Shown: positions 1-52,266 of the stretch, piece by piece
How the letters are laid out: each line of letters starts with the position of its first letter
How positions within the stretch are numbered: the stretch's first letter is position 1
IMG/VR virus record: IMGVR_UViG_3300017527_000718
Location: 1-52,266 of that record
Source of the DNA: a virus
Length of the DNA stretch: 52,266 nucleotides
Direction: 5' to 3' (one strand)
The notes under the pieces: generated by a model
What the model was told of the DNA's origin: nothing
Databases searched by the model: none
What the model saw: only the letters and a program-made list of their open reading frames with translations
Position numbers and translations under genes: made by a program

Positions 1-366
1 CTCGTCCTCGTCATCGGGCTCGGGCTCGGTCGACTTCTTCCCCCTCTTTCCCCGTCTCTTCTTGGGCTTGGGCTCGGGCTCGTCCTCCGGCTCGTCCTCC
101 GGCTTGGGCTTGGGCTTGGGTGATCTCAGATCCTCGCCAATAACCACATCCACCTCACCTTCGGCATCTTTGATGTCGTCGAGAATGTCATTCAGCCGCT
201 CACGCTCATCCTCATCCTCGACCACATCCTCGTCGACCTCAATTTCCTCGATGAATGCCAGTTCACCAAGTTTTCTCGTCATCCGGTTTTTTGTCCACTT
301 CCGGCACGTCTTGAAACCCAGTCCCTCACACAGGGCCACAGCATCGTCTCGCAGTACTTTCAACAT
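1..366 (-). CDS. Hypothetical acidic/basic tail protein, 3' end cut by window edge
   Basis: The frame starts at an ATG at 366 preceded by AAGGGAG at a good distance and stays open to base 1, so the C-terminus is missing. The first 30 or so residues look globular, with a CRKWTKNRMTRK segment. They are followed by an acidic stretch of D/E/V residues and then a low-complexity tail of alternating KP, EP and DE repeats with a KKRRGKRGKK patch. It is the gene after the DnaB-like helicase. I do not recognise the family; a DNA-associated accessory role is only a guess from the charged tail. Confidence 0.7.
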   Translation of the reverse strand, partial: MLKVLRDDAVALCEGLGFKTCRKWTKNRMTRKLGELAFIEEIEVDEDVVEDEDERERLNDILDDIKDAEGEVDVVIGEDLRSPKPKPKPEDEPEDEPEPKPKKRRGKRGKKSTEPEPDDEDE

Positions 367-450
367 CTGAATCTCCCTTAGATCTAGTAAACCCAAAATT
401 GGTCTCGTCAGCCTATACTACAGCCAAACCAATCAGCTGTTACCATAAAA

Positions 451-1821
451 TCAGAAAACAGATCTCACTATTGGCATCCCCAAGCCCAAACACGCAGCCA
501 CATGGACCACACGAGTCTCGACAAACTCGCCCTCGCGTCGTACCAAGTAATTAACCCTGATCGTGCCCCGGTCCTTGTCCTTCTCAGATGTGTTCAATCC
601 CCACATCGCAGTCACATGATCATATTTCCGCCGGTCATCGGCGAAGTTCTCCCGTCTGAGCAGATCTGATTTCATTGCCTTAGAATCTGCCTGCGTAGCA
701 GTTGCGACAAGGCAATGATACTCCTGCGTGATCCGCCTGAGATGCTTCCAGTTCTCGTTGATCTGATCTCGTTTATCCATGACACCAACCGGTGGGGCCA
801 GGATGTCAGCATAATCAATCACAACAACATCTGGTGCCCATCCTTCACCAGCCCAGTCAGATAATTGGCTGCTTATCATGTCCACAGTCAGGCTACTGTT
901 CGGGAAGCACAACAGCCGGAAACGATCTTTTCCTGCCGTGACCTTGCGCCAACCATGGAAGCAGTCTTGTGCTGTGATTGCCTGGTAACTAACCTCTTCG
1001 GTTACCAAATCATCTCTTGTCCCGAAGCTCACGGGGCGCACATACACCCCACCCCTAGTAGGACGACGCAGACATCTCTGCCCCAACCGTCGAAGTATCT
1101 GCCGCTTGCTCAGGTCGCCGGCCTCGCAATACACCACCCGCTTGCGGCGTCTCACAGCTCGATAAGCCAGATCAATCAGCCACCAGGTTTTCCCCACCTT
1201 CGCTGTGCCAAGGAATGCAACGAACGAATCCCGTGACAGCTCATCCTCCACGAATTGGCCAAGGGCCCCCGGATACCGGATCAAGACGTTGTTATCGGAA
1301 TGATCAAACGAATCCTGCCAGCACTCAAAATCAGATCCTGGCCTGATGATGCTCCCTGTACCCAATTCCAACCTAGAATACCTGGCCAGCTTATCATGAG
1401 CATCCACCACATGCCTTCTGTCCAGATCGGCCTCAACCTGACGGATGAGCTTCTCCATGCGGACCTGATTGAACAGCCGGCCTGCTATGTCCAGCACATA
1501 TTCCTGTGATCCCCCATCCCCCAACTTTTCATAATCCGACATCACATGTCGAATCAGCTTTTCCATCAACTGGACCTCACCATCCCCATTTCTGGTGACT
1601 GCCCATTCGTCGAACCGGGACTCCAGATCAGCTCCTATTGGATTATCATACGAGCGGAAGTGCTGCACACACCAAGATGCCAGTCGATTCTCACACGACC
1701 CTGAAAACAGCCCCCCGACGTCCCAATGCGAAGACACACGGGCACATACAACCGGATCTGCTACCATCGAACCAAGCACCCGCCTGATATCAGATCCTTC
1801 CGTGGCCTTCTTAACCTTCAC
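451..1821 (-). CDS. DnaB-like replicative helicase
   Basis: 456 aa, about the length of DnaB-family helicases. The first 150 residues resemble the helical DnaB N-terminal domain. The ATPase core has a Walker A (GTAKVGKTWW, about residue 204) and a Walker B (VVVIDYADI, about residue 336), followed by a helicase segment with TATQAD. It would unwind DNA ahead of the phage fork. Its start overlaps the stop of the upstream initiator-like gene by 4 nt, so the two are probably translationally coupled. The neighbouring primase and initiator fit a self-contained replisome. A loader-type RecA-fold ATPase is the alternative. Confidence 0.85.
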   Translation of the reverse strand: MKVKKATEGSDIRRVLGSMVADPVVCARVSSHWDVGGLFSGSCENRLASWCVQHFRSYDNPIGADLESRFDEWAVTRNGDGEVQLMEKLIRHVMSDYEKLGDGGSQEYVLDIAGRLFNQVRMEKLIRQVEADLDRRHVVDAHDKLARYSRLELGTGSIIRPGSDFECWQDSFDHSDNNVLIRYPGALGQFVEDELSRDSFVAFLGTAKVGKTWWLIDLAYRAVRRRKRVVYCEAGDLSKRQILRRLGQRCLRRPTRGGVYVRPVSFGTRDDLVTEEVSYQAITAQDCFHGWRKVTAGKDRFRLLCFPNSSLTVDMISSQLSDWAGEGWAPDVVVIDYADILAPPVGVMDKRDQINENWKHLRRITQEYHCLVATATQADSKAMKSDLLRRENFADDRRKYDHVTAMWGLNTSEKDKDRGTIRVNYLVRREGEFVETRVVHVAACLGLGMPIVRSVF

Positions 1822-2870
1822 AGAATCCCCCGATCAACTGTTCCGGGCTCCAAGCCCATCGATACCAAAATAGCATCCACCCGGCTCTGCAGCACGGCTC
1901 CAGGCCCATGCTTGTTAAAATACCTGGACCTCAGCTCATCAATATCAACCCCGCTTCTCACATGAGCACCGTTGCCAGATTCGTGCTCACGATCCCAATT
2001 CAGTTTAGCATCTCGGATTGCTGTCCACTTCAAAAACAGATCATCACTGCGCCTGATTCTTGGAACATACTGATCATTGCCGTGGGCCTTCAGCCAAACG
2101 ATGATTGTTTTGATTTCTGATTTTTCAACCTTTCGCTCTGTGCGAATGCGGCAGATGCTCTTTGCGAGGGATTGAATTGAGACAGGATTTTTCCCTTTCG
2201 TTCCATGCATCAGATCCGAATCGAGGAGTACCAAAGCCTCTCGAAGATGTCCCCCTGCTTGTTCGTCCCACTCATCACAAATCAAACCGGCAGGTCGGGG
2301 CCGTTTTCGGCCCCGCTGCTCTGCAGTTTTCTTCTTACTCTGTTTCTTCTTACTATATATCGACCCCTTTCGGGCGCCACCGGTCGCGCCGTTTCGGGCG
2401 TCACCGGTCGCGCCGTTTCGGGCGTCACCGGTCGACCCCTTTCGGGCGTCACCGGTCGACCCCTTTCGGGCGCCACCGGGGTTCTTCTTGTCCCAATCCG
2501 CAATGATCTGAGCTACCAATTCTGTGTTGATCTGCACATAACGTCGAGCTGGCATTTTCATTCGCCGAAATCTGATAAGGGGACAATCCTCATCAGCTAA
2601 ATGATTGAGCAATCGGGTTTGCATCTTGCCCGTAATAGACAGCTCCTGCTCCATTTTCTGAGCAGTACAAAAGAACCAGCCCTCATCCGCTTTGCTACTT
2701 ATTGATCCCCTGATCCGACTGTAATAGTTGATCAGATAGTGGAGAATGCAGGCTGCTTCCATACCAACCTGCTCGACAAGTGCTCGATGCACCGGGAACC
2801 ACCCTGCATGGCTGATCAGATTTGTAATCAGAGCGTCGAATCGATCATCCGACCATTTCCGGCCGTCCAT
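1818..2870 (-). CDS. Replication initiator / replisome organiser-like protein
   Basis: 350 aa. The N-terminal 120 residues (WFPVHRALVEQVGMEAACIL onward) resemble the winged-helix domain of phage replication initiators. A linker follows with five 8-residue repeats of the type TGDARKGS (about residues 131-170), then a lysine-rich KKKQSKKK patch. The C-terminal half is unassigned. It sits directly upstream of the DnaB-like helicase with a 4-nt overlap, as phage O/P-type pairs do. At the DNA level the repeats are exact 24-mers and may be the origin. The role is inferred from fold-like pattern and position. Confidence 0.7.
   Translation of the reverse strand: MDGRKWSDDRFDALITNLISHAGWFPVHRALVEQVGMEAACILHYLINYYSRIRGSISSKADEGWFFCTAQKMEQELSITGKMQTRLLNHLADEDCPLIRFRRMKMPARRYVQINTELVAQIIADWDKKNPGGARKGSTGDARKGSTGDARNGATGDARNGATGGARKGSIYSKKKQSKKKTAEQRGRKRPRPAGLICDEWDEQAGGHLREALVLLDSDLMHGTKGKNPVSIQSLAKSICRIRTERKVEKSEIKTIIVWLKAHGNDQYVPRIRRSDDLFLKWTAIRDAKLNWDREHESGNGAHVRSGVDIDELRSRYFNKHGPGAVLQSRVDAILVSMGLEPGTVDRGIL
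2297..2480. repeat. Candidate replication origin: hairpin, AT-rich tract and five 24-bp iterons
   Basis: Five contiguous 24-bp repeats occupy 2361-2480 with the core TTTCGGGCGYCACCGG. Units 2 and 3 are identical; the others differ at a few positions. Next to them is an AT-rich pyrimidine tract (2326-2360, ending in ATATAT), and beyond that a perfect 7-bp hairpin with a TTTT loop (2297-2314). All lie inside the initiator-like gene. Repeats plus AT-rich DNA inside an initiator gene is the layout of the lambda origin in gene O. The alternative is that this is only a repetitive protein linker. Confidence 0.5.
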
Positions 2871-3135
2871 TCTGTTTGCCCTTGTTCAATTCTATGAGAG
2901 CCTCGTTTATGGCACGGGTGACCCAATCCTCCCGGAGCTTGTTGATGCCAGTTTCCAGGGCCAACCGTTCCTTCATGACGCGCCCAAACAAGCGGATCAA
3001 GTCCATCGAAGTTTCTGGTGGCAACTGCAGCATGTCGATTGTTTGCAAAGCAACTTCGACGGCGTTATTGGCCCCCCGACCATATTGGACATGGGTGTAC
3101 TTGACTCGCCCACGGACTTTTGCCGACTTGTGCAT
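2845..3135 (-). CDS. Hypothetical protein
   Basis: 96 aa, basic at the N-terminus and helical in the middle (EVALQTIDMLQLPPETSMDL). It overlaps the start of the initiator-like gene by 26 nt, so it is the first gene of the replication group. The ATG at 3135 is preceded by GGTGAG, a modest ribosome binding site. An intrinsic terminator hairpin ends only about 24 nt upstream of this start, which suggests that its expression is gated. No family recognised. Confidence 0.65.
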   Translation of the reverse strand: MHKSAKVRGRVKYTHVQYGRGANNAVEVALQTIDMLQLPPETSMDLIRLFGRVMKERLALETGINKLREDWVTRAINEALIELNKGKQNGRPEMVG

Positions 3136-3158
3136 GTTCTCACCAGGACAAGGCCATT

Positions 3159-3192
3159 AAAAAACCGGCCCTGTTTGGCATTTGGGGCCGGT
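3159..3192 (-). terminator. Intrinsic terminator upstream of the replication genes
   Basis: On the minus strand an 8-bp stem (GACCGGCCC-type arms at 3164-3171 and 3185-3192) is followed directly by six T residues (3159-3164 on the plus strand as A). It ends the unit whose last gene is the small membrane protein at 3315-3701. It lies too close to the next gene for a promoter to fit between them. Confidence 0.8.
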
Positions 3193-3314
3193 CTTTAGGC
3201 ACAACACACAAAGTCGTGATTGTATCATATGCTATGCCCATCAACCGAATGCCCTCGGCCCTTTGTTTTGTGTTTGGTATTCCGCCTTATGATACCAACT
3301 TTCCAACTAGCAAG
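3193..3314 (-). other. Non-coding stretch between two minus-strand genes
   Basis: No credible gene is seen. It holds a short AT-rich segment on the minus strand (TATGATACAAT near 3220-3232) that could be a -10 region, but no convincing -35 box at standard spacing. If a promoter exists here, its transcript would run through the terminator at 3159-3192 before reaching the replication genes. Confidence 0.35.
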
Positions 3315-3701
3315 CTAGGCCAGTTTTCGGTTTTCTGACAGGGTGTTATGCAGCCGCAACTTTTGGTTCTCCATTTCGGCCTTTCTCAGCGTGGTTGCAA
3401 TCTGCACAACCACCCCGGCTGCATGGGCCAACAGCATCAAAATAAACAAGGTCGTGATGCTGCCAGCTAAAGCATTCACCCCCCAAACAACGGACATCAG
3501 CACCAGGGTTGTTTGCGGTTGAAACAAATCCGCAGGTCCGAAGGTGATTAGAAATCCCCAAAAAACATCACATGCCAGTAAGCCACTCAAAATCAAAACC
3601 ATGAGTTTCAGGTGCTCTGCTGCATTAAGCAGCTTGCTCTCCTTGCCTGTTACTCCCACCCGCCCCAAGGATACGTTGGGTCGTGCTGCTGCCGTATTCA
3701 T
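3315..3701 (-). CDS. Small membrane protein with two predicted TM helices
   Basis: 128 aa. Two hydrophobic segments are visible (about residues 32-53, LMVLILSGLLACDVFWGFLI, and about 68-98), separated by a short loop. A charged, probably coiled C-terminus (about residues 103-128) follows. The ATG overlaps the primase stop codon (ATGA) and has GGGAGA upstream. Two TM helices and a charged tail would fit a holin-like protein, but the location among replication genes and the lack of an endolysin nearby make that uncertain. Confidence 0.7.
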   Translation of the reverse strand: MNTAAARPNVSLGRVGVTGKESKLLNAAEHLKLMVLILSGLLACDVFWGFLITFGPADLFQPQTTLVLMSVVWGVNALAGSITTLFILMLLAHAAGVVVQIATTLRKAEMENQKLRLHNTLSENRKLA

Positions 3702-4600
3702 GTCTTTCTCCCTTCACACAAAAAGTCGTTTCTCAACTGGTTGATTTCCTCTGCATCAGCCTCGGCCGGATCTTTCCCGGTCTCCAAGCACAGGTTGAAA
3801 GTCTCACCATCGAATCCACGCAAATCCCCCACCAACTTAGCGGCTCGTGCTTGTCCATCCTCTGTAGCGTCCAGGCAGACAATCCGCCGTGGGTACGACG
3901 CAATTTCGAGCACCTGGGCCCTGCTGTACATCAGACCAAACACGGCCACACCCCCAGGACCGATTGCCCATGCATCAATTGGCCCCTCACAGACCACAGC
4001 CGTATGGTATGCCAAGTCAGCGCCATACAAAACATCTCGGTGCGACAGTGCCTCCTGCTCGGGGCTGGCTGAAATGTACCGGGGTTGGGCACTGCCTATT
4101 GTTCTTGTGGTCCAGCTCACAACGCTGCCCCGAACCGTTATCGGAATCCACAACCGCCAGGCCATCCGGGCTGCCAATCCAATGCCCCGCACCCCCCATA
4201 CAGATGCTATTTCATTCGGATCAAACCCCCTGGCGGCCAAATACCGCCTGTGTGGCCCCCCTAAGCCCTGCATCAGGCCACTGGGCAAGGTTATCCTGCC
4301 GGCTGATTGGTCCCGACGTGGGCCATCCTGTGGCCCCAGATGGCCTGATTCCACGCTTTGTATCAGCTTCTTGACATCAGGCCACCCCCTTCCCGTGATC
4401 TCCATCACCACATCACCCAATCGGTGGCTGCCACATCTCCAGCAGGTGCAGAACCCGTCGCTGAGGCGGATGCCGAGATGCCAACTCGACGTCCCACACC
4501 AGGGGCACTGCAAACCGACCCACCCATGGCGGACGTGCCGATGTGTCCCGCCTTCTCGGCAGGGGATGTTCAGTTCCTTGAGCAGCTCTTCAATTGTCAT
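3698..4600 (-). CDS. DNA primase (zinc-binding + TOPRIM)
   Basis: 300 aa, a compact primase. An N-terminal zinc-binding region has CPWCGTSSWHLGIR and CWRCG (about residues 33-57), as in CHC2-type fingers. A central basic linker is followed by a TOPRIM domain with VVCEGPIDAW (about residue 202, the catalytic Glu) and the LDATEDGQ segment (about residue 241). It makes primers for phage DNA synthesis. Start and stop overlap both neighbours by 4 nt. It has no helicase domain; that function is in the separate DnaB-like gene. Confidence 0.85.
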   Translation of the reverse strand: MTIEELLKELNIPCREGGTHRHVRHGWVGLQCPWCGTSSWHLGIRLSDGFCTCWRCGSHRLGDVVMEITGRGWPDVKKLIQSVESGHLGPQDGPRRDQSAGRITLPSGLMQGLGGPHRRYLAARGFDPNEIASVWGVRGIGLAARMAWRLWIPITVRGSVVSWTTRTIGSAQPRYISASPEQEALSHRDVLYGADLAYHTAVVCEGPIDAWAIGPGGVAVFGLMYSRAQVLEIASYPRRIVCLDATEDGQARAAKLVGDLRGFDGETFNLCLETGKDPAEADAEEINQLRNDFLCEGRKT

Positions 4601-4947
4601 TGCCCACCTCTTTGATTATCCACGCAAAATGTAGGTGGGCGAAGATTGGGCCGATGGACGACGCATTCAACCCGCCGGCCCTCTTCTGCCAGCAAAACCT
4701 GGTCGATCCAATCACCGATCTGCATCCTTTCAGCTACTCTGCTTATACAGTCAATGCACAAGCACCCATTCCGGCGGCGTCTCTTTCTCACATCTGTGCA
4801 TCCACACCTTGGACATACCCAGCTTGGTGGCTGCAATCCCAGGCGTCGTTGGCCTTGTGGCTTTGGCCAGCCATCAGGTCTGAGATCAATACAACCTGAT
4901 TCTGGCGGACCCATTTGATCCCGTTCTGTCATGTTTTGCACCCTCAT
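4597..4947 (-). CDS. Small zinc-ribbon protein
   Basis: 116 aa. A CPRCGCTDVRKRRRRNGCLCIDC motif (about residues 45-67) is a probable four-cysteine zinc ribbon with a basic loop, suggesting nucleic-acid binding. The ends are low in hydrophobics. The stop overlaps the primase start by 4 nt and the start overlaps the stop of the HD-domain gene upstream. It may be a primase partner; no family assigned. Confidence 0.7.
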   Translation of the reverse strand: MRVQNMTERDQMGPPESGCIDLRPDGWPKPQGQRRLGLQPPSWVCPRCGCTDVRKRRRRNGCLCIDCISRVAERMQIGDWIDQVLLAEEGRRVECVVHRPNLRPPTFCVDNQRGGQ

Positions 4948-5414
4948 GGTTCTCTGCCCTCAACAACCTGCTGTAATAACCGTTTGGCTGCATCGGTGGA
5001 CAGCAATTCAGGATCTGGCACGATGCCGACCCGAGGCAGATCAAGTCGGTCGGCATCCCAACAGGCCCCTATTGTAGGGTCTTCTGTTACCAGAGCCTCG
5101 TTGTGCATGGCGAGCGCGTAGTGGAGTTTCTGAAATCGAAGCTCATCGATTGGTAAGTGCATGAATTGGAACAACTCGCAAGCGAAATCGGCGGCCCGCC
5201 GGCCGTGGTCTGGATCAGACAGTTCACCCTGACGCTTGCAGTCGTGCAGAATCGCAAACAACCGCACGACAACCACATCCACACGGCCGTCCATTTTGGC
5301 AATCCTAACTCCGTTTCGTTCCACCCGATGCCAGTGCTTCGGCCCATGATCTCCACCCTCCAGCACAAACACCAAACGGGCAGCTTTTCGGAGATCTCTG
5401 TAATCCACACTCAT
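4944..5414 (-). CDS. HD-domain phosphohydrolase-like protein
   Basis: 156 aa. It follows a known bacterial HD-superfamily pattern: HGPKHWHRV (about residues 23-31), then LFAILHDCKR with the HD pair, DPDHGRRAA, and near the end GACWDADRLDLPRVGI. These supply the metal-binding His and Asp residues. Substrate is unknown; nucleotides are common for this superfamily. Both ends overlap neighbouring genes by 4 nt. Confidence 0.8.
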   Translation of the reverse strand: MSVDYRDLRKAARLVFVLEGGDHGPKHWHRVERNGVRIAKMDGRVDVVVVRLFAILHDCKRQGELSDPDHGRRAADFACELFQFMHLPIDELRFQKLHYALAMHNEALVTEDPTIGACWDADRLDLPRVGIVPDPELLSTDAAKRLLQQVVEGREP

Positions 5415-5767
5415 TGTACGACCTCGTAGACGGACACATGGAATGTTCTGATCTTGTCTGGTTTCCAGTCAACGGGTTGTTTACGAAGCCAATCGTCAAA
5501 ATCTATGTATGTGCCATCCCAAGCACCCCTATATGCTAACAGCTCTTCCGGCCTCCATTCAAAATAAGTGGTTTGGTTTATTCCCTGGAAGGGTCGGATG
5601 CTGATTTCCAAGGCATCCTTACTGGGACGGTTCGAGAACACCAACACGATCCTCTCCGGGCATTGCTCGAAGAAATCAATAATGAAGTCCCCACACACAG
5701 GGGCCACTCCACCCCTCCCCTCGTAAATACCCCCACCCAACGTCAAGACAGGCGTTTCAAATTTCAT
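5411..5767 (-). CDS. Hypothetical protein
   Basis: 118 aa, mixed alpha/beta composition with a glycine-rich start (LTLGGGIYEGRGG) and aromatic residues in the second half. The ATG at 5767 has TAGGAG about 8 nt upstream and the stop overlaps the HD gene by 4 nt. Family not recognised. Confidence 0.7.
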   Translation of the reverse strand: MKFETPVLTLGGGIYEGRGGVAPVCGDFIIDFFEQCPERIVLVFSNRPSKDALEISIRPFQGINQTTYFEWRPEELLAYRGAWDGTYIDFDDWLRKQPVDWKPDKIRTFHVSVYEVVQ

Positions 5768-5816
5768 CGGATCAAGCTCCTAATCGTAGTCATAAACGGA
5801 AATGGGTTTCCACTAT

Positions 5817-6515
5817 TCACATGCAAGTTCCCAGGTACAAAGGCTCATCCTTAGCCAGCGACCGTTTCATGGCTTTGACCAATTCGTTTCCCAATCTGTA
5901 CATATACTGCTTTGCACGAAACCGACTGGTGTTTTCGATATTGTGCATGGTCGAGGTGCTGTTGTGTCTGTAGTCGTCGTACTCTGTGATGTCACGCAGA
6001 AACGAAAGGGTGCTCTCCTCAATCAGCCCGATCATTTCGGCCGTGGTGTCGGTCTGGTGTATGGCCTGCTTGAAAACATACTTGAGCATCACTCGAATCT
6101 CACGACCAACCTCAACCGCATCAAACAACCCCTCACCGCTCCAGGCCATGACATGACCACAGCCCATGATGTGACAGCTGCTCAACTCCTTCCTGAACTT
6201 GCGGATGACGGCTCGGCGCGATCTGTAATGCCTTAGCACGGCAATATAGGTCTCACGGACCAGTTGCTGCACCCTCTTGTCAGCCCACTCCCGAGCCAAT
6301 TCGACCATGCGTTGATCCGCCTTGGCCTTTTCCTCGGCCTCGTGTCTCTTCTTCCTCTCAGCCAGCACATCCATAGCCATGTCCAGCAATGCCTGTTTCG
6401 ACATCTGTTTGCGGGCATATCCCCCGTGTTTCGTGTTTGCGAGCCCCTCCAGAAGCTCATCCTTGGTCCACTTGCAGACCTGATCCTGTCCGAGATTGTG
6501 GTGTAGGGTTTTCAT
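5817..6515 (-). CDS. Hypothetical, helical, charged protein
   Basis: 232 aa from the ATG at 6515, chosen over an upstream ATG at 6557 because AAAGGAGAA lies 7 nt before it. Residues 1-90 contain KWTKDELLEGLANTK and a strongly helical, charged region (AERKKRHEAEEKAKAD) that probably forms a coiled coil. A second helical part has HIMGCGHV. No catalytic motif is seen. It may be a DNA-associated or assembly factor. Confidence 0.7.
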   Translation of the reverse strand: MKTLHHNLGQDQVCKWTKDELLEGLANTKHGGYARKQMSKQALLDMAMDVLAERKKRHEAEEKAKADQRMVELAREWADKRVQQLVRETYIAVLRHYRSRRAVIRKFRKELSSCHIMGCGHVMAWSGEGLFDAVEVGREIRVMLKYVFKQAIHQTDTTAEMIGLIEESTLSFLRDITEYDDYRHNSTSTMHNIENTSRFRAKQYMYRLGNELVKAMKRSLAKDEPLYLGTCM

Positions 6516-6578
6516 CTGGGTTCTCCTTTGGTGGGTGGGGCATTCACACCCCAACAATAAGGCCCAGCTGTTCCAAAA

Positions 6579-6890
6579 CTAGTCTTGTTTGGCTGATACC
6601 ACGTTGCCATCAACCCGATCGAAGATTCGTGATTGGTAGTCGTTCGGCCGGAACCATCGGGCTAGCAGGTAAATGCCGTTAGTTTGCATCGGCCGTAGTG
6701 ACTTGCAGGGGAACCATATTGGACCATAGTCGGTCGACAACCGAACGGCCTTGGTTGTGAGCTGCTCAACGCGGCCCCAAAGTATCCTGGTGCCGATGCA
6801 ACCGTGGCCCATGGCACAGCCAATCATTACGCCAATTTCTGAGTCGAGGTCAAAAGGCTTTTCAATATTCCCTGATTGCTCAGTCCCCAT
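6579..6890 (-). CDS. Hypothetical protein
   Basis: 103 aa with a compact, beta-rich composition (WGRVEQLTTKAVRLSTDYGP). The ATG at 6890 follows GGGAGGGG with good spacing and lies just after the upstream stop. It is part of the short run of genes driven by the promoter at 7517-7544. Family not recognised. Confidence 0.7.
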   Translation of the reverse strand: MGTEQSGNIEKPFDLDSEIGVMIGCAMGHGCIGTRILWGRVEQLTTKAVRLSTDYGPIWFPCKSLRPMQTNGIYLLARWFRPNDYQSRIFDRVDGNVVSAKQD

Positions 6891-6893
6891 TAT

Positions 6894-7217
6894 TCACCCC
6901 TCCCGAAATCGAATGCTAACGTAGTAGTAACAATCGTGAGCGTCCTCGCCAACAACCCCCAAAACACTGGGCTCGGTCGGCAGCCAATGCCCACCCCGAT
7001 CGGCCACGATCTGGGCCTCCAAATCGTCGGCATCGTAGCCCATCGAGGCGATCTGCTCCAGGCAATCCTGGCCAGCCTCAGCCGGGCTGTTGCCGATCCC
7101 GGTTACCACCTGGCTGAAGTCGGTATATGCTACCCCGCAGCCCTGGAAGTAGTCGGAATACATGATTCCGTGGTCAACAATCTCGAAGTCGCCAATCTTC
7201 ACATCTGTATTTGTCAT
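6894..7217 (-). CDS. Hypothetical acidic protein
   Basis: 107 aa, acidic, resembling small phage regulatory-region proteins in which a beta-rich domain repeats GIMYSDYFQGCGVAYTDF-type segments. GGGAGAG precedes the ATG, which overlaps the region of the upstream stop. It is the second gene after the promoter at 7517-7544. Function unknown. Confidence 0.7.
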   Translation of the reverse strand: MTNTDVKIGDFEIVDHGIMYSDYFQGCGVAYTDFSQVVTGIGNSPAEAGQDCLEQIASMGYDADDLEAQIVADRGGHWLPTEPSVLGVVGEDAHDCYYYVSIRFREG

Positions 7218-7218
7218 T

Positions 7219-7476
7219 TCAGCTCTCCCTTCCCTTCTTGATCCCGTTCTCCAGGCTGCTTTTGTACCTATTCACCAGCCGGCGAAGTGCTTCGATCCTG
7301 GGAAGCACGTTTTTCTCTGCCAATTCGGGGGCCAGAATGTTTGGGCCCAGCCCGAACTTCCTGGCGGTCCCGACCTGCTGGGCCGTTCCTTCTACCTCAT
7401 CCTTGAGGAAGCCTACCAATTCCTCCAGGTCGGAGGTGGCTTTTTCCATGAAGGCTACCAATTCGCGGGCGTCCAT
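7219..7476 (-). CDS. Hypothetical helical protein, first gene after operator-promoter P1
   Basis: 85 aa, almost entirely helical (MDARELVAFMEKATSDLEEL), ending in a basic segment. The ATG follows AAAGGAG in the shared leader and lies about 40 nt downstream of the -10 box of P1. It is therefore probably under the same repressor as the units at 12.5, 14.4, 15.4 and 15.8 kb. No family assigned. Confidence 0.75.
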   Translation of the reverse strand: MDARELVAFMEKATSDLEELVGFLKDEVEGTAQQVGTARKFGLGPNILAPELAEKNVLPRIEALRRLVNRYKSSLENGIKKGRES

Positions 7477-7516
7477 CTTTTTCTCCTTTCGTGGTTCCCT
7501 TTCTTCATCTACTACT

Positions 7517-7544
7517 ATTATAGCGTCTGACGCTATAAAGTCAA
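7517..7544 (-). promoter_or_regulatory. Promoter P1 with perfect 21-bp palindromic operator
   Basis: Minus strand: TTGACT (7539-7544), 16-nt spacer, TATAAT (7517-7522). A perfect palindrome, TTATAGCGTC-T/A-GACGCTATAA, covers 7518-7538, so it fills the spacer and most of the -10 box. A repressor bound here would block RNA polymerase. The leader that follows (TAGTAGTAGATGA...AAAGGGAACCACGAAAGGAG) is shared with P2-P4. Confidence 0.85.
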
Positions 7545-7590
7545 CAGCATAAAGGCCAAAAACCGACTGGAATCTGGTAATTTTGCCATC

Positions 7591-7637
7591 CCCCTGGGCC
7601 CCGCAAATCGCGTATGAGCCCCCGCATGCCCCAGGGG
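7591..7637 (-). other. Inverted repeat just after the SNF2 helicase stop
   Basis: Arms CCCCTGGG (7591-7598) and CCCAGGGG (7630-7637) pair perfectly, with a 31-nt GC-rich interior. It begins 2 nt after the helicase stop codon and lies just upstream of promoter P1. There is no T-run on the minus strand, so it is not a standard intrinsic terminator. It may be an mRNA 3'-end structure. Confidence 0.45.
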
Positions 7638-7638
7638 C

Positions 7639-9045
7639 TTAGGACACCAAGCCCTGCCTGAAAGACTGCCCTGTGCCCTCCTGTGGCCCCAGACGGCCCG
7701 TTTTGGGTGTGTGAACAGCCATGGATCGCATCAATTGGTTGTAGATATCTAGATCACCCTGTAGGGGGTGCCCATCCAACACCGAGGAAAGCACTTGCTG
7801 TTTCGATTGCAAAATGCCACACAGCTTCTCCTCTATTGATCCCCCGGCCACCAAATACCAGCACCATGCCTCCTGCTTGGTGCCAATCCGGTGAATGCGA
7901 TCCTCAGCCTGCACCACCACCCCCGGCTGCCATGGCAACTCGACAAACACTACATTTGAGCTGGCTGTTAGCGTTATGCCCACCCCCGCAGCTCTGATAT
8001 TCCCAATCAGCAGCCGCAATGCGCCCCCTTGGAAACTATCCACAGCATGCTGTCTCCGCCGGCCGGTCAGCGAGCCATCAACCACGACCGAGGTGGCCTT
8101 GCACCTCCGCTCCAATGCCCGAGCTGCCGCCCGGTGCACACAATAGACCACCAATTGCTCGTCTGTGTCCTGGAGAAAGGTATTGATCCATTCCACGGCA
8201 TTTCGCAGCTTGAGACGGGCAGCCAACCGCAGCAGATACCCCGTTTTTGTCAGGCCCTCAGCTCTGGCAGCTTTGTTGGCCTTCTTGACATCCTTCTCTG
8301 CCAACCAATTCAGAAAGTCTTCGTTTGCCCGATCGTATTCGGCAGCATGATCCATCGGAAGAGTTATCACCCGTCGAATTTTGTCAGGTAGATCTGGCAG
8401 CACCTCGGTCTTGCGTCTCCTCACCATACAGCTATCAAGCAGCAATCGGTGCAGCTCTTCGGTATGGGTAGCCCCCGAATACTTTACACCCCAAGGCGTC
8501 CACCTCGGCCCACAATACCTCTCGGCGTATTTTAGCCGACTGCGGAATATGGATGGTCGGATCATTTGCAGGCCGTTAAACAACTCAATAGGCCTGTTGA
8601 CAAGGGGCGTCCCACTTAGACCGATGACATGGGGTGTTCCCTTCACAATTGCCTGGGCAGCCTTTGTCCGTTTTGTGCGGTTGGCAACGTACTGAATCTC
8701 ATCAAGAACAACAGTTTGAACACCGGCCTCTCGGATGTAATCCACCCAACCGGATAAGATGTCATAATTGATTATCAGAATGTCAAAACGGACCTTCCTT
8801 GATGGCATGCGGCCCTCAGCCGTTGTTGCCTCTATTTCCAATATCCTGCGTACCTGCTCTTCCCAATGGTATTTGACCGATGCTGGACAGACAACCACAG
8901 CCGGAAATGATGCCTGGTTGTTCCTCAGCAACCACCAGAGAGTCATGGCCGTCTTGCCCAACCCAGGATCACATGCCAGCAAAGCACGGCCACCAAATTG
9001 CTCGACCTCACACACGCACTCATCCTGGTATGAGAATGGCCTCAT
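7639..9045 (-). CDS. SNF2-family DEAD/DEAH helicase-like ATPase
   Basis: 468 aa. The N-terminal RecA lobe has a Q-like start (RPFSYQDECV), Walker A (CDPGLGKTAM, about residue 25), motif II (VVLDEIQYV) and motif III (LSGTPLVNRP). The C-terminal lobe has motif V-VI segments (GNIRAAGVGITLTASS, QAEDRIHRIGTKQEA). The order matches compact phage SNF2/SMARCAL1-like remodellers, used in replication fork or recombination work. The start overlaps the next gene upstream by 4 nt. Confidence 0.9.
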   Translation of the reverse strand: MRPFSYQDECVCEVEQFGGRALLACDPGLGKTAMTLWWLLRNNQASFPAVVVCPASVKYHWEEQVRRILEIEATTAEGRMPSRKVRFDILIINYDILSGWVDYIREAGVQTVVLDEIQYVANRTKRTKAAQAIVKGTPHVIGLSGTPLVNRPIELFNGLQMIRPSIFRSRLKYAERYCGPRWTPWGVKYSGATHTEELHRLLLDSCMVRRRKTEVLPDLPDKIRRVITLPMDHAAEYDRANEDFLNWLAEKDVKKANKAARAEGLTKTGYLLRLAARLKLRNAVEWINTFLQDTDEQLVVYCVHRAAARALERRCKATSVVVDGSLTGRRRQHAVDSFQGGALRLLIGNIRAAGVGITLTASSNVVFVELPWQPGVVVQAEDRIHRIGTKQEAWCWYLVAGGSIEEKLCGILQSKQQVLSSVLDGHPLQGDLDIYNQLMRSMAVHTPKTGRLGPQEGTGQSFRQGLVS

Positions 9046-9233
9046 TTGCCTTTGCCTCTAACAAGCACCTCAACCACCTTCTGCATCTCCCCGAAATGAC
9101 GACGGCAGAACGGCTTGCCGTCCATTCTGACGTAGCCCCGACCATTGCATCGGACGGGCTTGCCGGCTGCATCCAGCCCCACCTCCCGGCAGCAGTGATC
9201 TTGTGTGGGCAAAAGACCCATTAACTTTGTCAT
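9042..9233 (-). CDS. Small Cys/His protein
   Basis: 63 aa. Cys/His residues (HCC at 14-15, C29, C43, H46) are arranged like a small treble-clef or HNH-like zinc site, ending in a basic tail. AGGAG precedes the ATG and its stop overlaps the SNF2 start (ATGA). It could be a zinc-binding partner of the helicase; too short to assign. Confidence 0.6.
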   Translation of the reverse strand: MTKLMGLLPTQDHCCREVGLDAAGKPVRCNGRGYVRMDGKPFCRRHFGEMQKVVEVLVRGKGK

Positions 9234-9235
9234 GA

Positions 9236-9490
9236 CTAATCTCCTGAGTGATTGGACTTGCCGCCATCAACGATGATCGGGACACACCTATCGGCTGGCC
9301 ACTCCGGATGACTCCACCTATTGAATTCGAAAAGAACATCCCGCACCTTCCGGATCATGGCTTTGTGGTGTGGATGATCGGGTGGGTACAAAGCAGCCAG
9401 TTCACCATACCCATCGGCTTCCCGCAGAGCCCGGCTGCGTTTCAGGAACAAGATGTTGACGCCAGCCCATGTCACTGGTGGTACTTTCAC
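9236..9490 (-). CDS. Hypothetical protein
   Basis: 84 aa, starting at a GTG at 9490 with AGGAG 8 nt upstream; its first bases overlap the stop of the gene upstream. It contains LYPPDHPHHKAMIRKVRDVL and a tryptophan-rich segment. No motif of known function. Confidence 0.6.
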   Translation of the reverse strand: MKVPPVTWAGVNILFLKRSRALREADGYGELAALYPPDHPHHKAMIRKVRDVLFEFNRWSHPEWPADRCVPIIVDGGKSNHSGD

Positions 9491-9897
9491 AATCCACTCT
9501 CCTGCAGCCTTTTTATAGCATCTTGCACTGCTGCCACAGCGTCAACCACTGTCAAGTACGGATCGTCCTCTTCGTCAAATGCCAATGGAAAACCAGCACT
9601 TCCAAAAGCATCAAAGCACTTCCACATGTAATCCATGCCCCGCTGCATCTGCACTTGTAAGAAGGACAGCTTCACACCATTAGGAATAGTGGGCCACAAT
9701 CGAAGAAACAGGCAACGTGCTTCATCCATCGGCGTTTTGTTGCTCCGCTTGTATGGCCAGCGAAGATCAATGGGCACATCGTGCTCATCGTAGAACCCAG
9801 GCTGTGACTTCGCAGCTAACATGAAGATCTCTACAATCTCCTTCCGGCTGATCTTGTCGATGCCACGGGTCGGGAATGGTAGGGCGTAAATACTCAT
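9487..9897 (-). CDS. Hypothetical protein
   Basis: 136 aa from the ATG at 9897, chosen over one at 9936 because AGGAGA lies just upstream. Alpha/beta composition with WPYKRSNKTPMDEARCLFLR in the middle and an acidic EEDD patch near the C-terminus. It overlaps the next gene by 4 nt. Family not recognised. Confidence 0.65.
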   Translation of the reverse strand: MSIYALPFPTRGIDKISRKEIVEIFMLAAKSQPGFYDEHDVPIDLRWPYKRSNKTPMDEARCLFLRLWPTIPNGVKLSFLQVQMQRGMDYMWKCFDAFGSAGFPLAFDEEDDPYLTVVDAVAAVQDAIKRLQESGL

Positions 9898-10183
9898 CTG
9901 GAAATCTCCTGATTGAAAAAGGGGAGAGGGCAGCAACCCCAGGTGTTGGTGAGCCTGTCGTCGCAGCCACTGCCCCCTCCTACCTCGTGTCGATAGCTGA
10001 GTTTTGGCGGACTTTCATCATCCGCCTCGATTCATTTTACACTTCCTTTCAGCTCTTCGCCGTTTGTGTCTTATCCGTGCTTCCTACGCACCAAGAGGTA
10101 ATTAAATCGAGGTCTTCTGAGCAAGTAGCTCTTACAACACAATCATAGGCGTCACCACCTTTCTTAAAGAACCTCCACTTCTC
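9898..10183 (-). other. Gap with little gene content
   Basis: About 290 nt. The minus strand continues, in frame after the stop of the small peptide at 10184-10252, for 43 codons without another stop (to about 10052). That stretch has protein-like composition (KWRFFKKGGDAYDCVVR) but no own start codon with a ribosome site. A 6-bp inverted repeat (GGCGGA/TCCGCC, 10006-10026) lies further on. No promoter or tRNA was found. Confidence 0.4.
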
Positions 10184-10252
10184 TTATACGGGAAGGTCAT
10201 CCATCAACGAAACAATGTAAACCGCCAAGATCAAAATCAACAACTCGGTCAT
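10184..10252 (-). CDS. Small 22-aa hydrophobic peptide
   Basis: ATG at 10252 directly follows the TGA of the upstream gene, with GAGGGGA about 8 nt before. The peptide is 22 aa, with a hydrophobic run LLILILAVYIVSL and a DD near the end, so it could insert in the membrane. It is too short to test by composition. The same frame stays open for 43 codons after its TAA stop, so a longer broken gene is also possible. Confidence 0.45.
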   Translation of the reverse strand: MTELLILILAVYIVSLMDDLPV

Positions 10253-10699
10253 TCAAATTTCCCCTCGCAACTTCCGTCTGCGAACCTCGTTCTTGGAAAT
10301 GCCCAGCTCCTCAGCAATCTGTTTGATCGACATTCCGGGATGCGTGGATGTTCCAGGTGCCACACAGGCATCCGATGGGGCAGGCTTTCGCCTCGTGGCT
10401 TTCAAGTCGCCAGTAATGCCATCAGTCCTGATTTTGTATCTTGGCGCACCTGTGTGGTACTGCTGGAAGGCCCTGCACTTCCCTTGGCTATATGCCGGAC
10501 ATCCATCGCAAATGTTGCCCCCCGTAACCTCCAGCAAACCGGCGAACATCACTGCAAACTGATGATGAGCTATCTGAAAATCGTTGTGTATGTCCGCCCC
10601 CGTTTGGATGCACCCAGCATGAAACAGCTGCTCAAACGTTGCGTTCAGCTGCCCTCGTGGACATGGTTTCGATTGTTGGGACACTTTACTCAACATCAT
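10253..10699 (-). CDS. Cys-motif protein with C-terminal helix-turn-helix
   Basis: 148 aa. A CDGCPAYSQGKC motif (about residues 64-75) could bind metal. The last 30 residues (MSIKQIAEELGISKNEVRRR) form a textbook helix-turn-helix of the homeodomain-like type. It probably binds DNA, as a small regulator or replication accessory. The start overlaps the upstream gene by 4 nt. Confidence 0.7.
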   Translation of the reverse strand: MMLSKVSQQSKPCPRGQLNATFEQLFHAGCIQTGADIHNDFQIAHHQFAVMFAGLLEVTGGNICDGCPAYSQGKCRAFQQYHTGAPRYKIRTDGITGDLKATRRKPAPSDACVAPGTSTHPGMSIKQIAEELGISKNEVRRRKLRGEI

Positions 10700-10884
10700 T
10701 TTTCATCCTCCCAAGGCCAATGACAATCTGAGAAATCAACATCCTTCATGGTTCGATTCAGATCCCGCCTACTTTCGAGGGCCTCTTTCTTCGTCTCAAA
10801 TGGTCCGTAGGGCCCATCCTCCTCATCTCCTGTTATCCACCAGTACCGGCCCAACCGCCGTACAACCAGCTTGACTCCCATCAT
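10696..10884 (-). CDS. Hypothetical small protein
   Basis: 62 aa: beta-strand-like start (VKLVVRRLGRYWWITG), then a helix with ETKKEALESRRDLNR, ending in an acidic, Trp-containing tail. It overlaps its neighbours by 4 nt on both sides, between the sigma-like gene and the HTH gene. Family not recognised. Confidence 0.65.
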   Translation of the reverse strand: MMGVKLVVRRLGRYWWITGDEEDGPYGPFETKKEALESRRDLNRTMKDVDFSDCHWPWEDEK

Positions 10885-11411
10885 AACTCGGCCTGCAATT
10901 CCACAAAGGCGTCTGTGATGCGGCCCATCATCCAGCCCTGCCCTGCCAGATACGCTCTTATGATACCACGCTTGTCGGTTGTCGTTTCCAGTAGGGCTCG
11001 CAACTCCTCCCCAGATTCCAAGATCGTCGAAACCACGGCTCTTGCATCATCCGACAAATTCTCATAGCGATCCTGGCCCCGGTAATCAGCGACCCATTCC
11101 AACTTGCTCGGGTCTCGGTAGATCCACCTATTTTTGGAGCACTTCTTGCATTCATTCTGCAGGCCATTTGCTACGGCTCGATATAAGTAGGTGGTGAAAC
11201 TACTCCCCTGCTTCGGGTCCCATCGCAAATAAGCCCTTAGAAAAATCTCGGTGGCTGTGCCCATGCGATCGAGGAATTCGCAACTGCCACCACCCTCGTA
11301 GCGGCATCGCATGTACTTCCAGCAAATCTTCCGCAGCATGTTTTCCACATCACGATATGTTTCCAGGACAGCGTCATGCTCGGTATCGTGCTCGGCTGCT
11401 TTTGTGATCAT
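10881..11411 (-). CDS. Phage sigma-70-like factor
   Basis: 176 aa. The first half matches sigma region 2: helices around ENMLRKICWKYMRC, then FLRAYLRWDPKQGSSFTTYLYRAV, the core-binding and -10 recognition helices. After a short linker the last 60 residues resemble a reduced region 4 (IRAYLAGQGWMMGRITDAF). It may direct host RNA polymerase to other phage promoters. No second class of promoter was identified in the window. A DNA-binding protein with a sigma-like fold only is the alternative. Confidence 0.7.
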   Translation of the reverse strand: MITKAAEHDTEHDAVLETYRDVENMLRKICWKYMRCRYEGGGSCEFLDRMGTATEIFLRAYLRWDPKQGSSFTTYLYRAVANGLQNECKKCSKNRWIYRDPSKLEWVADYRGQDRYENLSDDARAVVSTILESGEELRALLETTTDKRGIIRAYLAGQGWMMGRITDAFVELQAEL

Positions 11412-11465
11412 TGCGTTCTCCTAAAAATGGGGGCAGCCCCAAAGGGCCACCCCCATCCCCAAAAC

Positions 11466-12515
11466 TTAAGCGGATACGCCAGCCCAATCCTCGGGGGGCA
11501 GCTCGATGATCTGCCCGCCGGCCGATTCCATTTCCGTCGCCCGGTTGTAATCCTCGACATCCTGCGAGGCTCGCGTGACTGCGTTGGCCAGGCCCCACTG
11601 TGTCAGGTCACCGCCTCGGATCAGGTGGCTCAGGACATTGTCCTGCTCGCCCTCGGAGAAATCGAGCTTGGATGCCACGGCCTCGACCGCCTTGATGGGG
11701 TTGCTCAAATCCCGGCCCATCGAATCCTTGTACTCCAGCAATCTCCGGTCGAATCGCTCCTGATCAAACAAGGATGTCGTCGTGTCGACCACCTTGTTCC
11801 AGAATGCCGCGTCTTCCAGCCGCCTGGTCTCGTCGCGGAAAAACTCACGGGCCCCGTCCATGGGGTCGTTTCCCCTGCCCAGGTGGGTTTTGCGGACGGC
11901 CACACTCCGGATCATTCCATTGATACACACCAGGCGATAATCCATCTCCTCGATCTTGAGGGCCCCGGCACCCACCTCGCTGTTTGCCACCACAATCCCA
12001 GCCTGGATTGTGTCCCCCTCCTGCACATCACCGATGATCTTCGGCGTTGTCGCCTTCAGGTAAAACCAATCCTCCGTGATGTCGCTGCTCACCACCTCGG
12101 CATCCAATTCGCCCAGCTTTGGCAGCACGGCAGCCGCCAGATCGTAGTTGTCGAGGGGGCGGTATCGATCACTGAGAAGTGCTCGCACATCCCCATCCAT
12201 TGTCCGTAGCAGCTTTCGTTTCGGCGCCGCTCGCAGCCAATGGTTGAGATTCAGGGCGAGCAGATCGGGGGCTTGATCTGCCATCCGATCGTAGTACTTC
12301 TTTGGGATGTCCAATGCCAACCCAAATTGCCGATGCGCCGTCTTGCGCAGCGGCATCTCGGTGGCACCATCCCCCGGCAGATCGACGGCCAGCACGACGC
12401 TGTCATTCGCCAGGGCAAACTGCATCGACCGGGTGTCGATCAGGTAGTCCCGTTTGGACTTCCTTTGCCGTTCCAACTCCTCGGCCAACCCCTGGATTTG
12501 TAAACCCTGTCGCAT
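11466..12515 (-). CDS. DUF932-like protein
   Basis: 349 aa. The segment around RALLSDRYRPLDNYDLAAAV (about residues 111-130) and the following strands match phage/plasmid proteins of the DUF932 group. Their biochemical role is not settled. A perfect AGGAGG lies before the ATG. It is the first gene after promoter P5, so it is probably repressed along with the other early units. Confidence 0.65.
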   Translation of the reverse strand: MRQGLQIQGLAEELERQRKSKRDYLIDTRSMQFALANDSVVLAVDLPGDGATEMPLRKTAHRQFGLALDIPKKYYDRMADQAPDLLALNLNHWLRAAPKRKLLRTMDGDVRALLSDRYRPLDNYDLAAAVLPKLGELDAEVVSSDITEDWFYLKATTPKIIGDVQEGDTIQAGIVVANSEVGAGALKIEEMDYRLVCINGMIRSVAVRKTHLGRGNDPMDGAREFFRDETRRLEDAAFWNKVVDTTTSLFDQERFDRRLLEYKDSMGRDLSNPIKAVEAVASKLDFSEGEQDNVLSHLIRGGDLTQWGLANAVTRASQDVEDYNRATEMESAGGQIIELPPEDWAGVSA

Positions 12516-12560
12516 CGTTCAATCCTCCTGCGTGGTGGTTGCTTCAGCTTCCATGGTTGA

Positions 12561-12589
12561 ACTATAGTGTCTGGCACTACAATTGTCAA
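12561..12589 (-). promoter_or_regulatory. Promoter P5 with operator variant
   Basis: Minus strand: TTGACA (12584-12589), 17-nt spacer, TATAGT (12561-12566). A degenerate form of the P1 palindrome (CTATAGTGTC-T-GGCACTACAA on the plus strand) overlies the -10 box and spacer. It drives the DUF932-like gene at 11466-12515 and probably the genes beyond. Confidence 0.75.
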
Positions 12590-12614
12590 GGCCCCTTCTC
12601 TGCTCCTTGCAAAA

Positions 12615-12959
12615 CTAATTCTCGAAAGAATCATTCAGCATCTCCAGGGCTGGGGTGGCGGTCAGCCCCATTTCCCCCTCAAGCCGAATCAGCTCGTTGG
12701 TGACGATCTTCAGGGCCGCTCGCATCTGGACCAGACTCGCTGGGCCATGGCCATTGCTGCCGCCCTTCGTCGTGGCAACGTCCATCGTTTTGCGGGCCCC
12801 AAGAATGTTTGCCGCCGTCACCGGCCGCCCGATCCTCCGACCGGCAAACTCGGCGAAAGCCTTGTCGGTCCATTTCCCAGCCGCAAACTCCGCCTTGTGC
12901 TCCAGCACCAAATCCTCCAACTTGCGGCATGCGCCTCGGTCTAGCATGTTGCGTGTCAT
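12615..12959 (-). CDS. Hypothetical helical protein
   Basis: 114 aa from the ATG at 12959, preceded by AAGGAGAA at 7 nt; an upstream in-frame ATG at 12992 has no such site. It contains a segment like a winged-helix or small helical DNA-binding domain (KWTDKAFAEFAGRRIGRPVTA, about residues 29-48) and a C-terminal helix. No family assigned. Confidence 0.65.
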   Translation of the reverse strand: MTRNMLDRGACRKLEDLVLEHKAEFAAGKWTDKAFAEFAGRRIGRPVTAANILGARKTMDVATTKGGSNGHGPASLVQMRAALKIVTNELIRLEGEMGLTATPALEMLNDSFEN

Positions 12960-12992
12960 ATCAATTCTCCTTGTGTAATGGGGACAAAACAA

Positions 12993-13535
12993 TCAACCAG
13001 CATCATACTTATCGGGTTCCGCTTTCTCGTGCTCCCGCAGTTCCCTTCGCAAGTTATCTCGGGCGAATCTCCATCTCCTCCATGCAGCTCTTGGTTTGCG
13101 TGGGGTGGATGCGGCCTCGGCAAAATAGACTCTGCGTTGTCTGTCCCCATTGGGGATTGCCAATCTAGCTAATATGGGCCGTGGCAAATCCAAATACTCC
13201 ACCCACAACTGAATCAGCAAAGCAGCGAAGACGGGCCCATGCCAAGCGCCGTCGTTTGGGCCTGCTATTGCATGAGCCACCTCATGCAATACGGTCAGCT
13301 CGTTTCGTGCCCATTGGGGAAGAACGATTTTGTGTTCATAGGGGTAGTAACTCGCAGGCCCCCGCCGCTGCTGTTTTCTTACGGCTTTGGGGGGTTTTGC
13401 ACCAGGCTTGTAATCGTCGTAGACCTTGTTGATCAACTCCTGACACTCCTCCAGGGTCAGGGTAAGGGCTCCAAACTTGCTGCGCACTCTGACTCCCCAA
13501 TTGTAAACGGCTTGGCGTTGGGAATCCCTAGCCAT
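12993..13535 (-). CDS. SprT-like zinc metallopeptidase domain protein
   Basis: 180 aa, starting at 13535 after AAAGGAG. It has the HExxH motif LHEVAHAIAG with a later WHG (third ligand candidate). This fits SprT/Spartan-like phage proteins, which cleave DNA-bound proteins in the host family. The C-terminus is basic (RAAWRRWRFARDNLRRE), as expected for DNA association. No separate Cys zinc ribbon is seen. Confidence 0.75.
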   Translation of the reverse strand: MARDSQRQAVYNWGVRVRSKFGALTLTLEECQELINKVYDDYKPGAKPPKAVRKQQRRGPASYYPYEHKIVLPQWARNELTVLHEVAHAIAGPNDGAWHGPVFAALLIQLWVEYLDLPRPILARLAIPNGDRQRRVYFAEAASTPRKPRAAWRRWRFARDNLRRELREHEKAEPDKYDAG

Positions 13536-13536
13536 G

Positions 13537-13812
13537 TCAAGCTCCTTTGCTGCTACAATCCCGCAGCCACTCCTCGCCCACAACCACTCGGAGTGTGCTG
13601 TGATGATACCAAGTCGGCCAGCCGCATGCGTTGGGATGCCGAACTATGGTCCGCCCGCTGAGGGTCGTGTGGTAGTAGCCACGGCCAACCAACTCCGGGG
13701 TCTGGTTGCTGGAGGGAATGACCTCCACTGGCCTTGTGTTCCTGGGGTTGAGCCCAGCCGCAATTCGGGCCCGCTTTCTCTGTTCTCTGGTTGTTTCGAT
13801 CGTAGTCGTCAT
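13537..13812 (-). CDS. Hypothetical basic protein
   Basis: 91 aa from ATG 13812 after AAAGGAGCTTGAC, the same initiation sequence as at 13535 and 14095. It has a basic N-terminus (REQRKRARIAAGLNPR) and a His/Trp-containing C-terminus (PTWYHHSTLRVVVGEEW). Probably DNA- or RNA-associated; not assigned. Confidence 0.65.
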   Translation of the reverse strand: MTTTIETTREQRKRARIAAGLNPRNTRPVEVIPSSNQTPELVGRGYYHTTLSGRTIVRHPNACGWPTWYHHSTLRVVVGEEWLRDCSSKGA

Positions 13813-13813
13813 G

Positions 13814-14095
13814 TCAAGCTCCTTTCGCCGTCTTGAGTTTGCTGTGGACCAGGTACTCCACCCGTGAAGGATCAGGGAACCTCCGCCTGTCGCCAACATC
13901 CGAAAGGCCAGGATCGAACCCGGCTGGAACCTCACGTTTTTCGAGATAGCGAAAACCAGCGTAGGTATTGTTTGCCATCAGCACCTCTTCCAGCAGGCTA
14001 TTCCACCCCCAACGGCAGTCAGCTTCGCAGGTGCTGTTCCTGTTCCGGCTGTTGACCCGTTCGATCAGATCCCTGATTTTTACTGTCTGTCTCAT
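13814..14095 (-). CDS. Hypothetical protein
   Basis: 93 aa starting at 14095 (AAGGAGCTTGGC upstream). A much longer in-frame extension to 14398 overlaps the next gene in another frame and looks non-coding, so I reject it. Contains NSRNRNSTCEADCRWGW with two cysteines. Function unknown. Confidence 0.65.
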   Translation of the reverse strand: MRQTVKIRDLIERVNSRNRNSTCEADCRWGWNSLLEEVLMANNTYAGFRYLEKREVPAGFDPGLSDVGDRRRFPDPSRVEYLVHSKLKTAKGA

Positions 14096-14133
14096 GCCAA
14101 GCTCCTTGGTTGCCGTTGGTGGGAAATGGGGGG

Positions 14134-14361
14134 CTATGTCCGATCTCGCAAGGCGTCGGCCATCCGCTGGAGGAAGTCGCTGTCCTTCTCCCTCTGAACA
14201 TCCACATAGCCGCCTGTGTAGGCTCTTTGCATGGCCATCTCCTGCAGCATGCCGCCCAAATCTTCGAGAAACTTCATCTGGCCCTGGGGGGTCAAGGCAT
14301 CCTCTGCTCCCCTTTGAATCGTCCTGGCTACCCCTACTGCGGTCAGTGTGCCGTTTCTCAT
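14134..14361 (-). CDS. Hypothetical helical protein, first gene after P2
   Basis: 75 aa, mostly helical (QGQMKFLEDLGGMLQEMAMQ). The ATG follows AAAGGAGAAACG of the shared leader, about 45 nt from the -10 box of P2, so it is probably repressor controlled. Not recognised. Confidence 0.7.
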   Translation of the reverse strand: MRNGTLTAVGVARTIQRGAEDALTPQGQMKFLEDLGGMLQEMAMQRAYTGGYVDVQREKDSDFLQRMADALRDRT

Positions 14362-14406
14362 CGTTTCTCCTTTCGTGGTTCCCTTTCCTCTCCCTCATCT
14401 ACTACT

Positions 14407-14434
14407 ATTATAGCGTCTGACGCTATAAAGTCAA
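14407..14434 (-). promoter_or_regulatory. Promoter P2 with perfect palindromic operator
   Basis: TTGACT (14429-14434), 16-nt spacer, TATAAT (14407-14412) on the minus strand, with the same 21-bp palindrome as P1 at 14408-14428. Upstream, 14435-14469 is repeated almost exactly ahead of P3. The leader matches P1, P3 and P4. Confidence 0.85.
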
Positions 14435-14542
14435 GGGTACGGGGCCCATATTCTGATCTTTTCTGGATGGACTTTGGGGCGTTGGTTGGCCGTCTGACGC
14501 CCATCTAACCTACTAGGCAAAGGATACCAACCCACCCCCCAG

Positions 14543-14583
14543 AACGGCGACAGGGGCCGCCAGGTGGCCCCTGGGATGCCGTT
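14543..14583 (-). other. Strong two-part hairpin between genes
   Basis: Outer arms AACGGC (14543-14548) and GCCGTT (14578-14583) enclose an 8-bp stem CAGGGGCC/GGCCCCTG (14551-14558, 14566-14573). There is no T-run on the minus strand, but TTTT follows on the plus strand. It sits between the end of the P3 unit and promoter P2, so it may close the P3 transcript. Confidence 0.55.
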
Positions 14584-14622
14584 TTGGCTCTTTGTCCAAT
14601 CTCCTTGAAGTGGTTGGGGTGA

Positions 14623-14856
14623 TCAGTCAGCCTCGCCGATCATTCGGGCGAACGCCTCGGGATCATCTTCTTCCCACACGGGATCGCCATTGGTGAACGC
14701 GCCCCGCATCTCGTAATCGCAGGCATCGGTGCGATAGGCGAAGACATGTACCTGCGCCTCCCCCTCGCCAATCAGGTCGAAGATGCCCAGGTGGCGGGCC
14801 TCGGTCACTGTGGCGCCGGTGATGTGGCCCTGAATCCGCTCTTCTAAAGTCTGCAT
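14623..14856 (-). CDS. Hypothetical acidic protein
   Basis: 77 aa from ATG 14856, where GGAGGGAGAG stands just before; an ATG 24 nt upstream (14880) is also possible. Mixed alpha/beta with acidic C-terminus (VWEEDDPEAFARMI). Downstream lies the hairpin 14543-14583. Not recognised. Confidence 0.6.
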   Translation of the reverse strand: MQTLEERIQGHITGATVTEARHLGIFDLIGEGEAQVHVFAYRTDACDYEMRGAFTNGDPVWEEDDPEAFARMIGEAD

Positions 14857-14883
14857 CGTCTCTCCCTCCAGGTTGGTCATCGT

Positions 14884-15093
14884 CTAGCCCTCGTTCACGG
14901 GCACGGTGTAGGTCTTGTTGTCCCTGCGGCACAGGTATGCCATCTTGATGCCGGCGGCCTGCATCCGATCGGCCTCGGCCTGCTTCATCGTGTAGTGATC
15001 ACCGTCGACAATCACGGCCACACCGTCGCCCGAGCACTCCAGGTGTTGCAGTGCCTCGAATCCGCCGGGGTGGTGGGTTGCGGTGAATCGCAT
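14884..15093 (-). CDS. Hypothetical small protein
   Basis: 69 aa from ATG 15093 after AGGAGG; the in-frame extension upstream to 15210 is a proline/glycine-rich non-coding look-alike. Beta-rich with one cysteine pair (C21, C55 approx.). A GC hairpin at 15113-15138 lies right before its ribosome site and may modulate its translation. Confidence 0.6.
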   Translation of the reverse strand: MRFTATHHPGGFEALQHLECSGDGVAVIVDGDHYTMKQAEADRMQAAGIKMAYLCRRDNKTYTVPVNEG

Positions 15094-15112
15094 CGTTTCG
15101 GCCTCCTGCAAC

Positions 15113-15138
15113 CCCCGGGCCCCGCGTGGGGCCCGGGG
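15113..15138 (-). other. Perfect 11-bp GC hairpin between two genes
   Basis: Arms CCCCGGGCCCC (15113-15123) and GGGGCCCGGGG (15128-15138) with a 4-nt loop. No T-run follows on either strand in the minus reading. It lies between the stop of the gene at 15152 and the AGGAGG of the next gene, within the P3 unit. Confidence 0.6.
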
Positions 15139-15151
15139 TGGGTGGTGGTGG

Positions 15152-15424
15152 TTAGTTATCGAATTTGGCCTTTGCTGCAACCATCCTCCAGGCGGTCTCG
15201 CTACTGCCATTGTATCGGCCAGCTTCGGTGTCCATCTGGCCCAACTGGTGGCCGAAGAAGTAGGCTTCCGAATGCTCGTGGCTCACCTGCGTCGTGGTGT
15301 GGGGTCCGTCCATCACGCGCTTTCTCAGGCGGTTGTTTTTCACCTCCCAAGCGGCGTCGTGGTAGCCATCATTGAACCGGACTCGGATGTCGTGGTCACT
15401 CGGCTTGCGGGTTTTGGCCTTCAT
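15152..15424 (-). CDS. Hypothetical basic/His-rich protein, first gene after P3
   Basis: 90 aa, basic and His-rich (VSHEHSEAYFFGHQLGQM). The shared leader with AAAGGAG precedes the ATG. It contains a GYHDAAWEVKNNR segment of strand-helix type. Probably an early, repressor-controlled gene; family unknown. Confidence 0.7.
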   Translation of the reverse strand: MKAKTRKPSDHDIRVRFNDGYHDAAWEVKNNRLRKRVMDGPHTTTQVSHEHSEAYFFGHQLGQMDTEAGRYNGSSETAWRMVAAKAKFDN

Positions 15425-15463
15425 CGTTTCTCCTTTCGTGGTTCCCTTTCCTCATCTACTACT

Positions 15464-15491
15464 ATTATAGCGTCTGGCACTATAATGTCAA
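15464..15491 (-). promoter_or_regulatory. Promoter P3 with operator variant
   Basis: Minus strand TTGACA (15486-15491), 16-nt spacer, TATAAT (15464-15469): the closest of the set to the sigma-70 consensus. The palindrome here has one changed half (TTATAGTGCC against TTATAGCGTC), 8 of 10 matching. Confidence 0.85.
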
Positions 15492-15627
15492 GGGTACTGG
15501 GCCCATATTCTGATCTTTTCTGGATGACCCGTCCCCACCCGGAGTCTTGCCACGTCGGTATTTTCTGTCCCCCACCTGGGGGTTCCGGTGGTTGGCAATT
15601 CCGTGGTTGGGTGCGTAGGCCCCATTC
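15492..15627 (-). other. Non-coding stretch with direct repeat and short hairpin
   Basis: The part next to P3 (15492-15526) repeats 14435-14469 almost exactly. A GC inverted repeat (CCCCC-ACCT-GGGGG, 15569-15582) lies further up, after the small membrane gene. An open frame of 74 codons crosses it but has no ribosome site and overlaps promoter P3, so I do not call it. Confidence 0.5.
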
Positions 15628-15726
15628 TCATCTCACATGCCCCTCCAGCCTCCCGATCTCCCAAAGGCTTCGATAGCAGCCGTAGGTCACGCTGGCAAAA
15701 ACCACAATCCAAACCATACTGAGCAT
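15628..15726 (-). CDS. Small 32-aa membrane protein
   Basis: ATG 15726 follows AAAGGAG of the shared leader and is the only good start downstream of P4. The 32-aa product has one hydrophobic segment (MVWIVVFASVTYGCY) and then a basic/polar tail, so probably one TM helix. Being alone behind a near-consensus, repressor-controlled promoter suggests a real early function; family unknown. Confidence 0.6.
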   Translation of the reverse strand: MLSMVWIVVFASVTYGCYRSLWEIGRLEGHVR

Positions 15727-15775
15727 CGTGCTGTTCTCCTTTCGTGGTTCCCTTTCCTCTCCCTCATCTACTACT

Positions 15776-15803
15776 ATTATAGCGTCTGGCACTATAAAGT
15801 CAA
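15776..15803 (-). promoter_or_regulatory. Promoter P4 with operator variant
   Basis: Minus strand TTGACT (15798-15803), 16-nt spacer, TATAAT (15776-15781). The operator has the same variant half as P3 (AGTGCC). It begins only 4 nt after the T-run of the terminator at 15808-15834. Confidence 0.85.
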
Positions 15804-15807
15804 CACG

Positions 15808-15834
15808 AAAAACCCCGAATTCCAGGATTCGGGG
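15808..15834 (-). terminator. Intrinsic terminator after the XRE repressor gene
   Basis: Perfect 8-bp stem CCCCGAAT/ATTCGGGG (15813-15820 and 15827-15834) with a 6-nt loop, then five T residues on the minus strand (15808-15812). It lies directly after the repressor stop codon and closes the long unit coming from the structural and glycan genes. Confidence 0.9.
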
Positions 15835-15840
15835 TATTTA

Positions 15841-16074
15841 TCAGGCAGATTTGCTGATTAGTTTGATGGTTGTAATCCCCAAAGCCTCAGCTAGTAACTC
15901 GACATTTACACGAGTAGGGAGCTGTCGGCCCCCCTCCCATAGGGCAACCGTAACCTGATGCACCCCCACAGCACCAGCAAGATCGGTCTGCGTCCACCCC
16001 AGCCGGGCCCTGTGTTCCCTGATGCGGCCCCCTATGATGTCCCTCAATTCGTTTTCTGTAGCTAATTGCAGCAT
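15841..16074 (-). CDS. XRE/Cro-CI-type transcription repressor
   Basis: 77 aa. A classic XRE helix-turn-helix: IREHRARLGWTQTDLAGAVG (helix 2 start about residue 28), then VHQVTVALWEGGRQLP, which includes the recognition helix. It has no oligomerisation or protease-like domain, so it is Cro-like in size. Its ATG directly abuts the stop of the preceding gene. The window holds five copies of a palindromic operator in promoters P1-P5; this protein is the only clear phage repressor candidate. Confidence 0.85.
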   Translation of the reverse strand: MLQLATENELRDIIGGRIREHRARLGWTQTDLAGAVGVHQVTVALWEGGRQLPTRVNVELLAEALGITTIKLISKSA

Positions 16075-16365
16075 TTAACACCTACTATCTGGCTCATCGG
16101 CCCATTTGAACTCCGCATCCCTATTATACAGCCGCCAAATCCTCCAGAAGTCATTTTTATCGATTGCGTCCCGTTCGGCAAACATTCGCATACCCACCTG
16201 CTGGCCTGCCGGCTGCCCAATCAGGTGCAGGCCCATGGTGCCCTCGACCACAACAGTCGCCACAGATGATCCCCCGTTGCCGTCTCGGAGGACAACATCA
16301 AGTCTCGTGCTGTTGTTCGGGCCCAGCAGCCAGGTCCGAAGCATTCTCCGCAGCCAATTGAGCAT
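16075..16365 (-). CDS. Hypothetical protein
   Basis: 96 aa from ATG 16365, after GGGAGG; the first 68 nt overlap the end of the sulfotransferase gene upstream. N-terminal basic helix (NWLRRMLRTWLL) and a C-terminal aromatic part (NDFWRIWRLYNRDAEFKW). It abuts the repressor gene. Function unknown. Confidence 0.6.
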   Translation of the reverse strand: MLNWLRRMLRTWLLGPNNSTRLDVVLRDGNGGSSVATVVVEGTMGLHLIGQPAGQQVGMRMFAERDAIDKNDFWRIWRLYNRDAEFKWADEPDSRC

Positions 16366-17032
16366 AATGCCGCCTCCCAATTGTCTCGGGACCATAAAAC
16401 CGATCGATCATCAATCTCTCGGAGGACAATACACGGGCTTTCAAATCGGCAGACCATTCAATCGACAGGTCTTTTGCATTCTGTTTGCCCATGCCCCGGA
16501 TCTGCTGCTCCAGTTTTTCATCCACCTCGTATCCATACAACCGAACAACATCGAGAAAATCGTCGCAGACTGTTTCTGTTCGGCCGATGTAATCAACAAA
16601 CTCACCGCCGGCCGGTCCCATGTACTGCTCAACTAATCGGGTGTACCACAATGGATGATGCTCCAACATCAAAAACACCCAATCGTTAAATGTTAGATCA
16701 TCGGATCGGCAAAACTCCTGCCATGGAACAGCAGTCGGATGCCACGACCACCTCTTTTCCACACACCCTCCGCCCTTGATCCATTTCCACGTCGATTCGT
16801 AGTAGGGGATGGGATGCCGCACAACCGAAAAGATGTTGTTGATATGCAGCCGCTCAAACTTATTGGCATGTGCAAGCAATGCATGTTTGAGGCAGATCCA
16901 TTTTGGCTGTTTTTTCTGCAGCCACCTCATAGATCTAAAACCACTGAGTGTGATAGCCTTCTCGATCCAGGTTCCTCCTGTCCGAGGCATGTGCAGGAAA
17001 AACAGGTTCTTCGCTGTAAGTAGACGAGCCAT
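16298..17032 (-). CDS. Sulfotransferase-like protein
   Basis: 244 aa from ATG 17032, with GGGAG upstream. The P-loop-like 5'-phosphosulfate loop FFLHMPRTGGTWIEKA (about residues 11-26) and the 3'-phosphate region IFSVVRHPIPYYESTWKW are typical of PAPS-dependent carbohydrate sulfotransferases. It would transfer sulfate from PAPS to a sugar hydroxyl. It is one of five such genes in this cassette. Confidence 0.85.
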   Translation of the reverse strand: MARLLTAKNLFFLHMPRTGGTWIEKAITLSGFRSMRWLQKKQPKWICLKHALLAHANKFERLHINNIFSVVRHPIPYYESTWKWIKGGGCVEKRWSWHPTAVPWQEFCRSDDLTFNDWVFLMLEHHPLWYTRLVEQYMGPAGGEFVDYIGRTETVCDDFLDVVRLYGYEVDEKLEQQIRGMGKQNAKDLSIEWSADLKARVLSSERLMIDRFYGPETIGRRHYAQLAAENASDLAAGPEQQHET

Positions 17033-17034
17033 GA

Positions 17035-17724
17035 TCACTCCCACTCTGGCACTTCCCAACCGAGCATTTCAAAAAGTGCATAGTTGCTTTGCCAAAACCA
17101 ATCCTTCAAAAAATCCACGGTCTCCTGCCGTGGTCTTATCTTGGCGCTTGTCTCATGATGGGGCATGAATTCAGCCTGTACGGGATCAACGCCCAAAAAC
17201 CCCATGATCCTACCGTACTCGCCGGCCATGTTTTCCTGCACCCTCTCGGAGATGCAAATACACACCCGCTGACGATCGAAAAAATGAAACAACCTCCGCA
17301 CCTGCTTGTAGTAGATCCCACGGGTCAGCAGCTTATCCCAATCCCCCACCATATCTCGGTGCATCAAATCAAGTGCATCAGGTCTGTTGATACGATCCGA
17401 TCTGGCTGAACACCATCGGGAAATTGCACGTTCCACCGGATTTCGCAAGAGCAAGACCAGACGGGCGTTTGGCACCACCTCCGCCATTCTGTCTGGATAC
17501 ATTATGTAGGATGGGGTCTTTTCACCAATCAACTCAGCCCTGGGCCTTCTCTTTGCCCTCCTCTGGATTTGGCGTTTGTACCAACCCAGCTGCTTCCAAT
17601 GCTCGTCGAAGAAATGCAGCTCCTTTGAATCACAGTAAATGTCGGGGTGCAATGAAAGGTTCTTCGCTGCCGCAACTGTGCCGGCTTTCTGCACTCCAAT
17701 TATCAAGAAGTCGGGCAAGGTCAT
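17035..17724 (-). CDS. Sulfotransferase (heparan N-sulfotransferase-like fold)
   Basis: 229 aa from ATG 17724 after AAAGGAGAG. PAPS-binding signatures: DFLIIGVQKAGT near the start, then KELHFFDEHW, GEKTPSYI and RLVLLLRNPVERAISRW. These match the Sulfotransfer_1/NDST-like family. The substrate is probably a surface or phage-linked glycan. The upstream part of the longer frame (to 17763) lacks a ribosome site. Confidence 0.9.
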   Translation of the reverse strand: MTLPDFLIIGVQKAGTVAAAKNLSLHPDIYCDSKELHFFDEHWKQLGWYKRQIQRRAKRRPRAELIGEKTPSYIMYPDRMAEVVPNARLVLLLRNPVERAISRWCSARSDRINRPDALDLMHRDMVGDWDKLLTRGIYYKQVRRLFHFFDRQRVCICISERVQENMAGEYGRIMGFLGVDPVQAEFMPHHETSAKIRPRQETVDFLKDWFWQSNYALFEMLGWEVPEWE

Positions 17725-17738
17725 GGCTCTCCTTTGCT

Positions 17739-18302
17739 TTACAAAACATCCTTGTCCAAACATTCAGCCAAATCCCTTTTTGTTCCAGTCCATGTATCTT
17801 GTCGACCATCAGCATGCTCAAATGCCCACTCGGTACAGTACCGTTGCACATCCCGAAACCACAAGCCAGGGCCCCTTTCACCTGCCGGTGTGCGGGCTCC
17901 CTGACCTTGCATATACTCATTTAATTCGCCACTTAAACGGGCTAACGGTAGGTATAACCAACTTGGATAAAGACCAATAGCAAGCTTGTCAGCAACGCAC
18001 AGGCGAGAAAACGATTGACCATCCCGCTTAGCCAGAAAGCGGGAATGATATCGACAAAAGAAACCCCACTTCTCGCCGAAAAACCATCCCATCACCCCCG
18101 CAGCCCATTCAGGATGCTCCTCTCCTTCTGGCCCGTCAAGATTTGGTTTGCCAATGTATCCCAAATCATGGAGGAAAAAAGCTATCCACAGACGAATGTC
18201 CCACGGTATGCCATATAATTTCCACCACCCCCAGGCCACAAACCACGGATGGATTGCAAATTGATGAACGCCAAACAGGATGGTTTTGGTGCCAATTGTC
18301 AT
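17739..18302 (-). CDS. HD-domain-like protein
   Basis: 187 aa. Contains FFLHDLGYIG (the HD pair), HPEWAAGVM and a later YHSRFLAKRDG...ADKLA, the usual order of HD-superfamily metal ligands, followed by an aromatic region. It lies between sulfotransferase and glycosyltransferase genes. Nucleotide clean-up such as PAP removal is a pure guess; substrate unknown. Confidence 0.7.
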   Translation of the reverse strand: MTIGTKTILFGVHQFAIHPWFVAWGWWKLYGIPWDIRLWIAFFLHDLGYIGKPNLDGPEGEEHPEWAAGVMGWFFGEKWGFFCRYHSRFLAKRDGQSFSRLCVADKLAIGLYPSWLYLPLARLSGELNEYMQGQGARTPAGERGPGLWFRDVQRYCTEWAFEHADGRQDTWTGTKRDLAECLDKDVL

Positions 18303-18311
18303 ACCACAACC

Positions 18312-19031
18312 TCATTTGTAACTGCTCGAAGTGTGTCGAATCCGATACATGCCTGGCAGATCAATACCCTTGATCATGCCATGCTTCTCACAAAAGCCCC
18401 TGTATTGTCTATCATCATGAAAATTCTTCAGTTGCTTTCCGCTTTCGTGGGGCTTCTGCCAGACAGAATGATTGTTCAAATACCCGTAGCGACGGGTAAA
18501 ATCCCCCTGCACGATTTGCACTCCGCCAATAGCCCGATGATAAATCTTCGGTTTGAAATCACCTGGATCAATATCCACTACAGCCGGCTGGTGGTTGACC
18601 TTGTCAGTAGCTGCCTGACCAGTTGTGTGGTCCTTATGAATCATGATCTGCTTCGGAAAAAGCATTACAGAATCAGGTGGCCATGGTGTATCAGCCAAAC
18701 GATCCAATATCCGGTCCCGATAGACTTGATCAACATCAGCAAACCAAACGATATCACCAGTCGACGATAGGGCTGCATTATTCCGGCCGATCGACCTGCG
18801 GGTGCATTGAGTTTTGTGGAGCACTATTAACCGGGCCCGAATCGGTGTGTGCTTGATAAACCAGGTGAAGGTGTTTTGTGTCAACTCATCATCCCATGTG
18901 GTAATGATTGTTGCCTTTACCGTACACATCTTCGGGGTATCGAGCAGCAGGGAACTCAGCTGATAGCACAAAGCCCCTGCATAATGGGGCCTCTCATTTG
19001 CCAAGCAGTGACTAATGATCTCAATTTGCAT
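18312..19031 (-). CDS. Glycosyltransferase (GT-A like)
   Basis: 239 aa from ATG 19031, chosen because phage proteins of this type begin with strand I.I.SHCLA...YAGALCYQLSS. A longer frame to 19139 overlaps the KdsB-like gene. A WFADVDQVY segment (about residue 96) is the metal-binding DxD; NNAALSSTGD precedes it. It transfers an activated sugar; donor and acceptor unknown. It overlaps the KdsB-like gene by 11 nt. Confidence 0.8.
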   Translation of the reverse strand: MQIEIISHCLANERPHYAGALCYQLSSLLLDTPKMCTVKATIITTWDDELTQNTFTWFIKHTPIRARLIVLHKTQCTRRSIGRNNAALSSTGDIVWFADVDQVYRDRILDRLADTPWPPDSVMLFPKQIMIHKDHTTGQAATDKVNHQPAVVDIDPGDFKPKIYHRAIGGVQIVQGDFTRRYGYLNNHSVWQKPHESGKQLKNFHDDRQYRGFCEKHGMIKGIDLPGMYRIRHTSSSYK

Positions 19032-19755
19032 CGGGGGCCCCTTGTAACACACAAACAAAATTGATGGCATCTTCTGGGGAATTGATTGATAGTGGGGGCA
19101 TGGGCAAAAGCAGCGCCCGAATGACTGCTCCGTTTTCAATCCAGGTCAATTGCTCCAACGATTCGGCCCTTGCATTGTCACTAAGATCCTCTGATCCGTA
19201 TTTATACAGCTCCTTTGCAGGGAACACGTAAACACCACAATGGACCAATGGTCGAGCTATGGGGGCTCTGGTGAACCAAAAACAAGATGCCGTCCATGAA
19301 TCACGCATTCGCACAGCCACTTTGACAACGTCCGGATTATCAAGTCCATCCCCAGTCAAATTGCTCACGAATGTGTGAATGCTCTTATCGTAATCCGATT
19401 TGATGCGTTTGATGGCTTGATCAACATAGGTGGAATGAAGTAGTGGCTCATCACACTGCCAGTTGATCACTATATCATCCTTACTAGTGCCCCTCATCCG
19501 ATCATAGACTTCGAGGCATCTGTGTGTTCCAGATTGGCAATCAATGCTAGACGGAAACCAAGGAATGCCCAAATCTCGGCATTTCTCACACACGGCTTTA
19601 TCAGGGGACGTGACCAGCACATTATCAACTTCAGCCGCACGAGCCTGAATGTAGGTCCATTCAAGTAGAGTGCGTCCACCAAACATGAGCAGGGGCTTAT
19701 TTCTCAGACGGCTGCTGCCCAACCTGGCAGGTATGATTGCGATTGTTTTGCTCAT
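19021..19755 (-). CDS. KdsB-like cytidylyltransferase (CMP-Kdo synthetase family)
   Basis: 244 aa, full length for KdsB. Nucleotide-binding start AIIPARLGSSRLRNKPL, then INWQCDEPLLH, HCGVYVFPAKELYKYG and the ESLEQLTWIENGAVIRA region with INSPED near the end are KdsB hallmarks. It activates a Kdo-type sugar with CTP. This supplies a donor to the glycosyltransferases around it and argues for a Gram-negative surface polysaccharide as target. AGGAG precedes the ATG. Confidence 0.9.
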   Translation of the reverse strand: MSKTIAIIPARLGSSRLRNKPLLMFGGRTLLEWTYIQARAAEVDNVLVTSPDKAVCEKCRDLGIPWFPSSIDCQSGTHRCLEVYDRMRGTSKDDIVINWQCDEPLLHSTYVDQAIKRIKSDYDKSIHTFVSNLTGDGLDNPDVVKVAVRMRDSWTASCFWFTRAPIARPLVHCGVYVFPAKELYKYGSEDLSDNARAESLEQLTWIENGAVIRALLLPMPPLSINSPEDAINFVCVLQGAPDAN

Positions 19756-19767
19756 GACTTGTTCTCC

Positions 19768-20310
19768 TCAATAGTACTCGTACCGTTCACAAAACCCCTC
19801 TTCGGCTTTCATCAGCATGCGTCGGGTCTGATGGTTGTGCAACGCAGGTGAGGCAGCTTCAATAAACCCTGGGCTGTCAGCAACTCTTGGGGGAGGCTCC
19901 ATCCCCAACGTCCTCATAAATTCAAACAGGGCATGGGGCAAATCTTCCAACCGCCACACAACATCGGCATCGTATTCAGCAAACATCCGACCAATTCTAC
20001 CTGCTTTTTCAAAAAGGAACTCGCAGGCAAATGTGTTGAATTCCTTGGGAACGGGTTCACCAAAAACGTCATCAAACGGCAATCCTGACGAGGCAGCAGC
20101 ATGGTATCTCAGAAGCCAATCAACGGGATGGCTAACCAATGAGACCCGCAAGGTGTTGGGGCCTTTTCGGTCTGGGAACACGGGACGAGCCTGTCGCCGG
20201 CTATTGAACCCGAAGTGAAATCTCTCTGCATAATCTGCCATCACCCCCTGGAACCAGCGGCCTCCTACACAAGGGGGACATGCAAATTGAAAATGACCAT
20301 AATCGATCAC
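19768..20310 (-). CDS. Sulfotransferase-like protein (divergent)
   Basis: 180 aa from GTG 20310, after AGGAGA; a TTG at 20334 is another possible start. A CPPCVGGRWFQGVM segment at the start and LRVSLVSHPVDWLLRYHAA later mimic the two PAPS-binding regions, but the signatures are weak. It is shorter than its neighbours. I call it a divergent sulfotransferase from these segments and its position. Confidence 0.55.
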   Translation of the reverse strand: MIDYGHFQFACPPCVGGRWFQGVMADYAERFHFGFNSRRQARPVFPDRKGPNTLRVSLVSHPVDWLLRYHAAASSGLPFDDVFGEPVPKEFNTFACEFLFEKAGRIGRMFAEYDADVVWRLEDLPHALFEFMRTLGMEPPPRVADSPGFIEAASPALHNHQTRRMLMKAEEGFCERYEYY

Positions 20311-20334
20311 TGTTGTTCTCCTGTTCCCCAACAA

Positions 20335-20886
20335 TCAGTGCTTCTGAAACCACCAAATGTCTGCACGATGCTTGTATTCCACCTGATAGCCGTACTCAAC
20401 AGCAAACTCATCAACGGCCTTCTTGACCAGTCCAGGCACGGGCTCCCAGCGACCCAAATAATCATGCCCAGACACAACACCCCCACTCCTGACCTTATTG
20501 TACCAGGCACGAAGATCCCTCGTGACATCTTCGTAGGTATGGGATGCATCGATAAACACCAAATCCAGCGACCCGTCCTTGATCTGGTTTGCCATCTCCC
20601 AGCTCACGCCCTGCAGTACGGACCAACGGCTGGGCTCGAATCCCCGCATGTTGTCCAGGGCTTCCTGATGACAAGCCATCAGCTGCTTCTTAGATTTGCT
20701 CGTGGTGCCTCCCCCATCACCCTGCTCCCACAAATCAACAAGCACCATGTGCAGCTTCGGATACCTCAACAGTAGCCGTCGACTAGTTCGTCCCCTCTCC
20801 ACACCCACCTCTGCACCAACAACAAAATCGTCCCCGAGAACACTATCAATGATTCTAAACAGTCGCTTGGGTATGTAATTGGGCAT
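20335..20886 (-). CDS. SAM-dependent methyltransferase (Methyltransf_24 type)
   Basis: 183 aa. The SAM-binding fold is visible in VVGAEVGVERGRTSRRLL (motif I, about residues 22-39), then MVLVDLWEQ and SLDLVFIDASHTYEDV, typical of the sugar-methylating type 24. GAGGTGGAAC precedes the ATG. It probably methylates a cassette sugar. Confidence 0.8.
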   Translation of the reverse strand: MPNYIPKRLFRIIDSVLGDDFVVGAEVGVERGRTSRRLLLRYPKLHMVLVDLWEQGDGGGTTSKSKKQLMACHQEALDNMRGFEPSRWSVLQGVSWEMANQIKDGSLDLVFIDASHTYEDVTRDLRAWYNKVRSGGVVSGHDYLGRWEPVPGLVKKAVDEFAVEYGYQVEYKHRADIWWFQKH

Positions 20887-20894
20887 GTTCCACC

Positions 20895-21557
20895 TCAGAA
20901 TTTGTAACCAAACCGCTCGATGTCCTCCGAATAGTACTCACCCACCTTCTCAGCCAGATCATCCGTGTAATAGGTACGGTAATCTTTCCGGCGACGTTTG
21001 TTGTTGTGCTTGTGTGGTATTGGACAAGGCACAGAGCCGATTTGCTCCAGTACTTTATCCCAGCTTTTATCCAACTGCTCATACCGACCGATAAAATCCA
21101 GTTCCTCCCGAAGCCATTCAACTTGAGGCTGCACCTGGGAAAACACACGCACATTCCGAAGCCCCAGAGGTTTTACAAAACTGGAACTCCCAGACGATAT
21201 ATTGCTTGCGAAGTCCTTAAACCGATGTAACACCTTGTTTGATCTTCTATTTGCACGCCGCAACCGGAAACCACGAAGGTACTCGTACAGAGAAACAAGT
21301 CTATCCCATGGATTACGGACTATAGCAAACTTGAAACTGCTGTCCCACCATTCCCTCGTGATGCATTTGCTTCGCAGCAGGGAAACTGTTGACATGTGTC
21401 GTGTGGTAGTGAATGCACTATCCCTTTTCCACCTGCGAGGGCCCGACCTTTGTGTGGTTGGATAGTGGCATTGGAACCACAACTCAATAGATGTCCCAGC
21501 CGTTCGGGGAATGTGTATAAAAATCACCTGTCTTGGATTATCAAAATCAATACTCAT
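20895..21557 (-). CDS. Sulfotransferase (Sulfotransfer_2 family)
   Basis: 220 aa. VIFIHIPRTAGTSIELWF near the N-terminus (5'-PSB) and FKFAIVRNPWDRLVSLYEYL (3'-PB) are typical of the Golgi-type/chondroitin-like Sulfotransfer_2 family. A basic C-terminus (HKHNNKRRRKDYRTYY) precedes the end. The ATG overlaps the upstream gene by 4 nt. Confidence 0.9.
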   Translation of the reverse strand: MSIDFDNPRQVIFIHIPRTAGTSIELWFQCHYPTTQRSGPRRWKRDSAFTTTRHMSTVSLLRSKCITREWWDSSFKFAIVRNPWDRLVSLYEYLRGFRLRRANRRSNKVLHRFKDFASNISSGSSSFVKPLGLRNVRVFSQVQPQVEWLREELDFIGRYEQLDKSWDKVLEQIGSVPCPIPHKHNNKRRRKDYRTYYTDDLAEKVGEYYSEDIERFGYKF

Positions 21558-22123
21558 GAAACACGCCTTAAAACCATGATGCGTCGTTTGAAAAAGGAGC
21601 CGGCCCTGGACTGAATCCGCTTTGACAGCAGATCATCAATATCCCATCCAAAACGAGCAAACATATTTGCTATGTAGACGGTGGTCTTGCAATTGACATG
21701 ACCATTGCCCCGCTGACCTGGTGATCCCCATGATACGATCAAGCCCTTCTTCGGAATCTGGCAGATTTCCGCAAACAGCCTTCCTTCCAACTCGGCTGGT
21801 ATGTGCTCACCCACATCAATGAAAAGCCCCCAATCCCATTTGCCGTACAGATGACTGCAGTCACGGGTGAGATCCGCCCACTCCACTTTGCCACCAGTCA
21901 ATTCCTCTATGTTTTCCCCACCATCAACCGATTTGACCGTGTATCCAAGAGCCGTTAGTGCGTCCTGACAAGTACCTACCCCAGCCCCCATATCAATGAT
22001 GGTTTCATTACTGGGAATCGTTTTGATTAGAGCAACCAAAAGAGATTTGTTTATTTTCCTCTTTTTCACTCGCCTGCTCACAGTTTCGGCGTCGAAGCCA
22101 CCTATGGCCTTACTCATGTCCAC
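21554..22123 (-). CDS. SAM-dependent methyltransferase
   Basis: 189 aa. Motif I (IIDMGAGVGTCQDALTALG, about residues 43-61), a conserved acidic end (VKSVDGGENIEEL) and WDWGLFIDVGEHIP give a class I methyltransferase. A short basic N-terminus precedes it. Substrate unknown; likely a cassette glycan or amino sugar. Confidence 0.8.
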   Translation of the reverse strand: MDMSKAIGGFDAETVSRRVKKRKINKSLLVALIKTIPSNETIIDMGAGVGTCQDALTALGYTVKSVDGGENIEELTGGKVEWADLTRDCSHLYGKWDWGLFIDVGEHIPAELEGRLFAEICQIPKKGLIVSWGSPGQRGNGHVNCKTTVYIANMFARFGWDIDDLLSKRIQSRAGSFFKRRIMVLRRVS

Positions 22124-22793
22124 GCTCCTGCTGTACCCTATTCTTCGGTTGATATACCCTCACCACCGTCTGCTTCCACGGAAACTTGGTTCCCCCTTGT
22201 GGTGCTTTTCTGCCCACAAAACCAGCAAGCTCTCCCCACAGATAATCATCGGACATTGAAAATACATCTAGCACAAGTAGACGCCCCGTTGGTGTCAACT
22301 CCTTTATTGCAGTCTGGATGTGCCGATTGTAGCCATCAATCAGATCGACCTTCTTCGGATAGGGAGATCCGTACAGCTTGGTGTGAAGCAACTCGGCTCG
22401 TTGTGGAAGAGATCTCACAGTCCGAAGATGCTTTCTGGCAGAACGGCTCCAACCAGATAATTCCCTTGTTGGCAAGATGAATTTTGCATCGGGACGAGCC
22501 TCTGCCAACTGCTGCCAATGGACCGATGCAACGTGGCCTGAATACTCGTAGCCTCGGTATATATCAAGGTCCCAACAGTCCACCTTCATCTTGAAAACCA
22601 AATCGTCAAGACACTGCAAACACCCCCCAGTACCATGCATAGCTGACAAGCCCAACAACTTGACAGCCCGAAAAACACTTCGAGTACCTGACCGACCCAA
22701 ACCAATCTCGAAGTACTTGCACCGAAATGATCCGTCTATTTTGCCACGGTGATAATCGCATGCCCAAGGTTTGATCCGTTCTTTTTTGCTCAT
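22110..22793 (-). CDS. Sulfotransferase-like protein
   Basis: 227 aa from the ATG at 22793, which overlaps the upstream stop (ATGA). FEIGLGRSGTRSVFRAVKLLG is the P-loop-like 5'-PSB, and KFILPTRELSGWSRSARKHL resembles the 3'-PB of the smaller sulfotransferase-like proteins. An N-terminal extension to 22868 reads through the upstream gene and is not credible. Confidence 0.75.
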   Translation of the reverse strand: MSKKERIKPWACDYHRGKIDGSFRCKYFEIGLGRSGTRSVFRAVKLLGLSAMHGTGGCLQCLDDLVFKMKVDCWDLDIYRGYEYSGHVASVHWQQLAEARPDAKFILPTRELSGWSRSARKHLRTVRSLPQRAELLHTKLYGSPYPKKVDLIDGYNRHIQTAIKELTPTGRLLVLDVFSMSDDYLWGELAGFVGRKAPQGGTKFPWKQTVVRVYQPKNRVQQERGHE

Positions 22794-23539
22794 TTGTGCC
22801 TCAATACAAACTTTGATGTGTCCATGTTTGCATTCCGTCTCAAAAACGAGTATCTGGGCGATACACACGTCGGGCTGAAGTTCTCGTGCATCTGACGAAT
22901 GGTCAAAGGACCGAACCGCTTATCTAAGCTGTAGGTGATGAGCTGCTCGTCCCCCGTTCTTCTCCCATTGAAACGATCCATCATTTCCTCGTAATCATCG
23001 AAGAAGCAATCCAGCAGCTTCTCACTCGTCACATAGATGAAGCAGCCATAGAACCCAACACAGGGGGTCACAGCATCCCATCCACTACCCAGGCGGGGGC
23101 GAAACCAAAAATACCCACTGTGTCTCCTGTATGAGATGATGGGCATCTGAAGAACCCGCCCCATCCCTGGATGGGACCGAACCTCATCCCACAACCTATC
23201 GGGATCAAATCCGGGTCTTGGCAAGATATCAAGGTCTGTGTAGATGACTTCCCCATGCTCCCTCACGGCCTCGCGGATCAGGTATAGTTTGTTCCAGGAA
23301 AATACCCCACCTGATCTTTTCAACATGGGCTCATCACAGACCTGGGTGATGTGCTGTGCTCCATTATCACGAAGCAGATTGGTGGCTTCTCTGCCCATCG
23401 TGTAATAATGGATTCTACGCTGATGGAAGCCCCGCCATCTTTTGGTCTTGGGACTCTGAAAATTCCGCTTGATTTCTCGGAGTAGTTTTGGTCTCCCCTC
23501 GGCCAAACACTCGTTGTATAGCACACGAATGTATTTCAT
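22790..23539 (-). CDS. Glycosyltransferase (GT-A like)
   Basis: 249 aa. Contains the metal-binding DLD in VIYTDLDILPRPG (about residue 100), with SWNKLYLIREAV before it and conserved GDEQLITYSLDK at the far end, as in inverting GT-A enzymes with DxD. It overlaps both neighbours by 4 nt. Substrates unknown. Confidence 0.8.
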   Translation of the reverse strand: MKYIRVLYNECLAEGRPKLLREIKRNFQSPKTKRWRGFHQRRIHYYTMGREATNLLRDNGAQHITQVCDEPMLKRSGGVFSWNKLYLIREAVREHGEVIYTDLDILPRPGFDPDRLWDEVRSHPGMGRVLQMPIISYRRHSGYFWFRPRLGSGWDAVTPCVGFYGCFIYVTSEKLLDCFFDDYEEMMDRFNGRRTGDEQLITYSLDKRFGPLTIRQMHENFSPTCVSPRYSFLRRNANMDTSKFVLRHK

Positions 23540-24429
23540 GCTGCCAACTCTTTCTCCAGCTTATCAAGGTGGCGATTGTGAATCTCGCCCCGCCATTCAG
23601 CCAATCCACCAACATTCGACTCCAGGCACTCTTGGTAAATGGGCCACCACAGCTCAACAGCCCTCATAGACTTTTTCGGCCTCACGTTGCAGTCCCCGTG
23701 GTAATGCCAGACAACCACGTCGTCGTCATCGATCAATTTCGATCTGTAGATGGGACTGGAATTGTAGATTCCATTTGATCCAATAATCCCGACATCTTCT
23801 GGGAAATGAGGGGCCATCAAATGAAGCACACGCTCATCAGAGATAAACATCGAGCCACACGCCAGCGTCCACTCCAGCCATAGGGGCAGCACAGGGGAGC
23901 CTGGCTTTGCTGCCCACACTCCCCCATTCACACTAGGCCACGCATACGACAGAGCACTGGCAACCTCAAAGGATGGCACCCCTTCCACATCGAGCAATGC
24001 CTTGATGCGACGTCTCACTTTGCAGCCGGCCGTGCTCCAATCGTTCCACTGTGTTGCCACAAATCCCCGGTTGGATGCCGTATTGATCAGCGGCATTAAA
24101 TTGCCATGAATTGTCGTGTCAGCATCGAGATAAAGCGACACGCCATCTTTCCCAATACTGCCGGCCAATCCCATCGTCGTCCGGATCTTGTCAATGAATT
24201 GGCTGTTACCCCCAACTCCATCTCTTTTTCGCAAGACGGGTTCTCTCTCATGGCAAACAACACCCAATCTGGGGTCTTTAGCAATCCTCTCCACGTATTG
24301 GACTGATTCAGGCCAGGAAAAGACCTCTACATTGCCAAAATAGTGCTGCCTCAATGTGTGCAGTGAGCATACAAGATAAGGCAGATGGGCTGGACCAGAA
24401 ATCAGATATGTTACTTGGGTTCCGGACAT
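23536..24429 (-). CDS. Glycosyltransferase (GT8-like)
   Basis: 297 aa from ATG 24429, overlapping the FkbM gene by 19 nt. A DxD motif in SLYLDADTTIHGN (about residue 100), NGGVWAAKPGSP and a late HYHGDCNVRPKKS segment match retaining-type GT8-like phage enzymes. It would add a sugar to a growing chain or a phage-modified protein. Confidence 0.8.
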   Translation of the reverse strand: MSGTQVTYLISGPAHLPYLVCSLHTLRQHYFGNVEVFSWPESVQYVERIAKDPRLGVVCHEREPVLRKRDGVGGNSQFIDKIRTTMGLAGSIGKDGVSLYLDADTTIHGNLMPLINTASNRGFVATQWNDWSTAGCKVRRRIKALLDVEGVPSFEVASALSYAWPSVNGGVWAAKPGSPVLPLWLEWTLACGSMFISDERVLHLMAPHFPEDVGIIGSNGIYNSSPIYRSKLIDDDDVVVWHYHGDCNVRPKKSMRAVELWWPIYQECLESNVGGLAEWRGEIHNRHLDKLEKELAA

Positions 24430-25136
24430 GTTGACCTTCTCCACTCCTTTATCGACACAGGGCAACAACAATAGTCGGGGTTGAACAACTGGCTTTGCAC
24501 GTAGACCAGATCAGACTGCCCGTTGACATTTCGTTGTGTATGTATCCACTGCAACCAAAACCCACGCTTCCTCAACAAATCGTGAACCTCGACAGGATCA
24601 CACCACCCATCCCCTGGTGGCTTTGCGGTCATCTCAACATTAACCACATCCACATGGGATAAGAAATTCCAGCCACCCCGCAAAACATTCAGTTCACTGC
24701 CCTCACAATCCAACCAAAGCAGCACCCGCTTGGGCAATGGATCGTAATCGTAGTAGACCTCTTGCTGGTAACTATCCAGAGTTGAGCAATCCACCATGAA
24801 ACTGCGGTACTTCTCGTCGCCTCGGATGTGATGCGGAAACAGGGACGATCCATCCTTGTGCCTGCGTTTGACAAACAAGGGGGCACTTCCTACGGAATCT
24901 CTCAATGCAACAGAATGAATGGTGCCCGGATATGTTTTGCGGACTGACTTAGCAATATCCGGGTGTGCCTCAAAACCATGGACGAGCATGTCGGGCCACT
25001 CGTGCTTCAATACCTCCATCTCTTCGTGATGCAGGCCAACACCCACTTGCACCATCAGATCGGCTTGCCAATTATTGAGCCTCTCAGCTATTTGCCCAAC
25101 GGCCACACCGCTCCTTCTCAGCAATAGACTAGCCAT
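24411..25136 (-). CDS. FkbM-family methyltransferase
   Basis: 241 aa. The FkbM pattern is clear: MVQVGVGLHHEE (SAM site), VHGFEAHPDIAKSVRK, and VLLWLDCEGSELNVLRGG. FkbM enzymes methylate sugar hydroxyls in surface glycans or antibiotics. GGAG precedes the ATG, which overlaps the upstream gene. Confidence 0.9.
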   Translation of the reverse strand: MASLLLRRSGVAVGQIAERLNNWQADLMVQVGVGLHHEEMEVLKHEWPDMLVHGFEAHPDIAKSVRKTYPGTIHSVALRDSVGSAPLFVKRRHKDGSSLFPHHIRGDEKYRSFMVDCSTLDSYQQEVYYDYDPLPKRVLLWLDCEGSELNVLRGGWNFLSHVDVVNVEMTAKPPGDGWCDPVEVHDLLRKRGFWLQWIHTQRNVNGQSDLVYVQSQLFNPDYCCCPVSIKEWRRSTCPEPK

Positions 25137-25938
25137 CAGCAGGTTCTCCTAACGATTCAAGTACAGACTTGCGAATATTCTTGTTGGTGTGCCACTGCTG
25201 CCATCCCCGACTCTTCATGTTGGTCAGGCGGATGTCCTCCCGCCTCCGCTTAGCAACATACCACATATAGCCATCCTGGCTGGGGACCGGAAGCTGAGCA
25301 CAGCCACAAACACGATTTGCCATAGCAGCGCACTCTGCCGTGTAATCCTGACGGAAGAACGCACACCAAGAAATAATTCTCCTGTGCCCAATCCGATCTG
25401 CACCAGGCTTGGGATGCATATCGAGGGGTGGGTGCCCATCAAACTCTGGCAGATGCTTCTTGTTGTCCTCGACCCACTGGTCCAGTACTTCTAGTTGGTT
25501 GGCCGGTCTCGTAAAAGTCCAGCGGTGCGAAACGATTGCTGGATCATCGACGAACCAATTGGGGTCTATCCAATCATCGCGGTCTTTTGCCACCACATCG
25601 GTATCCATCTTGAGCCAATACTTGGTGCTCACCAACGAAGCAGCCACATGGACAAAACCAGCAAGCATCTTATACCGCTGCGGGTTTGTCCATTTATCGT
25701 TTCCTCCCGAATAAGTCACACCATCTAATGGCCAAGCTACGCACAACAAATCAGACATATAAGGTCTGAGCAGGCGACTGACTTCCCGGCACTCCAAATC
25801 ATCCCTGTCAAAAAAGACAATAGCAGGCCTTTCCAGCATGCTCGGTTTGTGCTTTTTCCAGGTAGCAATCACCCACAGCAACTGCCGCAGATGATAAGCA
25901 TCAACGCCACAGACCAACGTGTAATCAGGTATGCCCAT
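25129..25938 (-). CDS. Glycosyltransferase (GT-A like)
   Basis: 269 aa from ATG 25938 after AGGAGA. The DxD metal site is in YWLKMDTDVVAKD (about residue 110), after a PQRYKMLAGFVHVAA segment. Cysteine- and tryptophan-rich C-terminal half. Donor and acceptor unknown; it is the first glycosyltransferase of the cassette. Confidence 0.8.
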   Translation of the reverse strand: MGIPDYTLVCGVDAYHLRQLLWVIATWKKHKPSMLERPAIVFFDRDDLECREVSRLLRPYMSDLLCVAWPLDGVTYSGGNDKWTNPQRYKMLAGFVHVAASLVSTKYWLKMDTDVVAKDRDDWIDPNWFVDDPAIVSHRWTFTRPANQLEVLDQWVEDNKKHLPEFDGHPPLDMHPKPGADRIGHRRIISWCAFFRQDYTAECAAMANRVCGCAQLPVPSQDGYMWYVAKRRREDIRLTNMKSRGWQQWHTNKNIRKSVLESLGEPADG

Positions 25939-25946
25939 TGTTCTCC

Positions 25947-26363
25947 TCAAAGCAAACCAACATCGGACAGCTCTTGCTTCAATTCTTGGAGATTGTCCTC
26001 CCCACCATTATCCTCACGCTCAATATCTGCGATGCGAACGACTCCTCCCTGGTCGGGCCAATAGACCTCCGTCATCGTGCCATTTTGAAGCACACGGAAT
26101 CGATGCCAAATCCCACTGGGAACCACAAACACGTCGCCAGGATGGAGCAGGTGCATCGTCTTCGCAGCAGTAACGGAATCCCACACCTCAATTACAACAG
26201 CTCCCTCATGTACACAGAATTGATTAGCTCGTTCATCGTGACGATGCATACTGCACCGAAACCCCTCGTCGAGCTTCAAATGACTGACGGCTGCATGGCG
26301 GGAGGCAAACACATGATGAACACGCCCCCAGCATTTGTCCTCCCAGTACGGGTGAAACGACAT
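25947..26363 (-). CDS. Cupin-domain protein (sugar isomerase-like)
   Basis: 138 aa. HRHDERANQFCVHEGAVVIE followed by HLLHPGDVFVVPSGIWHRF gives the two cupin metal motifs in the order used by type II phosphomannose isomerases and related sugar enzymes. It may make or adjust a sugar precursor for this cassette. AAGGAGA precedes the ATG. Confidence 0.8.
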   Translation of the reverse strand: MSFHPYWEDKCWGRVHHVFASRHAAVSHLKLDEGFRCSMHRHDERANQFCVHEGAVVIEVWDSVTAAKTMHLLHPGDVFVVPSGIWHRFRVLQNGTMTEVYWPDQGGVVRIADIEREDNGGEDNLQELKQELSDVGLL

Positions 26364-26372
26364 GACATCTCC

Positions 26373-27461
26373 TTAATCGTCAGTATCGTATGGGTTCCAT
26401 TTGTGATGGCACTTCAAGCATTCACATTCATCCCCAAATCTCACGTTCCATGAATTGCACTCAGGGCAATTTGCCTTTTCGTACCAGCCCTCTAAATCGG
26501 GCCTTTGCTCAACACGGTTGCAAGCACCCTCCACAGCAAAGCCGAGGGGCACATAGGGAAATGCCCTTAAACTGCTCCGCTCAAAGCAGTTGAATATCTC
26601 CAAACCAAACCGATCAAATGTGCCTCCTTGCTGTAATCGACAAAGCCAATCGTTCACCACGACGAAATGTCTGTTGTTGGAAGTCGAAGCTCCAGGCGTT
26701 CTCTTTTGCCCAAACCCATATCCATAATTTGGGGTCATCCGAAAATCCACCCCCAACAAAAAGATTCTTCTTGCACCCATATAATACAACAACCGCAACC
26801 CCAACAGGAAAGTACAGACGGTTTTCTTCTCATGCGTCCGATCCACACCTGCATCCTGATTGCCCCACATAGCCCCTGCAGCCATGAAGAATTCGTCATT
26901 CGGCACCAGATATGACTCCCGCTTGAATCCCCAAACATTGGGGCAATCACAAACACGACGGTCGGATTCCTTGAACACCTTACCAATCTTCCGACGCAAC
27001 TTGGCTCGCCGGCCCGACATCTTGGGTGTGGGGACGAACTTCATGACACCAGGATCATCCCAGATAGTATTTGAGAACTTCATGGGGGGATCAGAACACA
27101 CAAATGCTTGTGGCCTGATTCTATGATGGGCTGCTACATTGTTCACAGCCATGATCCACACGCCCCGCTGCTTCAATAGATGGAGGGGCATATCGTTGAT
27201 GGAAGGGCCACCACAAACCAAAAACGCGTCCCCACCAACCAGCACATTCCGCAGGCTATCGGTCTTCAGTTTTGATCGATCACAAACCTCAAGGGGATCA
27301 ACCCACTTGGCTGCAAAGTCTTTGTCATCAATACCCAACTTGTCTTGGCACGCCACACAGGAAGCATGGTCAGGGGTTGTTTTTTCCACATCACAGGTCT
27401 CGTACAACAGGCATTTGTGAATAGTGCCAGATATGTTTGATCCGAGATAAACACAATCCAT
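26373..27461 (-). CDS. DUF115/MptE-like nucleotide-binding protein with zinc ribbon
   Basis: 362 aa. A central AFLVCGGPSIND motif with VWIMAVNNVAAHH after it is seen in phage and bacterial DUF115/MAF-like proteins linked to sialic-type glycan and flagellin modification. The N-terminus has Cys pairs (KCLLYETC, CVACQDKL). The C-terminus ends in a zinc ribbon, CPECNSWNVRFGDECECLKC. It may transfer or modify a nonulosonic-type sugar; exact reaction unknown. It begins the glycan cassette. Confidence 0.65.
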   Translation of the reverse strand: MDCVYLGSNISGTIHKCLLYETCDVEKTTPDHASCVACQDKLGIDDKDFAAKWVDPLEVCDRSKLKTDSLRNVLVGGDAFLVCGGPSINDMPLHLLKQRGVWIMAVNNVAAHHRIRPQAFVCSDPPMKFSNTIWDDPGVMKFVPTPKMSGRRAKLRRKIGKVFKESDRRVCDCPNVWGFKRESYLVPNDEFFMAAGAMWGNQDAGVDRTHEKKTVCTFLLGLRLLYYMGARRIFLLGVDFRMTPNYGYGFGQKRTPGASTSNNRHFVVVNDWLCRLQQGGTFDRFGLEIFNCFERSSLRAFPYVPLGFAVEGACNRVEQRPDLEGWYEKANCPECNSWNVRFGDECECLKCHHKWNPYDTDD

Positions 27462-27480
27462 TAGAAGTGTTCCCCTTCAT

Positions 27481-29202
27481 CTACTGTTGTTCACAAAACG
27501 CCTCAATTTTGTACACTAAGCAATGCTGACTGGCAAGAGAATCCTCAGCAGCATTGGCCGATCCCTGCAGAGTGAAATTGCCAAGGTTATCCGTTTTGAG
27601 CCAGCCCTCTGCCGTCTTCACCGTAGGCAGCGTCATTGGACCATCTGCTGTCTGATCCACTGAAATTGACAGCACAGTGGACTCTGCATCTGTAATCGAT
27701 GCTGTTAATGAGTTTTGTGGGGCATCAGCCTCCTCATCAGTTTTTGCCGATATACGCACGTAGTAAGATCGATCGGCCTGCAGCCCGGCCAATGTCTTGC
27801 TGAACGAATAATCGCCTGCATCAACTGTATCTAGTCGAGCAACACCACCACTTATGCTGCCGGAACAGCCGGCTGGTCCATGGCAAAACTCGCCCTGGGA
27901 GACCCAACTCCCCAAATTGGTATCGGGTCCATAAGTTTTATCAACACAATCACCACTGCTCGAAGTGGAAATGGACGATGTTGAAATGGACGAGCTGGAT
28001 GTTGAGATGGAAGAGCTGGATGTGGAAATGGAAGACGTGGAAATGGAAGACGCTGAAGTCAACGATGTTGAAGAAGTCGACGATGCACTGGACGCACTGG
28101 ATGCACTGGATGCACTACTCATAGACGAGGGCGACGATGTTGAGATGGAGGATTCGCCCTGGGATGATGTTGAAATGGACGACGATGATTCGGACTCGAC
28201 ATAACTGGCCACCACAACCAATTCGGCTTCAATCGTACACCAGTCAGTCTTGTCGGGTGTGATGATTTCTATGTATTCGCCATAGTCATCATTGCATTGG
28301 AATTTGACTTTGCCGCCATCTCCATTGTTGATCTTAGCCTCGTAATCCCAACCCGCTGACGTTCCGATGATTGTACTTTCAGCAGAGGGCATAAACCGGC
28401 CCTGTGTATGGGCAATGCCGCCCCGATCCTTCGCCTCCATTCTCAGCCCAACCCGACAATCTGTTATCTCAAAACAATCTAGCATGTGGTTACTAACAAC
28501 CACCCGCACCATGCTTGGATTGTTATTATCATCATTCCGCACTCGGAACGTGTAAATGCCACAACCGGAAGCCGAGCATTCAGCCGTGGTGTCAAACTCC
28601 TCAAAGTCCTTCTCTGTGTTTATCTTATAAGTACGGTCGTTGACGATGTGCCAGGTGTTTCCATTATCTAACGTCAACTCAAGCGCAAACCAGATAGCAG
28701 CAGTGCCAGTAGAGACGCCCTGAATAGTAGTTTCCCTGGCAGAGACATCAATCAGAGGCGGGCCAAAGTCGGCAAGGATGGGGATGAACATCTCCCGTTG
28801 GCCATCCCAGAAACACGCCACCAAATCACCCGTCTCAAGGCCACTCCTATCCCCCAGTGCCCGAGAATCTAATTCCCAGTCATCATCCAGAACATCTCCA
28901 CCTTCCCCGGCTTCACCCAACAGAACCCATGAATCGGTCGTAGGATCGTAACACCGAATCCTGGCCAGGTACAATCCAGATCCTGTCGAATCCGAACTAT
29001 TAATCTCTACATCCGTAATCTCCATCGGGTAAATATGCCCAGGCGGAATGCCCGACACTGAGATACTTGAGTGGCCATGGTGCAGATTGGCAAAAGATCC
29101 CATACTCAAGCCAGACAACCGATTTAGCACATCAGCCCGATTGTTCATGCCTCGGGCTGATAACTTATCGCCGGCTCGTTTGTGTGGGATCTTCTCTCTC
29201 AT
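27481..29202 (-). CDS. Ser-rich tail/appendage protein with carbohydrate-binding-like end
   Basis: 573 aa from ATG 29202. An N-terminal 330-residue beta-rich part is followed by a long Ser/Thr linker (SSISTSS-type, about residues 335-405). A C-terminal domain follows, from CVDKTYGPDTNLGSWVSQG to the end, that resembles carbohydrate-binding or Ig-like folds. It is the last structural gene, next to the glycan cassette, so a receptor- or glycan-binding appendage is likely. The Ser-rich part could itself be glycosylated. Confidence 0.75.
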   Translation of the reverse strand: MREKIPHKRAGDKLSARGMNNRADVLNRLSGLSMGSFANLHHGHSSISVSGIPPGHIYPMEITDVEINSSDSTGSGLYLARIRCYDPTTDSWVLLGEAGEGGDVLDDDWELDSRALGDRSGLETGDLVACFWDGQREMFIPILADFGPPLIDVSARETTIQGVSTGTAAIWFALELTLDNGNTWHIVNDRTYKINTEKDFEEFDTTAECSASGCGIYTFRVRNDDNNNPSMVRVVVSNHMLDCFEITDCRVGLRMEAKDRGGIAHTQGRFMPSAESTIIGTSAGWDYEAKINNGDGGKVKFQCNDDYGEYIEIITPDKTDWCTIEAELVVVASYVESESSSSISTSSQGESSISTSSPSSMSSASSASSASSASSTSSTSLTSASSISTSSISTSSSSISTSSSSISTSSISTSSSGDCVDKTYGPDTNLGSWVSQGEFCHGPAGCSGSISGGVARLDTVDAGDYSFSKTLAGLQADRSYYVRISAKTDEEADAPQNSLTASITDAESTVLSISVDQTADGPMTLPTVKTAEGWLKTDNLGNFTLQGSANAAEDSLASQHCLVYKIEAFCEQQ

Positions 29203-30113
29203 CACGCTTCCCAAATGCCACCCAGATCTGCAGACGGGTATACGTTCTCATCATCAATCAGAAGCTCCCGCCAACCGATGCCGGGCTTGTAAAAATGCTG
29301 GTGGGTGACCTGAACACCATCCTTATCCTTGAAGTTTTTCTCCTGAAAACTCATGCTCAAATTCATCGGTGGCTGACCCGACTTGCCCGGTCGCCAGGTG
29401 AAGCTTTGATTAGCTGAAAATCCCAAAAACAGAACGGTATTAGCAGGTGCATCGTGAAAGAACGACATGCTGTCGTCGTTCACATGGCCCAGCTTGTCCC
29501 GCAAACGATCCATGATCTCATCAGACCAGAACGAAAACGGAATCCGGGGCCACTTCACACTCCACTCAACCATGTATTCCGGCACAGCGTAAGGTATGTT
29601 CATCTGCTGGATATTTACCTTATCACCCGAATCGGGATCAACCCACTTAGCTGTGTTTCCTATTGGTGCCGCCAGAAACACCCCAGATGCATTGATCGAT
29701 GCTTCTAGAAATGTGAAAGGGTCATTGGGATCTTGTTCCTCATCATTTTCCGGTGACGTTGCGAATTCAACATCTACTATCACATTTTCCCCGTAAGTGC
29801 CATCAGGGGCATCAGGATCAGAGCCAAACGGATCTACCGGCTTGCCATCCACCTGGGCCTTCCACTTGATTCGCATTGGTCTCATGGTGCCCAGCCCAGG
29901 CAAGGTGTGGGGCTGGGGATAAATCAGCGAATTGCCAAACTGCAGGGGCAGGGGGAATCCCTCAAGAACAAAATCAAGCAGCCTGTTGGCTGGAATGATA
30001 TACCGCTCAGTTGCGGACGCCTCTTCAGGCGAGAAGACGCCCTGACGTGAAACCACCCGAAATGGTATGTTGTTCCACGGTGTGGACAGCCGCCATTCAC
30101 TAGGATCATTCAT
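29202..30113 (-). CDS. Phage structural protein (unassigned)
   Basis: 303 aa from ATG 30113 after AGGAG. Beta-rich with Trp/Pro-containing segments (WRLSTPWNNIPFRVVSRQGVF at the start) and no catalytic motif. It lies between tape measure and Ser-rich appendage, so it may be a distal-tail or baseplate protein. The sequence does not let me decide. Confidence 0.65.
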   Translation of the reverse strand: MNDPSEWRLSTPWNNIPFRVVSRQGVFSPEEASATERYIIPANRLLDFVLEGFPLPLQFGNSLIYPQPHTLPGLGTMRPMRIKWKAQVDGKPVDPFGSDPDAPDGTYGENVIVDVEFATSPENDEEQDPNDPFTFLEASINASGVFLAAPIGNTAKWVDPDSGDKVNIQQMNIPYAVPEYMVEWSVKWPRIPFSFWSDEIMDRLRDKLGHVNDDSMSFFHDAPANTVLFLGFSANQSFTWRPGKSGQPPMNLSMSFQEKNFKDKDGVQVTHQHFYKPGIGWRELLIDDENVYPSADLGGIWEA

Positions 30114-30122
30114 CACCCACTC

Positions 30123-32279
30123 CTATTCAGGCGGGGCCAAAACGACGTCGTTGTCTTTGTTCTCGTCCATCTTTTCCTGGATTTTATCAGCAGCCTTGTT
30201 CAACTGATCCAAGAGTGTAGTCTGCTTCTTGGATTCTTCAGCCGAGACCTTGGCCGGATCGTCTGGTCGAAGGAACGCTTCCTGAATTCGTTGACCAAAC
30301 TCGGAAAAGCCCACCCGCCCCTGGATGACCCATTCTTTCTCCAGCAGCCCACCCATCTGCTTCTCCAGGCGATCCAAACCCCGCAGGGCATTCTCGGGTG
30401 TGATAAAACCCTCATCGTACAGATCCCACAGCTCCCTGGCTTCCTTCCGGGCTTTCTCAGCCGGCGTTGCCAGGGACTCAGTGATCTGGTTTCCCAACTC
30501 TTTCAATTCGGCCGTCTTCTTCAAATCAGCTATATGATTCTGCAGGTCCTTGAATGCACTGATCTGAACATCGGTCACACTGGGAATGTTACTGAACTCC
30601 ATCAGCTTGACTTTGGCCTCGGTCAATTTACCAGATAACAAATCAGCCTCTTGTTCCATCTCCGAAAGTTGTATTCCAATTTGACCCATCTCTGTCTTAT
30701 CCCAATGCAAACCCAAAATATTCTTGGCTTGCTCGTCTGTAAGCATGCCCCGCTCCCGAAAAACATTGACCTTTCTTTCAAATTCCTCCCAATCCTCCAT
30801 AGGGGATTTGATAGATCCAAACATATCTGACAAATCCCTGGCCATGTTTTCAAACCCACCAAACAGGTCAGAGATGCCCTTCAGCTCTTTGAACTCCGGT
30901 TGCATGGCCCACATCTTGCTTTTTACAGCCATAGACGTCTTGTTCTCAAGGCTGGGACGAAATGTGCCTGACTCGATAAGGTCCTCCGCTTTGAGTTGCT
31001 CCTTCAGCACAAACATTCTCTTTTCTAATTCACCAAACCGGGCACTCATCTGGTCCATGGATTTGAGGGAATCAAACGGTATATTCTCAACAGACGTGCC
31101 CAAACTCTGAAAAGCCGACGACAATGATTCGATGCCCGTTTTGGTTTCGATCACTTCATCAAGGGCATCCTTCAGCTCATCTGTCTTTTTCTTAGCACCA
31201 TCCGTATCGTCTTCCACACCCTTCATAGCGGTATTGAAAACCTTCTCAACTCCAGCAACAGCAAATGCAGCAATTGTAAATCCAGCAACCAACTGGGCCC
31301 ACCCCTTCGGTCCAGATAGAGCCATGAAAATAGCCTGAGCCCTAGCAGCAGCTTGCACACCCAAACGATATAGTTTGAGGGCAACTGTCACAGCCGTAAT
31401 AGCAGCAGCTACTTTGATCATGGTTTCTATTTGTTTTCCAAACGACTTCAAAAGATTCCCGTTTTCATCCACCCACACTCTGATGTTTTCTGCTATTGTA
31501 ATAACACCAGTCAAGAAATCCTTCGCTACAGGAGCCAACACCTCTCCCAATGTACGGGAGATTATGTTTAATGTGTCCTTCAGTGTACTCCACTTACCGA
31601 GCAACGATCTGGACTGCCTCTCCATCAAGTTGTGAAACCGACCACCCTCCTCGCTCAAGCCCTTGAAAATTGCCCGCACATCTTCAAAGCTGATTTTACC
31701 AGTACTAATCATCTTCTGGGCCGCTTCCCTTGTCACATCAAAATGATCGGCTATATCCTGAAGCGACAGGATGCCACGGATAGACAACTGGCGGAAGTCC
31801 TGAGTAAGTAATTTGCCAACACCACGCACCTGGTTGAACACCAATGCCAAAAATCCAAACGGTATCGACGTGCCTGCGGCGGCATTGCCAAGCATCTCTA
31901 GCGTCTCCATCATCTCATCGCCGAGCTCACCAAACTGAATCAGCCCCCTTGCAGCTTGCAGGATCTCGGGCATCTCAAATGGTGTCAAAGCAGCGAACTC
32001 AGACAGATCAGCCAATGTCTTCTTCGTTTCTTCGGCGGACCCGATCATGGTCTCGAAGGCAATGGTTGTCTGTTCAAACTGCCCGGCAAGATTCATTGAT
32101 TTCAGAACACCAAACCCAGCAGCAAGACCACCAATCATGGCAGTCATGCGGGCACCCACCCCGCTGCCAATGGACGTCATTGCTGACTCGGTTTCCTTTT
32201 GCACACCCTTGAGATCGGATGCCAATTTACTCTTGTCAGCTCGAATCAAAACGAAAGCTTTAGCTAGCTGAAGTCCCAC
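30123..32279 (-). CDS. Tape measure protein
   Basis: 718 aa, starting at a GTG with GGAGAAAG upstream. Typical tape measure features: N-terminal segment with SKLASDLKGVQKETESAM, the conserved FEQTTIAFETMIGSAEETKKTLADL region, helix-rich middle, hydrophobic patches (FTIAAFAVAGVEKVF) and a long coiled tail. It sets tail length, roughly 1.5 angstrom per residue, so about 100 nm. It overlaps the chaperone T frame by 20 nt. Confidence 0.9.
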   Translation of the reverse strand: MGLQLAKAFVLIRADKSKLASDLKGVQKETESAMTSIGSGVGARMTAMIGGLAAGFGVLKSMNLAGQFEQTTIAFETMIGSAEETKKTLADLSEFAALTPFEMPEILQAARGLIQFGELGDEMMETLEMLGNAAAGTSIPFGFLALVFNQVRGVGKLLTQDFRQLSIRGILSLQDIADHFDVTREAAQKMISTGKISFEDVRAIFKGLSEEGGRFHNLMERQSRSLLGKWSTLKDTLNIISRTLGEVLAPVAKDFLTGVITIAENIRVWVDENGNLLKSFGKQIETMIKVAAAITAVTVALKLYRLGVQAAARAQAIFMALSGPKGWAQLVAGFTIAAFAVAGVEKVFNTAMKGVEDDTDGAKKKTDELKDALDEVIETKTGIESLSSAFQSLGTSVENIPFDSLKSMDQMSARFGELEKRMFVLKEQLKAEDLIESGTFRPSLENKTSMAVKSKMWAMQPEFKELKGISDLFGGFENMARDLSDMFGSIKSPMEDWEEFERKVNVFRERGMLTDEQAKNILGLHWDKTEMGQIGIQLSEMEQEADLLSGKLTEAKVKLMEFSNIPSVTDVQISAFKDLQNHIADLKKTAELKELGNQITESLATPAEKARKEARELWDLYDEGFITPENALRGLDRLEKQMGGLLEKEWVIQGRVGFSEFGQRIQEAFLRPDDPAKVSAEESKKQTTLLDQLNKAADKIQEKMDENKDNDVVLAPPE

Positions 32280-32709
32280 GATTCTTTCTCCTCCGTTTCC
32301 GGAGTTTGGTTTTCGTTTCAGCTTTGGCTTCCTTTGCCTGTTGTGCTTCCATCAACTGCCTCGCCATTGATTTGCCACCAATCCGAGCCCGGAACGGCTG
32401 CCCATCTGCTGTCCGTCCAGCGACCTTGCCATCATCACCAACCGGCACCGCATGCAGAGCCTCCAGAGAACTCATACTTTTTGATCTTCCTGTCGAACGC
32501 CTCAGCATGTCCATGTCGCAGAGCCGGCACCACACCTGGTCCAGCGTCATCTGGCCAACTTCAGGCAGCGTGTAACCACCCCCTCCATTCCATTCTGATT
32601 CACATAGCACCCGAAAATGATAGGCTGTCAATCCTCCTGTTAGCCCGCTGCTGTCCTCAATCACCTCCTCATCCTCGGAGGCTCGGTCCAATGCAGCGAG
32701 CCCTATCCA
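32260..32709 (-). CDS. Tail chaperone T part, made by -1 frameshift from the G frame
   Basis: 149 codons in the -1 frame of the upstream gene. Reading starts at TGG (32709-32707) after slippage on GGGAAAT. Its first residues are WIGLAALDRASEDEE, then TLDQVWCRLCDMDML and a basic C-terminus. The full G-T fusion would be about 362 aa. An independent ATG at 32874 exists, but no ribosome site favours it. The fusion matches the lambda gpG/gpGT arrangement. Confidence 0.8.
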   Translation of the reverse strand, partial: WIGLAALDRASEDEEVIEDSSGLTGGLTAYHFRVLCESEWNGGGGYTLPEVGQMTLDQVWCRLCDMDMLRRSTGRSKSMSSLEALHAVPVGDDGKVAGRTADGQPFRARIGGKSMARQLMEAQQAKEAKAETKTKLRKRRRKNRGTSAS

Positions 32710-32715
32710 TTTCCC
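32679..32715 (-). promoter_or_regulatory. Programmed -1 frameshift signal (slippery site + hairpin)
   Basis: Minus strand: G GGA AAT heptamer (32709-32715) in the zero frame of the upstream gene, two codons before its TAG. Five nucleotides later comes a 7-bp stem GGGCTCG / CGAGCCT (32697-32703 and 32679-32685) with an 11-nt loop. The lambda site is GGGAAAG, so both sequence and spacing are of the known type. Confidence 0.85.
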
Positions 32716-33347
32716 AACGACGCCGAAGTGAGACTCTCTACCACACGGACTGCCTCCAGTATTTTCACATAAGGCCACGATCCAATGGTCTCTTTTGTGA
32801 CATTTGGATGTCCCATTCTCACAGAATTGTGGATGAAGGAAATCATACCGGCCGTCGATGATGTCACCCACCATTGGTCGTAACGGACTCGTCCCTCCAG
32901 GGGACGCTTGCCGCTGATGGCCTTCACTTTCTCCGGTGTGATTTTCCTCATGTCCAGAGATGCCGCCAACAAAGCCCTGACCATCCTCTCACTCGATTCT
33001 TCGTCCTCTGTTTCTTCAATCCCATATTCGGCCAAGGCCCACTTTTTCACCTTATCGGTGATTGGTATGCGACTCACATCGTAAGCAGCCTTCTGCGGCA
33101 GATCCTGAATGGTCCAGCCGGCTGCTTCTTGCATCTTCTCGACCAGCAATTTTGTTCCTTCGCCATCACCCAGCAGATCGGTGTTGTCCCGGAACGTCTT
33201 CAAATACTGTCGCTTGTAATGGTCAAGGGCATCCATCTCCAAATCACACAGATTCTGGATGACGACGGGCCGCAGACGGTATTCAACCCCATCAACTGTA
33301 AACAGTTGCCCTGCTGCCATAGCACGGGCCTCTCGATCGGTTCCCAT
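32703..33347 (-). CDS. Tail assembly chaperone (gpG-like)
   Basis: 214 aa from ATG 33347, with AGGAGAA upstream. Located between the major tail region and the tape measure, where chaperones sit. Composition is mixed, with DVSRIPITDKVKKWALAEYG in the middle and a short helical end. The G frame stops at TAG (32703-32705), one codon after the slippery codon pair GGA AAT, so most ribosomes end here and a minority make the G-T fusion. Confidence 0.8.
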   Translation of the reverse strand: MGTDREARAMAAGQLFTVDGVEYRLRPVVIQNLCDLEMDALDHYKRQYLKTFRDNTDLLGDGEGTKLLVEKMQEAAGWTIQDLPQKAAYDVSRIPITDKVKKWALAEYGIEETEDEESSERMVRALLAASLDMRKITPEKVKAISGKRPLEGRVRYDQWWVTSSTAGMISFIHNSVRMGHPNVTKETIGSWPYVKILEAVRVVESLTSASLGNG

Positions 33348-33379
33348 GGTAGTTCTCCTAAATTGGGACGTTCGGGATG

Positions 33380-33622
33380 TCAATCTTCCTGCTGGGCCAG
33401 TTGCCTGGCCAACGATCCGCAGGGACTTCGAGTTGGAATCAGTCGGAAAAGAAAAGCTGCTTCGGGGGAGACGTGGACATGGTGGGATTGGTGAGGAGGG
33501 ACGTCAATGCCCCTGCGAGCGCGTTCTGAGACGCACTCTGAACAGGGGCATGTTGGTAGGTAATGGTACTCAACTCTGACAACTCTATGCAGGTCGTCCA
33601 GCATCATGTTGCCACCAGGCAT
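33380..33622 (-). CDS. Small Cys-containing protein
   Basis: 80 aa from ATG 33622, which overlaps the stop of the major tail gene by 1 nt; nearby ATGs at 33607/33604 are possible. Contains PTCPCSECVSE (Cys cluster) and a His pair, possibly metal-binding. It lies between major tail protein and chaperone genes. No strong ribosome site; a shadow of neighbouring coding is less likely but not excluded. Confidence 0.5.
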   Translation of the reverse strand: MPGGNMMLDDLHRVVRVEYHYLPTCPCSECVSERARRGIDVPPHQSHHVHVSPEAAFLFRLIPTRSPCGSLARQLAQQED

Positions 33623-34053
33623 CAGGAGGGCAGGGTCCGGTTGGTAGCCCCAGCCTCGCCAGGACGATAGAACACACCATCGGCACCCCAAGAACTGGTC
33701 CAGCCAATAACCTCTTCGGTATCGACGTTGACCGTCAGACCAAAATCCATGCACAATGCCCTGGGAAAATCCCAGTAGAGATCAGAAGCATTCATCCAGA
33801 GCACTGCTATTGCGATGTCCTCTGGTTGAAACAGATCGAACACCTCGGTCGAGGTCTCGTACTTGCCCTCGGCGTTGAATGTTGCGTCCTTTCGACCAGC
33901 AGCTCTGTTTGTAAATCCTGAGCTGTCAGAATCACCCCATTCAGACTTGGTTGCCAAAGTAGGACTAACGCCCCATTGGGTCGTCCGTGTCACACGGGTT
34001 GTGCCAACGACGAACTTCCCATTTCTTCCGGTGAGCGTGTTTAGGCTCGACAT
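33622..34053 (-). CDS. Major tail protein (probable)
   Basis: 143 aa, compact, with a typical start SSLNTLTGRNGKFVVGTTRVTRTTQWGV and a beta-rich core. It lies just before the chaperones, as major tail tube genes do. A segment WDFPRALCMDFGLTVNVD occurs near the C-terminus. Assigned by position, size and composition. Confidence 0.7.
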   Translation of the reverse strand: MSSLNTLTGRNGKFVVGTTRVTRTTQWGVSPTLATKSEWGDSDSSGFTNRAAGRKDATFNAEGKYETSTEVFDLFQPEDIAIAVLWMNASDLYWDFPRALCMDFGLTVNVDTEEVIGWTSSWGADGVFYRPGEAGATNRTLPS

Positions 34054-34071
34054 CTGTAAAACCTCCTCGCC

Positions 34072-34839
34072 TTACGACAGGCTGCTGGAACTCTCGCTAG
34101 AACTCGAAGAGCTAGACAAATCACTCTGACTGCTCGACGAACTGCTTGTGCTGATCGAACTGGAACTGGAGCTGACCGAGCTTGTGCTGATACTACTTGT
34201 GCTGACCGAACTGCTGGCACTGCTCGAACTACTGGACGATTCGCTGCTCGAACTACTGGACTGACTAGAGCTGCTCGATTCACCATCATCATGACGTCCC
34301 AAGATGTAAATCGAGTATGTGACGGCTCCCCCGACAGCCCTCATTGTGATTCGATCGGTGGTGCCTGGTGCAACGTCAAAACCGGCCTCGGCTACTTGGG
34401 CCTTGATCAACACACCCTGGCCCCGGAGGGCCCCACCGTTTGCCACTGTGTGGCTGCCAATCGGGTCCCATCCATGGGAGTTTGCCGGGATGATTTCCAG
34501 CCGGCCGGCAGCAGTTACGGCCCCGTCGTTTTGAATCACAATCGCAACGATCTCTTCGAGATCTAGCGCCTGACCCAACGCATCCATGCCATCGCCAGCC
34601 CCAATATCCAGTCCGTCGAATGTACTGACGTTGATTGTTTCCTGCGCACCTTCAACAATGGAGCGTCCCTCAGATTGCCATGCCCGATTGACTTGATTTG
34701 CACTCACCCCGTTAGTCAGTGTTGGGGAGTAGTTGAAATTTGGCTGAGCAACACTCACACTGGAATCGTCGGTCAGAGTGTTTCGCAGACTGCCCGACAT
34801 CTTGAAATTAACTTTCGGGCTGCTGATGCTTCGAGTCAT
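34072..34839 (-). CDS. Ser-rich structural protein
   Basis: 255 aa. Residues 1-185 form a beta-rich domain (SVSVAQPNFNYSP, GRLEIIPANSHGWDP) followed by a Ser/Ile/Thr tail of about 70 residues with repeats such as SISTSSVSS. AGGAG precedes the ATG. Position next to the tail tube suggests a tail-surface protein; the tail may be a glycosylation target. The Ser tract is the same type as in three other proteins of this window. Confidence 0.7.
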   Translation of the reverse strand: MTRSISSPKVNFKMSGSLRNTLTDDSSVSVAQPNFNYSPTLTNGVSANQVNRAWQSEGRSIVEGAQETINVSTFDGLDIGAGDGMDALGQALDLEEIVAIVIQNDGAVTAAGRLEIIPANSHGWDPIGSHTVANGGALRGQGVLIKAQVAEAGFDVAPGTTDRITMRAVGGAVTYSIYILGRHDDGESSSSSQSSSSSSESSSSSSSASSSVSTSSISTSSVSSSSSSISTSSSSSSQSDLSSSSSSSESSSSLS

Positions 34840-34848
34840 GGCTTACTC

Positions 34849-35349
34849 CTAAACTGCTACGGGCGTATCAATACGAAAAGTAAACACCAATACCCATTGC
34901 GTCTCTTCGTCACCCGTGCGAATGCTGTAGTCGTTGTCGTAGCGCGTGATCAGGTGATTTCCATTCTCCAATTGGATCACTGCAGAAGGCGATTGTGTAG
35001 GATGTCCTCCGAACACCTTCATCACCTCTTCAGCCAGGTAAGCTGCTATCTCTTTGTTTGTCCTTGTATCACCATCGACATCCCTGGCATGCAGGTTGAA
35101 GTTGACAGTGATGTCCCGAATCTCTCTCAGGGCATGCACACCACCGGACATTCTGTCCGTGGTAGTGGGGGAAACAACCTCCATCACGCAAAAGGGAAAA
35201 GGCTGACCCCCCAAAGCCAACTGATCATTCAGTACCAAATACTCGGTACTGGTCGGATCGCTCCACAAAGCCTTGAACAAATCGTCCAGGCCGCTGTTCT
35301 TCCAAGCAGTAACAATGGCCTTATAGAATGCGGCTGTGGACACACTCAT
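34849..35349 (-). CDS. Tail terminator / completion-like protein
   Basis: 166 aa. The order (after the connector gene, before the tail tube) and the pattern of a helix followed by beta strands (EIRDITVNFNLHARDVDGD, WVLVFTFRIDT at the end) fit gpU-like terminators or related minor tail proteins. Start overlaps the upstream stop by 4 nt. Confidence 0.6.
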   Translation of the reverse strand: MSVSTAAFYKAIVTAWKNSGLDDLFKALWSDPTSTEYLVLNDQLALGGQPFPFCVMEVVSPTTTDRMSGGVHALREIRDITVNFNLHARDVDGDTRTNKEIAAYLAEEVMKVFGGHPTQSPSAVIQLENGNHLITRYDNDYSIRTGDEETQWVLVFTFRIDTPVAV

Positions 35350-35816
35350 CGAATGGGCCCTGTCAAAATGCGGGTTATGTTCATCCTTTCCTCATTCAAT
35401 GTACGAACCAGAAACGACCGGAACATTCTTGTCTCCAAAATCACACCATAATCCAATGGTGTTCCCACAATGCCATCGATAAAACCACTCCCAGGTGGGC
35501 GAACCACCTTATGAAAAATGGTCTTCATCAATTGGGTGGTTTCGGCCTTTGGAAATTCGCCCGGTTTGCTTCTGCCAATAACCACATTCCCGCCACGGGG
35601 ACCCTTGCCCTTAATCACGGGTCTCGATATGTTCACCACCACTTTGCTCTTGAGGTACTCGGTGGCTACTTTCATCCTCTGCAAAAGGCTCAACTCCACC
35701 GTGTCACTCACCTCTTTCAGAAACCATTCAAAACGGGCGGCTTTCTCCCCAGCCTGCGCAATGCGACGGCTGCGTGCATTTTGTGTAGCCTTTGATGGGT
35801 TTCTGAACGTAGCCAC
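35346..35816 (-). CDS. HK97 gp10-like head-tail connector
   Basis: 156 aa starting at GTG 35816. The pattern SKPGEFPKAETTQLMKTI, GTPLDYGVILE and RSFLVRTLNEE matches the HK97 gp10-like/minor tail family (PGE.P...TG.L..S, Y...LE.G, RPFL). It completes the neck. A helical basic N-terminus precedes it. Confidence 0.8.
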   Translation of the reverse strand: MATFRNPSKATQNARSRRIAQAGEKAARFEWFLKEVSDTVELSLLQRMKVATEYLKSKVVVNISRPVIKGKGPRGGNVVIGRSKPGEFPKAETTQLMKTIFHKVVRPPGSGFIDGIVGTPLDYGVILETRMFRSFLVRTLNEERMNITRILTGPIR

Positions 35817-35821
35817 GACGA

Positions 35822-36427
35822 TTAGCCCCCTATTCGATTCAAACTGTCAACCCAGGCATCCATGTCCTTCTCATACCTGGGCACTTTCCATCCCCCTGAA
35901 TTGACCGGGATGGTCAGAAAATGACCGGGCAGATCCTCGATGTCTTCCATGGCGGGGGCTGTGCCCCGCACCACCCGTGCCTCCTGAGCCTCGATCAGAT
36001 TAAACAGCTCCCGCACCAACGTCTTCATCTCGTCCTGTTTCAACGTGTGTTTTTTGGTTGGCAGCCCCCGAATCTTATCGGCTACCGAAATGAAAACACC
36101 ACTCCGCTTCATGGCTTTGCGGATCTTCTCCAGCGTGTCTTCATCTTCATAGAGCGGATCGATGACGGTGCATGTACAATCCCCTGGATTGACATGTAGC
36201 TGCATCCCAGGAATGACAGCCGGCAGTCCATCGATCATCCCAGCAGCAGCCGGCCGTTCAATCATCTCTCCATCTTCTCGGTCAAACACCATCTTCGTCG
36301 GCTTGATTGTGCTGCGAAGACGGGTGTTGGCCAACGATCCCAGAAGCAGATCACAATTGCGGGGGTGATCGGCCTCGATCCCGAAGGGACTCACGGCTGC
36401 TAGTTTTTTCTTTTCAGTCACAGGCAT
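35822..36427 (-). CDS. Hypothetical structural protein
   Basis: 201 aa from ATG 36427, after AAGGAGA; a GTG just upstream is also in frame. It contains GDCTCTVIDPLYEDEDTLEKIRK and, near the middle, TKKHTLKQDEMKTLVREL. Lying directly after the capsid, it may be a decoration or connector protein; not recognised. Confidence 0.6.
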   Translation of the reverse strand: MPVTEKKKLAAVSPFGIEADHPRNCDLLLGSLANTRLRSTIKPTKMVFDREDGEMIERPAAAGMIDGLPAVIPGMQLHVNPGDCTCTVIDPLYEDEDTLEKIRKAMKRSGVFISVADKIRGLPTKKHTLKQDEMKTLVRELFNLIEAQEARVVRGTAPAMEDIEDLPGHFLTIPVNSGGWKVPRYEKDMDAWVDSLNRIGG

Positions 36428-36516
36428 CACGTTCTCCTTGAAATGTTCTCCATAAAAAATCAGCCCGGAGCCAGCCGGAGAACAAAACTGACTCCGGGCC
36501 CTGCTGGGAAACTACA

Positions 36517-38157
36517 TCAGGCAGGAGCCGTTGTCGTCACTCCTGCACAGGCACCACGCTCCATCTGTCCACCATACCGAGCCATCACAACGATCAGCAT
36601 CTCGTTGTTACGCATCAACGTATCGCCCTCGGTCGACGTTCGGACTGTGAAGCCCTTGCGTCGGTACATCCGATAGCGGCCGAGGATTGCGTAGAAGATC
36701 TGAGAGTTTGTCAGGCTCTCGTTGATCTTGTACGATCGCTGCATAAAGCTGTAGCCATCGTAATTGGCTCCAGTCTGTGTGTCGAACAGACGGCGGTTGT
36801 CCGCCGCACCAACGGGCAGCCCAATTGCCCGCTGATAAGACGTCTCCGTGCCGCAGAAGACGGCCGTGTTCTTCACACCTGCGGTATGCTCCCGCTTGTG
36901 AACCGAGAACCTCAAGCTCTCGTAGGCACCAATACTCGTTGCGCCACCGAATGCAACACTGGTTGTACCGGAAGCATTCATCACTCCCTGCGGCTGCGTT
37001 GTTCCGTTGCCAACCGCGATCACGTCGTCCAGATCCTCCAGCAACCGCTGTCCGTATTGGGACGTGATGTGAGAGTTGAAATCGATGGGCGTATCGCTGA
37101 GGAAGTCCAGGCCCACCTGCACAGCACCTTCCCAACGGTAGACCGTCGTGTCGAATGCCGCCACATAGGACGCCGTATTGAACAGCGAAATGGCCGATGC
37201 GTCTACGCCGCCCCAAGACCCGGTCACCGTGCCTGTCGAGACGCCCTCGATTCGTCGGCCACGGTCCAGGGGCTTCTCATCCACCAATGGGTACAACTCA
37301 CCATTGAGCAACGGAGCCTGGATGACCTCGTTGTCAAACACAATCGGAGCTGCTTCCAGACCGCCCGAGGTGGAGTCATCGATCAGGGCTTTGATTCCAC
37401 CACCATAACCCCTGACCGTTTTCACATGCTCATCGGTGCTGGCATCCCAGTCACAATTCTCCACCAAGTGACAAAGCAGTCCCTTCTCATGGTCTGTCAT
37501 CATCTCCCACGCCCGCCGCTTCGAGCCGGCAATACGGGGTGTAATGGACAGGATTTGGAATTTGGACCATACACCACTCAGGGCCTTGTCCAATTCGCTG
37601 GAGTTGTCGATGCCCACACCTTGCACCTGGACCCGCTGACCAGCAAGGGGGTGTCTGCCTCCGCCCTTGGTCCGATCGGGATAGGTGAGGGCCGACTTCG
37701 TCGTGGCGTAGGATTCGGAAGCATCCTTGACCCTTGCATCAATATCCTTGCCGTCGACCTCGACCGGGGTGCCACCAAGCTCGGCAACCATCTTGGCCAA
37801 CCGGCTGGGGGTCTTTTTCTCCTTGGACTCCTCGGTTTTCTTCTCGCCGTCCTTGATCTTTTTCTCCTTGGACTCCTCGGTTTTCTTCTCGCCGTCCTTG
37901 ATCTTTTCCTCTTCCTCATTCGGAGTCAGGAGACCAACAACCTTGGTCAGGTTGTCGGCAATGACATCAAACTTCTTGGCAAATTCGTTTGCCTTCTCAG
38001 TCGCCTCATCCTTGGACAACTCAGCGAACTTTTCGGTCGACAACTTGCCGTCCATCAGTGCCTCGCTGGCGGCCTTCTTGAACTCGTCATCACTGGCGTC
38101 CGTCTTCACGTCGCAGTTCTCGACGAGCCACTTCTTAAGAGCTCCGGTCATTTTCAT
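36517..38157 (-). CDS. HK97-type major capsid protein with prohead (scaffold) domain
   Basis: 546 aa from ATG 38157. Residues 1-150 are helical and charged, the delta/scaffold part that the protease removes, and include two identical 15-aa copies of KIKDGEKKTEESKEK. The remaining 390 residues carry the HK97 fold segments: GVDASAISLFNTASYVAAFD, then VGLDFLSDTPIDFN and RMYRRKGFTVRTSTEGDTL. A TTG start 15 nt upstream is possible. The neighbour upstream is the maturation protease. Confidence 0.9.
   Translation of the reverse strand: MKMTGALKKWLVENCDVKTDASDDEFKKAASEALMDGKLSTEKFAELSKDEATEKANEFAKKFDVIADNLTKVVGLLTPNEEEEKIKDGEKKTEESKEKKIKDGEKKTEESKEKKTPSRLAKMVAELGGTPVEVDGKDIDARVKDASESYATTKSALTYPDRTKGGGRHPLAGQRVQVQGVGIDNSSELDKALSGVWSKFQILSITPRIAGSKRRAWEMMTDHEKGLLCHLVENCDWDASTDEHVKTVRGYGGGIKALIDDSTSGGLEAAPIVFDNEVIQAPLLNGELYPLVDEKPLDRGRRIEGVSTGTVTGSWGGVDASAISLFNTASYVAAFDTTVYRWEGAVQVGLDFLSDTPIDFNSHITSQYGQRLLEDLDDVIAVGNGTTQPQGVMNASGTTSVAFGGATSIGAYESLRFSVHKREHTAGVKNTAVFCGTETSYQRAIGLPVGAADNRRLFDTQTGANYDGYSFMQRSYKINESLTNSQIFYAILGRYRMYRRKGFTVRTSTEGDTLMRNNEMLIVVMARYGGQMERGACAGVTTTAPA
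37814..37905 (-). repeat. 45-bp tandem duplication inside the capsid gene
   Basis: Two copies of a 45-nt unit, identical over essentially their whole length, encode the two adjacent 15-aa lysine/glutamate copies in the delta region of the capsid protein. Confidence 0.85.
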
Positions 38158-38254
38158 TTTTGAACCTTTCAACTAAGACCGATCGCTGTGACCATCACGG
38201 ACCAAACCGCGACGTGTCGCTTTCCTGATGGGGAATGGATTGGGAGATCTAATC

Positions 38255-39946
38255 TCAATGGCCTTCCCCATGATTCGGATTGAATTTGATTCCCATCAAT
38301 GCATTAACAGCAGCAGCCTCTGCCTCCTGCTTATCCACCTCACGGATGGTTCCAATTGCATCGGCCAAAATCTGCCTTTGAACAGCTGTGAATTTCTGCA
38401 ACACAATGTTTGCCACATCAGCAACATCCAATCCCTCATCCTTCTGCGTTGGTGTGCCTAACGAAGCAAGCACAGCGTCGAGTGTCCTGCTGGCTTGGCG
38501 AAGTGTGGCCTTCAACGTCCGATCAAGCTGATCCGACTTCAGCACCTCATCAATATCAGCTTTGGCATCCCGAATCTTCGACTCGTTTGTGCCCGAAATG
38601 ACCCTGCCGGCTTTGCCAGGACCGGGTCTTTCAGCTCTCCGCATCTCCCCACCACATTCAGGGCACTCCAACTCATCGCAGTGCTTCGATGAAGTCACCT
38701 GATGGCCACAATCCAGGCACTCACAATCAAATGATTCCTTCTCCTGCCCATCGGCATCTTTTCCAGAATCAATGGAAGGGGGCATCTTGTAACCACAGTC
38801 CTGGCACACACCATCCTCAATGTCTGTGCTGCCGCACTTCGGGCATTTCACTTCCTTGTCTTCGGGCTTTGGCTTTTGCTTGCCTTCTTTTCCACCACCC
38901 TCATCGGCTTTTTCTGATGTGCCTGTTTCTCCTCCTCCCTCTTCTTTTCGATCTCCGGACTTGTTCTCATCTTCCACCTCCTGACCATTGATGGTCATCT
39001 TGACATCCAGCTTAACGGGCACCGTCACCGGCAACCTCTCGCGGATACCTTTCCCTACTTCTTTCATCAACGGGCTTGTGAGCTTCTTGCCTTCGACCAA
39101 TGACAGCAGAACCTGCTCGGTTTCAGAATCCGGATTTGCCGGCACCGATACCAGGCTCTCCTCCATGATCTCGCCCTTCGTTATGTCAAAGCCACTATCC
39201 GATCCATCCTCGGCTTTGATTTTCTGGAATTCCAAAGCACGGAACCCATGCGAAAAGCGGCCCATGTCATTGTCAATCATGACGGCAGCATCGTGGGACA
39301 AATCATTGATGTCAATGATGCATGAATCGAGGATCAGTTTGTCTTTGGTCCGATCCACCTCGGCCAGCATTTTACCGATTGGCATTGTGTGAACGTGCTG
39401 CCAAAGCAGGAGCATCTTCGGGTCGGTTTCCATGCCATCTGCATGAAGAACATCCCCATCGCGGTCTTTCCTGCTGGTAGTAAGCACATGCCGAAAAACC
39501 ATCAACGTGTTCTTCGGCAGATCCCTTTCCCCCGACAGTCGGCTGTACTGATCCCTGGCCTTATCAAGCAAGACCATGTCGGGATTGCTGTAGACCAGGG
39601 TCTTGGCAGCCTTCTCCAATGCATCATTGAAGCTGACATGCCCCTGACAACCATAACGATAGCAAACCTCAAAACCAGCAACGTCGCTCAGTGTCTGGAC
39701 GTACCGATCAGCCGTCAGAATGCCGTAGGCAAACTCGGTTTGCTTCTGCTGCCGAGACCGAATCACCTTGAGCAGCTTATCATTCACGGACATATCTTTT
39801 TGCTCCTGGGCCCTCTCCCACTGAGAGAAACACACTGCGAGCCTCTGTTTGTCGTCACCATACTCATCGACCATTGCATCACTTGCCACACAACGGGCCA
39901 CAAAAGCATCCTTGGCCTCCCCTTGTTTTGGCAATGGCAATGGCAT
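38255..39946 (-). CDS. HK97-type prohead protease with C-terminal zinc ribbons
   Basis: 563 aa. The middle (about residues 165-295) has S78 protease marks: DRDGDVLHADGME, LLLWQHVHTMPIGKM (His), RFSHGFRALEF (Ser) and EIMEESLVSVPANPDS. After a Glu/Lys/Gly linker come two zinc ribbons, CPKCGSTDIEDGVCQDCG (about residue 383) and a second with CECLDCG and CPECGGEM (about 423-451), then a helical tail. The zinc ribbons are not usual for the family and may hold the protease to DNA or scaffold. Confidence 0.85.
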   Translation of the reverse strand: MPLPLPKQGEAKDAFVARCVASDAMVDEYGDDKQRLAVCFSQWERAQEQKDMSVNDKLLKVIRSRQQKQTEFAYGILTADRYVQTLSDVAGFEVCYRYGCQGHVSFNDALEKAAKTLVYSNPDMVLLDKARDQYSRLSGERDLPKNTLMVFRHVLTTSRKDRDGDVLHADGMETDPKMLLLWQHVHTMPIGKMLAEVDRTKDKLILDSCIIDINDLSHDAAVMIDNDMGRFSHGFRALEFQKIKAEDGSDSGFDITKGEIMEESLVSVPANPDSETEQVLLSLVEGKKLTSPLMKEVGKGIRERLPVTVPVKLDVKMTINGQEVEDENKSGDRKEEGGGETGTSEKADEGGGKEGKQKPKPEDKEVKCPKCGSTDIEDGVCQDCGYKMPPSIDSGKDADGQEKESFDCECLDCGHQVTSSKHCDELECPECGGEMRRAERPGPGKAGRVISGTNESKIRDAKADIDEVLKSDQLDRTLKATLRQASRTLDAVLASLGTPTQKDEGLDVADVANIVLQKFTAVQRQILADAIGTIREVDKQEAEAAAVNALMGIKFNPNHGEGH

Positions 39947-40234
39947 CTACACATCCCTCATCGAACCATAGTGCAGATTCAATCTAGCATCTGCAGCAGC
40001 ACCCCGAATGAATCTGATTCGTTTCAGGTCACTGATCACAAAGCGACGAGGTGGTTCCGTTGTCAAAAGCACCATGCCCACTACTTGGGAAGGGTTGGTG
40101 GTATTGTCCATCGTGTACCGGACATTTTGCTCGGTTGCTTGCAATTCTACAAACGTAGCATTTGCAGGGATGGTCAAATGAGCAGCGGTCCTGACTGTTG
40201 CTATTGCACGCACCCGCTCGTAACTGAGAAACAT
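39947..40234 (-). CDS. Small structural protein
   Basis: 95 aa, beta-strand composition (ATVRTAAHLTIPANATFVEL, VVGMVLLTTEPP). The pattern resembles head-decoration or fibre-tip proteins with a barrel fold. It is between the protease and an unassigned protein. GAGGG precedes the ATG. Role by context only. Confidence 0.55.
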   Translation of the reverse strand: MFLSYERVRAIATVRTAAHLTIPANATFVELQATEQNVRYTMDNTTNPSQVVGMVLLTTEPPRRFVISDLKRIRFIRGAAADARLNLHYGSMRDV

Positions 40235-40236
40235 GA

Positions 40237-40695
40237 TCAGCCCTCAACTTCGGCGATTGTCTCTTCGTAAGCCCTACCACGAACAGTAGCATGGAGCTTC
40301 TTCAGAAAAACAAGATCCTTCTTGTATTTGGGTGTGACCTCCAGATCATTGAGCCAGAGAACCACATCATGCAAGCAAGGACGACCACCCTCGAACCGTC
40401 CTACCCGTGTGAATCCGGCTTGCTTTTTCCCCACCTTCAGCCCCAAACGATCCAACGTGCGGGCTGTCTCGCGGTAGAGGGCCTCAGCTCGGTCCTGGGG
40501 ACCATGCATAGCAAGCTCCTTGACCGCACCCTCATTGATCACAACTTTTCTGTCGGGATGACCCATTTTCTTTACCTCTGGTTTTAGAACCTCATTCTGC
40601 AAAACAACCACCCCATCGCCAACATCAACAGTGTCAGCCCCTGCATATCGAGGTTTGGCAAGGTGCTTGTTCCATGATTGGACGATGGCGTTCAT
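40237..40695 (-). CDS. Hypothetical protein
   Basis: 152 aa starting at ATG 40695. The preceding frame to 40788 lies in the Ser-rich gene's tail on another frame and is rejected. Contains VVVLQNEVLKPEVKK and TARTLDRLGLKVGKK, basic and mixed alpha/beta. Weak ribosome site; the gene directly follows the Ser-rich protein. Not recognised. Confidence 0.55.
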   Translation of the reverse strand: MNAIVQSWNKHLAKPRYAGADTVDVGDGVVVLQNEVLKPEVKKMGHPDRKVVINEGAVKELAMHGPQDRAEALYRETARTLDRLGLKVGKKQAGFTRVGRFEGGRPCLHDVVLWLNDLEVTPKYKKDLVFLKKLHATVRGRAYEETIAEVEG

Positions 40696-40702
40696 TTTGA
40701 TC

Positions 40703-41458
40703 TTAGGTGGACCAACTACTGGACGATGCACTGCTCGTACTGCTGGAACTGGAGCTGCTTGAGCCGCTGGAACTAGAACTGCTCGCACTGCTGGAACTGG
40801 AGCTATTCGAGCTTGTGCTGATCGAACTGGAGCTACTCGAACTACTGGAGCTTACACTGCTCGAACTACTGGAACTGGAGCTGCTCGGACTACTGGAACT
40901 GGAGCTGACCGAGCTTGTGCTGATCGAACTGGAGCTGACCGAGCTTGTGCTAATCGAACTGGAGCTGGAGCTGACCGAGCTTGTGCTGATGCTACTCGTG
41001 CTGACCGAACTGGAACTGCTCGAACTACTGGAACTGGAACTGCTCGAACTACTGTGGCTAGAGCTGTTGCTCGTGCTCGACCAGGAACTGGAAGATCCAC
41101 TGGAAACGCTGCTGGAAGAACTGCTAGAGGAACTACTCGACAAGTCCTCCATGCCCAAGATCGACAAACGGTCTTGTGATCTGGGACCAGGAAATTGCAA
41201 CGATCCCGTGTGGAAATTCAAAACGTCGGGCACACTCGTCGACCCATCCGCCAAGGTATCCACCCCCACAGCCTGATAGATTGTGCTATCAGCTAGGGGA
41301 ACCGTCTGTATTTCCGTCGTGTTCACAATACCTGCATTTGTGTATGCAGCCGCCAGAGCTGAATCATCACCGGCTCTTCGCATCCGGGTGACCACCAAGC
41401 TACGACTCGCCAAGTGAGTGCCGCCCGGTCCCAGGTAAAAAGTGACATTCTTTCCCAT
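40703..41458 (-). CDS. Ser-rich structural protein
   Basis: 251 aa from ATG 41458, after GGAG; the frame continues to 41515 but that part lies in the terminator hairpin. Residues 1-105 form a small beta-rich domain, the rest a Ser/Thr/Val/Ile tail of about 145 residues with repeats such as SSSVSTSSISTSS. It directly follows a terminator and lies just upstream of the protease and capsid genes. Confidence 0.7.
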   Translation of the reverse strand: MGKNVTFYLGPGGTHLASRSLVVTRMRRAGDDSALAAAYTNAGIVNTTEIQTVPLADSTIYQAVGVDTLADGSTSVPDVLNFHTGSLQFPGPRSQDRLSILGMEDLSSSSSSSSSSSVSSGSSSSWSSTSNSSSHSSSSSSSSSSSSSSSSVSTSSISTSSVSSSSSSISTSSVSSSSISTSSVSSSSSSPSSSSSSSSSSVSSSSSSSSSSISTSSNSSSSSSASSSSSSGSSSSSSSSTSSASSSSWST

Positions 41459-41477
41459 CTCATGACTCCAATAAAAA

Positions 41478-41507
41478 GCGACGTGTGTTCCTGGAACAAC
41501 ACGCCGC
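41478..41507 (-). terminator. Intrinsic terminator/attenuator-like hairpin
   Basis: A long stem (GCGGCGTGT.GTTCC-type arm and GGAACACACG.CGC-type arm, 41478-41507, one G-T pair and one bulge) is followed on the minus strand by TTTTTATT (41470-41477). It lies downstream of the candidate promoter at 41544-41571 and upstream of the Ser-rich gene, whose ribosome site starts right after the T-run. Confidence 0.8.
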
Positions 41508-41543
41508 AGCATCAACGAAGAGCCTAGACGTCTTACGATCCCA

Positions 41544-41571
41544 AATATAACCTATTTGCAGATTACCTCAA
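41544..41571 (-). promoter_or_regulatory. Candidate promoter in front of the capsid block
   Basis: Minus strand TTGAGG (41566-41571), 16-nt spacer, TATATT (41544-41549). It is about 40 nt before the hairpin at 41478-41507 and overlaps the stop of the gene at 41568-41840. It carries no copy of the P1-P5 operator. Confidence 0.5.
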
Positions 41572-41840
41572 AGGTTAGTTTTGGTAATCTGCCGCTTCTG
41601 TTTAGAGGAAACCCTTTTTTCCACGCCATGCGGCCGATCAAAGGATGTGCTGTCCACCCTGCAATGAATCAACTCCCCCTTGTTGGCATGAACTTCCATT
41701 TTAAGAGAGAATTCACGCCCCGACATCATCTCCGCACAAAACAACTGATCAAACTTTGCCAGGTTTTTCAGAAAGATGCCCAACGATTCCTCATCCTTGA
41801 GTATTTCCGCATAGCCATTGCCGTTAGTGCGATTGGTCAA
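41568..41840 (-). CDS. Hypothetical protein
   Basis: 90 aa, starting at TTG 41840 with GGAG 7 nt upstream. Helical at the start (YAEILKDEESLGIFLKNLAKF), then a beta-like part with HANKGELIHCRVDST. Its stop codon lies inside the candidate promoter of the next block. Not recognised. Confidence 0.6.
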   Translation of the reverse strand: MTNRTNGNGYAEILKDEESLGIFLKNLAKFDQLFCAEMMSGREFSLKMEVHANKGELIHCRVDSTSFDRPHGVEKRVSSKQKRQITKTNL

Positions 41841-42048
41841 CAGTAAGCTCCATCTCTAAATTGTTTATGATCAAGACCTCCACATCACACCCAGCCCATT
41901 TCTGAATGGATTTGCTCAGCTTCTTTTTGGCAGCCTTTTCCAACTTGCCAAACACCCGAACAAGCACACGATCACCCGGCTGGAATTGGAGACGGGAGCA
42001 CTGGACGTCGGCAATCCTGGGCCTGGGATGCCTCAAAAGATGGGCCAT
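41824..42048 (-). CDS. Hypothetical protein
   Basis: 74 aa from ATG 42048, after GGAG. A central RVLVRVFGKLEKAAKKKLSKS segment makes it basic. It overlaps the stop of the small membrane gene upstream. Not recognised. Confidence 0.6.
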   Translation of the reverse strand: MAHLLRHPRPRIADVQCSRLQFQPGDRVLVRVFGKLEKAAKKKLSKSIQKWAGCDVEVLIINNLEMELTVDQSH

Positions 42049-42260
42049 CAATTGAGCTCCGCTAACTGGTTTTTTCGTTCCTGTTTTTTGTTCTGTTGGG
42101 GCTTGGTAACTGTCAGAGTAAATTCACGTCCCTCTCCAAGCCGCTCCCCCAACCGAGCTAAAACGGTGTCTGATAAATTGGCCTTGATTGATGCTGCTCC
42201 CAGCGCCATTCCCAACAGAAAACCCAACACCATACCCAGCAACAAATAAAGCACACTCAT
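42048..42260 (-). CDS. Small single-TM membrane protein
   Basis: 70 aa from ATG 42260 (AAGGAGGG upstream). A hydrophobic N-terminus MSVLYLLLGMVLGFLLGMAL is a signal or TM helix with Gly spacing, followed by a charged cytoplasm-like tail. It may be a spanin-like or phage membrane factor. Overlaps the upstream gene by 4 nt. Confidence 0.6.
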   Translation of the reverse strand: MSVLYLLLGMVLGFLLGMALGAASIKANLSDTVLARLGERLGEGREFTLTVTKPQQNKKQERKNQLAELN

Positions 42261-42598
42261 CCCGAGCCCTCCTTCCACTTGACCCTTTTATCCGGCTGAT
42301 TCCTCAACTGGTTATTCACATCAACGGTCCATTGGGCGATGGTTTTTAAAGCCATCAATTCACTCTCTGTGTTGCGGAAATCACCACTTTTGAATCGAAC
42401 AACCATTGTTCTCCATCGAAGAAGATCCTGGTCGATCTCCTTCGGTATTGGGAGCTGCTCCTTGCATGATCGCAACCACTCATCAGCCACCCGCACAAAC
42501 CGATCGTGGACGGCATCACTAAGGGCAATTGTATCAGCATCGCTTATGGTTAGCCGATCTGGTGACGATCTCCGAACCCTACCATTCCGATTAGACAT
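42257..42598 (-). CDS. Hypothetical helical protein
   Basis: 113 aa from ATG 42598, preceded by GGGAGAA; an in-frame ATG to 42685 lies in the upstream gene. A long helical part DTIALSDAVHDRFVRVADEW and many Arg/Lys residues suggest an assembly or DNA-related accessory. Not recognised. Confidence 0.6.
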   Translation of the reverse strand: MSNRNGRVRRSSPDRLTISDADTIALSDAVHDRFVRVADEWLRSCKEQLPIPKEIDQDLLRWRTMVVRFKSGDFRNTESELMALKTIAQWTVDVNNQLRNQPDKRVKWKEGSG

Positions 42599-42863
42599 CT
42601 TGTTCTCCCATATCTGCACTACCACAACCATCCGTAATAAAAACTGATCCTTCAGCTCCCACGACAAGATCTGAAATGTAGACAAGCTCGGGTGATTCCT
42701 TCACCTCATCCCCCAAGCCCCTTAGCTTGTTTGCAGGCAATTCCCCATTATCAAGCAACTCCATCAGCAATGGGCCAGCTCTCTCCCGCATTGTGATGAT
42801 TCCATGATTTGTAGCAAAATCACCAAGGAAATCACCAGATTCGTCTTCGAGCCAGTAACTCAT
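42591..42863 (-). CDS. Hypothetical acidic protein
   Basis: 90 aa. Acidic, with ESGDFLGDFATNHGIITM and LVVGAEGSVFITDG. It overlaps the end of the minor head gene and the next gene; no motif of known function. Confidence 0.6.
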   Translation of the reverse strand: MSYWLEDESGDFLGDFATNHGIITMRERAGPLLMELLDNGELPANKLRGLGDEVKESPELVYISDLVVGAEGSVFITDGCGSADMGEQDV

Positions 42864-45610
42864 GCCCCCAGCCTTTCTCTGATTTCAGAAACAGAAATCC
42901 TGCTCATAGACGACAAACGATAAGCCCCGACTCCTGCCTTGTGGTAATAACTACGCTTGCTGCCCCTCACATCAATCACAACCGTGTGTTTTGTTACCCC
43001 ATGCTCCTCTGCATAAGATTCCTTCCTCCGTCGACTTTTCGGGTGCATCGTTATCTTGTTGTTGTTATTGTCCATTATGGTTTTGACCTCGACGGCCCAA
43101 CCCGATCCCAACACATCGAAAGCATCATTGTCGTCGGTATTTGTGCCCCTAATCAGTTTTGCCAATCGGGCCTGCTCAGATTCCGCTCTCTGCTGCTTTT
43201 CTTTTGTGCTTGGTTTGTGTGTTCGCTTGGCTCTGGAACTGCGTGTGCTCCCCCCACCAGCCGCTGACCCACCTGCTCCACCTCCTGTATCTGGGGCCAT
43301 GTGAGCGCCACCACCTGATCCTGACGAAAACCGTCCATCTGATCCATGATGTGGATTGAACTTCTCCAGTAACTCAGCCGACTTCATATGCCTCAAAGCC
43401 TGCAGAGCCTCCGTCATATTTACCACTTTTCCAGTAGCTTGGGGCCTTTCCAAAGCAACAATAGCCACAATATGATCTTCCCCATTGATGACGTGTGCTG
43501 CGTGCCTATGGTTCCCATCGATGAGCTTTCCGCCCTTCTCGATTGCTATGGGCGTGACCACATTAATAACCTCTCCCTCCATCATGTCGGTAGCCTGTGG
43601 GCCGTTGAATTTTCTCAACAAACCAGCCATATTTTTAGCGTGATCATCCATCCAATCATCGTAATCCTGGCTCGGTGTAACATCCTTTGTTCTTACTACC
43701 CGAATCTCAAAATCAGCCTTCGGCTTCTTAAACCGTTCACGTACGCCATTAGCCTGAGCAGCCTGCTCGTTTATCCTTCTAGCTGGTGTGTTAAAGTCCT
43801 CATCAAGCATCTGATCATCTCTTGAAAACTTAGCACACGTCTTATGCAGCCTCCGCTCGCTCTTGCTGTTTTTCGTGCCCACTTTGAAAGAACCAATCCC
43901 AGCACCCCCACCCCCACCTGCTCCACCTCCTGTATCTGGAGCCATGTGGGCTCCACCACCTGATCCTGACGAAAACCGTCCGTCTGGTCCGTGGTAGGGA
44001 TTGAACTTCTCCGATACGGATTTGCCCCCTTCATAATCCAGCTTGCGGTCGAAGTACTGCTGGATCAACTGCTGGGCATCACCCTCCTGCATACCAAACT
44101 GGGTAACAATGGTGCATTGGCAGTTACTATTGACAATGCCCCCCAACCCTGTAGAATCAGGATCAAACGCAACAATTAACCCATAACTCGATTGGAGATC
44201 ATACACATAATGAGACGCATAGAAATTTTGAACCTCGGTGATCTCATCGAACAATACAACTCCGGGGTATCGCTGCAGCGAATCTCGAAGGAAACTGGAC
44301 ACTCCCGCCCCCTCCTTCGCCGCCGATTCCTTGAGGCTGGTATTAAAATCCGCAGCTACTCCGACAGCCAACGAGCCCGATGGCGTAATTTCAAATCGCC
44401 CTCGTACATCCAAAAGACTCTCGGTGCAGCATGGAAAGCACGTCGCGGCTCCCGAGACTCCGACGCCACAAAATCTGCTAGAGCCATCACCAAATTTCAC
44501 CGACAACTCGGCAGGTTCAAGGACGAAGATCGAATCGCCACATTTCTCAAATTGGCCAAATTTCCCGTCTTGCAGCAATTTCCAGTTGGCCCTTACAATC
44601 TCGATCTTGCCCTTGATGAATTTTCCGTCGCCATAGAAATCGTCCATCTGAGTGTCGCGGATTTCAACCAACCCCGTCCCCAAACTGGAAATAAACCCGG
44701 AAAAGAACGCTTGGCATACTTGCTCGATAGGGGCTGGTTTGTCCTGTTTTTGATTGCCGCTCGAAAGAAGGTGACTCGCAAATGTATCAATGGCAAATTT
44801 GTCCACACCAACGGGGGAACAATGCCTGCTATTGATCTTGGAATTGTAGGCAAGGACCTTATCACCTGGCTGCAACATGCTTGCAGCAACAAGTCCCTTA
44901 GAGGTTACTATTGGGTGATTTTTGGTCACGGTGAGACGTCTTCCAGACGCGGTCACGATTTTGGCAAACTCCCCCTCGTACCACGCACGCTGCGACCCGA
45001 CAAAGTCGCCTTCAACTAAAGTTCCGGCTGGAAAACAATTGCACCGCTCTGAAGCTGGTAAACTGATGTGTCCTGGCCATGGGATCTTAACACCACCCAA
45101 TTCCCACTCACCATTTTCGTCGGCCGGCACACCATCCAGGTTGGCATGGGAATCCCTCGTCGTGTTCCCCAACACACTCAGCCACACGGGCTGCATGGGC
45201 ACCTGTGGGCCCAATTCAGCCATCAATTGGTCTATGGGAGCCTTGCGGGCTGCATTCAGCGCATGTCCGCTTTCTGTGCGGGCTATTCTGGTGGCTCGCA
45301 TCATTGCATATTTGCTCGTCCCACCCTGAAAGCTCTCAGCCATCGTGCTGGCAATCCTGCGGATGGACCACCCTTCTTGAAGTCCCTTCACCAAATATTC
45401 TTCCGCATGACCAGCAGTCACAGCAGAGATATCATCCCAGTACGGCTGAGCGAACGATTCCACTAATTGCTCAGCTATGATCCGCTTCATGTCTTCAGGC
45501 ATCTCCGTCCACACCTGAATGGGAAAGCCATCCAGCCCTGCGAGCATCTCCGTTAGGGCTCCAACATCCTCCGGATGCTCAGCCAGCCATTCTGACGCTG
45601 TAGTGGGCAT
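42860..45610 (-). CDS. Mu gpF/SPP1 gp7-like minor head protein with intein, ParB-like and PD-(D/E)XK-like domains
   Basis: 916 aa from the ATG at 45610; an alternative upstream start at 45697 overlaps a small gene. Domains: MuF-type minor head (about residues 1-191, ending PASERCN), intein (192-496), rest of the head domain beginning CQCTIVTQFG, linker EKFNPYHGPDGRFSS, a ParB-like nuclease-type domain with KLIDGNHRHAAHVINGEDH (about 579-749), a second linker, then a PD-(D/E)XK-like domain (AFDVLGSGWAVEVKT and ITMHPKSRRRKE, about 789-916). The head part sits in the capsid near the portal. The C-terminal parts could act on DNA. Confidence 0.85.
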   Translation of the reverse strand: MPTTASEWLAEHPEDVGALTEMLAGLDGFPIQVWTEMPEDMKRIIAEQLVESFAQPYWDDISAVTAGHAEEYLVKGLQEGWSIRRIASTMAESFQGGTSKYAMMRATRIARTESGHALNAARKAPIDQLMAELGPQVPMQPVWLSVLGNTTRDSHANLDGVPADENGEWELGGVKIPWPGHISLPASERCNCFPAGTLVEGDFVGSQRAWYEGEFAKIVTASGRRLTVTKNHPIVTSKGLVAASMLQPGDKVLAYNSKINSRHCSPVGVDKFAIDTFASHLLSSGNQKQDKPAPIEQVCQAFFSGFISSLGTGLVEIRDTQMDDFYGDGKFIKGKIEIVRANWKLLQDGKFGQFEKCGDSIFVLEPAELSVKFGDGSSRFCGVGVSGAATCFPCCTESLLDVRGRFEITPSGSLAVGVAADFNTSLKESAAKEGAGVSSFLRDSLQRYPGVVLFDEITEVQNFYASHYVYDLQSSYGLIVAFDPDSTGLGGIVNSNCQCTIVTQFGMQEGDAQQLIQQYFDRKLDYEGGKSVSEKFNPYHGPDGRFSSGSGGGAHMAPDTGGGAGGGGGAGIGSFKVGTKNSKSERRLHKTCAKFSRDDQMLDEDFNTPARRINEQAAQANGVRERFKKPKADFEIRVVRTKDVTPSQDYDDWMDDHAKNMAGLLRKFNGPQATDMMEGEVINVVTPIAIEKGGKLIDGNHRHAAHVINGEDHIVAIVALERPQATGKVVNMTEALQALRHMKSAELLEKFNPHHGSDGRFSSGSGGGAHMAPDTGGGAGGSAAGGGSTRSSRAKRTHKPSTKEKQQRAESEQARLAKLIRGTNTDDNDAFDVLGSGWAVEVKTIMDNNNNKITMHPKSRRRKESYAEEHGVTKHTVVIDVRGSKRSYYHKAGVGAYRLSSMSRISVSEIRERLGA
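43268..43366 (-). repeat. Linker repeat A (MuF protein, second linker)
   Basis: Encodes EKFNPHHGSDGRFSSGSG followed by a GAHMAPDTGGGAGG-type segment. Near identical at the DNA level to copies at 43913-44011, 45811-45924 and 46390-46455. It joins the ParB-like domain to the PD-(D/E)XK-like domain. Confidence 0.9.
43913..44011 (-). repeat. Linker repeat B (MuF protein, first linker)
   Basis: Encodes EKFNPYHGPDGRFSSGSG and the GGGAHMAPDTGGG continuation. It joins the end of the minor head domain to the ParB-like domain. Confidence 0.9.
44123..45037 (-). other. Intein (305 aa) inside the MuF-like gene
   Basis: Starts CFPAGTLVEG (block A, nucleophile Cys) after ...SERCN. Block B is TVTKNHPIVTS, with the following MLQPGDKV. 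Block F is FYASHYVYDLQSSYG. It ends VNSN before the Cys of CQCT, so the C-terminal Asn and +1 Cys are present but the usual penultimate His is a Ser. Joining the exteins gives RCN-CQCT, the expected MuF cysteine cluster. The long middle shows no LAGLIDADG or HNH motif. Confidence 0.9.
44210..45019 (+). CDS. Antisense HTH + Vsr/EDxHD-like homing endonuclease nested in the intein
   Basis: 269 aa on the plus strand from ATG 44210 (a TTG at 44192 is also in frame), with GGAG at 44194-44197, 12 nt upstream. N-terminus has a clean helix-turn-helix: LIEQYNSGVSLQRISKETG, then HSRPLLRRRFLEAGIKIRS. The middle follows the PD-(D/E)XK/Vsr pattern: Glu in FKDEDRIATFLK, QQFPVGPYNLDLAL (Asp), SVAIEIVHLSVAD (Glu, His, Asp) and RLAYLLDRGWFVLFLI. 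It lies wholly inside the intein DNA, and each codon is the reverse complement of an intein codon. No known endonuclease motif is seen on the intein strand. Confidence 0.75.
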   Translation: MRRIEILNLGDLIEQYNSGVSLQRISKETGHSRPLLRRRFLEAGIKIRSYSDSQRARWRNFKSPSYIQKTLGAAWKARRGSRDSDATKSARAITKFHRQLGRFKDEDRIATFLKLAKFPVLQQFPVGPYNLDLALDEFSVAIEIVHLSVADFNQPRPQTGNKPGKERLAYLLDRGWFVLFLIAARKKVTRKCINGKFVHTNGGTMPAIDLGIVGKDLITWLQHACSNKSLRGYYWVIFGHGETSSRRGHDFGKLPLVPRTLRPDKVAFN

Positions 45611-45618
45611 AGGCAGTC

Positions 45619-45786
45619 TCACATCAATGATTGGGCTGGGGGATCTACCCCAACCAACAATAGAGCGTATTTTTGAAACAGTGCATCCACCTGCCATCCC
45701 CAATCTTCCTGACTCACATCATCCTGTTGGGCCATCAGCTCAATATCCATAAGCTCATCAACCAAATTTGCAAAGACACCAACCAT
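45619..45786 (-). CDS. Small hypothetical protein between the ART-like and minor head genes
   Basis: 55 aa from ATG 45786 (GGATGGAGG just upstream), ending 8 nt before the MuF start at 45610. Acidic helical composition: NLVDELMDIELMAQQDD, then a Trp-containing part and LLLVGVDPPA. It is in the same frame as the upstream ART-like gene after that gene's TAA stop. It looks protein-like, more so than the alternative MuF N-terminal extension across the same bases. Confidence 0.55.
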   Translation of the reverse strand: MVGVFANLVDELMDIELMAQQDDVSQEDWGWQVDALFQKYALLLVGVDPPAQSLM

Positions 45787-45807
45787 CCTCCATCCTGGAT
45801 GTGGTGT

Positions 45808-46890
45808 TTATGCTCCCCCAGAACCGCCACCTGCTCCACCACCTGTATCTGGGGCCATGTGAGCACCAGAACCTGATCCCGATGAAAACCGTCCATCTGG
45901 TCCGTGATATGGATTGAACTTCTCAAAGCTCTTTGTCTTGTTGAACAAAATAACTTCAACCGAATCCCCCATGGAAACGCCCTCCCCATCAGGAGAGCGT
46001 CTATTAACCGGAACATTCTGCACAATCAAACCATCATGACCATCACTCTTCAGCTTCTGTGTAATCTCCACTGGGTTTTTTGTCCCGAACTCTCTCTGCA
46101 ATTCAGCAAAATAGGGTCTCTTACCTGGCAATCTAAACACCCTTGGATTCTGAAGCGTCACCTTCTGCGACAAAACGTCAGGGCCATACGTTGATGCCAC
46201 CTCCGGAAATGGCGACCAGTACTCCCCCTGTGCATACTGACTTGGGATGCGGGTCCGAGCAGCTTCTGCTCCGGACAAACCCGTGCCTCTGTAACAAGTG
46301 GCCTCGAACGCCTCACCTGTCTTTGCAGTAGCTGCCGCAAACGCACTAGCAGTTTGTGTATCAACGCCCTGAGATGTATCAGCATAATGACCACCCCCAC
46401 TACCCGATCCCGATGAAAACCGTCCGTCTGGTCCATGATGTGGATTGAACTTCTCCGATACTGATTTCTTCCTCCGAATAACAACACCCATCTGCAAAAA
46501 ATGGGCAATGGCCGACTCAGCCATCTGTGCCGCCAAGACGGGCAGCATCTCATCCACCAGCTTGTCCTTCTCCCCCTTAGCATCAAACGAGTGCTGGACC
46601 AGGGCATGAGCCGTATCGGCGTGTGACTTTTCCAATGTCACAGATTTGGATTCTGGCCCATCCAATTCAGCCAACCCGCTTGCTATCGTTTTTACCTGCT
46701 GCTCAATCACTGGGGCAATCACATCAACCAAATTCCCCTCCAACTTGTTGACCTGCTTCAAATGCACACTCCGGGCAACGGCTCGTCGCATCTGGACCAG
46801 CATCACATCCCGCTTCATCTTCACCAGATCTTTTGCAACCGTAACCAGGCCACAAGTGACTTCCAGCTTGTTGTCTTCGATCACGGGCAT
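45808..46890 (-). CDS. Head-associated protein with ADP-ribosyltransferase-like domain
   Basis: 360 aa. The N-terminal 140 residues form a helical domain, followed by a linker EKFNPHHGPDGRFSSGSG. Residues about 197-316 are ADP-ribosyltransferase-like: CYRGTGLSG, GEYWSPFPEVASTYG, VTLQNPRVF, then KSDGHDGLIV and VEVILFNK. The protein ends in a second linker, EKFNPYHGPDGRFSSGSG to GGA and a TAA. It lies between portal and MuF gene and may be packed in the head and injected; function unproven. Confidence 0.7.
   Translation of the reverse strand: MPVIEDNKLEVTCGLVTVAKDLVKMKRDVMLVQMRRAVARSVHLKQVNKLEGNLVDVIAPVIEQQVKTIASGLAELDGPESKSVTLEKSHADTAHALVQHSFDAKGEKDKLVDEMLPVLAAQMAESAIAHFLQMGVVIRRKKSVSEKFNPHHGPDGRFSSGSGSGGGHYADTSQGVDTQTASAFAAATAKTGEAFEATCYRGTGLSGAEAARTRIPSQYAQGEYWSPFPEVASTYGPDVLSQKVTLQNPRVFRLPGKRPYFAELQREFGTKNPVEITQKLKSDGHDGLIVQNVPVNRRSPDGEGVSMGDSVEVILFNKTKSFEKFNPYHGPDGRFSSGSGSGAHMAPDTGGGAGGGSGGA
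45811..45924 (-). repeat. Linker repeat C (C-terminus of ART-like protein)
   Basis: Encodes EKFNPYHGPDGRFSSGSG and GAHMAPDTGGGAGG, then GSGGA and TAA. This linker ends in a stop instead of leading to another domain. Confidence 0.9.
46390..46455 (-). repeat. Linker repeat D (inside ART-like protein)
   Basis: Encodes EKFNPHHGPDGRFSSGSGSG, the shorter copy without the AHMAPDT part. It precedes the ADP-ribosyltransferase-like domain. Confidence 0.9.
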
Positions 46891-46902
46891 ATCAAATCCT
46901 TA

Positions 46903-48504
46903 TCAGCTTTGGGCGGCCTTCAATATCAGATTCGCCAACTTCTCAACTTCCTCCTCCGGTGTCTGCCGAAGCTCCTCGGTCGCCTCCTGCAATGCACCAG
47001 TCGCCTGCTGCACGGCTGCTACCTCCTTAGCCTTGCCCGCAATCTTCTTGGCCATATCGGACGGAATGCCAAGGCCCTCCATTACGGCTCTTGCCTGCTC
47101 CGGCGTGATGCTCCCCTGCCCCACCTGGCCAAGCAGATTAACAATGCCAGGAATGGATGATTTGTCAATTACCGACTCGTTGCAATCTTCATCAGGAGCA
47201 AACCCCAACTCAGCCCGAAATTCGTTCTGGCTGATGTCATTGTTCTGCCTGGCAAATCGAAGCATCGAGTTTCGCTGTTGAGGATCTTGACTCTCACACT
47301 TCTCCCACCAAACCAACAGACTGCTTTCCTCGTCCTCCTCAGCATTGCCCACCAAATTTGTCACTACGTTGCCAAGCATGTCCAAATACGTGTTGACCCG
47401 TTTGTGAAAACGCTTCTCAATGTTTGTGGCCTGTGCATATCCACCAACGTTCAGCGCCTCATTCAAAATGTAGGGATGAACACCATAGGCAGAGAGGATC
47501 GACCGTTTGACTGACTCCTCAGACTTGTCCCATCCCATCTCATTCTGCGTCATGCTCAGCCGTTCAATCTTCTCGATCAAACCATCCACGATCGCTGGGT
47601 TGCCATAGTTGGCCACACCTCCCATCACCTTGCTGATGGCCCCTTTTACCTGCCTCCGCTGCGAACCCGTCAGCCTGGGCCGGATACCCCCTGCGACTTC
47701 GGGGTGTGGCTCTTTGCCAATGGTCACGATCACCGAAGGGAAAATCCCGTTGCTGAAAAACTGTTCACGGCTAGTCCAGATATGATCATTGATCCGAATG
47801 GCCATCATCTCAGCCGATGCCGGGGCCATGGCACTCAGCGGATCGCTGGGATTGGGCAAGTGCATGAACCCCACGTTGTCCCTGCCCAACACAACGGGTT
47901 CAGCCCCCACTGCTCGTCGCTTGGGATTAGATACTTTGAATTGGGCAAAGGCGCCCTTTTCGTGGCATGGGGTCACCCAGGTCGTTGGCAGAGCATACAA
48001 CTCCAACCCCTCCTTGGTCTTGCCATAGACAATGTATGACCATCCCGTCAAACACAGATTAGTAACAGCTGCATAAACAAACTGCCATCTGCCCTGAATG
48101 GGATTGGGATTCTCCAAGACACCCCGGAGGGGCGAATCCCCAAGCACCTCCAACTCCTGGTTGGCGGTCTTACTCCTTGCCGTGGTGGTCATCTTCGATT
48201 TCACAATGACCAACTTCTCCTGCTGTTCCTTCTTTTTTGTCTCCTTGCCCTTCATCTGACCAACACAGACGGGCTGGCCAGCCGCTTCGGAAGCAACAGC
48301 ATTGATTGCCGAGTACAACCACGAATGAAATAGGCCGTACTTCTCCGAATACCCACGCTGATTAGCCCAATCAGTCATCCCACCGAAGTTTGTGGGTGCG
48401 GTCAATGTGCTGCCCACACCGCCGGCCTTGATTCGGTAGGATCGATCATGTGCCACAACTGACAAAGCCCGACTTGAGCCAAAAGCCTTTTTCAAAACAC
48501 TCAT
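46903..48504 (-). CDS. Portal protein (HK97-like)
   Basis: 533 aa, correct size. Typical portal pattern: WLYSAINAVASEAAGQPV, PTTWVTPCHE, then NDHIWTSREQFFSNG and the NEMGWDKSEESVKRSILSAYGVHPYIL and NVGGYAQATNIEKRFHKRVN segments, with a helical C-terminus. It forms the dodecameric ring for DNA entry. AGGAGGG precedes the ATG. Confidence 0.9.
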   Translation of the reverse strand: MSVLKKAFGSSRALSVVAHDRSYRIKAGGVGSTLTAPTNFGGMTDWANQRGYSEKYGLFHSWLYSAINAVASEAAGQPVCVGQMKGKETKKKEQQEKLVIVKSKMTTTARSKTANQELEVLGDSPLRGVLENPNPIQGRWQFVYAAVTNLCLTGWSYIVYGKTKEGLELYALPTTWVTPCHEKGAFAQFKVSNPKRRAVGAEPVVLGRDNVGFMHLPNPSDPLSAMAPASAEMMAIRINDHIWTSREQFFSNGIFPSVIVTIGKEPHPEVAGGIRPRLTGSQRRQVKGAISKVMGGVANYGNPAIVDGLIEKIERLSMTQNEMGWDKSEESVKRSILSAYGVHPYILNEALNVGGYAQATNIEKRFHKRVNTYLDMLGNVVTNLVGNAEEDEESSLLVWWEKCESQDPQQRNSMLRFARQNNDISQNEFRAELGFAPDEDCNESVIDKSSIPGIVNLLGQVGQGSITPEQARAVMEGLGIPSDMAKKIAGKAKEVAAVQQATGALQEATEELRQTPEEEVEKLANLILKAAQS

Positions 48505-48887
48505 TCGTCCCTCCTCTCAGTGTGCGCCAGGGCCTCTTGTCTAGCTGCATGTACAGCTATATCAGCCTTGACCTGCTCTCGGGTCATTTCCCTCAGCAAC
48601 GTCATGTCTTTGAGGGCCTCTTCCATCACCAAGAGCTTGTTATTCAACGCCTCCTCGGCGTAATCATAGCTCTTCACCAGCTTATCCGTGTCGGCTAACT
48701 TCTCAGCAACGTCTTCGGCTTCTTCCTGCACCCGTGCCAACAACTGCTCCAGTCGCTTTGTGCTGCGACTCAGATCCTGCAAGCATCGAAGCGCTTCTCG
48801 TTTCCATCTGGTGGCCTGCTCAAAATCGGCTGCAAATCGACGTGACTCCCGACGAAACCGCCACCAGTATCGCAGCTTATTCACCAT
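48501..48887 (-). CDS. Coiled-coil protein
   Basis: 128 aa from ATG 48887 (weak GAGGGG upstream, overlap of 11 nt with the upstream gene). A long charged heptad-like stretch (SRSTKRLEQLLARVQEEAED) with a basic N-terminus. Scaffold-like or neck-assembly accessory; not assigned. The stop overlaps the portal start by 4 nt. Confidence 0.6.
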   Translation of the reverse strand: MVNKLRYWWRFRRESRRFAADFEQATRWKREALRCLQDLSRSTKRLEQLLARVQEEAEDVAEKLADTDKLVKSYDYAEEALNNKLLVMEEALKDMTLLREMTREQVKADIAVHAARQEALAHTERRDE

Positions 48888-49263
48888 CGGGTCCACGCCC
48901 CTCGGCCCCATCCTCCGGGTCCTTTTCTTCATAGGGATTCAATGCCACTGTCGGTTTCCGATCCTCACCATCTCCATCCACCAAATTGAACTGGGGCGGG
49001 GGTGGCAGGGGATTGGTGGGCAGTGTCAATCCAACTTCCTTAATCCGCTCAAACAGCGAATTGCTTAAATGAGCAACGGCAGCCAGAAAATCACCCTTGG
49101 GAAATTTGTGGGTAGTGAGCTGAATGAGCTGAATCTTCCCATCCTTCACTCGCCACAAAGCCCCCATCCATCGACCATCATCCTCCAATGTGGCCTTCTC
49201 AAAGCTCTCCATGAAATGATTCTTGGCATCAACATTTGAATCATGGTAGGTCTCATCCGGCAT
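48877..49263 (-). CDS. Hypothetical protein
   Basis: 128 aa. The first 90 residues are mixed (GRWMGALWRVKDGKIQLIQL), followed by a proline-rich loop and an acidic tail. Small neck or assembly protein by context. Not recognised. Confidence 0.6.
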   Translation of the reverse strand: MPDETYHDSNVDAKNHFMESFEKATLEDDGRWMGALWRVKDGKIQLIQLTTHKFPKGDFLAAVAHLSNSLFERIKEVGLTLPTNPLPPPPQFNLVDGDGEDRKPTVALNPYEEKDPEDGAEGRGPDGE

Positions 49264-49274
49264 CGCGTTCTCCT

Positions 49275-49637
49275 CTACATTTCAATAACACCAGGTCTAA
49301 TAACCAGCCCAGCAGAATCACAAAAGTCGCCCAGGGCAGCAACTTTAACACCCATTGCTTTTGATCCATTCTTCTCTTGCGTAGCATCATTGTAATCAAT
49401 GCCACACTCCTCACCTGCTTCCAGCAGGTATCCCACCTCTCCCGACACAATAATAGCAGAACAGTGCATCGTAACCATAAGACGAACTGCTTCTTTTCCT
49501 TCGCCCTCACCAACTGGGTGCTTTGTCGTAGATAACCGAATTGTCTTGTCGGCAACTGCCTTTGGCCCGTTCTCCTTAATCTGAAATTGAACATCAGCAA
49601 GGAAATCCTCAAATGACTCACACACAACACGCATCAT
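49275..49637 (-). CDS. Hypothetical protein
   Basis: 120 aa. It has HPVGEGEGKEAVRLMVTMHC and GYLLEAGEECGIDYN segments, beta-rich. Starts in a 4-nt overlap with the upstream gene. Not recognised. Confidence 0.55.
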   Translation of the reverse strand: MMRVVCESFEDFLADVQFQIKENGPKAVADKTIRLSTTKHPVGEGEGKEAVRLMVTMHCSAIIVSGEVGYLLEAGEECGIDYNDATQEKNGSKAMGVKVAALGDFCDSAGLVIRPGVIEM

Positions 49638-49993
49638 CTCACCTCATTGCAAAAAACCCGCCAAACGACGCCCATCCCAGCAGATGCATCGGGCACCGAA
49701 TGACTTACCACATCCAGAGGAACGGGGGTGCTGACCACAGCCCCATCCCAATAAGTTATCAGCAACTGATGCCTGCTGGTAACCGAAGGGTTAGCAACAA
49801 AGTAGACCTTGTGCGAAATGCTGACACCATCCTTCTGGAATTCAGCAATCTCACTATCACCAGCCGGCTGCTGCCAACACTCCACACTGGTCTGCTCAAT
49901 CGTATACGAATCCTTGGAGCCACCCAACGAGCCCTTTGCACGGGTCCGTCGTCTTATAGTACAACGATGCGGTAGGTTGTCTAACAAACTCAC
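49634..49993 (-). CDS. Head closure / head-tail joining-like protein
   Basis: 119 aa from GTG 49993 after GGGAG. Beta-barrel-type composition (RCTIRRRTRAKGSLGG, ISHKVYFVANPSV) as in SPP1 gp16-like closure proteins. It lies directly after the adaptor gene. Assigned by size, pattern and order. Confidence 0.6.
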   Translation of the reverse strand: MSLLDNLPHRCTIRRRTRAKGSLGGSKDSYTIEQTSVECWQQPAGDSEIAEFQKDGVSISHKVYFVANPSVTSRHQLLITYWDGAVVSTPVPLDVVSHSVPDASAGMGVVWRVFCNEVR

Positions 49994-50007
49994 CAATCAA
50001 CTCCCAA

Positions 50008-50808
50008 TTAGCCTCCCAAGGAAAACCCCCAATTAACAAAATCAGCCAGCTTCTCTTTTGTGGTTCCAAGCAGCGTAGCGTTGCTCAGAGTGACACCGGC
50101 CCCAGAACCATCGGTCGAATAGCTGTAATCACCCAAGCTCTCACTATTCAAATTGCCGGCTGCCCACCCACGAGATGTCTTCATGTTTGTGAATATGATC
50201 TTCGCCCGGCGGATGGCTTCTCCAATTATTGCCCCCATGATGGGTGAAGCATCTATCATTGTATCCTGTCCATGCAACTCGGAATCCGTGTACCCAGCCG
50301 TGTAGGCAATCTTCACCGACCCTGCCTCGGTTGGCCACAAACCAATGGATCTTACTATTCCATCACGACAAACCCCATGCCCATCCGAATCCAGCATGTC
50401 GTAATTGGGCCAAAAATCAGTGCCCTCAACTTTCTTCGTGGTGACAGCAAAGGCCCCTGTCTTGGCCCCTGCCTTGCCATCGTAATCAATCCGGAGGTCA
50501 ATGGCTGGACTACTCCGAATTGGCAGGTGACGCACAAACAACTCACTTGTAGCCGATTCACTCACACGGCGTATGTATGCCTCTGTGTTTGTCGATTCCC
50601 ACGCACCCTCTCGTGAAGATGCCCCGATCATCTGCTGCGGGTAGAATTCGGTTCGGGACGCCTGGGCCGGATCGTATCGCAGATGCCGCTTCACCTCACC
50701 TTCGGCCTCCTGCAGTGCTGCTCCTACAATGGCCCTCTCCTCTTCAGTCACCGAAGATGATAAACCGAGGCGGAGTAGCACTTCGCTGATATCTACAATC
50801 TGTCCCAT
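50008..50808 (-). CDS. Head-tail adaptor (gp6/gp15-like connector)
   Basis: 266 aa. An N-terminal helical pattern (VTEEERAIVGAALQEAEGEV), then strands, VKIAYTAGYTDSELHG and a helix MGAIIGEAIRRAKII, match the alpha-helical adaptor that docks under the portal. A longer beta insertion is present in the middle. GAGG precedes the ATG. Confidence 0.7.
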   Translation of the reverse strand: MGQIVDISEVLLRLGLSSSVTEEERAIVGAALQEAEGEVKRHLRYDPAQASRTEFYPQQMIGASSREGAWESTNTEAYIRRVSESATSELFVRHLPIRSSPAIDLRIDYDGKAGAKTGAFAVTTKKVEGTDFWPNYDMLDSDGHGVCRDGIVRSIGLWPTEAGSVKIAYTAGYTDSELHGQDTMIDASPIMGAIIGEAIRRAKIIFTNMKTSRGWAAGNLNSESLGDYSYSTDGSGAGVTLSNATLLGTTKEKLADFVNWGFSLGG

Positions 50809-50817
50809 GTCACAACC

Positions 50818-51432
50818 TCAAATGTCTTTGAAGAACCATTCAGACAGTCGGCCGTATAACTGGCCCCACCAATCCACCACGGTCTCAATGAACTCCATGA
50901 CAATCTCACGGAAGATTGTCCAGAAAACACTCCAGGGCCAGAGCTGTGCCCAGACAATGATCATATCCCGGTTGACCGAGAAGGAGGGTGGATTCAGTTC
51001 GCCCTTATCAGCATCGAACGATATGCCATACCGCACAAAACGCCAACACACCTCATCGGACCACGCCTTCCAGTGCTCCTGTGGCAACCGCTCCCCTGGC
51101 CCACAATCTAATCCATTCTTGTCACAGAAACGCACTCTGGCTTGTTTCAACTTGGTCCGCACACGTCGCAGGAAAATGATCCAACGAGGGATTGTCCACG
51201 CAACCCCAACCAGCATGTACCCCACAATCAACCCCACAACAAGCAATGGATTCTCTTTCACCCATACCCAAGCATCACTAAACAACATCAAAACAGCACC
51301 CACAACAACTAACAGGAACAGCCCCCAACCCCAACTCTGTTCTGATTCCACACAAGCAATGAGCGTCAAACTTATGAGGAACAAAAACCCCCAAAACAAC
51401 AAACCACCCACCATCATAAACTCGGTGATCAT
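50818..51432 (-). CDS. Membrane protein with multiple TM helices
   Basis: 204 aa from ATG 51432, next to the stop of the upstream gene. Three hydrophobic segments in the first half (GLLFWGFLFLISLTLIACV, LFLLVVVGAVLMLF, LLVVGLIVGYMLVGVAW), then an aromatic, partly amphipathic C-terminus. Holin-like or a membrane-interaction protein, unproven. Unusual place, in front of the adaptor genes. Confidence 0.6.
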   Translation of the reverse strand: MITEFMMVGGLLFWGFLFLISLTLIACVESEQSWGWGLFLLVVVGAVLMLFSDAWVWVKENPLLVVGLIVGYMLVGVAWTIPRWIIFLRRVRTKLKQARVRFCDKNGLDCGPGERLPQEHWKAWSDEVCWRFVRYGISFDADKGELNPPSFSVNRDMIIVWAQLWPWSVFWTIFREIVMEFIETVVDWWGQLYGRLSEWFFKDI

Positions 51433-51433
51433 C

Positions 51434-51769
51434 TCATTCCCCTTCCAAAACAAAAACCTGTCGGTCTACGTTTTTCCATTCCTGACTATCGGCATTGTCA
51501 AAATAATCAACCTTGAGCGTGTACGTGCCCGGATCAAAGTCAAGGTCTCCACCATCCAGCCTCAGCACGTTGCTCGCCCCCTTTGTCACGCTACTGCCAT
51601 TGGACGTGGGCGTCCCCGAAGTCACCGTGAGCTTAGCCGTCTCGCCCTCTCTCCCTATGGTAATCCGGACCAGGTCATTTGATCCCGGTGTAATGGTTTC
51701 ACCATCGGCATTCTTGATGGCAAGGGCCCGCTTCATCCCCCTGGCTTTGTATGCATAGATCAAGGACAT
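51434..51769 (-). CDS. Beta-rich structural protein
   Basis: 111 aa from ATG 51769, after AAGGGAG. Short helical start then strands (NDLVRITIGREGETAKLTVT, YTLKVDYFDNADSQEW) in an Ig-like or decoration-type pattern. It precedes the membrane protein. Not assigned. Confidence 0.55.
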   Translation of the reverse strand: MSLIYAYKARGMKRALAIKNADGETITPGSNDLVRITIGREGETAKLTVTSGTPTSNGSSVTKGASNVLRLDGGDLDFDPGTYTLKVDYFDNADSQEWKNVDRQVFVLEGE

Positions 51770-51770
51770 A

Positions 51771-52266
51771 TCATACTCCCTTAGATATTGTAGCCGAAGC
51801 GGGCCCCAAACCCGATATCGTTTTGCTGAATGGCCCCATACCATCAACCACCACAGAACAAGGCCCCATCTTCGTCACCGATTTAGAATCAGGCCAGTCC
51901 ACAACACCAGGACTGGAACTAGAACTAGATGATTCACTACTCGATGATGATGACGTTCCCCCCGAACTGCTCGACGATGGTTGGCTGCTGGAGGAACTGC
52001 TCATCGAAGACAAGCTACTGATAGAGCTGCTCAACGACGATGGGCTACTTGATTGACTGCTTTGGGATGACGGGCTGCTTGAAGACGATAGGCTGCTGAC
52101 CGACGACGTGCTACTTGGCGATAATGATTGGCTGGATGAACTGCTTGATTGACTGCTTGAAGATGATGGGCTGCTTGAAGATGATAAACTGCTTGACGTA
52201 CTGGACAAACTGCTCAACGACGATAGTGATGACGGGCTGCTTGAAGATGATAAACTGCTTGACGTA
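51771..52266 (-). CDS. Ser-rich structural protein, 5' part cut by window edge
   Basis: The frame is open to base 52266, so the start is outside. The visible part has a Ser/Leu/Pro-rich repeat of over 100 residues and a 40-residue C-terminal domain (VVDWPDSKSVTKMGP, ISGLGPASATISKG). It is the fourth Ser-rich protein in the window. Confidence 0.7.
   Translation of the reverse strand, partial: TSSSLSSSSSPSSLSSLSSLSSTSSSLSSSSSPSSSSSQSSSSSSQSLSPSSTSSVSSLSSSSSPSSQSSQSSSPSSLSSSISSLSSMSSSSSSQPSSSSSGGTSSSSSSESSSSSSSPGVVDWPDSKSVTKMGPCSVVVDGMGPFSKTISGLGPASATISKGV

Follow-up and report, generated by a model that had tools for sequence, protein, structure and literature searches.

The window, a stretch of 52,266 bases that makes up an entire IMG/VR record of an uncultured bacterial virus, carries five strong promoter-like sites (P1 to P5) that share one palindromic operator, together with a gene for a small XRE protein at the end of the putative late operon. 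From the sequence and its comparison with relatives, we propose, at a probability of roughly 0.6, that P1 to P5 make up an early regulon in a tailed phage, probably a virulent one, and that the XRE protein would shut all of them off together. What is read from the sequence comprises the operator sites, the promoters, the gene order, a terminator, the predicted folds of the HTH protein and of a sigma region 2-like protein, and the recurrence of an XRE gene with a dyad in related phages.

Organization of the window

The annotated genes of the record lie on the minus strand. The record is treated as a fragment, because it has no end repeat and contains no recognised terminase; in a relative (L013), the counterparts of the window genes are preceded by large ORFs at the position expected for the terminase. 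A lysogeny module could therefore lie outside the record. No cultured close relative was found: Gordonia phages match the portal at 26%, no match was obtained for the capsid protein, and the primase remains below 30%. The largest part of the window is taken up by one block of genes, within which no minus-strand sigma-70 promoter scores above 9/12.

16075-52266, minus strand: putative late block (head, portal, tail, glycosyl-, sulfo- and methyltransferases), with the XRE gene at its end

The five promoters lie beyond this block. Small genes are found downstream of P4, P3 and P2: P4 precedes a 32-aa hydrophobic ORF (15628-15726), P3 precedes the genes at 15152-15424, 14884 and 14623, and P2 precedes the gene at 14134-14361 and further small genes. 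P5 precedes a DUF932 gene (11466-12515) and a sigma-like gene, with an SNF2-type helicase further down. P1 precedes the gene at 7219-7476, followed by replication genes (primase, DnaB-like helicase) up to the left end. We infer from this gene content that the P1 to P5 genes are early.

Five promoters and their palindrome

The promoters and their operators are as follows.

7517-7544, minus strand: P1, TTGACT-16-TATAAT, with the perfect operator TTATAGCGTCAGACGCTATAA
14407-14434, minus strand: P2, like P1, with a perfect operator
15464-15491, minus strand: P3, TTGACA-16-TATAAT (12/12), with one operator half altered (GTGCC)
15776-15803, minus strand: P4, TTGACT-16-TATAAT, with one operator half altered; the first promoter past the XRE gene
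12561-12589, minus strand: P5, TTGACA-N17-TATAGT, with the operator TTGTAGTGCCAGACACTATAG and mostly unrelated flanks

An earlier note on this DNA had placed five promoters at these coordinates, all of which are correct, and had described near-consensus -35 and -10 boxes with a shared palindrome lying across the spacer and the -10, an arrangement that we found at each of the five. The palindrome reads TATAGCGTC-A-GACGCTATA (19 bp), extends to 21 bp when the flanking TT and AA are included, and has a one-base centre. Its pattern has five matches in the record, compared to 0.01 expected. P1 to P4 match TTGACNN-palindrome-TATAAT with 0 mismatches (0.00 expected from shuffles), following the full pattern TTGACNN-TATAGYGYC-N-GRCRC-TATAAT exactly, and the palindrome of P5 is one base off the pattern. 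The distinction drawn previously between perfect sites at P1 and P2 and altered ones at P3 to P5 holds as well, with arms pairing at 10/10 positions at P1 and P2, 8/10 at P3 and P4, and 7/10 at P5; for the 10/10 symmetry, the shuffle P is 0.0003. All of the half-sites (10/10) fit TRTAGYGYC, so that the differences among them are transitions only. A single further half-site is present elsewhere in the record, at 3863.

We scanned the record with a symmetric operator matrix built from the P1 to P5 sites themselves. The five sites score 27.4-32.6 bits and the next best site 7.6 bits, while the best score in random sequence has a mean of 7.2 and a maximum of 17.2 (40 draws). The scan of the remaining record that the earlier note had called for, with its check against random frequency, thus returns five sites only, all of them inside promoters. 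The order P1=P2 > P3=P4 > P5 given by the matrix is circular, because the matrix was made from the same sites. As promoters, P1 to P5 all reach at least 11/12 bases, and the other minus-strand sites in the record reach at most 9/12; these scores refer to the sigma-70 consensus, which is assumed to apply to the host. On the plus strand, one promoter-like site reaches 11/12; it has no palindrome and is found at 44130, antisense within a large late gene (42860-45703). A role of the palindrome as an RNA hairpin was rejected, as the site lies upstream of the expected transcription start and is absent from its own transcript.

The five sites are not equally independent. P1 to P4 share a leader of about 50 bp including the ribosome site, and the upstream sequence is common to P2 and P3 too. 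For this reason, P1 to P4 are regarded as copies of one cassette and not as four independent observations. P5, in contrast, keeps the operator despite its mostly unrelated flanks. Furthermore, the promoter consensus does not dictate the half-site that lies beside the -35 and ahead of the -10, yet this half-site is conserved in 5/5 promoters.

The XRE protein and its gene

The candidate repressor gene and the adjoining terminator occupy the junction between the late block and P4.

15841-16074, minus strand: XRE/HTH_31 single-domain protein of 77 aa, candidate repressor, final gene of the late operon
15812-15835, minus strand: intrinsic terminator, a 9-bp stem followed by a T-run, downstream of XRE and ahead of P4

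The order is therefore structural, tail and glycosylation operon, then XRE, terminator and P4. The XRE gene begins immediately behind the stop codon of its upstream neighbour, and no promoter-like site of at least 9/12 was found on its own strand upstream of it. Gene order, with XRE as the last late-operon gene before a terminator, would fit late expression.

The protein matches HTH_31 (4.1e-13) and HTH_3 (3.6e-11), both over the cut-off, and its AF2 model (pLDDT 93.6) consists of five helices. The 77 residues lie wholly within this five-helix HTH domain, leaving no C-terminal S24 or oligomerisation domain. Among the closest folds of the model are C.BclI, C.AhdI, P22 c2, SinR and 434 Cro. The protein is accordingly placed with the Cro/C1-type HTH domains of the XRE (HTH_3-HTH_31) family, and it resembles the Cro type in its single domain and in a dyad operator overlapping putative early promoters. 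Homologues that share the XRE sequence alone (L007-L012 and L045-L064; viral and bacterial) were used for structure alignment only. They were set aside as related loci, being distant and sharing no other gene with the window; L062 is a match to the SNF2 gene only.

Lytic shut-off or lysogenic immunity

The earlier note had interpreted the dispersed sites as an immunity layout governed by one repressor. That a single repressor serves several distinct early units is favoured by the five promoter sites, by the XRE gene beside P4, and by the recurrence of the arrangement in two relatives (L080 and G015, described below). The immunity layout is not borne out by the surroundings of the XRE gene or by the gene content. 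Under that reading, the XRE protein would be a prophage repressor silencing dispersed early promoters, in keeping with temperate phages such as the L5 group (PMC6550527) as the best-known carriers of dispersed operators, and an integrase could be encoded in the portion absent from the record. Across 13 records (the window and 12 relatives), however, we found no tyrosine integrase over the cut-off, no ParA and no S24 (PF00717), and these records include two complete genomes with terminal repeats, G018 and the XRE-bearing, four-operator G015. A tyrosine-integrase match in G015 was rejected (14.5 bits, under the cut-off, with one stop), and a serine recombinase is present in G022 only. The window has neither divergent repressor/cro promoters nor tandem operators: P1 to P5 lie on one strand with one operator each, and no divergent strong promoter is located near the XRE gene. 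The last position of a late operon, without a promoter of its own, is also a poor place for a gene needed on while the late genes are silent. Because the XRE gene ends the late operon, we consider an immunity role less likely than a shut-off role, and a prophage repressor unlikely overall. The phage is probably virulent, and the shut-off would then time the lytic infection rather than dormancy.

The operator and the XRE gene in related phages

Comparison with relatives suggests that the XRE protein and the operator are paired. In the fragment L080, whose DUF932 protein is 63% identical to that of the window, the order is glycosyltransferases, XRE, promoter, small genes, DUF932, sigma-like gene, SNF2, primase and DnaB. 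The promoter carries the palindrome TTTACTTTTATAGACTATTACTCTATAAT, with 9/10 symmetry and in the same register as in the window promoters. G015 (84,946 bases) is taken as complete because of its 114-base direct terminal repeat. Here, a sulfotransferase gene is followed by XRE, a hairpin and an operator promoter at 56543, and three further operator promoters are found at 1646, 1777 and 83659. These four are the sole promoters of at least 11/12 in G015, and ATAGC...GCTAT is present in 4/4. If the ends of G015 are joined, the three additional sites fall in the genome portion that the window lacks. As P1 to P4 and three of the four G015 sites are cassette copies, the number of sites overstates the independent support. 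Across the stretch that it shares with G015, L132 has the identical sequence, and it was excluded from the count.

A fourth XRE-bearing phage, G019 (L186), has an epimerase gene between XRE and the promoter, and its weak dyad (7/10, P 0.15) is not significant, so that it was dropped as support. Among XRE-negative relatives, about 480 kb searched contained two 11/12 promoters, one with a weak dyad, and a weak 5-bp dyad in G018 (TATGT...ACATA) is attributed to chance, with a shuffle P of 0.27 for that promoter. The XRE-negative relatives manage without the XRE-operator system. XRE genes located elsewhere in their genome (L129, L138, L150 and L156) had no clear dyad in those inspected. Loci retrieved with the SNF2 helicase share that gene alone with the window and were not considered further.

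A different explanation would be that a host regulator binds the palindrome, borrowed or escaped, and that the XRE protein acts elsewhere, for instance on host genes, as the phiCbK XRE protein TgrL acts on host promoters (PMC10688885). Against this, the motif is tied to phages with an adjoining XRE gene, and the operator core varies together with the XRE sequence (TATAGYGYC in an odd dyad, TATAGCRTG in an even one and TATAGASTA in an odd one). An exact-pattern scan of viral contigs yielded two matches, L005 and L006, both in unrelated AT-rich contigs and rejected as chance or unrelated operators. We therefore regard a host regulator as improbable.

The sites could also be recent copies of one strong promoter-leader cassette, with no regulator and incidental symmetry. 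The leader and upstream sequences common to the window promoters are in line with such copying, as is G009, which lacks XRE and carries three copies of a different promoter cassette with no clear dyad. Incidental symmetry is nevertheless very improbable given the perfect pairing at P1 and P2, the symmetry kept by P5 amid mostly different flanks, and the separate dyads of L080 and G015. That the XRE protein is a C-protein-type activator or autoregulator rather than a plain repressor, as the tie of C.BclI and C.AhdI with P22 c2 among its closest folds might indicate, is likewise very improbable, because a protein bound across the spacer and -10 of promoters so near to consensus would be expected to obstruct polymerase, and no restriction-modification genes were found among the genes scanned.

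Proposed mechanism

The lytic shut-off reading further involves the second protein of the P5 unit.

10881-11411, minus strand: sigma-70 region-2-like protein of the P5 unit, candidate late-transcription factor

This protein matches PF04542 (1.3e-5, over the cut-off), has a region 2 fold, and superposes on sigma domain 2; sigma factors or complexes containing them make up nearly all of its 50 listed fold matches (Z 8.8-10.8). It may help to start late transcription.

We postulate that, on entry, host sigma-70 RNA polymerase would read P4, P3, P2, P5 and P1 at full strength, and that the sigma-like factor may then open late promoters. Late transcription through the end of the operon would let the XRE protein accumulate, and we infer that its dimer binds the palindrome across the spacer and -10 of each early promoter, blocking RNA polymerase. 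Thereby, the early units would all be closed jointly once late expression is complete. A broader view, which we put forward tentatively and at less than even odds, is that in an uncultured, strictly lytic lineage of tailed phages with genomes of about 85 kb, the late-operon XRE and a private palindrome in every strong host-type promoter coevolve as a unit that spreads by duplication of the promoter-operator cassette and, together with the early sigma-like factor, forms a closed, self-ending early-to-late relay.

Comparison with known systems

The Cro proteins of lambda, 434 and P22 are small single-domain HTH proteins that act on palindromic operators in early promoters to turn off the early genes in the course of the lytic cycle. 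The system described here resembles them in its small HTH protein, with fold matches to 3cro and 2r1j, and in a palindrome located in putative early promoters. It differs in having neither a divergent cI/cro switch nor tandem operators, in operators that occur singly across 8 kb or more of the window (and at several distinct places in G015), and in a gene that ends the late operon. The C.AhdI-type C proteins are likewise small HTH proteins and provide the closest fold (Z 12.9), but no restriction-modification genes were seen here and the operator placement differs.

The Cluster A mycobacteriophages L5 and Bxb1 have 20-30 asymmetric, oriented sites, most of which are not in promoters; these sites act in immunity by stopping elongation (PMC6550527). 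The phage studied here shares with them one (candidate) repressor and many dispersed sites; unlike the stoperators, its five sites are symmetric and all in promoters, and no lysogeny genes were seen. The sites of the C1 repressor of phage P1 are asymmetric. They lie near several promoters under one repressor (PMC8198154), and this repressor upholds the lysogenic state and acts together with Coi and Lxc. Operators at several promoters under one candidate repressor are common to both systems, whereas lytic shut-off is predicted here in place of lysogeny maintenance. TgrL of the Caulobacter phage phiCbK is an XRE regulator whose gene is early and whose targets are host promoters (PMC10688885), in contrast to the present XRE gene, which ends the late operon and has phage promoters as its predicted targets.

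Our open-access literature search found no direct precedent for a lytic phage whose early regulon relies on dispersed palindromes, though precedent may exist. Most known cases of dispersed operators serve immunity in temperate phages. The same layout is present here in a lineage almost without signs of lysogeny, and a repressor gene that closes the late operon would turn it into a timing device. In addition, the comparison yields pairs of repressor and operator with different sequences and spacings, an aid to learning how small XRE proteins choose their DNA, as well as a simple means of predicting early genes of uncultured phages from sequence.

Genes behind P5

The unit behind P5, a putative early minus-strand promoter with a palindromic operator, includes two genes:
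11466-12515, minus strand: DUF932 protein, immediately behind P5
10881-11411, minus strand: sigma-70 region-2-like protein (PF04542), with folds matching sigma domain 2

The DUF932 protein has a counterpart of 63% identity at the related viral locus L080, and occurs as well in otherwise unrelated phages. Homologues of the sigma-like protein from 11 related loci were placed in an alignment; the protein is possibly a phage sigma factor.

Late operon and coding repeats

16298-26000, minus strand: end of the putative late operon, densely packed with genes for sulfo-, glycosyl- and methyltransferases
2360-2503: tandem repeat of a 24-base unit, within the minus-strand gene 1818-2870
40703-41128 and 27958-28197: low-complexity coding repeats (24- and 15-base), in late genes
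43253, 43898, 45811 and 46342: 115-base repeat, present four times in two adjacent late genes

The 115-base copies are 67-87% similar to one another. The transferase block is kept across the lineage.

Related genomes

Direct terminal repeats of 114 bases in XRE-bearing G015 (L203/L206) and 88 bases in XRE-negative G018 (L208/L210) make it probable that these genomes, about 83-85 kb long, are complete. Their lineage has no close cultured relatives in the phage collection. G009, which lacks the XRE candidate repressor gene, carries a different early promoter cassette with GCGTCTANAATTATAGAA in three copies (L114 4653; L111 3138 and about 3990), accompanied by a repeated upstream block rich in TCCGGAA.

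Follow-up and report, generated by a model that had tools for sequence, protein, structure and literature searches.

A probable homing endonuclease gene encoded antisense within an intein of a phage minor head gene

The intein that interrupts the minor head gene in a viral DNA of 52,266 nucleotides (IMG/VR record IMGVR_UViG_3300017527_000718, hereafter the window) very probably carries a complete homing endonuclease gene on its opposite strand. Our computational analysis establishes two overlapping genes and their folds, selection acting on both strands, a cassette complete in itself, and alleles both bearing and lacking the intein; transcription and translation of the nuclease, cleavage and homing are expected on the strength of sequence. 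An earlier note made from the window had presented the arrangement as a single oddity, a view that did not hold: across a large family of inteins, the nuclease is ordinarily encoded antisense. It is likely that many phage inteins, forming a large clade, keep their mobility nuclease as a separate, fully antisense gene, that blocks G, F and A double as its promoter region, its ribosome-binding site and start, and its stop, respectively, and that the same base pairs of the catalytic core are selected for two distinct folded proteins, one on each strand, the whole forming a natural, widespread and self-contained gene pair.

The intein and the frame that faces it

The minus strand encodes a MuF-type minor head protein (42860-45703; 947 residues, exteins and intein together; Phage_Mu_F, PF04233, E 3.9e-6) whose gene is adjoined by a portal gene (46903-48504; PF04860, E 1e-25). 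The intein (44123-45037, minus strand) comprises 305 residues from Cys1 (45035-45037) to Asn305 (44123-44125), is followed by a +1 Cys and lies between extein flanks reading ERCN and CQCT, the insertion site in the minor head gene being NC(R/Q)C. Hallmarks of inteins found in the window are C1, T38 and H41 of TKNH, VYDL, and N305 followed by Cys; C1, H41 and N305 are invariant in the intein alignment (A3). Matches of the gene to Intein_splicing (PF14890; E 1.3e-4 and 3.0e-7) both fall below the curated cut-off. In the AlphaFold model, both halves of the HINT fold exceed a pLDDT of 90. The N-terminal half (intein residues 1-65; 44843-45037, minus strand; blocks A and B, TKNHPIVT) scores 94-98 over residues 1-60 and displays codon variability of the minus type, and the C-terminal half (residues 255-305; 44123-44275, minus strand; blocks F and G, HYVYDL ... 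GIVNSN), which is also supported by alignment A3, scores 91-98 from about residue 261 onward. Residues 154-241 (44315-44578, minus strand), antisense of the helix-turn-helix (HTH) half of the nuclease, form a predicted disordered linker (pLDDT <50), and minus-strand amino-acid identity drops to 0.24 in the half facing the HTH. The top PDB matches of the intein model are nearly all inteins or hedgehog HINT domains, albeit with weak E-values (best 0.011). The boundaries, PF14890 and the resemblance of the model to solved inteins bear out the complete intein that the earlier note had read in the minor head gene.

The plus-strand gene (44210-45019; 269 residues, ATG to TAA) consists of an open reading frame at 44210-45016 and a TAA codon at 45017-45019, and the whole frame lies within the intein. 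Both frames begin at coordinates equal to 2 modulo 3, so that codons face reverse codons exactly; the containment of the frame and its register, with SVAIEI on the plus strand paired to DDFYGDG on the minus strand, are as previously noted. Given this register, the sense frame stays open merely by the nuclease gene avoiding the codons TTA, CTA and TCA.

The antisense protein, its relatives and its probable role

The plus-frame protein was modelled with confidence by AlphaFold (pLDDT 88.7, pTM 0.76) and its best fold match in the PDB is the homing endonuclease I-Bth0305I (probability 1.00, TM 0.60 on the target), the top matches, 3r3p and 1vsr, indicating the fold of I-Bth0305I and Vsr. The protein comprises an HTH DNA-binding part (residues 9-42; 44234-44335, plus strand), with model helices at residues 9-17, 22-29 and 33-42, HTH_58 and HTH_7 matches in its relatives and constraint on the plus strand only, and a PD-(D/E)XK core of the Vsr/MTES_1575/I-Bth0305I-like kind (residues 104-182; 44519-44755, plus strand) with conserved E106, Q123, D132, E143 and R167. 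Searched on its own against Pfam and the PDB, the window nuclease gave nothing decisive and had no match to PF18741; family-level searches gave decisive matches, with PF18741 found in 11 of 14 relatives. E143 is conserved at 49 of 49 loci and E106 at 46 of 49, with Q123, N130, D132 and R167 likewise invariant or nearly so; the core fold is accordingly accompanied by its acidic residues, D132 and E143 being invariant. The HTH and Vsr/EDxHD-like nuclease proposed earlier is therefore retained as to its HTH and PD-(D/E)XK fold, not as to the exact EDxHD assignment: in the E-H-D motif claimed for AIEIVHLSVAD the glutamate is E143, and in VHLSVAD neither H nor D is conserved (position 146 is G at 18, S at 9, R at 4 and H at 3 of the 49 loci). 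Catalytic details are uncertain for that reason.

Searching with the plus frame by tblastn retrieved 39 phage records, 31 of which cover at least 80% of the query, with E-values down to 1e-18; the number of phage records ranged from 39 to 132 depending on the query. A single-sequence scan of IMG/VR yielded no match, the patterns being too specific, and an alignment scan recovered relatives in 380 IMG/VR stretches; 16 bacterial contigs also contain relatives. The intein scan was run with the HINT-N alignment. Both frames are open in the same antisense phase at all 95 loci bearing the core motif, which come from phages of Gordonia, Pseudomonas, Cronobacter, Vibrio, Escherichia and other hosts and from metagenomes. 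Start and stop of the nuclease frame lie inside the intein, and the frame is intact, in 61 of 61 inteins with a located block F (8 of 69 representatives, where the search pattern found no block F, were left out of the start-codon counts), placing the gene within the mobile element as is expected of a homing endonuclease. Relatives that lie antisense in other MuF inteins, plus frames free of stop codons, plus-strand purifying selection in codon-position statistics and the predicted fold all agree with the proposal that the splicing element would be made by one strand and its mobility nuclease by the other.

We propose that the minus strand would give rise to the minor head protein with its intein, which would then splice itself out; judging from the uninterrupted genes of close relatives, the spliced product would be intact. 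The plus strand would express, from a promoter-like site beside block G, a ribosome-binding site and ATG in block F, the open reading frame and a stop in block A, a separate HTH and PD-(D/E)XK nuclease of the Vsr/I-Bth0305I kind. This nuclease would most likely act on minor head alleles that lack the intein, cutting them at the NC(R/Q/K)C codons, and repair of the cut allele would copy the intein in. Close relatives have empty sites at the exact insertion position, and near-identical phages carry intein-free alleles, as homing predicts. It is unlikely that the antisense protein, while real, has another role, for instance as a superinfection-exclusion nuclease or a regulator, rather than homing for its own intein. 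That the cleavage target is only predicted, and that two free-standing relatives sit beside intein-less minor head genes, would be compatible with such a role; the start and stop always within the mobile element, the best fold match to a homing endonuclease and the exact empty sites speak against it, and the free-standing copies too adjoin the same target gene.

Overlaid putative expression signals and constraint on two strands

The putative expression signals of the nuclease are superimposed on intein motifs. A sigma70-like promoter, TTGACA-16-TAGAAT (11/12; 44130-44157, plus strand), precedes the nuclease start within the intein, on the block G side, and exceeds the synonymous-recoding null both at the window locus (p about 0.01) and across the 49 loci (p 1e-7); it is clear (at least 10/12) in 14 of the 49, that is, in part of the family. 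Block F ([G]HVYDL) serves also as a putative Shine-Dalgarno sequence and ATG, the former being GGAGAT (44194-44199, plus strand), the reverse complement of the Asp-Leu-Gln codons (p 6.5e-5 against synonymous recoding). Its spacing to the ATG, 12 nt, is long in the window and shorter in most relatives. Codon usage in block F agrees with both the ATG and the Shine-Dalgarno sequence, with CAT in 83 of 97 cases against 38.7 expected and CTC in 83 of 106 against 26.5 expected. The stop (TAA, 45017-45019, plus strand) faces the TTA codon of intein Leu7 in block A, and across the family it corresponds to a Leu or Ser codon near this block; TTA, CTA or TCA occurs within the first 20 intein codons at 49 of 49 loci against 17.5 expected. 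Homing genes often decay after fixation, and the sense frame alone would hold an antisense frame partly intact, such that the nuclease gene might be mostly a relic, once active and since decayed in many members. We regard this as very unlikely, given that start codon, Shine-Dalgarno sequence and stop are maintained, that E106, Q123, N130, D132, E143 and R167 are invariant or nearly so in 49 diverse loci, and that no disrupted frame occurs among the 61 inteins.

Evidence of selection on the plus frame comes from statistics that span related sequences and are thus not independent. The plus-strand p3/p1 ratio of codon-position variability is 0.4-0.8 in the flanks and about 1.0-1.5 inside the nuclease frame, where variability changes from minus-type to plus-type codon positions, and plus exceeds minus amino-acid identity in nearly all of the 60 closest pairs. 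The plus frames of relatives contain none of the 262 TTA, CTA and TCA codons expected. Two relatives are free-standing: one (L106), which has no open sense frame, aligns over nearly its full length (222 columns, HHalign probability 100%), and the other (L099) contains 12 TTA/CTA/TCA codons. The codon-position switch, the avoided codons and the free-standing relative sustain the assertion that the frame is not a random shadow. Over the HTH half, synonymous sites of the plus frame are free to vary (0.60) and those of the minus frame are not (0.34), the reverse of the flanks. Over about residues 195-269, its last third, the plus frame runs opposite the N-terminal HINT half, and selection is there dominated by the minus strand. 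The C-terminal motif GxYRVIRGxGE was considered as a mere shadow of block B in this region of dominant sense constraint, yet L106 keeps the motif.

Constraint acts on both strands at the catalytic core. Plus VAIEI, with the catalytic E143, and minus DFYGD (intein residues 133-137) share positions 44627-44641; at the third position of plus codons 140 and 141, C is present in 100% and 94% of 49 loci, respectively, against a background of 42%, and synonymous rates are depressed on both strands. The register does transfer some conservation between strands, the sense side has in DFHGD a strongly conserved motif of its own, which is predicted to be structured, and sense constraint prevails in the last third, but the hardly credible reading that the plus frame merely copies a conserved sense middle domain is already contradicted by the reversed synonymous rates opposite a sense product predicted to be disordered, by the matches of the plus protein to nuclease and HTH families and to a homing endonuclease fold, and by free-standing relatives that retain this protein without a sense frame.

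Relation to known systems and implications

In-frame LAGLIDADG or HNH inteins (e.g. PI-SceI) share with the present one a HINT splicing domain and a nuclease between blocks B and F; there the sense protein includes the nuclease, whereas the present nuclease is a protein in its own right, encoded on the opposite strand. Fractured genes with split inteins, reportedly described by Dassa et al. in 2009 with a separate Vsr-like nuclease gene between the intein halves, likewise link a Vsr-like homing endonuclease to an intein; the present intein, in contrast, is contiguous and overlaps the nuclease gene on the other strand. The Vsr-like EDxHD homing endonucleases typified by I-Bth0305I, from a phage group I intron, provide the best fold match and a profile match (E 0.01), but the nuclease described here is antisense in an intein rather than in an intron, its HTH is N-terminal, and neither the H nor the D of EDxHD is conserved. 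A combination of HTH-type DNA-binding part and nuclease core, as in the antisense protein, is known from phage homing endonucleases (PMC3943268). The MTES_1575/DUF559 PD-(D/E)XK proteins (PF18741, PDB 3hrl) are akin to the family through its PF18741 members and a match of the A2 profile to 3hrl (6e-6), and differ in that the present nuclease is fused to HTH repeats and lies within inteins. The ShiLan insertion, which stays open in the host frame, likewise conceals an HNH homing endonuclease in an overlapping frame (PMC11855218), although on the same strand, in the third frame and without an intein. Antisense His-Cys homing endonuclease genes are carried by group I introns (I-DsqI), with expression and cleavage demonstrated (PMC9548176); what is shared is a splicing element with a homing endonuclease gene antisense to it, except that this element is RNA, so that the other strand is not protein-coding, and that the present case is known from sequence and models.

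A full-text literature search found no description of antisense, opposite-strand or EDxHD nucleases in inteins; the search did not cover a preprint on non-canonical actinobacteriophage inteins (Gosselin 2025, 10.1101/2025.01.02.630785). Two distinct proteins, an intein and a nuclease, are encoded by a single short DNA segment, and with independent lines of evidence for selection on the two strands, repeated at hundreds of loci, this ranks among the clearest phage examples of an overlapping gene lying fully antisense. The picture of intein mobility changes in that the nuclease need not belong to the spliced protein; being separate, it could follow a timing of expression different from that of the invaded late structural gene. 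Many phage inteins whose sense frame lacks a recognizable endonuclease may be mobile elements in full, of which only one strand has been annotated. Laboratory phages of Salmonella, E. coli and Gordonia that differ only by the intein constitute a direct test system.

The intein and its predicted antisense nuclease

The minor head gene of the window (42860-45703, minus strand), which adjoins a portal gene (PF04860, E 1e-25), encodes a MuF-type protein of 947 aa (Phage_Mu_F, E 3.9e-6; intein splicing PF14890, E 1.3e-4). Its junction motifs (ERCN|CFPAGT ... GIVNSN|CQCT) delimit an intein of 305 aa at 44123-45037 (minus), entirely within which lies an open frame of 269 aa on the plus strand (44210-45019). 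The coordinates given to both in the earlier note are exact; those of both frames equal 2 mod 3, so that each plus codon stands opposite a reversed minus codon.

Eleven of 14 relatives of the plus-strand protein matched the PD-(D/E)XK family MTES_1575, and many matched helix-turn-helix (HTH) families. The family profile retrieved 3hrl (6e-6) and the homing endonuclease I-Bth0305I (3r3p, 0.01) from the PDB. AlphaFold2, run with 49 sequences (pLDDT 88.7, pTM 0.76), predicted an HTH (residues 9-42), helices and a nuclease core, in this order, the top PDB fold match of the model being the catalytic domain of I-Bth0305I (probability 1.00), followed by Vsr, in line with the nuclease core proposed earlier. 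As full-length E-values are weak (0.015), the assignment as an I-Bth0305I-like nuclease relies on sequence and structure pointing the same way. Residues E106, Q123, N130, D132, E143 and R167 vary little or not at all among relatives; the H and D of the E-H-D motif put forward in the earlier note are not conserved.

On the sense strand, AlphaFold modelled both HINT halves of the intein confidently and the middle segment 97-153, which carries DFYGD, with moderate to high confidence, and predicted residues 154-241 to be disordered; PDB matches of this model were nearly all inteins, with weak E-values. The disordered segment lies opposite the HTH half of the nuclease and the structured one opposite its catalytic core.

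Spread of the arrangement and selection on each strand

The homologues that the earlier note had called for were found, antisense in other inteins. The plus frame matched 39 phage records by tblastn (E down to 1e-18), 31 of them covering at least 80% of it, and in the 13 isolate loci first fetched it was open and lay on the strand opposite a head-morphogenesis, minor capsid or hypothetical gene. Two relatives used as queries returned 67 and 132 records, including Salmonella Jerseyvirus, Escherichia Kagunavirus, Klebsiella, Vibrio, Haemophilus and Edwardsiella phages; an IMG/VR alignment scan yielded 380 relatives, and others were found on 16 bacterial contigs. At loci with the core motif, the plus frame was open together with its in-register minus frame (300 to 1665 codons) in 95/95, the remaining two minus registers being mostly short. 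A reverse search with the 66-aa sense HINT N-terminus alone, a stretch outside the nuclease core, revealed an antisense frame of 204-325 codons in 76 of the 77 loci whose intein end had been called (the sole exception, L128, had its intein end miscalled) and the nuclease motif, as a simple pattern, in 65. An antisense nuclease frame is thus the rule in a large family of inteins and not a product of chance.

Since, in this register, wobble bases on either strand pair with first codon bases on the opposite one, codon positions reveal which strand is selected. In aligned pairs, the plus position-3/position-1 variability rises from 0.4-0.8 in the flanks to about 1.0-1.5 inside the nuclease ORF and falls again over the N-terminal HINT half. 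Differences at sites that are synonymous on a single strand (plus- and minus-synonymous, respectively) point to minus coding in the flanks (0.25 and 0.58), plus coding in the HTH half (0.60 and 0.34), constraint on both strands in the catalytic beta strands (0.38 and 0.16) and minus coding in the tail of the frame over the N-terminal HINT (0.205 and 0.57). Purifying selection thus acts on the plus frame. Core identity of the closest pairs was higher in the plus than in the minus frame in nearly all cases. TTA, CTA and TCA, which would place stops in the sense strand, were absent from the plus frames of 69 representatives; the codon usage of the individual genes predicts 262. Plus codons 140 and 141 have C as their third base in 100% and 94% of 49 loci (background 42%), preserving the sense D and G of DFHGD; in the catalytic core, the same base pairs are thus constrained by both proteins.

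Putative expression signals within the splicing motifs

In all 61 inteins whose block F could be located, the nuclease ORF both starts and stops inside the intein. Read on the opposite strand, this block (G-H-V-Y-D/N-L-Q) provides a Shine-Dalgarno (SD) sequence then ATG, typically TTGGAGGTCRTAAACATG. The residue preceding VYDL is His in 97 of 119 distinct loci, encoded by CAT (antisense ATG) in 83/97 (38.7 +- 4.5 expected), and the Leu codon is CTC (antisense GAG) in 83/106 (26.5 +- 4.2 expected). In most exceptions, CAT or CAC stands two to four codons off, or CAA (antisense TTG) is used; in loci L131 and L134, the block F sequence is GQVYDL, and its CAA codon makes TTG rather than ATG the antisense start. 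The nuclease stop codon lies opposite a Leu or Ser codon close to block A, and TTA, CTA or TCA occurs within the first 20 intein codons in 49/49 loci (17.5 expected).

Compared with synonymous recoding that preserves the sense protein, promoter-like scores upstream of the nuclease start (8.69 versus 7.54, p 1e-7) and SD scores (p 6.5e-5) were elevated in 49 non-redundant loci, p-values that are indicative because these loci are related. Promoter-like scores reached at least 10/12 in 14/49 loci and 12/12 in three, some members of the family having no visible promoter-like site. The window carries a sigma70-like candidate, TTGACA-16-TAGAAT (11/12; 44130-44157, plus), and an SD 12 nt from the ATG. 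By these motifs, the nuclease gene is a self-contained cassette overlaid on the splicing motifs of the intein.

Probable mobility, possible origin and neighbouring features

At one and the same site, near-identical minor head genes of Gordonia phages hold the Vivi2-type intein or a distinct one of Sedona type, or are empty, and Salmonella phages likewise differ in the presence of the intein. The Vivi2 (L002, 316 aa) and Sedona (L010, 275 aa) antisense-nuclease inteins are quite different and occupy an identical site in head proteins about 99% identical, a site that is empty in other close relatives. Intein-plus and intein-free alleles meet at exact junctions. On at least one side, the 50 nt next to the junction are less alike (identity 0.82-0.90) than the sequence out to 300 nt (0.92-0.95), a pattern expected of co-conversion. 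The inteins use several insertion sites, N|C(R/Q/K)C in most cases and others in L006, L014, L026 and L046. In the homologous head genes of a Kagunavirus (L014) and a Jerseyvirus (L101), inteins of this kind occupy two different sites (TT|CRARD and HPN|CRST), which implies a change of target specificity.

In the most likely mechanism, transcription of the plus strand would start at the internal promoter or result from read-through, and a separate HTH nuclease made from this transcript would cut intein-free minor head genes, whose repair would copy the intein in, while the sense strand yields the spliced head protein. Plausibly, the nuclease gene was inserted reversed at the usual intein endonuclease site between blocks B and F, its register being the sole one where stop avoidance is synonymous. 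Two relatives, in Acinetobacter phage IME285 (L099, 413-1348) and a Thermoleophilia MAG (L106, 3977-4672), are free-standing; each lies immediately 3' of an intein-less minor head gene, in convergent orientation, and that gene keeps an intact CKC/CRC target motif. The former has 12 TTA/CTA/TCA codons and no long sense frame; the latter has 2 such codons and aligns with the family over 222 columns, C-terminal part included (probability 100%). The nuclease protein thus exists without an intein opposite, and these copies may represent an ancestor or an escape form.

The closest precedents differ: the HNH gene of the ShiLan insertion is out-of-frame on the same strand (PMC11855218), and antisense His-Cys genes are found in group I introns (PMC9548176). 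The Jerseyvirus intein was noted in PMC8425127, where the passages found do not speak of an antisense nuclease. For overlapping reading frames, PMC11855218 cites a preprint about non-canonical intein architecture in actinobacteriophages, which may already describe part of the antisense-nuclease arrangement.

Elsewhere in the window, the motif EKFNP(Y/H)HGPDGRFSSGSG(S/G)G with GAHMAPDTGGGAGG, which had no Pfam match, is repeated several times in two neighbouring head-region genes (42860-44122 and 45808-46890). Within 45808-46890, a segment CYRGTGLSG ... YWSPFPEVASTYG, joined to the head gene cluster, resembles an ADP-ribosyltransferase-type domain; a Pfam search of it at E 0.01 gave no match. 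A low-complexity protein with long serine runs (40703-41515, minus) faces a Leu/Glu-rich shadow frame on the plus strand, and a second long, fully antisense ORF pair, 36886-38163 (plus, 425 aa) and 36517-38172 (minus, 551 aa), may likewise be a shadow.
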